Of a DNA stretch of 37,507 bases, positions 1 to 37,507 are shown piece after piece. The notes beneath the pieces were generated by a model that saw only the letters and a list, made by a program, of their open reading frames with translations, was not told where the DNA came from and did not search any database. Source of the stretch: a virus; IMG/VR virus record IMGVR_UViG_3300020219_000033, positions 1-37,507 of that record, one strand, 5' to 3'. The number at the start of each line of letters is the position of its first letter. Position 1 is the first letter of the stretch. Position numbers and translations under genes: made by a program.

Positions 1-104
1 CCATGAGCCCGTGGTCGCGGCGGGTGCCCCTTCGCCCGTGGTCGCGGCGGGTGCCCATGAGCCCGTGGTCGCGGCGGGTGCCCATGAGCCCGTGGTCGCG
101 GCGG
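1..104. repeat. 27-bp tandem repeat, left copy
   Basis: Nearly four copies of a 27-bp unit. The core cccgtggtcgcggcgggtgc is invariant, followed by cc and a 5-base variable block (atgag or cttcg). On the minus strand each unit encodes nine residues with only two variable positions. The same array appears at 37312-37480. Confidence 0.9.
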
Positions 105-405
105 CACCTACGGTCCCGCCATACTCCGCCACCTTGGCGGCGATCTTGTCCTTGTTGGCCCCGGCGATCTCGACCATGGCGCGCGTCATGTCCACCGTGC
201 CCAGCTCGGCAAACACATGCTCGCGTAGCCAGTCCGCGTCGTCGTGGCGCTTGGCCTCGCGCAACGCCTCGTAGGCTTCACCAAATTGCGCGCCCTGCGG
301 GAACGCGCCGAGAAACCAGCGATAGCCATCGCTGCACGCGCTCCACTCCTTGAGCCGCTCTTTGGTGACCGTGAGCGGCGACGGGGCAATCGTTTCGGCT
401 TTCAT
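1..405 (-). CDS. Repeat-containing phage protein (DUF7666-like), N-terminal part, cut by contig end
   Basis: This open frame starts at ATG 405 and is still open at position 1 (135 codons). It overlaps the stop of the coiled-coil gene upstream (ATGA). Residues 10-70 form a small helical domain (ACSDGYRWFLGAFPQG, then DADWLREHVF) of the kind found at the N-terminus of phage proteins that end in TNTG-type nonapeptide repeats. From residue 104 the chain is a tandem array of a 9-residue unit, TTGxxAPAA, with the variable pair SW, SW, EG, SW. The C-terminal half lies at 37104-37507 minus. Merging the two at the shared 126 bp gives a protein of about 225 residues, although the true repeat number is uncertain. 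Family assignment is from recall of the repeat and tail pattern. Its function is unknown; such repeats probably fold as a beta-solenoid. Confidence 0.75.
   Translation of the reverse strand, partial: MKAETIAPSPLTVTKERLKEWSACSDGYRWFLGAFPQGAQFGEAYEALREAKRHDDADWLREHVFAELGTVDMTRAMVEIAGANKDKIAAKVAEYGGTVGAAATTGSWAPAATTGSWAPAATTGEGAPAATTGSW
6..131. repeat. Terminal redundancy of the contig (left copy)
   Basis: Identical to 37382-37507 over 126 bp, including the unique sequence cctacggtcccgccatactc after the 27-bp repeats. Positions 1-5 no longer match the equivalent right-end bases (ccatg against cctgt). The simplest reading is a circularly closing assembly or a circularly permuted phage genome. 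A true fixed terminal repeat is less likely, because the overlap falls inside a coding repeat array. Confidence 0.85.
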
Positions 406-1604
406 GCTTTCTCCTCTTTGCTGGCCTGCACCGCATCGATCGCCTTCACCACGCGCGCGTACTTGCGGATGTGCCCGAAGCGCTCCCTGAACGTGGCGAG
501 CATGGCCGCAGCGTCGAGCAGTTCGTCGGCTAGGCGTTGTGCCTCGCGGGCCTCGGCCTCCTTACGCTCACGCTCGGCCTCCACCACGCGCTCAGCCTCG
601 TACTTCTCGACGCGGATCCGGTGCTCTTCGGCTTCCCGGGCCTCACGCGCAATGCGGTCGCGCTCGTCCTGCTCAGCCTTGAGAGCGGCCCGTTCCTCCG
701 CAATGCGCTGCTCCTCGGCAGCGCGCGCGGCCGCTGCCTTGCGGTCCTCCTCATCACGCACCAGGCGCGATGCCCGCTCCTGCTCATCGATGCGGGCGCG
801 GCTTGCCCGCTCGTCGGCTTCCAGCTTCTCGCGCGCTGCACGGTCGCGGGCCTCCTGCTCGGCCTGCTGGCGGGCCAGCTTGTCGCGTTCAGCGGCGATG
901 CGCGCGGACTCCTCGGATTGCTTCCGCTCCAGATCCTCGCGCTCGGCCTTGAGGCGCAGGGCTTCGGCTTCGGTCGCTTTCTTCGCGGTGATCATCGACT
1001 GCAGCTTCGCCAGTGTCGCGGCCTTCACCCGCCCGGCCTCGTCGAGGAAGTCCCTGTAGTGCTCGTCGGTGATCTCTGCCGCAGCCATGGCGTCGACTTC
1101 GCCCTGCAGCTCGGCGGCGCTCGCATCGAGCATGTCGAGCGGCAGGCGCTGCATGGTGTCGATCCGGTTGCGCGTGGCCGTGATGCGCTCGGAGATCACC
1201 CGGGCCGCAGCGATGCGCTCGTCTTCCTTCCTGCGCTCCTCGGCCTTGATCTGGTCGTCGATCGGCGTCTCGAGTTTCATTAATTCTTCGGTGATGAATG
1301 CGGCGCGCTGGTCGATGTTCCTGCCGAGCGCCAAGAGCGGAGCCTTCGCCGCTTTGCGCGCGTGCTCGGTCTTAAAGCGCGGTTCGCGGATCTCGGCGCG
1401 AGCGGTGGAGGCTTCTTTGATTCCGGCCGCGGTGGTCACATCGAACACCACGCCGGAATACTTCGTCGACATCTCGCCGATCCCGTGCGAGATCGAATCG
1501 AATTCGGTCATCGCCTTTTGTACCAAGGCGATATTCGTGCGCGCCATCGCCTCGTTGGCGTCGATCACCGTGGGCGATTGCACGGCTTGGGGTTGGCTGC
1601 TCAT
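402..1604 (-). CDS. Coiled-coil phage protein of the recombination operon
   Basis: 400 residues, not matched to a named enzyme. The start is ATG 1604, which overlaps the YqaJ stop (ATGA) and has GGAGGG about 7 bases upstream. Residues 1-110 look globular. From about residue 115 almost to residue 370 the chain is extremely rich in E, K, R, A and Q (runs such as RKEDERIAAARV and AEREDLERKQSEESARI), predicting a long continuous coiled coil. A short, less charged C-terminal segment contains FGHIRKYARVVKAIDAV. It sits directly downstream of RecT and exonuclease genes and is translationally coupled to both neighbours. A structural or accessory role in recombination is an inference from context only. 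Confidence 0.85.
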   Translation of the reverse strand: MSSQPQAVQSPTVIDANEAMARTNIALVQKAMTEFDSISHGIGEMSTKYSGVVFDVTTAAGIKEASTARAEIREPRFKTEHARKAAKAPLLALGRNIDQRAAFITEELMKLETPIDDQIKAEERRKEDERIAAARVISERITATRNRIDTMQRLPLDMLDASAAELQGEVDAMAAAEITDEHYRDFLDEAGRVKAATLAKLQSMITAKKATEAEALRLKAEREDLERKQSEESARIAAERDKLARQQAEQEARDRAAREKLEADERASRARIDEQERASRLVRDEEDRKAAAARAAEEQRIAEERAALKAEQDERDRIAREAREAEEHRIRVEKYEAERVVEAERERKEAEAREAQRLADELLDAAAMLATFRERFGHIRKYARVVKAIDAVQASKEEKA

Positions 1605-2227
1605 GCGGCCCTCCGTTGTAGTTGTTCGATCAGCACCTGCACCTCGGCCTCGGCCTTGATGACCTCGGCCTCTAGTCGCGCGATGTAGGCGTTATCGCGC
1701 TCGACACGGACGCGGAAAATGCGATGCTGCTCCCTGAAACGTGGATCAAAACTCACGAAGTCCCACCACGCACGATCCGTGACCCACATCGCGCCCTGCA
1801 CCTGGGCGACGTGCTCGGCCGGCATGCCGTCAATAAACCGCGCAAGGTGGATGGCCGAGGACTTCGGGCACTTCATTTCGATCCCGCCGTCCGGGCCGAC
1901 CAGCCCGTCGGGTGAGCACCCGGCGAACGGAAAGCGCGGGTGCGTGATGAAGCCCGAAATTGTCACGAGAAGCCCGGTGTCGAGTTCGTAGGCTTCGCGC
2001 GCGTACGGCTCCACGTCCTTGCCCCAACGCATCGAGTACGAGTCCGGGCCGACTTCCGGCAGGCCTGTGAGCCGCTCGACTGCCACTTGCCAGATCAGGT
2101 CGTTGCGTGCCTTGAGCGGGGAGCCGTCTTTCTTTCGCCCGAGCACGCTCTCGAATTCGGAGCCCGTGAACTTGCCCGCTCTCGCGAGCAGCCAGTCATC
2201 CGTACCTTGGGCGGCGGTCTCAAGCAT
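1601..2227 (-). CDS. YqaJ/lambda-Exo-type alkaline exonuclease
   Basis: 208 residues, the usual size for lambda-exonuclease-type 5'-3' double-strand exonucleases of the YqaJ viral recombinase family. An N-terminal GTDDWLLARAGKFTGSEF segment matches the Q/T-W-L-x-x-R-x-G-x-x-T-G-S entry motif of the family. The catalytic core is visible as AGCSPDGLVG followed by GIEMKCP, giving the metal-binding D...ExK set. The protein would resect double-strand ends and hand the 3' single strand to the RecT-like annealing protein encoded just upstream. Start ATG 2227 overlaps the RecT stop by 8 bases and its own stop overlaps the next ATG, so the three genes form a coupled recombination module. Confidence 0.92.
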   Translation of the reverse strand: MLETAAQGTDDWLLARAGKFTGSEFESVLGRKKDGSPLKARNDLIWQVAVERLTGLPEVGPDSYSMRWGKDVEPYAREAYELDTGLLVTISGFITHPRFPFAGCSPDGLVGPDGGIEMKCPKSSAIHLARFIDGMPAEHVAQVQGAMWVTDRAWWDFVSFDPRFREQHRIFRVRVERDNAYIARLEAEVIKAEAEVQVLIEQLQRRAA

Positions 2228-3230
2228 CGTCGGCCCCGGGCTCGCGTTGGGGCTGATCGGTGGCGCCCGCGCTGTCCGCCGGCGCGGCGTCGCTCACTCC
2301 CGGGGCGGGCTTCGGGCTCTTCGTCGCGGCCAGGCCCTTCAAGCGCTCGTGCTCGTCGCCCCCAACCATCTTCCTCTGCTGCTTGGTGAGCTTCGACCAT
2401 TCCTCGGCGTAGGGCTCGATGCCGTATTCCTTCGCAACCATTTCCAGTCGCGTGATCAGCGCGGCGCGCGCATCGGCTTCAGCTTCGTTGGCCGGCGCCG
2501 GGAGCTTGCGCGCGGTTTCCGCGGCCTGCGCCCCGGTCTGACGCAGCGGGTTGATCTCGCGCTCGGGCAGGTTCTCGAGCTCGTCGGGCGTGTAGACCCC
2601 GAGGATCACGTCCGGGCAGTAGAGGCGTGACCAGCGCTTAACGCCGAGGTACGCGAGCTGCTGGCGCGGATCGTCGGCCCACAGCGTGGAATTGCGCGTG
2701 CGCGCCTGGGCGAGCAAAAGCTCGAGCACGCGCGGCTCGTCCTCGCCCTTGAGCGTGGCCCAGACCTTCACGCCGATGCCGTCCTCGTCCGCGAGCTTCC
2801 AGCCGGGCACGCGGTACTCGCCCTTGTCGCCCTTCTTGATCTCGAACTTGCCTATCACCTTGTCCCACGGCCCGTACCACTCGTAGTGGATGCGGTCCTT
2901 GGTTGGCGCCATGGTGTTGATCACCGCGTTCACGAGCTGCGCCTCGTAGCCGAGCTTGCCGGACACGAGGAAGGTCTTCTGCGCGACCGCGAACGGGTTC
3001 ATGCCCCATTGCAGCGACTGCATCGTGATCGCCAGGCAGTCGCCTTCGTTGCGCAGTTCAGGCGGGAGGGTGACCTTGCCCGAGGCCATGAGCTTGGCGA
3101 AGGCCAGCATCGAGGCCATGTTCTGCGGGTTGAGCATCAGGGCGGCCGAGGACAGATGGGCGGCCGGGACGCTGCGAAGCTGGGGTTCTTCGATCACATC
3201 GACTACGGGTGCTGCGGTTGCGGTGTTCAT
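2220..3230 (-). CDS. recT: RecT-family single-strand annealing protein
   Basis: 336 residues. ATG 3230 is preferred over an upstream TTG at 3236 because AAGGAG lies about 10 bases before it. The central region carries typical RecT features: SLQWGMNPFAVAQKTFLVSGK and KLGYEAQLVNAVIN, followed by a basic stretch and PRQQLAYLGVKRWSRLYCPDV. The C-terminal 90 residues (GAQAAETARKLPAP, then an A/P/D-rich tail) are probably disordered or helical. RecT proteins anneal complementary single strands and pair with YqaJ or RecE exonucleases; the exonuclease gene here is immediately downstream and overlapping. Expected roles are phage recombination, end repair and circularisation. Confidence 0.93.
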   Translation of the reverse strand: MNTATAAPVVDVIEEPQLRSVPAAHLSSAALMLNPQNMASMLAFAKLMASGKVTLPPELRNEGDCLAITMQSLQWGMNPFAVAQKTFLVSGKLGYEAQLVNAVINTMAPTKDRIHYEWYGPWDKVIGKFEIKKGDKGEYRVPGWKLADEDGIGVKVWATLKGEDEPRVLELLLAQARTRNSTLWADDPRQQLAYLGVKRWSRLYCPDVILGVYTPDELENLPEREINPLRQTGAQAAETARKLPAPANEAEADARAALITRLEMVAKEYGIEPYAEEWSKLTKQQRKMVGGDEHERLKGLAATKSPKPAPGVSDAAPADSAGATDQPQREPGADDA

Positions 3231-3276
3231 GTGCAATGCTCCTTGGGTGCCGAGGCTTTGCCGGCGGTGGGTGGGA

Positions 3277-3504
3277 CTAACTACGGGTAAGAGGTTTCAC
3301 GTTCACGAACGTCGCCTTTCTGAGCCAGCGCGAAAGGACGAGCTCGGGATAGCGGCTGTAGCGCGTTCCCGGCTCGTGGATGAAAAGGCGATGCGCTTCT
3401 CCGGTGGCTAGGCCGAAGCGCTGGCGCGCGGCGGCGATCTGCGCGGAGTCGGGAGCGGACACGGTGACGGGCCGGCCGGCGATGATGCGTAGGTGCGGTT
3501 TCAT
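3277..3504 (-). CDS. Small basic protein of unknown function
   Basis: 75 residues from ATG 3504, which overlaps the stop of the NADAR gene (ATGA). The Shine-Dalgarno AAGGAGTCGCC directly before the ATG is nearly identical to the one before ATG 5356, which supports both starts. The sequence (MKPHLRIIAGRPVTVSAPDS, then GTRYSRYPELVLSRWLRKA) is basic, has no transmembrane segment or cysteine pair, and matches no family I recognise. It lies between the NADAR gene and recT in the leftward operon. A 46-base gap containing the recT ribosome site follows. Confidence 0.75.
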   Translation of the reverse strand: MKPHLRIIAGRPVTVSAPDSAQIAAARQRFGLATGEAHRLFIHEPGTRYSRYPELVLSRWLRKATFVNVKPLTRS

Positions 3505-5057
3505 GGCGACTCCTTCGCGGCGGCGAGCATGGCGCGAATCTCCATCCACAGCTTGCCGAGTTGATTTATGCCATTGCGGTTCTGACCCCATCCCCAAAAA
3601 TCGTCGCGCCAAGAATCTTCGATCAGTTCACGGTCGCCAGTCGCCAGCAACTTGCGGCGCACGTACTCGTGCTGAGTTGCTTTGGCCAGCAGGATGCGGC
3701 GCATGATGCTGACTTTCACGTCATCCCAATCATGGCGACGAAAGTACTTCGCGCCTTCCGCAATCTTAAAAGCCTCATGCGCAGACGGCGCTTTGTAGAT
3801 TGAATCGCGCAAGTCGGGGTGATCCGGAAACTTGTGCCAGTGATATGCGGCTTCCGATGTATGGAACGTAAGTCCTTCCCAAACCAAAACGAAAGCCGAG
3901 AAGTTCGACAGAACGTAGAAATCTTGTTCATAGAAAAACACCTGCGAGTCCGTATCTGGCTTGATGTTTCCTAGAACACAACCCTCAGTCTCCCTCGGCA
4001 CACTCACGCTCTCCGCAGCGGCGGGTGGGGCGGGGCGTTCAAGTCTGCATGTCATGTTGTCGATCTGCGTCAGCACGCCCATGAGGTCAGGCAACGGTCG
4101 CCAATCCTTATTACCGCCGTAGTGCCGTTCAGATAGCGCCTCTGCCAGCCGCCGAGCGTACTGGTATTCCTCCGGTCCTTTTACCGCCTCGCTCGCAGCC
4201 TGCGGGGAGGGGCCGGTATAGAGAGGGGTGGGTTTCTTGGCCTGCTGCGGCTCGCCACTGAACGGCGACAGAATCCGTTCGCGTAGCCGCTTTACTTCAT
4301 CGGCTAACAGTATTTGATAGCGTAAGTTGTCGTTCAGGTCGAGGCCATAAGGCCCGTAACTGGCAACTATGTCCAAGACATCTTGTACGTTTTCCGGGTG
4401 TTCGTCGGTGAACACTTCGGGTTCTCGGTTGCGGTCCTCGAAAAAGATCAGCCACCACGAACCATCCTTGATGGGCTGCGGCTCGGGTGCAGCGACCGCA
4501 GCCTGCGGGGAGGGGCGGGCGGTGATGGGAACGCGAGTGATTGCCTTGAGATATCCGTCGCGTCCGTCCTGCACACTCGCCACCGGACACGAACACGCTC
4601 CGGGTGTCGGGCACCCGCGAGGCTCTAGGCCAGCGCGGATCGCGTCCGCGTCGAATTCCGCCCCTTGCTCCCGGTAGGCTTCGCTCGCTCGGGCGGTGGC
4701 GAGGATTGCCGCAACGGGCGCAGCTACCGCAGGCTGTTTATTTATCCCATGCACATAAGTATGGGACTCCTGTGCGGGAGCCTCCTGCGGCGCTGCATTC
4801 GTATTCTCGTCCGACAGAATCCCGCGCATTTCCGCAACGGTCGGCAACCGCTTCGGCTCCGGGAACGCGGACAGGGCGGCGTCCTCGATCTGCTTGCTCT
4901 GCAATGCGATTTGCGTGCGCTGCACCTGATCGCGCGCACCGTCCACGCGCCCGAGGTCGTACACCTTCTGCACGATCTGGCGCGTGAATTCGGTATCGCC
5001 CAGGGCGCGGATCGCAAGCTCCAGCTGCTCGGCGGTGGCGGTGGTGTAGGTATTCAT
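3501..5057 (-). CDS. Modular Ea22-like protein with C-terminal NADAR (YbiA-like) domain
   Basis: 518 residues from ATG 5057 (ATGA overlap with the upstream gene). Residues 1-60 are helical, followed by low-complexity A/P linkers. A middle module (WWLIFFEDRNREPEVFTDEH) and a module WRPLPDLMGVLTQIDNM are separated by repeated PSPQAA linkers. Residues about 369-518 form a NADAR domain: YVLSNFSAF, FHTSEAAYHWHKF, HDWDDVKVSIM, LLATGDRELIE, DDFWGWGQNRNGINQLGKL. NADAR proteins act on NAD/ADP-ribose compounds; YbiA is an N-glycosidase and some members reverse guanine ADP-ribosylation of DNA. A counter-defence or NAD-related role here is inference. The shuffled-module architecture resembles phage Ea22/DUF551-type proteins. 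The linker-encoding DNA is repeated near 4200 and 4500. Confidence 0.85.
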   Translation of the reverse strand: MNTYTTATAEQLELAIRALGDTEFTRQIVQKVYDLGRVDGARDQVQRTQIALQSKQIEDAALSAFPEPKRLPTVAEMRGILSDENTNAAPQEAPAQESHTYVHGINKQPAVAAPVAAILATARASEAYREQGAEFDADAIRAGLEPRGCPTPGACSCPVASVQDGRDGYLKAITRVPITARPSPQAAVAAPEPQPIKDGSWWLIFFEDRNREPEVFTDEHPENVQDVLDIVASYGPYGLDLNDNLRYQILLADEVKRLRERILSPFSGEPQQAKKPTPLYTGPSPQAASEAVKGPEEYQYARRLAEALSERHYGGNKDWRPLPDLMGVLTQIDNMTCRLERPAPPAAAESVSVPRETEGCVLGNIKPDTDSQVFFYEQDFYVLSNFSAFVLVWEGLTFHTSEAAYHWHKFPDHPDLRDSIYKAPSAHEAFKIAEGAKYFRRHDWDDVKVSIMRRILLAKATQHEYVRRKLLATGDRELIEDSWRDDFWGWGQNRNGINQLGKLWMEIRAMLAAAKESP

Positions 5058-5356
5058 GCTCGCGCCTTGACGACGGCGGCGCGGGCGATGGCGGCTTCGC
5101 ACATTTGCTGCATGGTCATTTCTTCATTTGCGCGCATTCCTCTGCCGTCCTCGTCGCTCGCGTCGGCGCGGTCGGCGAACCAGTTGATGCACTCTTTCAA
5201 AGCCTCCGCCAGTTCGGCGCGGTCGCCTTCGAGCTTGCGGGCGTGGCCGATTGCTGCGGCCAGCGGGAACTCGTCAGGCTGGAATCCGGCATCGCGGTAC
5301 CTGGTCACCAGCGCATCCGTGAGCGGCGTCCGGGTAATTGCCCCATCGGTGCTCAT
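5054..5356 (-). CDS. Small acidic phage protein, unknown function
   Basis: 100 residues if started at ATG 5356, which has a strong AAAGGAG ribosome site six bases upstream, near-identical to the one at 3504. An in-frame ATG at 5449 overlaps the upstream stop (ATGA) and would give 131 residues, so a longer product is possible. The core GHARKLEGDRAELAEALKEC and INWFADRADASDED is helical and acidic and resembles the short EAL-helix modules common in phage early genes. No enzyme motif is seen. It is coupled by ATGA to the NADAR gene. Confidence 0.72.
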   Translation of the reverse strand: MSTDGAITRTPLTDALVTRYRDAGFQPDEFPLAAAIGHARKLEGDRAELAEALKECINWFADRADASDEDGRGMRANEEMTMQQMCEAAIARAAVVKARA

Positions 5357-5445
5357 GGCGACTCCTTTGTGGCATCTAAGCTCTGCGGATTGTTCCGCGA
5401 GCTTGCTGCCGTAACCAGTTCGCGGATGCCGCCACGGATCGGCGC

Positions 5446-5625
5446 TCATGCGGCCACCTTCATTTCCGGGTGCTCGCGCTCGATTGCGTGGCGCAGCGTG
5501 GACGATGCCTTGCTGCATGCGTCGGCAATCCGCATCTGCTCAGGGATGGTTGCGTTCCCGATGCGCAGGGCCTGCCGGGCAGCGTCGAGGGCGTTGATCG
5601 CGACAAGGATGTCAGCGGTATTCAC
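5446..5625 (-). CDS. Small helical early protein
   Basis: 59 residues from GTG 5625, which overlaps the stop of the upstream gene (GTGA), so this start is favoured over an earlier one that would lie inside that gene. The sequence (NTADILVAINALDAARQALR, then RHAIEREHPEMKVAA) is entirely helical with no recognised domain. It is the second gene of the leftward operon and its stop overlaps a possible ATG 5449 of the next gene. Function unknown. Confidence 0.65.
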   Translation of the reverse strand: MNTADILVAINALDAARQALRIGNATIPEQMRIADACSKASSTLRHAIEREHPEMKVAA

Positions 5626-5933
5626 AGCGCACCCCGCGTCGCCATCCGATCGATCCTGCGCCGCAAGCACTTCACGGCCACGCGGTGGGCTTCGTAGCGG
5701 CGCAGAGTGTCGGCCCGATACGCCCCGGTCACGTACTTCGAGGACTGGGCAAGGATGTCGGCCTGGACCATGCCCGCCACGCGATGGTGGGCGAGCAGCG
5801 AATGCATGCGGTCGTAGGGCGTGGTGCGGGCCTTCTCGGCCGCGATCAGGGCGTCGATGTCATCGAGGCCGGAGAAGTCACCCGACAGGGCGCCCCGGAA
5901 GGCGGTGTCGGTCTGGGCTGCAAGTCGGTCCAC
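5622..5933 (-). CDS. First gene of the leftward early operon, unknown function
   Basis: 103 residues from GTG 5933, chosen because AGGAGG lies a few bases upstream. The sequence is helical with a basic C-terminal end (RYEAHRVAVKCLRRRIDRMA). It matches no family I can name. Its position directly behind the leftward early promoter is the one held by N in lambda, but it lacks the short arginine-rich N-terminal peptide of N proteins, so I do not call it an antiterminator. Confidence 0.7.
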   Translation of the reverse strand: MDRLAAQTDTAFRGALSGDFSGLDDIDALIAAEKARTTPYDRMHSLLAHHRVAGMVQADILAQSSKYVTGAYRADTLRRYEAHRVAVKCLRRRIDRMATRGAL

Positions 5934-5946
5934 GTTTCCTCCTGGT

Positions 5947-5962
5947 CGCTCGGGAATCGAGC
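5947..5962 (-). promoter_or_regulatory. Short hairpin in leftward leader, boxB-like
   Basis: A perfect 5-bp stem (GCTCG/CGAGC, 5948-5952 with 5958-5962) and a 5-base loop lie between the leftward -10 and the ribosome site of the first gene. The geometry resembles lambda boxB, but no boxA-like sequence was seen and the loop sequence differs. It may simply be a leader hairpin. Confidence 0.3.
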
Positions 5963-5972
5963 AAGTGGAGGA

Positions 5973-6001
5973 TTAAAGCATTACTTTATTCTAGGTGTCA
6001 A
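5973..6001 (-). promoter_or_regulatory. Leftward early promoter (PL-like)
   Basis: On the minus strand TTGACA (6001-5996) is followed by an 18-base spacer and TTTAAT (5977-5972). The spacer contains operator site 1. It drives the long leftward operon starting at 5933. Its layout is a near copy of the rightward promoter at 6227-6256. Confidence 0.75.
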
Positions 6002-6035
6002 GCATTGCTTTAGTTTCACATGGAACCATGCTTTA
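5973..6035. promoter_or_regulatory. Left operator cluster (three sites)
   Basis: Three related palindromic sites. They are taaagcattacttta (5974-5988), aagcattgcttta (6000-6012) and a weaker half-palindrome ccatgcttta (6026-6035). The consensus dyad is TAAAGCAATGCTTTA. The first two are exactly 24 bp apart and the third about 23 bp further. They overlap the -10/spacer and flank the -35 of the leftward promoter, as repressor sites would. Confidence 0.8.
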
Positions 6036-6180
6036 TTTCGAGCTCTGGCGGTAGTCCCAAGGAGGGACGGGGGCGGGGTCTGTCCAAGGCCCGCGCCAGC
6101 ACCGCCGAGGTGATCTTGCTCGGCTTGTGACTATCCATGGCGTCGATAAGTCGCCGCTTCAATTCGGTCGCATCAAGCAT
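6016..6180 (-). CDS. 54-residue ORF, possible remnant of a CI-type repressor N-terminus
   Basis: Starts at ATG 6180 and ends with TGA at 6016-6018. Residues 5-32 (ELKRRLIDAMDSHKPSKITS, then AVLARALD) resemble helix 1 and the start of helix 2 of a lambda-repressor-type helix-turn-helix. After residue 32 the sequence turns to RPRPRPSLGL and ends, with no recognition helix and no S24 peptidase domain. It occupies the place where cI would lie between the divergent promoters and operators. No good ribosome site is visible. It could be an internal-deletion remnant, a tiny functional regulator, or chance. Confidence 0.4.
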   Translation of the reverse strand: MLDATELKRRLIDAMDSHKPSKITSAVLARALDRPRPRPSLGLPPELEIKHGSM

Positions 6181-6215
6181 GACTTGATTGTCCGTGCCCC
6201 CGAAAACCCGGGGAA

Positions 6216-6254
6216 GAAAGCAATGCTTGACGTTTGATATAAAGCAATGCTTTA
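6216..6254. promoter_or_regulatory. Right operator pair
   Basis: Two sites, gaaagcaatgcttga (6216-6230) and the perfect dyad taaagcaatgcttta (6240-6254), exactly 24 bp apart. The first overlaps the -35 and the second the spacer/-10 of the rightward promoter. They match the left operator sites in sequence and spacing. Confidence 0.85.
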
Positions 6255-6256
6255 AT
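6227..6256 (+). promoter_or_regulatory. Rightward early promoter (PR-like)
   Basis: TTGACG (6227-6232), an 18-base spacer and TTTAAT (6251-6256). Transcription is expected to start about seven bases on, at or next to the cro-like ATG at 6263, with no room for a Shine-Dalgarno, so the mRNA may be leaderless. Confidence 0.75.
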
Positions 6257-6262
6257 ATTTAC

Positions 6263-6532
6263 ATGAACACTGAAACCGCAATCGAAAGGGCGTGCCGCGT
6301 AGTTGGCGGACAGGTGGAAATGGCCGGAAAGGTGGGGGTGACGCCGCAGGCCGTGAATCAGTGGGCCAAGGCCGGACGCCCGCCAGTTGAGCGCGTGCTG
6401 GCCATCGAAGCCGCGACAGCCGATGAAACCGGCCTGCCCCGCGTCTCGCGCCACGAGCTGCGCCCCGACATCTACCCGGTGCCGGCCGCAGATCGTCCCA
6501 CCAGCGGCCCTGAGCCTGTGAGGGTCGCGTGA
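6263..6532 (+). CDS. Cro/YdaS-like helix-turn-helix regulator
   Basis: 89 residues from ATG 6263. Residues 5-45 form a compact HTH: AIERACRVVGGQVEMAGKVG then VTPQAVNQWAKAGRPPVERV. This is the arrangement seen in YdaS/Cro-superfamily proteins of prophages (a conserved GG, then helix 2, then a VNQW recognition helix), and the SRHELRPDIYP segment that commonly follows is present. The C-terminal 20 residues are proline-rich. It is the first rightward gene behind the operator-bearing promoter and probably binds the TAAAGCAATGCTTTA sites. No Shine-Dalgarno precedes the ATG. Which of the expected repressor pair it represents is inferred from orientation. Confidence 0.85.
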   Translation: MNTETAIERACRVVGGQVEMAGKVGVTPQAVNQWAKAGRPPVERVLAIEAATADETGLPRVSRHELRPDIYPVPAADRPTSGPEPVRVA

Positions 6533-6636
6533 AGCGCGCCTACGCCGCGGCCGAGCTTGCTCGCGCTCTACCCGAGATCCTCGCGCTGGCTCGCCAGCTC
6601 GGGGCCGATCTACCCGCAGCACCCCGAAAACGCTAG
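6529..6636 (+). CDS. 35-residue helical ORF
   Basis: Starts at GTG 6529, overlapping the stop of the Cro-like gene (GTGA), and ends at TAG 6634-6636. The product begins MKRAYAAAELARALPEILAL and ends AAPRKR, an alanine/leucine amphipathic helix with basic ends. The overlap is the same type used between real genes elsewhere in this phage, which is the main support. Function unknown. Confidence 0.45.
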   Translation: MKRAYAAAELARALPEILALARQLGADLPAAPRKR

Positions 6637-6684
6637 GCCCGGCGCACGCGCGTCGACGGTCAAAAAGAAGAAGGAGAAGAAGGC

Positions 6685-6930
6685 ATGTGCTGGTTACTCC
6701 CCTCACCGATCGCGACAACCTTGCCCGCCCGCCAGGTCGGAAAGATGCGCATGCTAAACGACGAGCAGAAGGCGGCTCGAGTCTCGTTTGCCCGCGTGAG
6801 GCGCGCAGTCACCTGCTACGGGCAGCGCTTCGAGAGCCTGCGTGAGGCCGAGCGGCGCACGGGCCACGCGATCTCGTCGATCCGGCTCTGGGCGGATGAC
6901 TGCAGAAACGGATGGGGGTGGGTCGCCTAA
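6685..6930 (+). CDS. Small basic protein upstream of the replication gene
   Basis: 81 residues from ATG 6685, preceded by a purine-rich AAGGAGAAGAAGGC ribosome site. The C-terminal half (RRAVTCYGQRFESLREAERR, then TGHAISSIRLWADDC) looks like a small DNA-binding-type helical region: a helix, TGHAISSIRLWAD as a possible recognition helix, then NGWGW. Starts at ATG 6745 or 6751 are possible alternatives. Its TAA overlaps the ATG of the initiator gene. Function unknown. Confidence 0.7.
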   Translation: MCWLLPSPIATTLPARQVGKMRMLNDEQKAARVSFARVRRAVTCYGQRFESLREAERRTGHAISSIRLWADDCRNGWGWVA

Positions 6931-7718
6931 TGGCTCGCATCCGCACGATCAAGCCGGATTTTTGGTCTGACGCGACACTCATTGAATGCTCACTGAATGC
7001 GCGCTTACTGTTCATCGGAACCTGGAATTTTGCTGACGACTTCGGCAACCTCGATCGCTCCGCAAAACAGATCAATGCGCGAATTTTTCCAGCCGACAGC
7101 CTCGATTGTGAGCCCCTGATCGCCGAATTGATCGTTCACGGATTACTCATTGAATACTCCGTGAATGAAAAGAAATATCTACACATTCATGGCTTTGCAA
7201 AGCATCAAGTTATCAATCGACCCGGTAAACCTCAGTGTCCGCTCTATGAATCATCACTGAGTACTCACGGAGCACTCACTGAACACTCACGGAGCATTCA
7301 CGGCGGAAGGGAAGGGAAGGGAAGGGAAGGGAAAGGAAAGGAAGGGATAAAAGAAAGAGCAGAGCACGCGCCGCGTTCCGCGTCGCCTCCGCCGAAGGCC
7401 TCAAGGTTCAACCTCGAAACCCCCCCCGAGGACTGGCGAGCGTTCTGCACGGCCGAACGCCCAGACCTCGACCCCGCAAAAACCTTCGCCGCCTTCGGCG
7501 ATTACTGGCGCGGCGTCCCCGGCGCAAAGGGCAACAAACTCGACTGGATCGCCACCTGGCGCAACTGGGTGCGAGGCGAGAAGCGTGACCGCGCATCCGG
7601 CATCGTCGCCCCGATCGCAGACGGAAAAATTACATGCCGGGCGTGCGGTGAACGCTGTTCGACCTACACCGATTTCCGATGTGACCCTTGCTACCGCGCC
7701 GGGAGGATGGCCGCATGA
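6930..7718 (+). CDS. Lambda-O/DnaT-like phage replication initiator
   Basis: 262 residues from ATG 6930, overlapping the previous stop (TAATG). The N-terminal 100 residues (MARIRTIKPDFWSD, LFIGTWNFADDFGNL, YLHIHGFAKHQVINRP) are typical of the winged-helix N-domain of phage replication organisers. A purine-coded GREGKG linker follows. Residues about 165-220 (ETPPEDWRAFCTAERPDLDP, WIATWRNWVRGEK) resemble the DnaT/primosomal C-terminal domain. A CxxC...CxxC pair (CRACGERC, CDPCY) ends the protein. It would bind the iterons embedded in its own gene and recruit host helicase. No helicase or loader gene follows, so a host DnaB-type system is presumed. Confidence 0.82.
   Translation: MARIRTIKPDFWSDATLIECSLNARLLFIGTWNFADDFGNLDRSAKQINARIFPADSLDCEPLIAELIVHGLLIEYSVNEKKYLHIHGFAKHQVINRPGKPQCPLYESSLSTHGALTEHSRSIHGGREGKGREGKGKEGIKERAEHAPRSASPPPKASRFNLETPPEDWRAFCTAERPDLDPAKTFAAFGDYWRGVPGAKGNKLDWIATWRNWVRGEKRDRASGIVAPIADGKITCRACGERCSTYTDFRCDPCYRAGRMAA
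6978..7307 (+). repeat. 11-bp iterons inside the initiator gene (putative replication origin)
   Basis: Nine 11-bp units of consensus CTCAYYGARYA. A pair lies at 6978-6999, a pair at 7146-7167, and five head-to-tail units at 7253-7307 (for example ctcacggagca at 7264-7274 and again at 7286-7296). Iterons inside the initiator gene followed by a biased tract are the layout of lambdoid origins. Confidence 0.75.
7304..7343 (+). repeat. GGAAG purine tract next to the iterons
   Basis: Eight consecutive 5-bp units, GGAAG or GGAAA, running directly from the last iteron and ending in ggataaaag. All-purine on the plus strand. It encodes the GREGKG linker of the initiator and may be a strand-separation or triplex-prone element of the origin. 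Confidence 0.85.
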
Positions 7719-8062
7719 CCCACGACACACGCCCTCGCGCTCCGTGCGCTCACGAAACCTGCAACGTCCTGTCCATGGTTCGCGTTCAAACGCCAACCGG
7801 TTGGGCGAATCTTTGCCTCAGCCACTACGCCAGCCAGAACGACGAGGAAGCGCGCCGGTATTGCCGCGATCACGGCCTCGACACGACCGAAAAAAAGATT
7901 GCGCATTGCCGCTCGCTGTGGAAAAAGCCGCGTGACCCTCGCGCCTGGATGAAGAATCCGAAATCGGATATCGCGCGGCAGTGGCGCGACGAGATCCTCG
8001 CGCGAGAGAACAGCCGCACTCGCACCCCCGGTGAAGACGACGAACTCGAGGCTGCGGCATGA
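7715..8062 (+). CDS. Cys/His-containing small protein, unknown function
   Basis: 115 residues from ATG 7715, which overlaps the initiator stop (ATGA). It contains CAHETCNVLSMV, LCLSHYASQ, RYCRDHG and AHCRSLWKK, giving paired Cys/His positions that could hold zinc. A basic DPRAWMKNPKSDIARQW segment and an acidic tail (EDDELEAAA) follow. It occupies the place of a helicase loader after an O-like gene, but no Walker motif is present, so that role is not supported. Confidence 0.75.
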   Translation: MTHDTRPRAPCAHETCNVLSMVRVQTPTGWANLCLSHYASQNDEEARRYCRDHGLDTTEKKIAHCRSLWKKPRDPRAWMKNPKSDIARQWRDEILARENSRTRTPGEDDELEAAA

Positions 8063-8322
8063 GCGCCCCCCTCGCGCGCGTTTCCCCGACCTGCTCGACC
8101 TGCGTGCACGGCCTCCCGATGCGCGCCACGAGCGGCTACGAGCCCGGCCTCATCGCCTGCGGGCTCGAGGGCCCCTCCAAGTTTTATCCGCAGGGCCGAA
8201 CGTGCGCCCGGTGGATCCAGCGTTCAGCGCCGCAGATGCGTGCAGCCGCGAGGCCCACGTTGCCCCCCAGAACATCTGCGGAGGCTGAACAGCAGCAGTG
8301 GTGGGACGCTACAAACCGATAG
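8059..8322 (+). CDS. Cysteine-containing small phage protein
   Basis: 87 residues from ATG 8059 (ATGA overlap). The pattern CSTCVHG, IACGLEGPSKFYPQGRTC and CARW resembles the short phage zinc-ribbon-like proteins that read CxxC...C...GxxC. The C-terminal third is low-complexity (A/P/Q). No enzymatic motif. It is translationally coupled to the preceding Cys/His protein, so the two may act together. Confidence 0.72.
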   Translation: MSAPLARVSPTCSTCVHGLPMRATSGYEPGLIACGLEGPSKFYPQGRTCARWIQRSAPQMRAAARPTLPPRTSAEAEQQQWWDATNR

Positions 8323-8349
8323 TCGAAATCAATCAACAGGAGCATCGCA

Positions 8350-8664
8350 ATGCAAACCGGAACGCATGAAGGCAAGGCAAAGGGCAACGGGCGGAGCAAG
8401 CCGGTGGGGCGCCAGGACAACGAAGGCCAGGAGCAGGTGATCGAGCTTGGCGTGATCCACGAGCGCGAGGACGAGTTGATCGCGCTCAAGGTCGCGCAGG
8501 TCGAGGCCGCGGAGAACTACTCCGAGGGCATCAAAAAAGCGGCCGAGGATTCGGGCCTGAACGCGGGCGCGGTCAAGAAGTACATCGAAGCGAAAGCGGG
8601 CGACAAGTTCGATGCGACGAAGAAGAAGGTGACGCAGCTCGCGTTGATCTTCGAGGTCGAGTAA
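8350..8664 (+). CDS. Charged helical early protein
   Basis: 104 residues from ATG 8350 with CAGGAG eight bases upstream. The first 30 residues are G/K/N/Q-rich and probably disordered. The remainder is helical: EREDELIALKVAQVEAAENY, then a GAVKKYIEAKAGDKFDATKK segment. The VKKYIEAKAGDKF portion faintly recalls small nucleoid-associated phage proteins of the DUF2312/GapR type, but the match is too weak to assign. Function unknown. Confidence 0.75.
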   Translation: MQTGTHEGKAKGNGRSKPVGRQDNEGQEQVIELGVIHEREDELIALKVAQVEAAENYSEGIKKAAEDSGLNAGAVKKYIEAKAGDKFDATKKKVTQLALIFEVE

Positions 8665-8669
8665 TCGAC

Positions 8670-8834
8670 GTGTCCTGGTTCTCCGACCTGCCGAGCGCCA
8701 CCGAGGAAGATCGGGAGGCGTACGCGCGCTCGAAGGCGCCGAGCGGTGAGGCCATGGCGTGGTGCCTGGCCGGCATGATCGTGATGCTGCTCATCTCGGT
8801 CGTGGCGGGGATCTGGTCGGTGGTGATCGGCTGA
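8670..8834 (+). CDS. 54-residue single-pass membrane protein
   Basis: GTG 8670 to TGA 8832-8834. The soluble N-terminus (WFSDLPSATEEDREAYARSK) is followed by one clear transmembrane segment (AWCLAGMIVMLLISVVAGIW) and a very short tail. It lies five bases after the previous gene. The hydrophobic block and its location in the early operon suggest a small inner-membrane protein. Superinfection or host-takeover roles are possible but not shown. Confidence 0.6.
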   Translation: MSWFSDLPSATEEDREAYARSKAPSGEAMAWCLAGMIVMLLISVVAGIWSVVIG

Positions 8835-8871
8835 TGCGCCCCAAAGGCATCGACCTGGACGCGATAGCAGC

Positions 8872-9774
8872 ATGAGAGATCCATTTTTAATCGACGGTCC
8901 GGCAGTAATTTCGTTTTCGGGCGGGCGGACGAGCGGCTACATGCTCTGGCGCATCTTGCAGGCGCATGGCGGGACGCTGCCTGACGATGTTCGTGTGATG
9001 TTCGCGAACACCGGAAAGGAAATGCCCGAAACGCTGGACTTCGTCGAAGAGTGTTCGGTGCGGTGGCAGGTGCCGATCATATGGGTTGAGTACCGACAAA
9101 AGGTGGACGGTAAAAAGCAACACGCGATTGTTACGCACGCGACAGCCAGCCGAAACGGAGAGCCTTTTTCGGCCTTGATCGAATCGCGCAATTACCTGCC
9201 AAACGTGGTTGCCCGCTTCTGCACGGTCGAAATGAAGATACGTTCAATGCACCGGGTTATCCGTGAGTGGGGCTGGGACTCGTGGACGTCGTGCGTCGGC
9301 ATAAGGGCCGACGAACAGAGGCGCGTTGCTAAGTTGAGCGCAAGACGCGGCGCGGATACTCCTGACGAAATCGCTATAGCGCCCCTCGCAGAAGCCGGAG
9401 TTACCGTTGCGGACGTTGGCAAGTTTTGGGGCGAGCAGCCTTTTGATCTCCGCTTGCCGAACATGAACGGCAGGACGATGCACGGCAATTGCGATTTGTG
9501 CTTTCTCAAGGGCGCTAAACAGGTTTACGCGCTGATACGCGAGCAGCCTAAGCGCGCTCTGTGGTGGATCGCGCAGGAATCGAAGATTGCATCCGGCGGC
9601 CCGGGCGCGCCAGCCGCATTCGGCCTTGAAGGCCGTAGCCTCTTTTGTGACTCTGGCACGAAATTCCGGATGGACCGGCCCAGTTATGCCCGGATGTATC
9701 AGGCGGCGCTCGCCCAGTCCGAAATGTTCGAGTGGGATGACGAGGCGCTCGAAGACTGCGCCTGCACCGATTAA
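8872..9774 (+). CDS. PAPS-reductase/ATP-pyrophosphatase family protein
   Basis: 300 residues from ATG 8872. The PP-loop is clear: VISFSGGRTSGYML at residues 13-26, the SGGxxSG signature of N-type ATP pyrophosphatases of the PAPS reductase/DndC group. RFCTVEMKI and the NCDLCFLKGAK and DCACTD cysteines could hold an Fe-S cluster, as in DndC-like members. Phage members of this family do not usually take part in sulfate assimilation. Roles in sulfur transfer to nucleic acid or in nucleotide chemistry are hypotheses. It lies just upstream of a DNA cytosine methyltransferase, so a DNA-modification role is plausible. The sequence does not settle the substrate. Confidence 0.85.
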   Translation: MRDPFLIDGPAVISFSGGRTSGYMLWRILQAHGGTLPDDVRVMFANTGKEMPETLDFVEECSVRWQVPIIWVEYRQKVDGKKQHAIVTHATASRNGEPFSALIESRNYLPNVVARFCTVEMKIRSMHRVIREWGWDSWTSCVGIRADEQRRVAKLSARRGADTPDEIAIAPLAEAGVTVADVGKFWGEQPFDLRLPNMNGRTMHGNCDLCFLKGAKQVYALIREQPKRALWWIAQESKIASGGPGAPAAFGLEGRSLFCDSGTKFRMDRPSYARMYQAALAQSEMFEWDDEALEDCACTD

Positions 9775-9823
9775 CCATGACCCCCATCCCCAAAGGCCCC
9801 AAGGCGAAGAGGCGGAGGAAGTC

Positions 9824-10585
9824 ATGATGAAGCCGCTTGCAATCGACCTTTTCACCGGGCTGCACGGTTGGTCCGAAGGTTTAATCGCCGAGGGATTCCG
9901 CGTCGTCGGGTTTGACTTGGAGGATATGTGCGGACAGTTCGGCATTCCGCGACCGGATGGCGTCCAGCTCGTCATTCAGGACGTACTGACGTTGCACGGG
10001 AGTCAGTTCAAGGATGCCGCGCTGATCGTGGCTTCGCCGCCCTGCCAGAATTACAGTTACATGGCGATGCCGTGGTCCCGCGCCAAAGCGATGCAGGCCG
10101 ACATTGAGGCCGATCCGGAGAAGCGGGTAAAGCTGACCGCGCTATTTGATGCCTGCTTTCGGATTCAGCGCGAGGCCATCGCAGCGGCCGGTCATTTCAT
10201 CCCGCTGGTGGTTGAGAACGTGCGCGGGGCGAATCGGTGGGTCGGGCGGTCAAGGTGGAACTACGGATCATTTCACCTTTGGGGCGACCTGCCGGCGCTG
10301 ATGCCGATGACGAAGTGCATAGCAAAGATGCCGGGGCGCGATTACGCCAAGGTTCCCGGTTTCCGGTTCGACGGCAGCGGCAAGTCGTTTCAGACCGCGA
10401 GCGTTGAAGGCATGAAATCCGTTCAGGATGGCCTCGGCGGATATGGCGGAAGTTTCGGATGGAACAATACTCCGATGAGGCGCGGAAATTCAAAATCATC
10501 CGGCCGCAAAGCCGCCTCTGCGCAGATAGCTAAAATTCCGCTCCCGCTCGCCCGTCACATAGCCCGCGCGTGGCTACCGCAGTGA
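9824..10585 (+). CDS. C5-cytosine DNA methyltransferase
   Basis: 253 residues from ATG 9824, with GGAGG about 8 bases upstream; ATG 9827 is an alternative. Motif I is AIDLFTGLHGWSEGL, motif IV is VASPPCQNYS with the catalytic Cys of the PCQ triad, and motif VI is PLVVENVRGANRW (ENV). The protein is shorter than restriction-associated enzymes of 300-400 residues, with a small target-recognition region around residues 150-215, as in many phage orphan methyltransferases. It would methylate cytosine C5 at an unknown site, probably to protect phage DNA from host restriction. No restriction gene is nearby. Its stop overlaps the GTG of rusA. Confidence 0.92.
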   Translation: MMKPLAIDLFTGLHGWSEGLIAEGFRVVGFDLEDMCGQFGIPRPDGVQLVIQDVLTLHGSQFKDAALIVASPPCQNYSYMAMPWSRAKAMQADIEADPEKRVKLTALFDACFRIQREAIAAAGHFIPLVVENVRGANRWVGRSRWNYGSFHLWGDLPALMPMTKCIAKMPGRDYAKVPGFRFDGSGKSFQTASVEGMKSVQDGLGGYGGSFGWNNTPMRRGNSKSSGRKAASAQIAKIPLPLARHIARAWLPQ

Positions 10586-11097
10586 GGCTCGTGCTGCCGT
10601 ACCCGCTTTCGGCCAACCGGTACTGGCGAAGCTACGTGCCCAAGGGCTGGAATCGCGCGCTCGTGGCCCCGAGCGATGAGGCGAAGGCCTACAAGCGCGA
10701 AGTAGCGCGCATGGCCAAGGAGCAGGGCGCCCAGCCCATCGTCGGTCCGGTGGAGTACACCCTCGAGCTTTACCCGCGCCTCCCGCAGGACTGGGCCAAG
10801 CGCGTGAAGAAAGATCCGCTGTGGTGGGATCTGACGGTGCAGTGCATCGATCTCGACAACGCCCGCAAGGTGATGCTCGACGCCCTGGCCGGGATCTGCT
10901 TTACGAACGACAGCCGCATTCGCAAGGATCCGGGCGAGATCATGGTGCCCGATGGTGAGGCGCGCTGCGTGATCACGTTCAGGGCCTACGAGCGCGCGCA
11001 CCCGCAGGCGCCGCTCTTCGATGCGCTCGATAACGGATCTGTGATACGCCGCGCTGCTCCACGTGGAACACCGCAATTGCCCGCAGTGCCGTTTTGA
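10582..11097 (+). CDS. rusA: RusA-family Holliday junction resolvase
   Basis: 171 residues from GTG 10582, chosen because it overlaps the methyltransferase stop (GTGA); GTG 10570 is also in frame. The N-terminus LVLPYPLSANRYWR matches the RusA L-P-x-P-x-S-x-N-R-Y/x opening. The catalytic acidic cluster appears as IDLDNARKVMLDALAG, with the D-x-D-N-x-x-K/R-x-x-x-D-A pattern, followed by TNDSRI. RusA cuts four-way junctions and would resolve recombination intermediates before packaging. It is longer than E. coli RusA (120 residues) because of an insert after residue 60 and a C-terminal extension. Confidence 0.9.
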   Translation: MRLVLPYPLSANRYWRSYVPKGWNRALVAPSDEAKAYKREVARMAKEQGAQPIVGPVEYTLELYPRLPQDWAKRVKKDPLWWDLTVQCIDLDNARKVMLDALAGICFTNDSRIRKDPGEIMVPDGEARCVITFRAYERAHPQAPLFDALDNGSVIRRAAPRGTPQLPAVPF

Positions 11098-11110
11098 TCG
11101 GAGGAAGAAA

Positions 11111-11347
11111 ATGAAATGCAGTGAGTGTTGCTACTACGCATCGATCAAGCCCGCGGACGAGAAGCCCCCCGGGGGCGGTGAGTGCCGCCGCAGGAGCCCG
11201 GCCGTGTCGTTCGTGCCGGTGCCCGCGCCGGACCTGCAAAGCGGGGGCCTCAAGGTGAAGATCGAGCGGTGCTCGGCCTTTCCCACGGTGATGGGCGACG
11301 GGTGGTGCGGGGAGTTCCGGCCGCCCGAGACCACCAGCAGGCATTGA
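11111..11347 (+). CDS. Cysteine-rich small protein
   Basis: 78 residues from ATG 11111, preceded by CGGAGGAAGAAA, a strong ribosome site. It begins KCSECCYYASIKP and continues with GECRRRSPAV, ERCSAFP and GWCGEF, giving a CxxCC...C...C...C pattern likely to bind zinc or an iron-sulfur centre. Similar short CxxC proteins are common late in early operons of phages of high-GC hosts. Function unknown. Confidence 0.75.
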   Translation: MKCSECCYYASIKPADEKPPGGGECRRRSPAVSFVPVPAPDLQSGGLKVKIERCSAFPTVMGDGWCGEFRPPETTSRH

Positions 11348-11372
11348 GCGGCGCGTGGCCGAGCGCGCGCCG

Positions 11373-11603
11373 ATGCCCAACCCCGACTGGCCGAAGCTCA
11401 TCGCCGAGCTTGAGCAGAAGCTCACGGCCTACAAGATCGCGTCCTGCCTTGGTATCCAGATCACGCAACTGGACCGCATCAAGGCCGGCAGCGAGCCGAA
11501 GTACGGCGTTGCGGTCGCCCTGATGGGGATACACGAGATTTTCTGCGGAGGACGACGAGACGAAGCGCCTCTACTTCCGCGGCCTGCCCCAGACCGGGGC
11601 TGA
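11373..11603 (+). CDS. HTH protein at the end of the early rightward operon
   Basis: 76 residues from ATG 11373; GTG 11355 is also possible. Residues 10-45 (KLIAELEQKLTAYKIASCLG, then IQITQLDRIKAGSEPKYGVA) are a recognisable XRE-type helix-turn-helix: KIASCLGI as helix 2, QITQLDRIKAG as the recognition helix. The last 20 residues are R/P-rich and may be unstructured. Its position directly before the late region is where a late regulator would be, but it has no resemblance to known Q proteins. Its 3' end overlaps the convergent gene at 11571-11738 by 33 bp. Confidence 0.75.
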   Translation: MPNPDWPKLIAELEQKLTAYKIASCLGIQITQLDRIKAGSEPKYGVAVALMGIHEIFCGGRRDEAPLLPRPAPDRG

Positions 11604-11738
11604 GATCGTGGGCTTGTCCGGCAAGATCCAATTTCGCCCGACCTTGATTGCGCCCGGCATCCGGCCCTTGCCGCAGAGGTCGCGCAGGCGGGCGGTGGAC
11701 AGGGACAGCAGTTCGGCGGCTTGGGTGAGGGAGATCAT
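11571..11738 (-). CDS. Excisionase-type (HTH_17, MerR-like) DNA-binding protein
   Basis: 55 residues from ATG 11738. The sequence runs MISLTQAAELLSLSTARLRD, then LCGKGRMPGAIKVGRNWILP. This is the compact winged-helix of the excisionase/MerR-like HTH_17 family: TQAAELLSLS as helices 1-2, RLRDLCGKGRMPGAIKVGRNW as recognition helix and wing with the conserved W. It starts three bases after the stop of the gene at 11742-12014 and is the last gene of a minus-strand cassette. It is distinct from the excisionase candidate beside int and may act as a small regulator. Confidence 0.78.
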   Translation of the reverse strand: MISLTQAAELLSLSTARLRDLCGKGRMPGAIKVGRNWILPDKPTISAPVWGRPRK

Positions 11739-11741
11739 GGT

Positions 11742-12014
11742 CTACAGGGTGACGGACCGCGCGACGGGGCGGAACGCGCTCGGCTGAGTCCACCACTTTG
11801 CGCGCATGTCCCAAATCTTGTCGCGGCCGAAAACTGCTCGCGCATCTTGCCGGGCTTGCTTGATCGATTTCGGGCGCGGGAGTGTCACGCACTCGTCGCC
11901 GAGGTTGCCGGTGATGCGCCAGACGTAGTCGCACCCTTCGCGGTAGAGACGGACCGAGATTCGCTCGCGGGAATCATCGTTGCTGGCAATCGTGAATTTC
12001 AAGGCTGCTTTCAT
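11742..12014 (-). CDS. Minus-strand cassette protein, unknown function
   Basis: 90 residues from ATG 12014, with ACTAGGAGCAG directly upstream, nearly the same leader as the gene at 12333. The N-terminal 45 residues look like beta strands (KFTIASNDDSRERISVRLYR, then YVWRITGNLGDECVTL). A helical, basic segment (SIKQARQDARAVFGRDKIWD, MRAKWW) follows. No family recognised. It precedes the HTH protein by three bases. Confidence 0.7.
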   Translation of the reverse strand: MKAALKFTIASNDDSRERISVRLYREGCDYVWRITGNLGDECVTLPRPKSIKQARQDARAVFGRDKIWDMRAKWWTQPSAFRPVARSVTL

Positions 12015-12054
12015 TTTCTGCTCCTAGTGGGTGGGTGGGGGGTGCTTCTACGTC

Positions 12055-12077
12055 AAAAGCCCGCACTCGGCGGGCTT
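12055..12077 (-). terminator. Intrinsic terminator or attenuator within the minus-strand cassette
   Basis: A perfect 8-bp stem AAGCCCGC/GCGGGCTT (12057-12064 with 12070-12077) with a 5-base loop. On the minus strand it is followed by a short T run (TTTTG). It lies between the 79-residue gene and the 90-residue gene, so it would attenuate rather than block if the cassette is one transcript. Confidence 0.6.
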
Positions 12078-12093
12078 GGCGGGGTGTGGTGGG

Positions 12094-12333
12094 TTAGATG
12101 CGGCCGTGGTACTGACCCTCGCCGGTGCCCCAGTCGTCGCAGTTGTCACGCCCGGTCTCGAAGCAGGGCGTGTCTTCCGGCTCGCCGTAGGCTTCGAGGC
12201 TGTGCGCGCGCTCGATGGCCCAGTCTTCCAGCACCTGCTGCACCAAGCCGTCGAAGTCCGCGCTCGATAGGTCCGAGTTCATCTCGCGGACCTGGCGCTC
12301 GGCTTTGCGTACTGTCTTCAGGTTCAGGTTCAT
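12094..12333 (-). CDS. Acidic small protein heading the minus-strand cassette
   Basis: 79 residues from ATG 12333, preceded by ACTAGGAGAAGCAAA. The first 50 residues are helical (LKTVRKAERQVREMNSDLSS, FDGLVQQVLEDWAIERAHS). The C-terminal 30 are acidic with two cysteines (TPCFETGRDNCDDWGTGEGQ). No family recognised. It follows a good promoter at 12367-12395 and opposes both early and late transcription. An acidic DNA-mimic-like role is conceivable but unsupported. Confidence 0.7.
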   Translation of the reverse strand: MNLNLKTVRKAERQVREMNSDLSSADFDGLVQQVLEDWAIERAHSLEAYGEPEDTPCFETGRDNCDDWGTGEGQYHGRI

Positions 12334-12366
12334 TTTGCTTCTCCTAGTGCTGGTTGGGTATGACTC

Positions 12367-12395
12367 AATATAGTCGACTCATTGCGGTAACGCAA
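12367..12395 (-). promoter_or_regulatory. Promoter with palindromic operator for the minus-strand cassette
   Basis: On the minus strand TTGCGT (12395-12390), a 17-base spacer and TATATT (12372-12367). The -35 lies in a perfect dyad ttgcggtaacgcaa (12382-12395), which would suit an HTH regulator such as the one encoded by the cassette itself. Contacts are inferred. Confidence 0.7.
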
Positions 12396-12416
12396 GCACT
12401 ATCTCAACTGTTACAT

Positions 12417-12444
12417 TTGTCAGATTCGCCCAAAACATTACAAA
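12417..12444 (+). promoter_or_regulatory. Possible late promoter
   Basis: TTGTCA (12417-12422), a 16-base spacer and TACAAA (12439-12444), in an AT-richer stretch upstream of the late operon and its leader terminator. The -10 is weak. I rate this as a candidate only. Confidence 0.35.
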
Positions 12445-12531
12445 AATAAGTTGAAGTCAAGCGGAGTCGGTAATTTTTGCCTAATCTTCGCGCGTGGCTC
12501 GTAACCGGGCTACCTCCTCCTAGCAAGGCTT

Positions 12532-12560
12532 TGTGCCCGGTTCGTCCGGGCACATTTTTT
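12532..12560 (+). terminator. Strong intrinsic terminator in the late leader
   Basis: A 9-bp perfect stem TGTGCCCGG/CCGGGCACA with loop TTCGT (12532-12554), followed by six T residues. It lies 13 bases before the first late gene and points rightward, so all late transcription arriving from upstream must pass it. Confidence 0.9.
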
Positions 12561-12573
12561 GAGGGGATGACCG

Positions 12574-12852
12574 ATGAGAGTTCGATTTTTCCGCAAGTCC
12601 GCCGACGCCGAGCGCAACGCCGGCCGCGTCATGTGCGAGAAAACCGTCGAGGATCACACCTCAGCGGGCGTGGCGCCCACAGTGGCCTGCGACGTGGCCA
12701 CGGACAAGGACCAGACCGCGTATCCCGCTGAGTGGGCCGTGTTCAGCGCCACGGAGGCCCCGGCAGCGGAGGTGGCGCCCAACGTTGTGACCGACGCCGG
12801 CCCGGATTCAGTGTTCGCCGCCGTGAAGCGGCGCGCGAAGTCGAAGCGATAG
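12574..12852 (+). CDS. First late-region protein, unknown function
   Basis: 92 residues from ATG 12574, with GAGGGGATGACCG upstream as a ribosome site just after the terminator T run. The product is hydrophilic (MRVRFFRKSADAERNAGRVM, then alanine/valine-rich stretches) and ends in a basic AVKRRAKSKR tail. No domain recognised. Its stop TAG directly abuts the ATG of the small-terminase gene, suggesting coupled expression with packaging genes. Confidence 0.75.
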   Translation: MRVRFFRKSADAERNAGRVMCEKTVEDHTSAGVAPTVACDVATDKDQTAYPAEWAVFSATEAPAAEVAPNVVTDAGPDSVFAAVKRRAKSKR

Positions 12853-13221
12853 ATGCCTCGGGGTGGGCCACGTCCGGGCAACGGCGGCGCGCGACCGGGA
12901 GCGGGGCGCAAGCCCAGCTCGACCACGGTGCGCACCCGCGCGATCGCCGAGAAGCTCTCGAAGGGGGTCGGCATTACGCCCCTCGAGGTCATGGTGAGGA
13001 CCATGCGCAAGCTCTGGGCTCGGGGCAAGCACATCGACGCCTGCACGATCGCCGAAAAGGCCGCCCCGTACATGCACCCGCGCCTGGCCTCGATCGAGCA
13101 GTTCGTCGATGCGAGGGTCCGGCAGTTTGCGGTGACCGACAAGCCGCTCTCGGAAGATGAGTGGGACAGGACTTACGGTCCGCTGGCGACCGCAGGCGGG
13201 CCCTCAGAAAGCGCTCATTGA
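12853..13221 (+). CDS. Terminase small subunit candidate
   Basis: 122 residues. The N-terminus PRPGNGGARPGAGRKPSS is a glycine/arginine-rich lead often seen in phage small terminases and related DNA-binding proteins. A helical core follows (RTRAIAEKLSKGVGITPLEV, MVRTMRKLWARGKHIDACTI), then AEKAAPYMHPRLASIE. The gene sits immediately before and overlaps the large terminase by 65 bp. The small subunit recognises packaging sites and stimulates the motor. Assignment rests on position, size and the basic lead. Confidence 0.8.
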   Translation: MPRGGPRPGNGGARPGAGRKPSSTTVRTRAIAEKLSKGVGITPLEVMVRTMRKLWARGKHIDACTIAEKAAPYMHPRLASIEQFVDARVRQFAVTDKPLSEDEWDRTYGPLATAGGPSESAH

Positions 13222-14626
13222 TTGCCCGATCTCTGAAATTTTCTATGGAGGCGCGCGCGGTGGTGGAAAGACAGACGGGATCCTCGGTAAATACGCCCTC
13301 AAGGCCAGTCGCTACGGGCAGCACTTCAACGCGGTGTTCTTCCGCAAGGAAATGCCGCAGCAGGACGATCTCGTCGAGCGCGCGAAGGAAATCTACGTCC
13401 CGCTGGGTGCTGTGTGGCAGGAGCAAAAAAAACAGTTCCGCTTCTCAACCGGTGGGCGCGTGCGTTTCCGCCCACTCGAGAACGTCGACGACGCCGAGAA
13501 GTACCAGGGACAGAACCTGTCCGACGCCGCGGTCGAGGAAGCCGGTAACTACGCCATGCCCGCAGCGATCGACCGGCTGTTCGGGGCACTGCGCAGCACG
13601 GCCGGCGTTCCGGTCCAGCTCATCCTCACGGCCAACCCGGGCGGCCCCGGGCACCACTGGATCAAGGTGCGGTACATCGATCCCGCGCCCCTCGGGTTCA
13701 CGACGTTGCGCCGCGAGCTGCCGAACGGGGACCAGCATCGCTACGTGTACATCCCGAGCCGGGTCCAGCACAACCGGATCTTGCTCGCCAATGACCCGGG
13801 TTACGTCTCGCGCCTCTATCTCGTCGGTTCGTCCGATCTCGTGCGCGCGTGGCTCGATGGTGACTGGAACGTCATTGCCGGCGCCTTCTTTCCAGAGTTC
13901 GGGCCGCAGCACATTGCTTCGCCCGTCACGCTTCCCCCTACCTGGCTGCGGTTTCGCGCCATGGACTGGGGCTCGGCCAGGCCTTTCAGCGTCGGCTGGT
14001 ACGCCGTGAGCGACGGTGATCTTGACCAGTTCCCGCGCGGCGCGCTCGTGAAATATCGCGAGTGGTACGGCGTGCAGAAGAAGCCCGACGGCAGCTTTGA
14101 GCCGAACGTGGGCGTCAAGCTCGTGGCCGAGCAAGTGGCCGACGGCATCCTCGATCTCGAGGAAAAAAAGGAGGTGGAGTACGGCGTACTCGATCCGTCG
14201 GCCTTCGCCATGGTGAGCGGACCCTCGATTGCCGAGCGCATGTTCGACCGTGGTGTGACCTTCCGCAGGGCCGATAACGCTCGCGTCGCGCGCAAAGGCG
14301 CTCAAGGCGGCTGGGATCAACTGCGCGCGCGCCTGAAGGGCGACGAGGGCCGCCCAATGCTCTATTTCTTCGCGAGCTGCCTGCACAGCATCCGCACGAT
14401 CCCAGTGCTCCAGCACGATGCGTCGCGTGCCGAGGACGTGGATTCCGATGGCGAGGATCACGCTGCGGACGAGACGCGCTATGCCTGCATGTCGCGGCCC
14501 TGGGTACAGGACAAGAAGGTTGCACGCACGGCCCGCGAGGAGATCCGCGCGGCGACCAAGCGGCCGACCTTCCGCGACGCCGAGAAGATGCACGAGCAGC
14601 GCCACAACCGCCGGGCGAGGGTGTAA
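13157..14626 (+). CDS. Terminase large subunit (packaging ATPase/nuclease)
   Basis: 489 residues from ATG 13157. The ATPase domain has Walker A YGGARGGGKTD (residues 30-40), Walker B with catalytic Glu as SDAAVEEAG (122-130) and the coupling motif LILTANPGG (about 155-163). The RNaseH-like nuclease domain begins FRAMDWGSARPFSVGW (first catalytic Asp 270), continues GVLDPSAF (Asp 346) and has a late acidic stretch DSDGEDHAADETRYA. The enzyme translocates DNA through the portal and cuts concatemers. Overlap with the small subunit is normal for the family. No intein or frameshift seen. Confidence 0.95.
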   Translation: MSGTGLTVRWRPQAGPQKALIDCPISEIFYGGARGGGKTDGILGKYALKASRYGQHFNAVFFRKEMPQQDDLVERAKEIYVPLGAVWQEQKKQFRFSTGGRVRFRPLENVDDAEKYQGQNLSDAAVEEAGNYAMPAAIDRLFGALRSTAGVPVQLILTANPGGPGHHWIKVRYIDPAPLGFTTLRRELPNGDQHRYVYIPSRVQHNRILLANDPGYVSRLYLVGSSDLVRAWLDGDWNVIAGAFFPEFGPQHIASPVTLPPTWLRFRAMDWGSARPFSVGWYAVSDGDLDQFPRGALVKYREWYGVQKKPDGSFEPNVGVKLVAEQVADGILDLEEKKEVEYGVLDPSAFAMVSGPSIAERMFDRGVTFRRADNARVARKGAQGGWDQLRARLKGDEGRPMLYFFASCLHSIRTIPVLQHDASRAEDVDSDGEDHAADETRYACMSRPWVQDKKVARTAREEIRAATKRPTFRDAEKMHEQRHNRRARV

Positions 14627-16815
14627 TGGCCGACGTCGCAGAAAACGCGAAGGGCGCCCCCACGGACGAGAAGGAGAAGGCGCTCCAGAAGTCGCCGGCC
14701 GACGTGGTGACGCGCTGGGTGCGTGAGCTCGCCGCCGCCGACAGCCACGAGAAGAACTGGCGCCTCCAGGCCGAGAAGATCGTGGGACTGTACAAGGACC
14801 AGAAGGCCGGCGCCGAGGCATCGGACGAGGCGAAATCCTACCGCTTCAACATTCTCTTTTCCAACACCGAGGTGCTCAAGGGTGCGCTGTACAGCCAGTG
14901 CCCGGCGCCGGATGTGCGCCGCAGGTACATGGATAAGGATCCGGTGGGCCGCGTCGCTGCGCTGGTGCTGGCGCGCGCCCTGATCGCGAGTCTGGACAAG
15001 CAGACCGACGGCGAGGACTTCGACAGCGTGATGAAGGACTCGGTGTTCGACATGGTGGTGCCCGGACGCGCTGCGGCGCGCGTGAAATACGTGCCGCAGT
15101 ACGGAAAGACACGCGTGCCCTTCGAGATGCCGCAGCCGGTGCCCGCAGCCGAAGGCATGGAGCCGCCGCCTGCACCCGAGATCCCGCCCAACCTCCAGCA
15201 GGACGAGCAGGGCTATTTCACCGAGGTCGAAGAGGTCGTCTACGAGTGCGTCGAGCCCGAGTACGTCGAATGGGCGTTCTTCCGGATGTCGCCGGCCAAG
15301 CGCTGGAAGAAGGTGCGTTGGGTCGCCTGGGGTGAGCTGCTCACCCGCGACGATCTGGTTGCCCAGTTCGGTGAAAAGATCGGCAACGAGGTCGCGCTCA
15401 AGTGGATGCCCAAGGGCATGGAGGACTCGGCCGAGAACGCGATTTTCAAGCGCGCCCTGGCCTGGACGATCTGGAACAAGACCGACCGCACGGTGTACGT
15501 GATCAGCGAGGGCTACACCGATGCGCCGCTGGCGACGCAGCCGGACCCGCTGCGCTTGGAACAGTTCTTTCCGATACCGCGCCCCCTGTATTCGATCTTC
15601 ACGACCGACAGTTTGATTCCGGTGCCCGAGTACACGCTCTATCAAGACGACTCGATCCAGCTCGACACCCTGAACGAGCGCATTGCTGTGCTCTCCGATG
15701 CGCTGCGCCGGCGCGGGGTCTATGACGCCGCCACCGCCGAACTCTCCGACCTCGCCACCGCAGGCGACAACAAGTTCGTGCCAGTAAAGAACTACCGCGA
15801 GTTCGTGGAAAAGGGCGGGCTTCAAGAGTTGTTTCAGGAGCTCGATCTCACCGGCTTGGTCGGCGTGCTGCGCGAGCTGCAACTCCAGGCCGAAGCGAAG
15901 AAGGCCAACATCTACGAGAAGGTCGGGATCAGCGACATCATGCGCGGCTCGACCCAAGCACAGGAGACGCTGGGGGCGCAGAAGATCAAGAATCAATGGG
16001 GCTCCATTCGCGTGCAGCCCCGCCAGGCCGAGGTGCAGCGCTACGCACGCGACCTCATCCGCATCATGGCCGAGATCATCGCCGAGCACTTCAGCGAGCA
16101 GACGTTGGCCCTCATGACCGGGATTCAGCTTGCGTTCACCGAAGCCGAGCGCATGCAGCTCGCGCAGACCGATCCGCAGAACCCGATGGGCCGGCGCCCG
16201 AGCTGGGAGGCCGTGATGAAGGTGCTTCGCTCAGACAAGCTGCGCGGCTTCAAGGTCGACATCGAGACCGACTCGACCGTCAAGGCCCGCGCCGACGAAG
16301 AGCAGAAGAATCGCGTGGACCTGATCACCGCGGTGACCGGGTTCCTGGAGAAGGCGCTGCCGGCCGTGCAATCGGGAATGATCCCGAAGAAGGTCGCGGG
16401 TGAACTGATGATGTTCGGTGTGCGGGCTTTCCCCGCGAGCCCGCAGCTCGAGGAAGTGCTCGATGAGTGGATCTCTGGCGGGGCCATGGGCGACGGTGAA
16501 GGCGAGGGTGAGGGCCAGCAAGGCGAGGACGCATCGAAGAAGGCCATGGAAGCCGAGCAGCAGGCGGTGATGCAGCACAACGCCGAGATGCGCGACATCG
16601 AAAAGCAGGCCGCGACCGCGAACATGGTCGCAGCGAAGGCCAAGGCCTATCAGGAGATCACCAAGGGCGAGGCCATGGCCCCGGGGGTGCAGCTCGACCT
16701 CCTCTCCAAGCAGGCGAAGCTCGCCGGGATCCTCGATCCGGCGGCGCAGCCCGGCGCAGAAGCCCCGATGCAGCCGCCAGTCGGAGGCGCGCCCGTCGGC
16801 GCGATGGTGCAGTGA
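14626..16815 (+). CDS. Portal protein
   Basis: 729 residues, close to the 725 of the P22 portal and typical of podovirus portals. Start ATG 14626 overlaps the terminase stop. Features include an N-terminal helical region, KSYRFNILFSNTEVLKGALY near residue 70, and a central NIYEKVGISDIMRGSTQAQETLGAQ, where the ISDI-x-RG-x-T-x-A-x-E-T-x-G segment is characteristic of this portal class. The C-terminus is a long Q/A/E-rich helix (barrel-like) followed by a flexible PGAEAPMQPP tail. The dodecameric portal forms the DNA entry vertex and binds terminase and connector proteins. Confidence 0.9.
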   Translation: MADVAENAKGAPTDEKEKALQKSPADVVTRWVRELAAADSHEKNWRLQAEKIVGLYKDQKAGAEASDEAKSYRFNILFSNTEVLKGALYSQCPAPDVRRRYMDKDPVGRVAALVLARALIASLDKQTDGEDFDSVMKDSVFDMVVPGRAAARVKYVPQYGKTRVPFEMPQPVPAAEGMEPPPAPEIPPNLQQDEQGYFTEVEEVVYECVEPEYVEWAFFRMSPAKRWKKVRWVAWGELLTRDDLVAQFGEKIGNEVALKWMPKGMEDSAENAIFKRALAWTIWNKTDRTVYVISEGYTDAPLATQPDPLRLEQFFPIPRPLYSIFTTDSLIPVPEYTLYQDDSIQLDTLNERIAVLSDALRRRGVYDAATAELSDLATAGDNKFVPVKNYREFVEKGGLQELFQELDLTGLVGVLRELQLQAEAKKANIYEKVGISDIMRGSTQAQETLGAQKIKNQWGSIRVQPRQAEVQRYARDLIRIMAEIIAEHFSEQTLALMTGIQLAFTEAERMQLAQTDPQNPMGRRPSWEAVMKVLRSDKLRGFKVDIETDSTVKARADEEQKNRVDLITAVTGFLEKALPAVQSGMIPKKVAGELMMFGVRAFPASPQLEEVLDEWISGGAMGDGEGEGEGQQGEDASKKAMEAEQQAVMQHNAEMRDIEKQAATANMVAAKAKAYQEITKGEAMAPGVQLDLLSKQAKLAGILDPAAQPGAEAPMQPPVGGAPVGAMVQ

Positions 16816-17223
16816 TTGGAAATCATCGCTGCACAGGATCCGCGGCTGCTCGCCTGGGCACAGGCGCAGCTTCAGGCGTCCTGGGAGCCCGGCAGCGTGC
16901 GCTGGCTCGCGGGTGTGGCTGCGGAGCCGGTGTTCGTCGTGGTCTACAGCCGTTTTTCGGCGCGTTCGTGCGAGCTGTCGATTGCGACCGACGGGACGAA
17001 GCGCTGGGCGTCGAGGCGATCGTTACGCGCGATTTTCAATGTGCCGTTCAACCAGTGGGCGTTGCGGAGGGTCACGTTCGTGTGCCGCGCTGACAACCAG
17101 CCTTCCATCGATCTGTGCGCGCGCCTCGGGGCCGTGCAAGAGGGCGTCGTGCGCAAGTCCTTTCCCGGTGACGTGGATGGGGTCGTGCTCGGGATGCTGA
17201 AAGAGGAGTGCCCATGGTACTGA
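16816..17223 (+). CDS. GNAT-family acetyltransferase-like protein
   Basis: 135 residues with a TTG start at 16816 placed directly after the portal TGA; no better start is in frame. The second half has the RimL/GNAT pattern: a beta strand ending LRRVTFVCRADNQPSIDLCA, then RLGAVQEGVVRKSF, equal to the V-x-x-x-N-x-x-S-x-x-l-x-x-k-l-G-F-x-x-E-G region of acetyl-CoA-binding N-acetyltransferases. The substrate is unknown. Similar small GNAT genes occur in phage structural blocks and may modify virion or host proteins. The rare start and tight packing suggest low-level, coupled expression. Confidence 0.75.
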   Translation: MEIIAAQDPRLLAWAQAQLQASWEPGSVRWLAGVAAEPVFVVVYSRFSARSCELSIATDGTKRWASRRSLRAIFNVPFNQWALRRVTFVCRADNQPSIDLCARLGAVQEGVVRKSFPGDVDGVVLGMLKEECPWY

Positions 17224-18869
17224 AAGAGATTCTGCGGATGCTGGGCTGGGGCTACCGGCCGTTCGCTTTCGACAAGGGCGGTTCACCCCCGCCCGCGCCG
17301 CCCGCGCCCGATCCCGCGGTCCAGATTGCGGCTGAGGCCAAGGTCAACCGCTATAACGTGCGCAGCCCCTTCGGGTCGCAGACGTGGACGCCGCCGCGCT
17401 CAAGCGTGCCAAGCGCGCCGATGCTGCCTGGCCCGGCCTCGCCCAGTGGTGGCCGCTGGGTCGAGCAGGGCGGCGGTGAGGGAATGGTTCCGCAATGGGA
17501 GTCCGATGCACCCACAAGCGCGCCGGGCGGCTCCACAGGCGGCTCCACATCGGGCGGTGAGTTCGATAATCCGTGGACGCAGACGATCGCGCTGGACCCC
17601 TCACAGCAGCGCCAGTTCGATTCGAGAAATGCGATTGCCGAGCAGATGCTCGGGCGCGCGAACACGCAGATGGGGCAGTTCTCGTCCTCGCCCTTCAGCT
17701 TCGATCCGTCCGGCGGTGGGTCGAGGGCGGCGCTCGATCGCATGGGCCGGGCCTCTCCGAGCTTCACGCAGAGCGCGGGCACGTTCAATCCCAGCGTGCG
17801 CGACATGGGCACGTTCAATCCGTCCACGGACGACGCCACGAGCCGGGAATTGGTCGCGCGCCTGAGGTCGTTCTCGGATTCGCCCTGGGACGCGAACGTC
17901 GACGGCAGCGCGGTGCAGCGCGCGGTCTACGACAAAGCACGCCTGAATCTCGACCCGACGTACGGGCGCATGCAGGAGCAGCTCGACCAGAAGCTCGTGA
18001 ATCAGGGCCTACCGATCGGCTCGGAAGCCTACGGCCAGGCCAATGACGTGTTCGGGCGCGAGCGCTCGAATGCTTACAACACCGCGTCCCTTGACTCGAT
18101 CATCCAGGGCGCGAACGAAGAGCAAAACCAGTTCGGACGCGCGCTCTCCACTCGGCAGCAAAACGTGGGCGATGTGGCCACCGCACTGGGTGGGGCGCAG
18201 TCGCAGGCGGGGCAGGAGTTCGGCAGGACCATGGCAGTGCGCGGGCAGCAGACCGGCGAGCGGGAGGCCGATTACAGCCGGGATCTTCGCACTCGGGGCC
18301 AGCAGGCTGCGGAGTTCGGCGACGACTTCAGCCGCACGCAGAACCGCGATCAAGCTGCGTTCGCGGGCGAGATGGCGATGGATCAGGACGGGCGCACGCG
18401 TGCTCTTTCGCAGCGCCAGCAGCAGTACAACGAGCTTGCAGCGTTGCTCGGGGGCCAGCAGCTGAATCCGCTCAATCCGAGCGGCGGGCAGATTGATGTG
18501 GGCGGGGCATTCCAGAATCAGCAGGTCGGGCTCAATCGGCAGTATCAGGGCGAGCTTGCGGGCTACAACGCGGGGGTCGCGGGGCAGAACTCAACGATGG
18601 GCGGCCTGTTTTCGCTCGGCGCGGCCGCGCTACCGCTGGCGTTCTCGGATCGTCGCTTGAAGCGTGACATTGCGCGCGTGGGCGAGGTTGCGCCGGGCGT
18701 CGGTTGGTACGCTTTCAGCTACCTCTGGGACGAGAGGGGCGCTCGCCCGCACTACGGCGTCATGGCCGACGAAGTTGAGCCGTTCATGCCCGAGGCCGTG
18801 CTGTACCACGCCTCCGGCTTCGCAATGGTCGACTACGGCCGGTTGCTCGCCGGCAGGACGGTGCACTGA
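17214..18869 (+). CDS. Virion protein with C-terminal peptidase S74-like chaperone domain
   Basis: 551 residues from ATG 17214 (AGAGGAG ribosome site; overlaps the GNAT gene by 10 bp). Residues 20-110 are P/G/S-rich. The middle is Q/A/R-rich and helical, with repeated QQ-x-x-x-x-G-x-A-like heptads (SRDLRTRGQQAAEFGDDFSR, LSTRQQNVGDVATALGG), typical of internal or injected virion proteins. The last 73 residues begin SDRRLKRDI and contain GVGWYAFSYLW, GVMADEVEPFMPEAV and GFAMVDYGRLL, the pattern of S74 intramolecular-chaperone tails. Whether it self-cleaves cannot be judged. A role in DNA ejection or as a tail-associated part is inferred. Confidence 0.75.
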   Translation: MVLKEILRMLGWGYRPFAFDKGGSPPPAPPAPDPAVQIAAEAKVNRYNVRSPFGSQTWTPPRSSVPSAPMLPGPASPSGGRWVEQGGGEGMVPQWESDAPTSAPGGSTGGSTSGGEFDNPWTQTIALDPSQQRQFDSRNAIAEQMLGRANTQMGQFSSSPFSFDPSGGGSRAALDRMGRASPSFTQSAGTFNPSVRDMGTFNPSTDDATSRELVARLRSFSDSPWDANVDGSAVQRAVYDKARLNLDPTYGRMQEQLDQKLVNQGLPIGSEAYGQANDVFGRERSNAYNTASLDSIIQGANEEQNQFGRALSTRQQNVGDVATALGGAQSQAGQEFGRTMAVRGQQTGEREADYSRDLRTRGQQAAEFGDDFSRTQNRDQAAFAGEMAMDQDGRTRALSQRQQQYNELAALLGGQQLNPLNPSGGQIDVGGAFQNQQVGLNRQYQGELAGYNAGVAGQNSTMGGLFSLGAAALPLAFSDRRLKRDIARVGEVAPGVGWYAFSYLWDERGARPHYGVMADEVEPFMPEAVLYHASGFAMVDYGRLLAGRTVH

Positions 18870-20230
18870 TGAACGACTTCGACCTCGAACGCGAACGCAT
18901 GGCCAGACGCCGCAAGGTCTCGGAGGCCATGCTCGCCCAATCCATGCAGCCGATGCCCGGGACCGAGTACGCGAGCGGCATCGCTGTACGCCGCAGCCCG
19001 CTGGAGGGCATCGCCAAGGTCGCGCAGGCGTACATGGCGCAGAAGGGCGTGCGGGATCTGGACACCGAGGAGAAGTCCCTCGCCGAGCGTCAACGCTCCG
19101 AGATCGCGTCTGCCATGGGCGACTACACAAAGGCAATCACGCCCCGGCCGGGTTCGACCGAGCAGATCATGGACGAGCAAGCGAACGACGGCATGGGCGC
19201 GACCTCAACGGTCACCGCTCCGAGCTACGCGCCGAGCCCCGCAGATCGCCAGACCGCAGCCATGGGCCTGATGGGGCGCATTGGCGACCCGAGGGATGCT
19301 GCAAAAGCTGTTGTTGCCGATGCGATGAAGCCGCGCGAGATCAAGGCCTTCAAGCCCGGAGACGTGCTCTATCAGGACGGGGCGAAGGTGGGCGAGATCC
19401 CGAAAACGCCCGAGGGCTACACGCTCAGTCCCGGAGGTACGCGCTTCGGCGGTGACAACAAGCCGGTCGCGAACCTGCCGACCGAGCCGGCCGGGTTCGC
19501 GCGCGAGCTCATGGATGCCGGCATGACCAAGGGCTCGCCCGAGTGGTCCGCCGCGATGAAGGCCCGCATCGGCAAGCAGACGACGCACGCACCGGCCGCG
19601 AGCATGAACGTGGCGGTGAGCACCGAGAAACAGTTCCTCGGCCAGGTCGGGGAGAAGCTCGGCGGCGCTGTCGCAACAGCGACCGAACACGCAAAGGCCG
19701 CAGTCAGCACGCTGAACACGGTCGGGCAGATTCGCGAGGCATTGGATAGCGGAAAGGTCGTTGCCGGACCCGGCACGACGCCGCAGATGGTGCTCATGCA
19801 GATCGGGGAGAAGTTCGCCCCCGGCGCTTCACCCGATGAGCGGCTGACCAAGACCCGTTCTGCAATTCAAGGGCTCGCGCAACTCGAGCTTGACGCCGCC
19901 CAGCAGATGAAGGGGCAGGGCCAGATCACGGAAGCGGAGCGCGAGATCATTCGCCGCGCTTCTGCCGGAGAAATCGACAAACTCACCGTGCCCGAATTGC
20001 GCGTACTCACCAATACGCTCGACAAGACCGCGCGCTTCAAGATCCGCGCGAACGCCGCGAACGTGCAGAGGCTGCGCGCCAATCCTTCGGCGGCAAGCAT
20101 GGTCGAGTTCATGAACGTCGACGAGCCGCCCGCGTACAAGCCGGGCGGGGCTTACGCAGGACCGGACCGCCGTGGCCTGCCATCCGTTGATGCCATCGAC
20201 GCGGAACTGGCGAAAAGGAAAGGCCGGTAA
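18869..20230 (+). CDS. Putative internal virion/ejection protein
   Basis: 453 residues from ATG 18869 (ATGA overlap). It is hydrophilic and largely helical. N-terminal residues 1-60 include AKVAQAYMAQKGVRDLDTEE; a middle linker GDVLYQDGAKVGEIPKTPEG resembles a small beta motif. The C-terminal half (STEKQFLGQVGEKLGGAVAT through KIRANAANVQRLRAN) is alpha-helical. No enzyme motif seen. Its position between portal and scaffold genes, next to two other long helical proteins, suggests a set of three ejection proteins like gp7/gp20/gp16 of P22, though sequence identity to those is not apparent. Confidence 0.65.
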   Translation: MNDFDLERERMARRRKVSEAMLAQSMQPMPGTEYASGIAVRRSPLEGIAKVAQAYMAQKGVRDLDTEEKSLAERQRSEIASAMGDYTKAITPRPGSTEQIMDEQANDGMGATSTVTAPSYAPSPADRQTAAMGLMGRIGDPRDAAKAVVADAMKPREIKAFKPGDVLYQDGAKVGEIPKTPEGYTLSPGGTRFGGDNKPVANLPTEPAGFARELMDAGMTKGSPEWSAAMKARIGKQTTHAPAASMNVAVSTEKQFLGQVGEKLGGAVATATEHAKAAVSTLNTVGQIREALDSGKVVAGPGTTPQMVLMQIGEKFAPGASPDERLTKTRSAIQGLAQLELDAAQQMKGQGQITEAEREIIRRASAGEIDKLTVPELRVLTNTLDKTARFKIRANAANVQRLRANPSAASMVEFMNVDEPPAYKPGGAYAGPDRRGLPSVDAIDAELAKRKGR

Positions 20231-21843
20231 TGGACCTCTCCGGGCTCTCTACGGAGGATTTGACGGCACTTCGGGGCGGGGACCTATCCAAGGTATCCGA
20301 CGCCGGCCTGATGGCCCTGCGGCCCGTAGACCCCGCATTGAAGCGCGAAGCCGCCGACATCGCGGCCAAGGGCGAGACGATCGGCAACACGCTGATGATC
20401 GGCGCCGGGCGCAAGTTCGACAAATTCGCCATGGGCCTGAAAGAGGCCGCACTCACGGCCGGCGAAAAGATCCTGCCCGCCGACATGGGCGGGGATGCTG
20501 CGCGCAAGGCACGCGAGGCGCTCGCCGCATCCGAGGCCGAGAAGGACACCGCTTACGCCGGATTGCAGCGCGAACGACCGTTCGCCACGGGCGCGGGTGA
20601 GGCACTGCCCTTCATGGCGATCCCGGCTTCCGCTGGCGTGCTGCCTGCCGCCGCCGCTGTCGGTGGGATCGAAGCCGCGAGCCAAGGAACAGCGAAAGAG
20701 CGCGCCACGCGCGGAATCCTCGGCGCCGGGGCGACGGCTGCGGGTGGATTTCTCGGAAACAGGATCGCCAACATCATTTCACCGGTGACCTCAAAAGCCG
20801 CCGCCCCAGCACATCAGCAGGCGCTTGCCGCGGGCGAGCGGATCGGCCGGCAACCGAGCCTGTCTGAGGCCACGGGCAGCGCGTTCTTTCGCCGCATGGA
20901 GGACTATGCAGCCCGCGCACCCGGCGGCTCCGGGGTGATGCAGGAATTCGCGCAAGGCAACCAGACGGCCGTGAACCGCGCCGCCGCGCGCTCGATCGGT
21001 GAAACCGCCGACGAAATGACCCCGCAGGTCTTCGCCGACGCCGCGCACCGCATGGGCCAGGTGTTCGACGGGATTCGCAACCTGGGCGGCCGCCCGATCC
21101 AGATCGGACCCGGCGTGGTCAACGCGGCGAACGACATCCTGCGCATGCAAGGAAAGATGCTGCCCACGCAGCAGGATCCGGCGCTCGTGTCCCTTGCCCA
21201 GCGGGCGATCACGCTGGGAGCGAACAAGGGTCGAATCGACGGGGAGGCTTACCAGTTGATCCGCTCGGGGCTCTCTGAGGCCGCCTACGACGCCAACGGC
21301 ACGAACCGAGTCCTCTATGGGCGGCTTCTGGAGGCTCTCGACAACTCGGCGGACGCGTCACTGCGCGCCGGAGGGCAGGCCACGCTTGCGGATGCGCTGC
21401 GCACCGTGCGCCCCCAATACGGGAACCTGAAGACACTGGAAAAGGGCGCGACAGCCGAGGCCGGGAACGTCAGCGCGGCGAAGGTTGCCTCGACGATGCG
21501 CACGAACAACCCCTCGGCCTTCCGTCGCGGAACAACGCAGGGGCCGCTCGATGACGTAGCGCGTGTGGGCGAGGGACTGAAGCCGCTGACCGCTGGCTCC
21601 CCGACTGCCGAGCGGCAGATGGTTTCCGATCCGCTCTCGACTGCGTGGCACTCATTTTTTTCCTACCCGATCGCAAAAGCGACGACCTCGCCTGCGGTGA
21701 CTTGGTATCCGAGGGGTCCGGGGAACACTGCCGCAGCGCGCGGCGCGGCGCAGATCGCGCAGCCCTCAAGCCGAGCCGCGATCGCCGCCGCGATGCAGCC
21801 CGTGCTGTCTCCGTACCTTCGCCTTCCAGTAATGGCCGAATAA
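20230..21843 (+). CDS. Putative ejection protein with hydrophobic glycine/alanine region
   Basis: 537 residues from ATG 20230 (TAATG overlap). Residues about 120-185 are rich in A/G and hydrophobic (ALPFMAIPASAGVLPAAAAV, GILGAGATAAGGFLGNRIAN), compatible with membrane insertion. This is followed by helical segments that include IGRQPSLSEATGSAFFRRME and YQLIRSGLSEAAYDANG. Large ejected podovirus proteins often combine a hydrophobic stretch with long helices. It lies last in the block of three such genes. Function inferred from context and composition. Confidence 0.65.
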   Translation: MDLSGLSTEDLTALRGGDLSKVSDAGLMALRPVDPALKREAADIAAKGETIGNTLMIGAGRKFDKFAMGLKEAALTAGEKILPADMGGDAARKAREALAASEAEKDTAYAGLQRERPFATGAGEALPFMAIPASAGVLPAAAAVGGIEAASQGTAKERATRGILGAGATAAGGFLGNRIANIISPVTSKAAAPAHQQALAAGERIGRQPSLSEATGSAFFRRMEDYAARAPGGSGVMQEFAQGNQTAVNRAAARSIGETADEMTPQVFADAAHRMGQVFDGIRNLGGRPIQIGPGVVNAANDILRMQGKMLPTQQDPALVSLAQRAITLGANKGRIDGEAYQLIRSGLSEAAYDANGTNRVLYGRLLEALDNSADASLRAGGQATLADALRTVRPQYGNLKTLEKGATAEAGNVSAAKVASTMRTNNPSAFRRGTTQGPLDDVARVGEGLKPLTAGSPTAERQMVSDPLSTAWHSFFSYPIAKATTSPAVTWYPRGPGNTAAARGAAQIAQPSSRAAIAAAMQPVLSPYLRLPVMAE

Positions 21844-21975
21844 GCGACGCCCGACATGATCCGAAAGATAGCGCCGGCCAAGCCACAGCAGCACCGTCAG
21901 GGTGACGGTCCAGAACACCGGACCGATCACGCCCATGACGAGAAACAACGCGACGTAGAACCAACCGCTCTGCAT
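21766..21975 (-). CDS. Small antisense-oriented membrane protein
   Basis: 69 residues from ATG 21975 on the minus strand (GTG 22002 would add nine). It contains a long hydrophobic region (WFYVALFLVMGVIGPVFW then TVTLTVLLWLGRRYL), probably two transmembrane segments, and a basic tail (RRYLSDHVGRRLFGHYWK, AKVRR). The third codon positions are strongly G/C, as in real genes here. It fills the only sizeable gap in the late operon and its end overlaps the 3' end of the preceding gene convergently. The ribosome site is weak. A moron-like or exclusion role is a guess. Confidence 0.5.
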   Translation of the reverse strand: MQSGWFYVALFLVMGVIGPVFWTVTLTVLLWLGRRYLSDHVGRRLFGHYWKAKVRRQHGLHRGGDRGSA

Positions 21976-21994
21976 GGGAAGGGAGTCTAGCACC

Positions 21995-22372
21995 GTGCCC
22001 ACGTACCTTTACTTTTGTAACCAATGCGCGAAGCGACAGGACGCCTTTCGCAGGATCGCCGAGCGCGATGACTGCCCGGCATGCGCCTGCGGTGCCGCGA
22101 CCGAGCGACGCATCACCGCGACGATGGTCAGCGTCTTCAGCCCCTATCGCTCGGTCGCAGCGGACAAGGAGTCGGGGGAGCGCCCGATCATCCGCAGCCA
22201 GGCCGAGCACAACGCCTTCTTGGCCCGCAACGGCTATGAGGAAGTCGGCAACGACAAATCCATGGCGCCCAAGCACCCGGAGGAGATCGCTGCACGGCGC
22301 GCGGTCGCCCTGAATGAACAGAGCGCCGACGCCTTCGATTTCAACCACGACACGCACGAAGCGGTCGCCTAA
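21995..22372 (+). CDS. FmdB-like zinc-ribbon protein
   Basis: 125 residues from GTG 21995, chosen because AAGGGAG lies about 10 bases upstream; an in-frame ATG at 21974 is possible. The opening PTYLYFCNQCAKRQDAFRRI then CPACACGAATERRI shows the two CxxC/CxC knuckles and Y-x-Y/F-x-C-x-x-C start of FmdB-type zinc ribbons. The remainder is hydrophilic with ERPIIRSQAEHNAFLARNGY. Such proteins occur just before the scaffold/coat genes in several phages of high-GC hosts. Function unknown. Confidence 0.75.
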   Translation: MPTYLYFCNQCAKRQDAFRRIAERDDCPACACGAATERRITATMVSVFSPYRSVAADKESGERPIIRSQAEHNAFLARNGYEEVGNDKSMAPKHPEEIAARRAVALNEQSADAFDFNHDTHEAVA

Positions 22373-22384
22373 AGGATCCCCACC

Positions 22385-23629
22385 ATGCTGAAAACCCTGT
22401 TCTCTTGCCTGTTCGCCGCCCTTGTCCCGTTTCGCGCGCTCGAGGAGTCACCCGGTGGCGAGACGACCACCGACACCGGAGGCGGGGACTCGGCCTCGCT
22501 GCGCGGCGATCTGGCCGCGGCCTGGGACGCGAGCGCGGGCGAGACCGAGACCGACAAGACCGCGACTACCGGTGACGACAAGACCGGGACCAAGCCTGCC
22601 CCCAAACCCGACGTGAGCGAGGCTGCGCGCACGCTGGCGCAATCGCGCGCCGGGAGGGGTACTGAGACAGCCCCCGACAAGACGGGCGCGCCTGACGCGG
22701 CTGTGGCGGCTTCCAGGCGCACTGCCGAGCTTGCGGCCATGGCTCCGGAGGATCGCGCCCGGGCCGAGATCGAAGACCAGCAGAAGGCCGCAGCCGCCGC
22801 CACCGAGGCCCCCCAGCACTGGCCGGCCAAGGATCGCGAGTTTTTCGCCAAGCAAGGCCCCGAGGTCAAGACGTGGCTCATGAGCCGCCACAAGGCCATG
22901 GAGGCCGACTACACCCGCCGCTCGCAGGAAGTCGCCCATGTGCGCCGCGAAGCCGACGAGCTGCGCGAGATCTTCAAGCCGTTCTCCGAGGCGATGGCCT
23001 CCGACGGCATGACCATCCCCATGGCGGTGCGCCAGCTCACGGCCGCGCACCACGCACTCATCAAGGATCCCGCGCAGGGCATTCAGTGGCTCGCCGGGAA
23101 ATACGGAATCGACCTCAAGCAGATTGTCGAGGGGGGCACCCAAGCGGGCCAGCCGGACCCCAACGTCAAAAGGCTCGAGGACCGTCTGGCGCAGCTGGAG
23201 GGCAACACCCAGCGCAGCGCCCAGCACCAGCAGGAGCAGGAACGTAACGCCAATCTGTCGAAAGTCGAGCAGTTCGCAGAAGAACAGGACGCCCAAGGTA
23301 AGCCGCTTCGCCCCCACTTCGATGACGTCGCGAAGGACATTTCGATGCTCCTTCGCGCCGCCCGCGAATCGGGTGACTCGCTTTCCCTTCAGGACGCCTA
23401 CGACCGCGCCATTTACGCCAACCCCGCCGTACGCCAAAAGGTGCTCGCAGCGCAAGACGCCGAGCGCCGGGTGCGGGAAGACGAGGAACGCAAGGTCAAA
23501 GCGAACGCAGCCAGGACCGCGGGATTCGACGTGAAGGGCGAGGGCGCTGCGACATCCGTCGCCGCTCAACCCAATTCGCTGCGTGGGGATCTGGAGGCCG
23601 CATGGGATGCGACTTCGGGCCGCGTGTAG
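22385..23629 (+). CDS. Scaffolding-like capsid assembly protein
   Basis: 414 residues from ATG 22385 with AAGGATCCCCACC upstream. It is highly charged and helical, with an acidic, T/G/D-rich N-terminal region and coiled-coil segments (RRSQEVAHVRREADELREIF; ERNANLSKVEQFAEEQ). It lies directly before the coat gene, as scaffolds do. A motif SLRGDLAAAWDAS near the N-terminus is repeated as SLRGDLEAAWDAT at the extreme C-terminus, followed by SGRV. The first 18 residues are hydrophobic (LKTLFSCLFAALVPFRAL) and could be a helix buried or cleaved. Scaffold assignment is by position and composition. Confidence 0.75.
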   Translation: MLKTLFSCLFAALVPFRALEESPGGETTTDTGGGDSASLRGDLAAAWDASAGETETDKTATTGDDKTGTKPAPKPDVSEAARTLAQSRAGRGTETAPDKTGAPDAAVAASRRTAELAAMAPEDRARAEIEDQQKAAAAATEAPQHWPAKDREFFAKQGPEVKTWLMSRHKAMEADYTRRSQEVAHVRREADELREIFKPFSEAMASDGMTIPMAVRQLTAAHHALIKDPAQGIQWLAGKYGIDLKQIVEGGTQAGQPDPNVKRLEDRLAQLEGNTQRSAQHQQEQERNANLSKVEQFAEEQDAQGKPLRPHFDDVAKDISMLLRAARESGDSLSLQDAYDRAIYANPAVRQKVLAAQDAERRVREDEERKVKANAARTAGFDVKGEGAATSVAAQPNSLRGDLEAAWDATSGRV

Positions 23630-23652
23630 CGCCAAAATCATAGAAGGAAATC

Positions 23653-24618
23653 ATGCCAACACCCAACCTTTCGGAGATCATCACCACGACTCTTCGAAAC
23701 CGGAGCGGAAAAACCGCGGACAACGTGTCCAAGGGCAACGCTCTGTCGATGAAGTTGAAGGAAAAGGGGTCATGGAAACCCGCCACCGGCCGCACGATCG
23801 TGCAAGAGGTCGAGTACGCGGAGGGTAATTTCCAGTGGTACTCCGGCTACGAGGAGATCGATATCTCTCCTCCGGACGTGATCAGCGCATTCGAATTCAA
23901 CTGGAAGCAGGCCGCCGCCTCGGTGTCCGCCTCCGGCTTGGAGATCGACGTGCAGAACACGGGCAAGGAGCAGATCATCGATCTGTTCGAGGCGCGCATC
24001 AAAAACGCCGAGAAAACGCTGAAGAACAACATCAACATCGGCGCGATCTCGAACGGCACTGGCTCGGGCGGCAAGCAACTGGGGGGCCTGAAGCTCCTGG
24101 TGGCGAACGACCCGACAACCGGCACCGTCGGCGGGGTCGATCGCTCGCTCACGGCCAACATCTGGGCGCGCAATCATGTGTACGACGCCAGCACGGACGG
24201 GGGCACGGCCGCCACCGCCACGAACATCCAGCGGTACATGAACACCTTGTACCTGCGATGCACTCGCGGCGCGGACAAGCCGGACCTGATCCTGGCCGAT
24301 GCGCTGTATTACGGCCTGTTCTGGTCGAGCCTGCAGGCCATCCAGCGGATCAACGATCCGAAGCGTGGTGTTGCCGGATTCCAGAGCGTGGCGTTCGGCT
24401 CGGCTGATGTCTGCTACGAGGACTCGACCGAAATGCCGGCCTCGCAGATGTACTTCTTGAACACGGATTACCTGTTCATGCGGTACTCGCCCAAGCGCAA
24501 CTTCACGCCGCTCGATCGCGTGCAGTCCATCAACCAGGACGCGATCGTGCAACTGATCACGTTCGCAGCGAACCTGACGGGCAGCAATTTCGCTCTTCAG
24601 GGCACGCTGAAGGCATAA
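23653..24618 (+). CDS. Major capsid (coat) protein
   Basis: 321 residues from ATG 23653 with AGAAGGAAATC upstream. The sequence is well-balanced and globular: an N-terminal arm (PNLSEIITTTLRNRSGK), a beta-rich middle (TIVQEVEYAEGNFQWYSGYE), a helix LFEARIKNAEKTLKNNINIG, and GLFWSSLQAIQRIND. This resembles the class of HK97-fold coat proteins of about 320 residues found in podoviruses and Mu-like phages. It follows the scaffold and precedes a 171-residue likely decoration protein. It is the most probable major virion protein. No protease gene was found, so proteolytic maturation is not evident. Confidence 0.88.
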   Translation: MPTPNLSEIITTTLRNRSGKTADNVSKGNALSMKLKEKGSWKPATGRTIVQEVEYAEGNFQWYSGYEEIDISPPDVISAFEFNWKQAAASVSASGLEIDVQNTGKEQIIDLFEARIKNAEKTLKNNINIGAISNGTGSGGKQLGGLKLLVANDPTTGTVGGVDRSLTANIWARNHVYDASTDGGTAATATNIQRYMNTLYLRCTRGADKPDLILADALYYGLFWSSLQAIQRINDPKRGVAGFQSVAFGSADVCYEDSTEMPASQMYFLNTDYLFMRYSPKRNFTPLDRVQSINQDAIVQLITFAANLTGSNFALQGTLKA

Positions 24619-24628
24619 GGAGAAGACC

Positions 24629-25144
24629 ATGCCATTTCGTATCCTTTCCCCCACGCCTGGACTGCAGAAAATCACCGATGGCTCTTCGACGCAAAACCAC
24701 CCTGTCGGCACGATCATCAGGGCGGCCGACGATGCGACGAACGGCCAGGGGCACGGCGAGTTCATCTACTTGCTCGGCGTTGTTGGCACTCTCACCGGCA
24801 TGCTGGTGATCTACAACGTAGCCACCGGCCTGACGGCCTTGCTGACCGTGACAAACGGTCGGGTCAAGGGTGCTCCGGTCGCGGTTGCGATGCGAGCGAA
24901 CGTCGCCGGCCAGTACGGCTGGTATCAGATCACCGGCCTCGCGGTGATCAGGAAGACGACGGTGGCGACGTTGCCGCAGGTTCCGATCTTCATCAGCGCA
25001 ACGGCCGGGCGGATGAAAACGCTCGCATCGGCCGGGCAGATGATCCTGGGTGCGCAAACCGCGAACCTGACGACCATCGTTTCCACGACCTCGACAGTCA
25101 CCGTGCTCATCAATCGGCCGGTCACGCAGTCGCAGATCACGTAA
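24629..25144 (+). CDS. Putative head decoration protein
   Basis: 171 residues from ATG 24629, with AAGGAGAAGACC upstream. It is rich in T, V, G and A and predicted to be mainly beta (GTLTGMLVIYNVATGLTAL, TVTNGRVKGAPVAVAMRANV, TTIVSTTSTVTVLIN). The size, composition and position directly after the coat gene fit a head-decoration or minor capsid protein. No motif proves this. Confidence 0.65.
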   Translation: MPFRILSPTPGLQKITDGSSTQNHPVGTIIRAADDATNGQGHGEFIYLLGVVGTLTGMLVIYNVATGLTALLTVTNGRVKGAPVAVAMRANVAGQYGWYQITGLAVIRKTTVATLPQVPIFISATAGRMKTLASAGQMILGAQTANLTTIVSTTSTVTVLINRPVTQSQIT

Positions 25145-25147
25145 CAA

Positions 25148-26338
25148 ATGCACCACTGCGCCTCATGCCAGGGCCGCACGGTCGAAGTGATGAACTTCGG
25201 CCGCGTGGCTTTGGCGGGCGCTTTTCTGAAGCCGGATGCGTTCGATTCAGAAAAGCGTCACGCCCTCACGCTCAGGTTTTGCGAGCAGTGTTTTCTCGTG
25301 CAGGTTGGCGAGCAGGTTCCGGCCGAAATCCTGTTCGAGCACTATTTTTATTTTTCGTCCGCGACCGAGACCATGCGCACGCACTTTCAGCTGATGGCGC
25401 GCGATCTTGTCGAGCGGTTCAAGCCCGAGAGCGTCCTCGAAATCGGCTGCAACGATGGGATTCTGCTGCGCCCGCTGCAGAAGCTCGGCGTGCGCAGACT
25501 CCTTGGCGTGGACCCGGCGAAGAACGTCACGCCGCGCGATCTGCCGATCATCAATGGCTACTGGGGCACCGAATTCGCGAAGGCCGCGCTCGGCGGAGAC
25601 CGTTTCGATCTCATCGTGGCAAACAATGTGTTCGCCCACATCGCTGACATCAATGATGCGTGCGCCGCGGTTGCCCGGACGCTCGCACCCGGCGGCTCGT
25701 TCGTTTTCGAGGTCAACCGGCTCGACGACATGGTGCTCGGTCTGGCTTACGACTGGGTGTATCACGAGCACCTGTATTACTACTCGCTGATCGCGCTGGA
25801 CACTCTGCTCGCGCGCCATGGGCTGGAGGTCTGGGACTTGAAGCCGATCGGCACGCACGCCGGCAGCCGCCGGTATTACGCGAGCGCCAAAGGCACTCAC
25901 GCGGTGGCCCGCGCGGTGCACGATCAGCGCGCACAGGAGCTCTGGGCCGGACTGGACAAGCCAGCGCGTTACCTCCAGTTCGCACAAGCTGCGCAAGCGC
26001 ACAGCGCGGACCTGAAGGCGCTGCTTGCGGGATACGGGAAGGTTGCCGGATACGGGGCGTGCGGGCGCACGAACACGCTGCTGCAGTACGCAGGGCTCGG
26101 CGCGCAGGACATCGCCTACATCGTGGACGACGCGCCGGCAAAGCACGGGTTCTTCACGCCCGGAACGCATATTGAGATCTCGCCGGCCGAGCGCCTTGTC
26201 ACCGAGCCGCCCGAGTGCGTGGTCGTGTTCGCTTGGAGTTTCCTCGCGGAGATCCAGCCGAAGCTGCGGGGCTTCGGTGGAGAAATCGTCATTCCGCTAC
26301 CGCACATCTACAAGCAGAGCGAGAGGAAAGCCGCGTGA
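25148..26338 (+). CDS. Sugar C-methyltransferase-type SAM enzyme (zinc-binding N-domain)
   Basis: 396 residues from ATG 25148, three bases after the previous stop. An N-terminal zinc-binding domain has Cys 4, 7, 45 and 48 (HHCASC, RFCEQC). The SAM-binding motif VLEIGCNDGILL is at 96-107. The catalytic signature WVYHEHLYYYS (204-214) corresponds to the YHEH region of TDP-sugar 3-C-methyltransferases such as TcaB9. The C-terminal domain has GYGACGRTNTLLQY near residue 303. This three-domain order (zinc, Rossmann, C-methyltransferase C-domain) is characteristic of enzymes adding a methyl carbon to deoxysugars. It overlaps the multi-domain glycosyltransferase, so both probably act on the same glycan. 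Confidence 0.88.
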   Translation: MHHCASCQGRTVEVMNFGRVALAGAFLKPDAFDSEKRHALTLRFCEQCFLVQVGEQVPAEILFEHYFYFSSATETMRTHFQLMARDLVERFKPESVLEIGCNDGILLRPLQKLGVRRLLGVDPAKNVTPRDLPIINGYWGTEFAKAALGGDRFDLIVANNVFAHIADINDACAAVARTLAPGGSFVFEVNRLDDMVLGLAYDWVYHEHLYYYSLIALDTLLARHGLEVWDLKPIGTHAGSRRYYASAKGTHAVARAVHDQRAQELWAGLDKPARYLQFAQAAQAHSADLKALLAGYGKVAGYGACGRTNTLLQYAGLGAQDIAYIVDDAPAKHGFFTPGTHIEISPAERLVTEPPECVVVFAWSFLAEIQPKLRGFGGEIVIPLPHIYKQSERKAA

Positions 26339-29217
26339 AAATCTCACTCATCCTCCCGTACTGGGACCGGCAGGCCGCTGCGGACAAGGCACTCGCGCTG
26401 CTCGATCAGCATTACGCCGGGCTCGATCTGGAAGTGATCGTGGTCGACGACGGCAATAGCGTTCCATTCCAGCCTCAGCCCGGACCGCTTAACGTGCGGG
26501 TCATCTATCTGCCGGTGAAGGACGAGCCGAAATCGCCTGCAACGTGCTGGAACGTCGGCGCCAAGGCCGCGACGGGCGACATCCTCGTGCTCTCCTGCAT
26601 CGAGATCCTGCACGAGCAGCCGGTGCTCAAGCAGCTTGCGCACGCGGTGATAGAGGGCGGGCCGGATGCCTACGTGCTCGCCGCCGCGTACTGCCCTGAG
26701 AGCAAGGAATGGCACTGCCACAGCACCGAGCGCGCCACGGACGCGCCGGAGCTTCCCGAGGGCTTCGGACGCGCCTTCTGCGGGGCCATGCACCGCGACC
26801 TGTATTTTCGCGCGGGCGGCTGGGACGAGGATTACCGCGAGGGCGCGGGCTACGAAGATATCGACTTTGCCCGGCGCATGCAGCGGGCCGGCGCCGTGCC
26901 CCAGATCCGCGACGATCTGATCGTGACGCACCCGAAAACAGGCGCCCGCATCGCCTGGCCGCCCGAGAAGTTCCTGAGAAACGAGGCGATTCTCCGCTCC
27001 AAGTGGACGCCCCCCGTCACATTCGTGTGCCTGAAGGCCGGCCCGATGTACGGCCCGGAGTACGTGAACATTCTCCGCGACATGGTCGCGCGGTGCCTGC
27101 CGTTGGGCTACCCCGGCCGCTTCGTTTGCATCACGGACGACCCGAGCGGCCTGGACGCTGGGATCGAGACGCTGCCGCTGCCGGCGGATCTGGAACGCTG
27201 GTGGGGCAAGCTCTGGATGTTCAACCGGGGCCTGTTCCCCGATGGCTCGCGCATGGTCTTCATGGACCTGGACACCGTGATCGTCGGAAGGCTTGACGAC
27301 ATCGTCGGCTACCGCGGCCAGTTCGCCACGCTGCACGATTTCTACACGCCCGAGCGCCTCGGGCCTGCGGTGATGCTGTGGGAGGCAGGCGGGGCCGCTG
27401 CGCGAATCTGGGACGCATGGGAGGCCGCTGGCAAGCCGCGCAACGACTGGGGCGATCTGTGGTGGATCAACCAGCTTGAGGGCGGGGAGTTCGCGCGCAA
27501 CGCCGACGTGCTGCAAAAGCTCCTCCCGGGACAATTTTGCTCGTTCAAGGCGCACTGCAGGCCGATGTACCCGAGGGGCACGCGCGTGGTGTGTTTCCAC
27601 GGCGAGCCGCGCCCGCACAACGCAGGCCTCGAATGGGTGCAGATGGCGTGGCGCGTCGGTGGGGGATCGGTCGCCGAGTTGGAGCTAGTCGCAAACACCG
27701 CGCGGGAAACGGTCGCCGAGAACGTGCGCCTGGCGTGCGCGCGCGACCTGCCGCGATTCAATACCGCCGAATTCGCTCTCGAGCGCGCGGTCGCGATTGT
27801 CGGGGGTGGCCCCTCCCTCGTCGACACACTGGACGAGCTTCGCCTCCGCGTGCAGAACGGTTGCCTCGTTTTCGCGGTGAACGGCGCGGTGCATTACCTG
27901 GCTTCCGAGGGGATCAAGACGGACGTGCAGGTCATCATCGATTCGCGGGTCGAGAACGTGCGTTTCGTGGACCCGCCGATGGCCGAGCGCTACTACGTGG
28001 CCTCCCAGTGCGCGCCCGGGATCTTCGATGCGCTGGCGTCGCATCAGGTCACGCTCATGCACATGAACACCGCAGGGATCGCGGAGACGCTGCCGGCGGG
28101 CGAATCAGCCGACGAGCTCGTGAGCTCCGGCTCAACCGTGGGCCTGGCGGCGCTGGTCGTCGCCTACCGGCTCGGACACCGGACGATGCACCTGTTCGGC
28201 TTCGACTCGAGTTACGAAGAGGTGCACCACGCCTACCCCCAGCCCGCGAACGACGCGGATTCAGTGATCGAGGCGACAGCCGGCGGCCGCACGTTCAAAG
28301 CCGCGCCCTGGATGGTCGCGCAGGTCAACGAGTTTGTATCCATCGCCGGGCAACTCGCGCAAGCCGATTGCGTCGTCACCGTCTCAGGTGACGGGCTCCT
28401 GCCGCACGCGGCACACGAAATGACGAAGCCTGCCCCGGACCCCATTGCAAACCTGCCGACGAACACGCCGGCCGAGATCCTGATCGAGCAGGCCCGGGTG
28501 AATCTCGCGCGCGATCTTCCGCAATTCCGCGAGATCGATAAGGCCCACGTCAAGACCGCGATCATCGTGGGCGGCGGGCCGTCGCTCGCGGACAACCTGC
28601 CCAAGCTCCAGCAACTGCGCAATCGCGGCGCGGTGATCTTCGCGCTGAACGGCACGCATGATTGGTTGATCGATCGCGGGATCGTGCCGAACTTCTGCGT
28701 CATGGCCGACGCGCGGCCGGACAACGTGCAGTTCGTGCAGGGCCCGCAGGATGACGTCACGTACCTGCTCGCCTCGCAGTGCCATCCGTCGGCGTTCGAT
28801 GCGCTGGCAGGCTATGACGTGATCGTCTGGACCGCATATGTCGAGGGCATCGAGCCGGTGATCGACGCTTGCGGGAAACCCGTCATCGCGCTTGGTGGCG
28901 GGGCGACGGTCGGCCTCAAGACCATGACGATCGCAAGCCTCTGGGGCTTTCGCAATCTTCATCTCTTCGGGTTCGATAGTTGTTATCGCGGGGGCGCGAA
29001 TCACGCCTACCCGCAACCGATGAACGATGCCGAGAGCGTGCTCGATGTCGATTTCTCGGGGCGCAAATTCCGCTGCGCGCCCTGGATGATCCAGCAGGCG
29101 CAGGGCTTCGAGCAGCAGGCCCCGTTGCTTCGCGCAGCGGGTTGCCGGATCAAGGTCCACGGCGAGGGCCTCATCGCACTTGTCGCACAACAACAACAAC
29201 TTCAAGAGGCCGCATAG
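26335..29217 (+). CDS. Four-domain glycosyltransferase: GT2-like, GT8-like and two tandem DUF115/MptE-like domains
   Basis: 960 residues from GTG 26335, overlapping the methyltransferase stop (GTGA); an upstream in-frame start would lie inside that gene. Residues 1-215 are a GT-A fold of family-2 type (ISLILPYWDRQAA, VIVVDDGN, GYEDIDFARRM). Residues 228-430 look like a second GT-A domain of GT8 type, with TFVCLKAGPMYGPEYVNILR and a DxD motif in MVFMDLDTVIVGRL. Residues 485-690 and 741-945 are two homologous copies of the DUF115 Rossmann-type domain, also found in Maf flagellin glycosyltransferases: VGGGPSL, LFGFDS, HAYPQP, APWM in each. Proposed role: building or attaching a glycan on virion or host surface protein. 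Substrates unknown. Confidence 0.85.
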   Translation: MKISLILPYWDRQAAADKALALLDQHYAGLDLEVIVVDDGNSVPFQPQPGPLNVRVIYLPVKDEPKSPATCWNVGAKAATGDILVLSCIEILHEQPVLKQLAHAVIEGGPDAYVLAAAYCPESKEWHCHSTERATDAPELPEGFGRAFCGAMHRDLYFRAGGWDEDYREGAGYEDIDFARRMQRAGAVPQIRDDLIVTHPKTGARIAWPPEKFLRNEAILRSKWTPPVTFVCLKAGPMYGPEYVNILRDMVARCLPLGYPGRFVCITDDPSGLDAGIETLPLPADLERWWGKLWMFNRGLFPDGSRMVFMDLDTVIVGRLDDIVGYRGQFATLHDFYTPERLGPAVMLWEAGGAAARIWDAWEAAGKPRNDWGDLWWINQLEGGEFARNADVLQKLLPGQFCSFKAHCRPMYPRGTRVVCFHGEPRPHNAGLEWVQMAWRVGGGSVAELELVANTARETVAENVRLACARDLPRFNTAEFALERAVAIVGGGPSLVDTLDELRLRVQNGCLVFAVNGAVHYLASEGIKTDVQVIIDSRVENVRFVDPPMAERYYVASQCAPGIFDALASHQVTLMHMNTAGIAETLPAGESADELVSSGSTVGLAALVVAYRLGHRTMHLFGFDSSYEEVHHAYPQPANDADSVIEATAGGRTFKAAPWMVAQVNEFVSIAGQLAQADCVVTVSGDGLLPHAAHEMTKPAPDPIANLPTNTPAEILIEQARVNLARDLPQFREIDKAHVKTAIIVGGGPSLADNLPKLQQLRNRGAVIFALNGTHDWLIDRGIVPNFCVMADARPDNVQFVQGPQDDVTYLLASQCHPSAFDALAGYDVIVWTAYVEGIEPVIDACGKPVIALGGGATVGLKTMTIASLWGFRNLHLFGFDSCYRGGANHAYPQPMNDAESVLDVDFSGRKFRCAPWMIQQAQGFEQQAPLLRAAGCRIKVHGEGLIALVAQQQQLQEAA

Positions 29218-29853
29218 ATGGAGCCCACAGAGCAATCGTTCATGTCTTTCCTTCCGGGTGCGCAGCAAGAGGACGACAAGATGTTGATCGTCCAATTTTT
29301 CGTGAAGCCCAAGCTCATGGGCCTGAAATCCATCGAAGCCGGGCACGAGGTGTACGAGGATCGCGAGTACGTCGAGATCAAGATCAAGGGGCAGTCAAAA
29401 CAGATCGTGGTCGAAGAGGTCACGCTCAAGCACAAGAAGCAATACCCGATTGCCTATCACCAGTTTTTCACGCAAAAGCCGCTGCCGCTGGTTGGCTCCC
29501 CGATCGAGCAGCTGCCCGGCCTAGGGCCGTCGATGGCGATCAGGCTCAAGCAGCTCAACATTCGCTCGATCGAGGACATGGCGGGCGTCTCGGACGAGAC
29601 CGTGATTCAGGAGATCGGGGCCGGCGCCCGGGATCTCATAAAACGCGCGAAGGCCTTTCTTTCACAAACCAGCGTGCAGACCCTGAGCCTGGCCGAGGAA
29701 AACTCCGCGCTCAAGGGGCAGCTCACGGAGCAGGGTGACGCGATCAGGCGACTGCAGGAGCAGCTCGCCATCCTGACCGCGCCGAAGGCCCGCAAGCTCA
29801 AGGCCCGCAAGCTCAAGGCCAACGGTGCTGCACACGCGGAAACCGCGCAATGA
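29218..29853 (+). CDS. Helix-hairpin-helix and coiled-coil protein
   Basis: 211 residues from ATG 29218. Residues 1-90 are a beta-rich domain (MLIVQFFVKPKLMGLKSIEA, YVEIKIKGQSKQIVVEEV). Residues about 98-145 carry a helix-hairpin-helix, IEQLPGLGPSMAIRLKQLNI then RSIEDMAGVSDETVIQEIG, the fold used in non-specific DNA binding. A coiled coil (LAEENSALKGQLTEQGDAIR) and a KARKLKARKLKA repeat finish the chain. It sits between the glycosyltransferase and the connector genes. A head-completion or DNA-contacting virion role is an inference. Confidence 0.75.
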   Translation: MEPTEQSFMSFLPGAQQEDDKMLIVQFFVKPKLMGLKSIEAGHEVYEDREYVEIKIKGQSKQIVVEEVTLKHKKQYPIAYHQFFTQKPLPLVGSPIEQLPGLGPSMAIRLKQLNIRSIEDMAGVSDETVIQEIGAGARDLIKRAKAFLSQTSVQTLSLAEENSALKGQLTEQGDAIRRLQEQLAILTAPKARKLKARKLKANGAAHAETAQ

Positions 29854-30554
29854 GTCTCTTGAGCGTCGCGCAGGCCGTCGCTGAAGAAGTGGGATTGCCC
29901 GCCCCCAGCGTGGTGATCGGCTCGACGGACAAGACGGCCAAGCAGCTCCTGCGGCTCATCAACCGCGCGGGCAAGCGCCTGGCAAAAAAGAACTGGGTGA
30001 TCCTGCAGAAGGAGCACACCTTCTCGACGGTGGCTGCGACGGCGAGCTATGCGCTCCCCACGGACTTCGAGCGGTTGCTCGATCAGACGGCATGGGACCG
30101 TACGAAATACTGGAGCCTGCGCGGGCCGACCAGCCCGACGCTCTGGCAGGTGCGTAAATCCGGCATCGTGGCGCCCAGCATCCGCTCGGCCTTTCGCATC
30201 AAGCCCGACACCCGGGTGAACAAGTTCTTTCTCGATCCCACGCCCACGGCGGTGGTGTCGATGGTGTTCGAGTACGCCTCTGACCAGTGGGTGAAGGACA
30301 GCGCGAACGCGGGCGGTAAAGCCGCGTACGCGGTGGATACCGACATCGCCCTGATCAGCGAGGAGCTGCTCGAGCTGGACTGCGTTTGGCGGATCCTGAA
30401 CCGCAAGGGCTTCGCCTACGCCGAGGAAAAACAAGAAGCCGAGGACGCGATCAATCAGGCTTTTGCCGACGACGGCGGGGCGCCGGTACTCGACATGGGC
30501 GGGGCGCGCACCAGCATGCGGCCGAACGTGCGCGAAGGCGGGTTCGGATCGTGA
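29850..30554 (+). CDS. Head-tail adaptor protein (P22 gp4-like position)
   Basis: 234 residues from ATG 29850 (ATGA overlap). The first 70 residues are helical (LSVAQAVAEEVGLPAPSVVI, KQLLRLINRAGKRLAKKNWV), followed by a beta hairpin region (TFSTVAATASYALPTDFERL) and FRIKPDTRVNKFFLDPTPTA, then a C-terminal helix. This L-x-x-x-N-x-x-x-x-x-L-x-x-x-x-W, then Y-x-L-P-x-D-F pattern is recurrent among podovirus tail-tube/adaptor proteins of the gp4/gp11 type, which sit below the portal. It directly precedes the larger tail hub gene. Family assignment from pattern and place. Confidence 0.78.
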   Translation: MSLLSVAQAVAEEVGLPAPSVVIGSTDKTAKQLLRLINRAGKRLAKKNWVILQKEHTFSTVAATASYALPTDFERLLDQTAWDRTKYWSLRGPTSPTLWQVRKSGIVAPSIRSAFRIKPDTRVNKFFLDPTPTAVVSMVFEYASDQWVKDSANAGGKAAYAVDTDIALISEELLELDCVWRILNRKGFAYAEEKQEAEDAINQAFADDGGAPVLDMGGARTSMRPNVREGGFGS

Positions 30555-32104
30555 TGCAGCTCGCAGCCCAGCGCGCCGGCCGCCGGATCGACCGCGGCCC
30601 CAAGGGCATCGTGAAGAGCGTCCCTGCGCCCGTTGGCGGCTGGAACGCGCGCGACGAGATCGACAGCCTGGCCGACAACGAAGCGATCAGCCTGGTGAAC
30701 TGGTTCCCCGGTCAAGGGCAGTGCTCGATTCGCAACGGCGGAACCTCGCACGCGACCGGCCTTGGCGGGTCGGTTGAGTCGGGCGGCGAATTCAACGCCG
30801 GGGCCGTGCGCAAGATGTTCGCCTGCGCGAACAACAACATCTGGGACGCGACTGCTGCGGGCGCCGCTGTCTCGCTCGCCTCGGGTTTCACGAGCAATCG
30901 CTGGCAGTGGGCGCAGTTCGACGATGCGGGCGGCGGGGCGCGCGTGGGCTTGGTCAACGGCGCCGACGCACCGCAAGTGCATACCGGCGCGGCCGTGGCC
31001 GCCATGACGATCTCGGGTGTGGGTTTGACACCGGCCAACCTGAACGGCATCAACGTGTATCACGGGCGCTCGTATTTCTGGGACACGCGCACGCAGGATT
31101 TCTGGTACTCGGCGGTGAGCGCGCTCGGGGGCGTGCTGACCAAGTTCCCGCTCGGGCGCGTGGCCGGTACCGGCGGCAACCTCGTGGCCATGGGCACTTG
31201 GACGCGCGACGGCGGCTATGGCGCGCTCGATGATCTCGCGGTGTTCCTGCTCTCCTCGGGGGACGTGGTGATCTACTCGGGTGACAACCCGGGCGTCGCT
31301 GCTTCATGGACGCTGGTGGGTATTTTCAAGGTCGGGGCGCCGCTGGGAGTGCGCGCGCTGACCAAGGTTGGCGCCGATCTCATCATCTCGACGGTCGATG
31401 GCTACCAGCCGCTGTCCAAGGTGCTGGCCTCGGAGCGCACGAATCAGACGGATGCGCTATCGGACAAGATCCGAAAGGCGGTGCTGGCCGCCACCCGCAG
31501 TTATGCCTCGAATTTTGGCTGGCAGTCGATCTACTACCCGCTCGCGAACATGGGCATCTTCAACGTGCCGATCTCGTCGACCTCGTACGAACAGCACGTC
31601 CTTAACACGCTCACCGGCGCCTGGTGCAAGTTTCAGGGCGTGGATGCGCGTGCGTGGTGGATGTTCAACGACCGGCTTTATTACGGCGGCTCGGGTGTCG
31701 TGTACAAATTCGACGACGGAACGAGTGATGCGGGCGCGGCGATCGCGGCCAGTGCGCAGACGGCTTGGACGTACCTCGGCTCACGCTCGCGTCAGAAGCG
31801 ATTCACGGCCATGCGCCCGATGCTGCGCGTGAGCGGCTCGGTTGCGTTCTCTGCGGGTCTCGGCGTGGACTTCGGCCTGATCCGCACCTCACAAGCGGAT
31901 TCGTCGGGCGTGGCTGTTGCCTCCCCCTGGGGCTCGGTCTGGGGCTCGCCATGGTCGGACCTCTCGGCGATCAATGACAACTGGCTCGGGGCCGATGGCG
32001 CTGGCTACAACGTGTCGGCCGCGCTCGACATCCTGACTTCAACCCGGTCGGTCGACTGGTTTGCAACCCAATATATGTACGAACCCGGACGGGGAGGCTT
32101 CTAA
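30554..32104 (+). CDS. Tail hub/stabilisation protein (P22 gp10-like position)
   Basis: 516 residues from ATG 30554, overlapping the previous stop; the open frame extends upstream, but that part lies within the adaptor gene. An early segment PAPVGGWNARDEIDSLADNE followed by AISLVNWFPGQGQCSIRNG is typical of podovirus tail-hub proteins, whose bodies are repeated beta blades. Recurrent W/G/Y-rich strands (GRSYFWDTRTQDFWYSAVSA, AWWMFNDRLYYGGSGVVYKF) support a beta-propeller-like fold. The protein probably closes the portal channel beneath the adaptor and anchors the fibre. About the size of P22 gp10 (472 residues). Confidence 0.78.
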   Translation: MQLAAQRAGRRIDRGPKGIVKSVPAPVGGWNARDEIDSLADNEAISLVNWFPGQGQCSIRNGGTSHATGLGGSVESGGEFNAGAVRKMFACANNNIWDATAAGAAVSLASGFTSNRWQWAQFDDAGGGARVGLVNGADAPQVHTGAAVAAMTISGVGLTPANLNGINVYHGRSYFWDTRTQDFWYSAVSALGGVLTKFPLGRVAGTGGNLVAMGTWTRDGGYGALDDLAVFLLSSGDVVIYSGDNPGVAASWTLVGIFKVGAPLGVRALTKVGADLIISTVDGYQPLSKVLASERTNQTDALSDKIRKAVLAATRSYASNFGWQSIYYPLANMGIFNVPISSTSYEQHVLNTLTGAWCKFQGVDARAWWMFNDRLYYGGSGVVYKFDDGTSDAGAAIAASAQTAWTYLGSRSRQKRFTAMRPMLRVSGSVAFSAGLGVDFGLIRTSQADSSGVAVASPWGSVWGSPWSDLSAINDNWLGADGAGYNVSAALDILTSTRSVDWFATQYMYEPGRGGF

Positions 32105-33147
32105 TGGCTTGGGACGGCAACGGCACTTTTTCGCGCACGAACGGTGGCGGGCAGACGGGCGCCAGCACGTGGCAAAACGCGCAGGCGGCTGGTCACAACA
32201 TCGTTTCCAACCAGCACGACACGCACGATCAGGACATCGCCACCGGCCTGAATGCCGCGCTGACGAAAAATAACGAGACGAAGCCGACGGCGGATTTCCG
32301 GCCGAACGCGGACGCTGCCATCGACCTGGGGAGCGCAGCGCTCCAGTGGCGTGATTTGTTCCTTTCGCGTGATCTCGTGTTCGGCGGAAACATGGACGCG
32401 AAGAAGGGCGCGGACATCGCCTCGGCCGCCACAACCGATCTCGGAGCTACGCGCGGCTTGATGCACGACATCACGGGCACGACGCCGATTACATCTTTCG
32501 GCACGGGCGCCGAGGGCATGTTCAAGATCATCAAATTCGAGGGAGCCTTAACCCTCACGCACAACGCAACGAGTCTGATCCTTCCCGGTGCTGCAAACAT
32601 CACCACCGCCGATGGGGATGTAGCGATCATGGTTTCCGAGGGTTCGGGAAACTGGCGATGTGCCTCGTATCAGCCAGCAACCGTGTCTAAGTCCGCCTCC
32701 GTCTACCAGTACACCGCTTGGGATCCAAGCGACGTTGCGGGGACGGCCACGAACGCTCCTGCTACAGCCGCGGCGAGCATTACAGCGCCCGCATACCTCA
32801 CGATGGCCAACTCGTCTGGAACGCTAACGCTGACCTGCGTTAAGGCAGGGAACTACATTGTCACAGTGTCTGCTCAGAATGAGGGACTGGCTGGGATAAC
32901 CGATTTGTGGGTACGCATCACCAAGGGCGGAACCGGGACGCTCATCCCGAGTACGGTGGAATATCCGATCCATGTTTTCAGCGCTAACGGAGCGCAAGGC
33001 TTCTCCGGCAGCGTGCAATTTACAGCAACGCTTACAGCCGGGCAGACGGTCACCATTCTCCCCGCTTTGGGTGTTTTGGGGGCTGGCGTGGTGGGGAACT
33101 ACACGCAGCAATGCACGGTGACTGCGGCCTACGTGGGGAGCGCATGA
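32104..33147 (+). CDS. Tail fibre / receptor-binding protein
   Basis: 347 residues from ATG 32104 (TAATG overlap). An N-terminal anchor MAWDGNGTFSRTNGGGQTGA then HDTHDQDIATGLNAAL is a common virion-attachment module. A stem segment AAIDLGSAALQWRDLFLSRD matches the DLGS-x-x-x-x-WRDL-motif of phage fibres. The C-terminal 150 residues are T/A/V/G-rich beta strands (TLTLTCVKAGNYIVTVSAQN, GYSGSVQFTATLT-like pattern) resembling C1q/TNF-type trimeric knobs. It should bind the host receptor. It is short for a fibre, so it may be one of a pair or a compact spike; no enzymatic depolymerase motif was seen. Confidence 0.85.
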   Translation: MAWDGNGTFSRTNGGGQTGASTWQNAQAAGHNIVSNQHDTHDQDIATGLNAALTKNNETKPTADFRPNADAAIDLGSAALQWRDLFLSRDLVFGGNMDAKKGADIASAATTDLGATRGLMHDITGTTPITSFGTGAEGMFKIIKFEGALTLTHNATSLILPGAANITTADGDVAIMVSEGSGNWRCASYQPATVSKSASVYQYTAWDPSDVAGTATNAPATAAASITAPAYLTMANSSGTLTLTCVKAGNYIVTVSAQNEGLAGITDLWVRITKGGTGTLIPSTVEYPIHVFSANGAQGFSGSVQFTATLTAGQTVTILPALGVLGAGVVGNYTQQCTVTAAYVGSA

Positions 33148-33377
33148 TGGCTAACAAGCGATTGATGTGGGGTGAAAGAGTAATCGGGGACTACCCGCAT
33201 GACTGGGAGCCGCCCGAGGAAAGCGATCTGCACAAGGGCATAGCGGACGGGTCAATGACGTTTGTTGAATCTCCAGCCGAACCCGTCAAGGAAGTCGGGC
33301 GACCGCGCACTCTCGTTGACCAGATCGTCGCCAATCCGGACGAACTGGCGAAGCTGAAAACGGCGCTCGGCCTCTAA
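33144..33377 (+). CDS. Small protein downstream of the tail fibre
   Basis: 77 residues from ATG 33144, overlapping the fibre stop; ATG 33147 is equally possible. The sequence reads ANKRLMWGERVIGDYPHDWE then VGRPRTLVDQIVANPDELAK, ending in LKTALGL. It resembles small fibre-assembly or hinge-associated proteins only by place. No domain recognised. Confidence 0.7.
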   Translation: MMANKRLMWGERVIGDYPHDWEPPEESDLHKGIADGSMTFVESPAEPVKEVGRPRTLVDQIVANPDELAKLKTALGL

Positions 33378-33398
33378 CCCAACACGAAGAAACTCCCA

Positions 33399-33725
33399 AT
33401 GGAAATCCTCCGCACAGACGCAGAGATCCGCAAGCTAGCCGAGGAGCGCGCACGCGCCAGCGGGTCGGAATGGCAGGCTGCCGAGGCCGAAGAGATCGGG
33501 CTGACTCATCGGGTTGACGCGCTCGAACGAAAGTTCATCGAGGCGTTTCCTGCCGGGGATTGGGCGGGGCACTGCCGCTATCACCAAGTGCAGATCGAGC
33601 TACTGCTCGAGCGGCGCAAGATGGTCGCAGCGTTGACGCAAAAAACGCTGGAAGCCTTTGTGCTGGCGGCGATCGTCGCTCTAGGGGTTGCGGTTTGGCA
33701 GTACATCAAGACGCAGCTCAAATGA
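33399..33725 (+). CDS. Tail-anchored membrane protein of the lysis block
   Basis: 108 residues from ATG 33399. The first 85 residues are charged and helical (AEIRKLAEERARASGSEWQA, FIEAFPAGDWAGHCRYHQVQ). One C-terminal transmembrane helix follows (VLAAIVALGVAVWQYIKTQ) with a short basic tail. C-terminal single-pass proteins are common immediately upstream of holin/endolysin genes, where they may serve as holin, antiholin or lysis accessory. Which applies is not determined. Confidence 0.72.
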   Translation: MEILRTDAEIRKLAEERARASGSEWQAAEAEEIGLTHRVDALERKFIEAFPAGDWAGHCRYHQVQIELLLERRKMVAALTQKTLEAFVLAAIVALGVAVWQYIKTQLK

Positions 33726-33753
33726 AAACCGCTGCTCTCCTCGCGTGGCTGCC

Positions 33754-33978
33754 ATGAACCTCATAGACGACTGGCAGGCGCTTGCGCCGAAGCTCTGGAG
33801 CATCCGTCTGGCGTTGCTGGCGTCAGGGCTTGGCGTGCTCGAGATAACGTTGCCGCTCTTCCAGAGCTTCGTCCCGCCGATGTACTTCGGTGTCGCGTCG
33901 GTGCTGGTCGGCCTCGCCTCGGCGTTTGCTCGCATCGTCGCGCAGCCGCAAGCCCGCGCGGACGTGGCGCAGGAATGA
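33754..33978 (+). CDS. Holin-like protein with two transmembrane segments
   Basis: 74 residues from ATG 33754; a TTG at 33688 is in frame but would overlap the previous gene and is less likely. Residues 17-36 (SIRLALLASGLGVLEITLPL) and 42-62 (PPMYFGVASVLVGLASAFAR) are hydrophobic helices joined by FQSF, with the tail IVAQPQARADVAQE. This W-S-x-R-L-A-x-L...F-A-R-x-V-x-Q-P pattern is common in small phage holins. Its stop overlaps the endolysin start, which fits a holin that releases or activates that enzyme. Confidence 0.8.
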   Translation: MNLIDDWQALAPKLWSIRLALLASGLGVLEITLPLFQSFVPPMYFGVASVLVGLASAFARIVAQPQARADVAQE

Positions 33979-34478
33979 TGCCCGGACAGCCACAGCGGGC
34001 AAGGGTGCTAGTCGCCGCGCTGACATTGAGCGCCGTGGCCTTCGTGGCAATCACCACACGCGAGGGCTACACCGACAAAGCTGTGATCCCCGTACCGGGT
34101 GACGTGCCAACGATTGGATTTGGCACGACCGAAGGGGTGAAACTTGGGGACAAGACGACGCCACCGAAAGCACTTGAGCGGGCACTGCGGGACGTCTCGA
34201 CCTTCGAAGGGGCGCTCAAGCGCTGCGTGACCGCGCCGCTCAGCCAGGCCGAGTACGACTTGTTCGTAGACCTGAGCTACAACATCGGGGCGACTGGATT
34301 TTGCACCTCGACCATCGTGAAGCGGCTGAATGCGCGCGACTACGCCGGCGCGTGTGACGCGATTTTGATGTGGAAGAAGTTCAACGGCTTTGATTGCACC
34401 ACGCCGGGTAACAGGATCTGCGCGGGCCTGTGGACCGACCGGCTCCGGGTGCACGCGCTTTGCCTGGCCGCGCAATGA
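33975..34478 (+). CDS. SAR-type lysozyme endolysin (GH24)
   Basis: 167 residues from ATG 33975 (ATGA overlap with the holin gene); ATG 33978 is also possible. Residues 9-28 (ARVLVAALTLSAVAFVAITT) form an N-terminal signal-anchor-release helix that would tether the enzyme inactive in the membrane. The active-site region is TREGYTDKAVIPVPGDVPTI, with Glu 30 as catalytic acid, Asp 43 and Thr 46, then GFGTT. DLFVDLSYNIGATGF matches the family's N-[IV]-G helix. The enzyme would hydrolyse the glycan strands of peptidoglycan on depolarisation of the membrane by the holin. Confidence 0.9.
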   Translation: MMPGQPQRARVLVAALTLSAVAFVAITTREGYTDKAVIPVPGDVPTIGFGTTEGVKLGDKTTPPKALERALRDVSTFEGALKRCVTAPLSQAEYDLFVDLSYNIGATGFCTSTIVKRLNARDYAGACDAILMWKKFNGFDCTTPGNRICAGLWTDRLRVHALCLAAQ

Positions 34479-34966
34479 TCCCGCCCGCGCTGATAAAGCC
34501 TCTGATCTACGCCGGGGTCGTCATCGGTATCTTCGCGGCCGGCTGGTTCAAGGGCAACGCGCACGGAACCCAGAAGCTGGCCGACTTTCAGGGCAAGCAG
34601 GCAATCCAAGCGGTCAGGATCGTGACACGGCAGGGGGCTGTGACCGAACGAGTCGTGACCGAGTACCGGGACCGCGCCGCAAAGACTCGCACCGTGACCG
34701 AGACAATCGAAAAAGAGGTGACCAAGTATGTCGAATCCAAGCCGCTTACTCTGTCTTGCACTCTGGATGCTCAGTGGGTGCGCCTCCACGACGCCGCCGC
34801 TGGTGCCGTTCCCGAGCCCGCCACACGAGTTGATGACCCCGCCACCGGCCCTACAGCCGCTTCCGCGCTCCCCACGATCACCGGCAACTACCGCACCTAT
34901 CAAGAGGTCGCCGACCGGCTGAGAGCCTTGCAGGCGTGGGTGAAGGGGCAGGGCGAGGTCCGGTAG
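34475..34966 (+). CDS. Rz-like inner-membrane spanin
   Basis: 163 residues from ATG 34475, overlapping the endolysin stop. One N-terminal transmembrane segment (LIKPLIYAGVVIGIFAAGWF) is followed by a periplasmic coiled-coil region (KLADFQGKQAIQAVRIVTRQ, RDRAAKTRTVTETIEKEV). It contains an out-of-frame ORF for the Rz1 outer-membrane lipoprotein at 34728-34922. The pair spans the periplasm to fuse membranes in the final step of lysis. Architecture and position are typical. Confidence 0.88.
   Translation: MIPPALIKPLIYAGVVIGIFAAGWFKGNAHGTQKLADFQGKQAIQAVRIVTRQGAVTERVVTEYRDRAAKTRTVTETIEKEVTKYVESKPLTLSCTLDAQWVRLHDAAAGAVPEPATRVDDPATGPTAASALPTITGNYRTYQEVADRLRALQAWVKGQGEVR
34728..34922 (+). CDS. Rz1-like outer-membrane spanin lipoprotein, nested in Rz
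   Basis: 64 residues in an alternative frame fully inside the Rz gene. The lipobox is clear: LALWMLSGCAS, with lipidation at the Cys after a short hydrophobic signal starting MSNPSRLLCL. The mature part is proline-rich (TPPLVPFPSPPHELMTPPPA), the hallmark of Rz1. It would be anchored in the outer membrane and pair with the Rz coiled coil. Confidence 0.87.
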   Translation: MSNPSRLLCLALWMLSGCASTTPPLVPFPSPPHELMTPPPALQPLPRSPRSPATTAPIKRSPTG

Positions 34967-34981
34967 GCGGGAATTGCGGAA

Positions 34982-35004
34982 TTTTCCCCACCCTTACCCC
35001 AACC
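34982..35004 (+). repeat. Putative integrase arm-type site, left
   Basis: A C-rich direct repeat starting ttttccccacccttacccca. It matches 35181-35203 at 20 of 23 bases, in the same orientation. The two copies flank the attP core at about 80 and 40 bases. Paired direct repeats flanking the core are expected of integrase arm sites. Confidence 0.55.
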
Positions 35005-35080
35005 GGGGCCGATTCTGACGGTTTCGAGGCTGGCCTGGCGCCCGCTGTCATAGGCAAACCGACTGCGCCTGTGTGCGACA

Positions 35081-35142
35081 ATCGGTCTTGAAAACCGGCA
35101 AGGCGAAAGCCTTCGTGGGTTCGAATCCCACCCCTTCCGCCA
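35081..35142 (+). other. attP core: 3' part of tRNA-Ser(UGA)
   Basis: Covers the anticodon stem-loop (CTTGAAA loop at 35087-35093, anticodon TGA), a long variable arm (AGGC-GAAA-GCCT), T arm GTGGG-TTCGAAT-CCCAC and the acceptor strand CCCTTCC with G-CCA. There is no complementary GGAAGGG or D-arm upstream, so this is not a complete tRNA. The adjacent integrase and this fragment mean the phage integrates into the host tRNA-Ser(UGA) gene and restores its 3' end. The precise crossover lies within this block. Confidence 0.88.
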
Positions 35143-35156
35143 CTGAAAACAGTGAT

Positions 35157-36155
35157 TTAGCCGGACGTCCCGCCCGGCAGTTTTCCCCGCCCTTTCCCCA
35201 CCCCGAGCACCGGTAGAGCGCCTACCGCGTCCCGTAAATGCTCCGGCGCGAGGTGTGCATACCGGTTCGTGACCGCCAAAGACGAGTGCCCGAGAAGGTC
35301 GCGCACCGCGGTAAGCGGTTTTCCGGCCTGCACGAGCCACGAAGCGTAGGTGTGCCGGAGGTCGTGCCAGCGGAAATCCTCGATTCCAGACGCGCGACAA
35401 GCCGCTAGGAAGTGATTCCTGAGCATGGAGTGGTGGATGCCCCAGGGCAGGCGCTTGCGTGCAATGGCGGCCGCCTGCGGGGGCAGCGGGATCGCCCTTG
35501 GCTTGCCGCTCTTGGTGTTCGACCCCAGAAGCAGGACGCCACCCCGAATCTGCCCCGGCTGGAGGGCGAGGAGCTCGCTGCGGCGCAACCCGGTCAGGGC
35601 CGCGAAGCGGATCATGTCAGCAACCAAGGGGGGCGCTTTGGCCGCGAGCCGGTCAACGTCCTTCGGGCTCAGATACCGGTGCCGGTGGGTGTTTTCGGGC
35701 AGGAGGACGATCCGCCGGCCAAGGGGGAGGTCGGTCCAGCCCCATTTCTCGGCCAGGTTCCCCACCCGGCGCAGGAGGGCGACGTATCGATTGATGGCGG
35801 CAGCGCTCAGGTTCTCCCGCCGGCCGTCGGTCTTGACGCGATCGGCAAGCTCGGGAAGCTGCTCGAGGCTCATCTTGCCGGCGTACTTGCGCAGGACCGG
35901 GACGCGGTAGGCTAGGTCTCGGGGCCAGCTTTTCAGGTGCTTGGCCGAGGTCTCAACCCAGCGATCGATTGCCGTGACGATCAGGTATTTTTGACGACTG
36001 CCAATTTGGGTGTCGATTTGCTCGCGGCGGACCAGAGCTTCGAGCGCCTTCGCGTCGGCTCGGGTTGCGTCCCGAGGAAGTGTTCGCTCAACACGCGAGC
36101 CACCCCCGAGGCGCACCCTGATTTGCCAGCGCTGCCCAACCTTTCGGACCGACAT
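35157..36155 (-). CDS. int: Tyrosine recombinase integrase
   Basis: 332 residues from ATG 36155. The N-terminal 60 residues (SVRKVGQRWQIRVRLGGGSR, RDATRADAKALEAL) look like an arm-binding domain, followed by a SAM-like core-binding region. The catalytic set is complete: Arg 191 in TGLRRSEL, Lys 215 in NTKSGKPR, His 264 and Arg 267 in HDLRHTYAS, His 290 in LLGHSS and nucleophile Tyr 299 in TNRYAHL. It inserts phage DNA into the host tRNA-Ser gene using the attP block just past its 3' end. It is the last gene of the leftward operon and overlaps the excisionase-like ORF by 175 bp. Confidence 0.96.
   Translation of the reverse strand: MSVRKVGQRWQIRVRLGGGSRVERTLPRDATRADAKALEALVRREQIDTQIGSRQKYLIVTAIDRWVETSAKHLKSWPRDLAYRVPVLRKYAGKMSLEQLPELADRVKTDGRRENLSAAAINRYVALLRRVGNLAEKWGWTDLPLGRRIVLLPENTHRHRYLSPKDVDRLAAKAPPLVADMIRFAALTGLRRSELLALQPGQIRGGVLLLGSNTKSGKPRAIPLPPQAAAIARKRLPWGIHHSMLRNHFLAACRASGIEDFRWHDLRHTYASWLVQAGKPLTAVRDLLGHSSLAVTNRYAHLAPEHLRDAVGALPVLGVGKGRGKLPGGTSG
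35181..35203 (+). repeat. Putative integrase arm-type site, right
   Basis: The second copy of the C-rich direct repeat (20 of 23 bases identical to 34982-35004), located inside the 3' end of int where it encodes the GKGRGKLPGG tail. It lies on the other side of the attP core. Confidence 0.55.
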
Positions 36156-36322
36156 GGAACCTCCGCCGCGGCAATGTAGCGGTCAAGCTCGGAGTGCGCA
36201 ACCAGGCGCCGGCGCCGGACCATGGTGGCAACGAGTTTGCCGTCGTTGATCTCGCGCTCGACCGTGCGCTTGGAGACACGCAAGGTCGTGGCGCATTCGT
36301 CGAGGGTGAGCAGCTCAGTCAT
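35981..36322 (-). CDS. Excisionase-like HTH protein overlapping int
   Basis: 113 residues from ATG 36322 (ATGA overlap with the HNH gene). Residues 1-52 show the winged-helix HTH_17 pattern: LLTLDECATTLRVSKRTVER then EINDGKLVATMVRRRRLVAH SELDRYI in sequence, as in phage excisionases. After residue 55 the frame stays open through the int N-terminal region for another 175 bp, giving a basic tail (RRRSKLWSAASKSTPKLAVV). The tail may be genuine or partly non-functional. The protein probably bends attachment-site DNA with integrase during excision. Confidence 0.8.
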   Translation of the reverse strand: MTELLTLDECATTLRVSKRTVEREINDGKLVATMVRRRRLVAHSELDRYIAAAEVPCRSERLGSAGKSGCASGVARVLSEHFLGTQPEPTRRRSKLWSAASKSTPKLAVVKNT

Positions 36323-36699
36323 TGCGTGTCGTCGAATAGTTCGGCATGCGCCCGACCCGCGCGGCGCGTCATGTACGCCGTCCGGATGTGGTGCGGTAGG
36401 TCGTAGGCCAAATGGCAGCGCTGGCACCAGGCGCGCAGGTTGTCGTCGAGGCAGTGCTCGAGCGTGTGGTCGAGGTGGCCAATCGTGAGCACGATGTATG
36501 TTGTTGCATCGCCATCGACAAGTGACCACGTTTCGGCCTGCATCGGATTCGAGGTTAAATCGCCAGTCTCGCGGTTGCGGTAGACGTGATTTGGCACGCC
36601 GCAGTTTTCGCACTTGTTGCCCGCGCGCTCGAGGATGCGCTTCCGAATCTGTTTCCAGTCCGCCGGATAGCGCGCGCGGTTTTCAGGCTTGATCGGCAC
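36319..36699 (-). CDS. HNH endonuclease
   Basis: 126 residues from GTG 36699, favoured because PIKPENRARYPADWKQIR is the usual opening of this family. A zinc knuckle pair is CENCG and CQRCH. The HNH core is TIGHLDHTLEHCLDDNLRAW then CQRCHLAYD, with the His-Asn-His residues in order. Such phage HNH proteins often lie near terminases; here it is within the leftward operon between a small gene and the excisionase. It could be a free-standing homing-type or packaging-related nuclease. Confidence 0.88.
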   Translation of the reverse strand: MPIKPENRARYPADWKQIRKRILERAGNKCENCGVPNHVYRNRETGDLTSNPMQAETWSLVDGDATTYIVLTIGHLDHTLEHCLDDNLRAWCQRCHLAYDLPHHIRTAYMTRRAGRAHAELFDDTQ

Positions 36700-36922
36700 G
36701 GCGCTCCCTGAACGAATACACCCGCACCACGCCCTGCGCATCGACGTAGCGCAGACCCGGCTTCGGTGGTGGCGTGGGCTTCGGTGGCGTGCTCGGAAAC
36801 GGCCAGGGCTGGCTTGGGGCGATGGCCGTGCGCGACGGCTGCGGCCCGGCGGTGCGCCACTTCCTCTTTTTCGCCCGCTTTTGAGGGCGGGCCCTGTCCA
36901 CCGGGCGGCTGTGGCCGGTCAC
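36683..36922 (-). CDS. Small basic protein, unknown function
   Basis: 79 residues from GTG 36922, overlapping the Lar-like stop (GTGA) and the HNH start by 17 bp. The N-terminal 25 residues are strongly basic (RARPQKRAKKRKWRT), the middle is proline-rich (PFPSTPPKPTPPPKPG), and the end LRYVDAQGVVRVYSFRERRA looks like a short beta hairpin. No family recognised. The tight overlaps on both sides support it being a real gene. Confidence 0.65.
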   Translation of the reverse strand: MTGHSRPVDRARPQKRAKKRKWRTAGPQPSRTAIAPSQPWPFPSTPPKPTPPPKPGLRYVDAQGVVRVYSFRERRADQA

Positions 36923-37107
36923 GCCTCAGCCCGCTTGTTCCAAATCTCGATTGCCTTTGGGCCGAGGTTCGTCTTGCCGTCGTCATTCTGATACGGCCCG
37001 GTGGTTCCGCATTCGTTGCAGCACACGGCCCAGATGCCCATTTCGATCTCGTCAATGGCCGGGTCGGTGTCGCCGCAGAACGGGCACGGCAGGATGGCAG
37101 CGGTCAT
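36919..37107 (-). CDS. Lar-like zinc-finger protein
   Basis: 62 residues from ATG 37107, overlapping the repeat protein's stop (ATGA). It begins TAAILPCPFCGDTDPAIDEI, then VCCNECGTTGPYQNDDG and AIEIWNKRA. The C-P-F-C-G...C-x-x-C-G and final A-x-x-x-W-N-x-R pattern defines the Lar restriction-alleviation-like family. Members of the Rac prophage reduce type I restriction; that role here is by family resemblance only. Confidence 0.85.
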   Translation of the reverse strand: MTAAILPCPFCGDTDPAIDEIEMGIWAVCCNECGTTGPYQNDDGKTNLGPKAIEIWNKRAEA

Positions 37108-37507
37108 GCGCGCGCCTCGACGAGTTCGCCCTTCGCGTTTGCCTCGTACCAGGTCTCGGCCTTGATGCCGTTCTCGCCGACGTAGCCGACCGTAAGCCGC
37201 GGACGTTCCGTTTTCGCCTCCCACCACGCGACGACGATTGCGCCGTTCTCGCCGGCTTGCGCTTTGCTGTTTTGCCCGATGCAGGCAGCGACAGAATTTT
37301 TGCCGATCGCAGCGGCGGGTGCCCTGTAGCCCGTGGTCGCGGCGGGTGCCCCTTCGCCCGTGGTCGCGGCGGGTGCCCTGTAGCCCGTGGTCGCGGCGGG
37401 TGCCCCTTCGCCCGTGGTCGCGGCGGGTGCCCATGAGCCCGTGGTCGCGGCGGGTGCCCATGAGCCCGTGGTCGCGGCGGCACCTACGGTCCCGCCATAC
37501 TCCGCCA
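37104..37507 (-). CDS. Repeat-containing phage protein (DUF7666-like), C-terminal part
   Basis: Continuation of the gene at 1-405. It is open from 37505 to its stop at 37104-37106 (133 residues). It begins AEYGGTVGAAA, runs through six units of TTGxxAPAA with variable pairs SW, SW, EG, YR, EG, YR, and ends in the conserved tail AIGKNSVAACIGQNSKAQAG, then VVAWWEAKTERPRLTVGYVG and ENGIKAETWYEANAKGELVE. The G-K-x-S-x-A...A-x-A-G-x-x-G...V-D/G-G-I-K-A-x-T-W-Y ending is the recognisable part of the family. Repeat order after unit three disagrees with the left contig end (YR here, SW there). Confidence 0.78.
   Translation of the reverse strand, partial: AEYGGTVGAAATTGSWAPAATTGSWAPAATTGEGAPAATTGYRAPAATTGEGAPAATTGYRAPAAAIGKNSVAACIGQNSKAQAGENGAIVVAWWEAKTERPRLTVGYVGENGIKAETWYEANAKGELVEARA
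37312..37480. repeat. 27-bp tandem repeat, right copy
   Basis: Just over six copies of the 27-bp unit with 5-base variable blocks tgtag, cttcg, tgtag, cttcg, atgag and atgag in plus-strand order. It codes for the nonapeptide array on the minus strand. Confidence 0.9.
37382..37507. repeat. Terminal redundancy of the contig (right copy)
   Basis: Identical to 6-131. Removing one copy gives a circular map of about 37.38 kb. Confidence 0.85.

Follow-up and report, generated by a model that had tools for sequence, protein, structure and literature searches.

A tandem-repeat gene of the YdhT/PHROG 4433-like family, split across the ends of a phage contig, with two variable codons per unit

The window, the whole stretch of DNA analysed here (37,507 nucleotides, IMG/VR record IMGVR_UViG_3300020219_000033), contains a tandem-repeat gene of a widespread YdhT/PHROG 4433-like family found in many unrelated phages. 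Rapid reshuffling of such units has been known since 2004 in a Bordetella phage, and the window gene is a further gene of this known kind. The gene product is probably an early cytoplasmic protein related to Bbp36 and YdhT, in which a predicted beta-solenoid would offer recombination-tuned turn dipeptides as a binding surface, the gene having been cut by assembly.

The repeat gene at the two contig ends

When both contig ends are joined, a single 225-aa minus-strand frame is open across the junction. The gene runs on the minus strand from 405 to 1 and then from 37507 to 37104 of the 37,507-base record. The parts of the gene and the overlapping ends are as follows.

1 to 405, minus strand: the repeat gene's 5' portion, with start codon (403 to 405), N-terminal domain, linker and 3.9 units before the contig end cuts it
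211 to 372, minus strand: YdhT-type N-terminal domain (TKERLKEW..ACSDGYRWF..FPQG..DDADWL)
1 to 104, minus strand: left-end array, 3.9 units of 27 bp, SW-SW-EG-SW (last unit cut)
37104 to 37507, minus strand: 3' part of the repeat gene (flank, six units, C-terminal domain, stop codon 37104 to 37106)
37312 to 37480, minus strand: right-end array, 6 units of 27 bp, SW-SW-EG-YR-EG-YR
37107 to 37311, minus strand: conserved C-terminal domain (GENGAIVVAWW...VGYVGENGIKAETWY), common to YdhT, Bbp36 and PHROG 4433/27197/18079
6 to 131, no strand: left copy of the terminal overlap, exactly 126 bp, equal to 37382 to 37507
37382 to 37507, no strand: right copy of the terminal overlap, exactly 126 bp, equal to 6 to 131
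3 to 5, no strand: the sole bases that differ between left and right (ATG, against TGT at 37379 to 37381)

In the joined protein the N-terminal domain (TKERLKEWSACSDGYRWFLGAFPQG...DDADWL) is followed by a helical linker and six 9-residue units in the frame (A)ATTGxxAPA. The constant 21 nt are identical in all five full-length units, and the variable 6-mers are TCATGG, GAAGGG and TACAGG, every pair of which is three changes apart with no intermediates. A chance origin of the array is excluded by the Tandem Repeats Finder score of the right array (264 to 301) together with a 54-bp EG-YR block that is duplicated inside it. The initial annotation had described a TTGxxAPAA array varying only at xx (SW, EG, YR) in a gene at 1 to 405. 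Such an array is confirmed on the minus strand at both ends, as are the two claimed unit orders when read from the common N-terminal flank. The gene is present at 1 to 405 and is not limited to that interval, as it resumes at 37104 to 37507.

The window protein alone was insufficient as a query for finding viral relatives and alignment queries were needed. With three aligned C-terminal domain sequences as the query, 68 IMG/VR loci were recovered, a few of them near-duplicates. A contig end lies within 400 bp upstream of the C-terminal domain in 23 of the 68 loci and within 400 bp downstream in one. Upstream ends of this kind fall inside the array or immediately next to it. From the sizes of the contigs, 1.46 ends are expected upstream (Poisson p about 6e-20); the near-duplicates leave this conclusion unchanged. 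In four relatives the gene is divided as in the window, one contig end having its N-half and the opposite end its C-half. Two of them (43.7 and 37.0 kb) are the closest to the window in N-terminal domain and unit sequence; the two further contigs are 46.3 and 77.1 kb. The excess of breaks and the four doubly cut relatives strongly support the suggestion that assembly stopped inside the repeat. Because these relatives are split in the same way, the window most probably represents a whole phage genome, circular or circularly permuted, that was opened within the repeat gene. Presumably, short-read assembly would be unable to cross the array of such a genome and the contig would end there. IMG/VR classes the record as linear, and the 5-base offset would conceal the terminal overlap from an end-repeat check. 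A recurring artefact is explained in this way: phage genomes appear linear through the array cut and their completeness is hidden. Another contig (G015, which carries locus L039) has a portal-like gene split across both ends (L113 and L114) and for this reason is probably also a circularly permuted genome.

The two contig ends do differ in unit order. The whole difference is due to three mismatches in the first five bases (CCATG at the left end, CCTGT at the right), which convert YR into SW, and the second array order depends on these three bases at the extreme contig tip. The population may contain a second array allele, or the difference may be an end error. It could well be a pure assembly or sequencing artefact, although we lean slightly against this: a single fixed array longer than the reads would have been collapsed and cut, and the five left bases would be a chimeric or mis-extended tip. 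Such an account fits the confinement of the difference to three of the first five bases and the array being a systematic break point in relatives. It also fits the scans, which gave no sibling contig with either unit order (a single-protein scan of viral contigs with the window gene found no relatives, an exact flank pattern scan found no contig with the same flank, and a portal scan found one distant portal). Megablast of window positions 1 to 12000 against phages gave no match. The artefact account does not sit well with the unique 34-bp flank that anchors both orders inside one 126-bp stretch, nor with the multiple array alleles that do occur among close relatives of other such phages. The contig also stops exactly where the two orders diverge after the unique flank; this resembles an assembly-graph branch, as would be expected from two read-supported paths, and mildly favors two real paths. 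Array variation within the window phage's own population is plausible. Variants made by recombination between units, as proposed in the initial annotation, are clear in relatives, where unit numbers differ and flanks are alike; in the window they are plausible on the three end bases.

Family members and array turnover

No Pfam family matches the window protein at E values up to 1, and DUF7666 (PF24703) was not detected by Pfam in its N-terminus. An identity as a pentapeptide-repeat or YadA-head solenoid was rejected, there being no match to the Pfam repeat models. The protein matches PHROG 4433 (2e-17), 27197 (6e-13) and 18079 (4e-11), all annotated as unknown function. The NCBIfam YdhT model NF007410 matches its array and C-terminus with 74 bits (E 1.4e-20); this is below the curated cut-off of 300 bits, so the protein is homologous to YdhT and not an equivalog. 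The same model matches a relative in Edwardsiella phage GF-2 at 4.5e-81 with the N-terminus included, and this relative has the same N-terminal domain type as the window. Tblastn with the C-terminal query matches Bbp36 (47% identity, 9e-10), and tblastn of the window protein reaches Bbp36 VR2 and others. A literature search on DUF7666 or YdhT function found none.

DUF7666 replaces the YdhT-type N-terminus in other relatives, including Bbp36 and those of Pseudomonas and Acinetobacter. Contig L141 (IMGVR_UViG_3300031825_000013) joins nearly the same unit type to a DUF7666 N-terminus, which shows that arrays move between different N-terminal domains. L024, from the same metagenome as L141, has a related unit type on a YdhT-type N-terminus.

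Such variation had been expected to be notable; the same phenomenon is already known as VR2 of Bbp36 in Bordetella phages (PMC2884959). VR2 is annotated in the BPP-1 and BIP-1 records. As PMC2884959 describes it, VR2 consists of a 24-bp element plus one of three 5-bp spacers, in 9 to 20 copies by isolate; growth does not require bbp36, and tropism was not reflected in its variants (Liu 2004). Like the window gene, Bbp36 has tandem units in which a constant core is combined with a short variable segment of one of three kinds (YR, ES and NY in Bbp36); a homologous C-terminal domain follows, and the gene is in the early region. In Bbp36 the number and order of units differ between the BPP-1, BMP-1 and BIP-1 isolates. 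It differs in the unit of 8 residues (24 bp) instead of 9 and in its DUF7666-like N-terminus in place of the YdhT type. In common with the VR2 type, the window gene has in-frame tandem units whose core is constant while two codons vary among a small set of alleles.

Comparison of relatives shows rapid unit turnover. Among Bordetella phages whose upstream flanks are identical (330/330), BPP-1 has 14 units, BIP-1 20, vB_BbrP_003 7 and BMP-1 18, with YR, ES and NY in differing orders. Six Pseudomonas phages with flanks about 90 to 98% identical have 4 to 27 units of NR, DY, YQ and others. A third group, of the GHAAAT type, has 28, 16 and 5 units. The chromosomal ydhT of E. coli (ydhYVWXUT operon) resembles the window gene in its N-terminal domain type, its C-terminal domain and GxxA repeats of equal period, but its repeats are degenerate and its length is constant: in 5362 of 5426 genomes a single stretch matched at least 80% of its 813 bp. 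This stability contrasts with the unstable phage genes. The Salmonella S107 gene had no match in the E. coli genomes. A 54-bp deletion, the size of two 27-bp units, has been reported in a gene annotated ydhT during laboratory evolution of Serratia symbiotica (PMC12505973).

Other members show the same plan. The PHROG 4433/27197/18079 proteins, ES18 gp53 and GF-2 ORF55 share with the window the array plus C-terminal domain and the location in the early region of temperate phages. The PHROG proteins and ES18 gp53 differ in mostly having DUF7666 at the N-terminus and in other unit sequences and dipeptide sets; GF-2 ORF55 has the YdhT-type N-terminus, and its unit sequence and dipeptide set differ. 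Mycobacteriophage Tweety gp54 is similar in having a variable-number repeat with substituted positions that is absent from a relative, but its repeats are tetrapeptides.

Variable codons and predicted structure

Selection was assessed in 60 arrays with a median of 10.5 units and 3.5 dipeptides; the relatives are not phylogenetically independent and the p-values are indicative. Between units of these arrays, per-base diversity amounts to 0.29 for the pair of variable codons and to 0.022 for the constant remainder, a 13-fold difference, and some arrays have a third, milder variable position. Among alleles one base apart, non-synonymous changes outnumber synonymous ones 84 to 3 in the variable codons, against 10 non-synonymous and 23 synonymous in the constant codons. 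Since the units are homogenised while diversity stays at two codons, these comparisons of sequences imply unit turnover by recombination plus a probable diversifying selection. The dipeptide alphabet is narrow and common to unrelated phages (D, Y, N, E or H first; Y, R, S, Q, W or D second), the commonest dipeptides being DY (in 21 of the 60 arrays), YR (15) and NY (14). Recognition surfaces typically contain residues of these kinds. At the first variable position D, N, Y and H predominate, all encoded by NAY codons, and changes there usually affect the first codon base only. VR2 of the Bordetella phages would accordingly be one instance of a widespread early-gene family with diversifying selection at two codons per unit.

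AlphaFold2 was run on the window's right-end frame with 26 sequences. The mean pLDDT is 79 and the pTM 0.75, with a confident C-terminal domain. In the array, each unit is predicted to form a four-residue strand (AATT) at 9-residue spacing with the dipeptide in the following turn; the array pLDDT is about 61 to 78 and the five models differ (61.8 to 79.4). A relative with a YdhT-type N-terminus gave a helical N-domain and the same ladder. Searches of solved structures by sequence and by fold gave nothing significant, and the fold matches are uncharacterised phage proteins, the best being I7GSL8 of Xanthomonas phage CP1 (TM 0.91). The beta-solenoid proposed earlier is moderately supported by the one short strand per unit, with the array pLDDT as the weak point.

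An array that is disordered, or serves only as a structural spacer, with slippage causing neutral drift in the number of units, is unlikely. This would agree with the dispensability of bbp36, and the Tweety paper calls similar repeats common in disordered proteins (PMC2884959). It leaves unexplained why diversity is limited to two codons with the 84:3 ratio, and why unrelated phages share the D/Y/N plus Y/R/S/Q/W alphabet, and the regular strands predicted by AlphaFold2 speak against it.

We return to the preferred reading, a turn-displayed binding surface. The protein has by sequence three parts: the YdhT-type N-terminal domain, the tandem 9-residue units and the conserved C-terminal domain. 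Each unit is predicted to contribute a short strand (AATT) and a turn (GxxAP), stacked as a beta-solenoid, so that the turns would display the variable residues. Because the units are identical outside six variable bases, replication slippage or unequal recombination could add, delete and permute them in frame. The phage's own RecT and exonuclease could contribute to this turnover.

Early-region neighborhood and possible function

The window gene is located in an early region. Its neighbors are as follows.

36919 to 37107, minus strand: Lar restriction-alleviation protein (Pfam PF14354, 1.1e-11), the next gene, with start/stop overlap with the repeat gene
402 to 1604, minus strand: coiled-coil-like protein, phrog_17928 (unknown function), the upstream neighbor, overlapping the start of the repeat gene
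1601 to 2227, minus strand: YqaJ-like exonuclease (sequence-family match)
2220 to 3236, minus strand: RecT single-strand annealing protein (sequence-family match)
3501 to 5009, minus strand: protein whose C-terminus is a NADAR domain (Pfam, 2.9e-29); the recombination genes share this strand

On the minus strand the genes follow one another as RecT, YqaJ exonuclease, the phrog_17928 protein, the repeat gene and Lar, with short overlaps; the NADAR protein is encoded further upstream on the same strand as the repeat gene. Lar proteins form a restriction-alleviation family. Guanine ADP-ribosylation is undone by NADARs, which serve as antitoxins in DarT-NADAR operons (PMC11125620). The NADAR protein at 3501 to 5009 may counter DarT-type DNA ADP-ribosylation.

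Five neighbors each were surveyed at 27 relatives. Where matched, they are mainly repressors, N-like antitermination proteins, exonucleases and ssDNA annealing proteins; 103 of the 135 are on the same strand as the repeat gene, and there is no tail family among the top 25 neighbor families. A neighborhood of regulatory and recombination genes favors an early role inside the cell over one in the virion.

Such diversifying selection, acting on a protein outside the virion, suggests that some intracellular partner differs from host to host. In the weakest step of the mechanism, selection would retain certain dipeptides only and give a tunable surface for this partner, most plausibly a host factor or a defence component. 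From the gene neighborhood alone (Lar and NADAR), the preferred function is possibly counter-defence binding. The dispensability of bbp36 and its lack of tropism tracking are counted against this explanation, as no positive role follows from them. A bolder proposal, which we regard as rather doubtful, is that the array serves as a modular surface for recognition, with the dipeptides as letters of a small alphabet, and that recombination of units retunes binding to an intracellular target (e.g., of defence) with no dedicated mutator. If true, it would constitute a counter-defence diversity system of that kind.

The initial annotation spoke of a solenoid surface varied by the phage. A virion surface or tail component that switches receptor specificity by unit shuffling is very improbable. 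Some relatives are annotated as collagen-like or match tail-fibre PHROGs via the low-complexity array, but the gene is in an early operon beside RecT, YqaJ and Lar, its relatives adjoin repressor, antitermination and exonuclease genes, and the VR2 variants did not reflect tropism (PMC2884959). Mutation of the dipeptides by a diversity-generating retroelement is barely credible and is largely refuted for the window genome: the first variable codons, mostly NAY (GAC, TAC, AAC, CAC), recall adenine-directed mutagenesis and BPP-1 has such an element acting on another gene, but a reverse transcriptase was not found in the 37.5-kb record and arrays contain repeated copies of a small number of alleles instead of randomised ones.

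Three other regions of the window may be mentioned. Adjacent short tandem repeats (11/22-bp and 5-bp units) are found at 7254 to 7347 within an open frame of the replication region. In the same region, at 8872 to 10585 (plus strand), a PAPS-reductase-like protein is encoded beside a weak C5 cytosine methylase match. At 25148 to 29217 (plus strand), flanked by the major head protein and later structural genes, a C-methyltransferase is encoded together with a protein of about 1000 aa that has an MptE-like domain and weakly matches a glycosyltransferase; this unusual cargo is perhaps involved in virion glycosylation.
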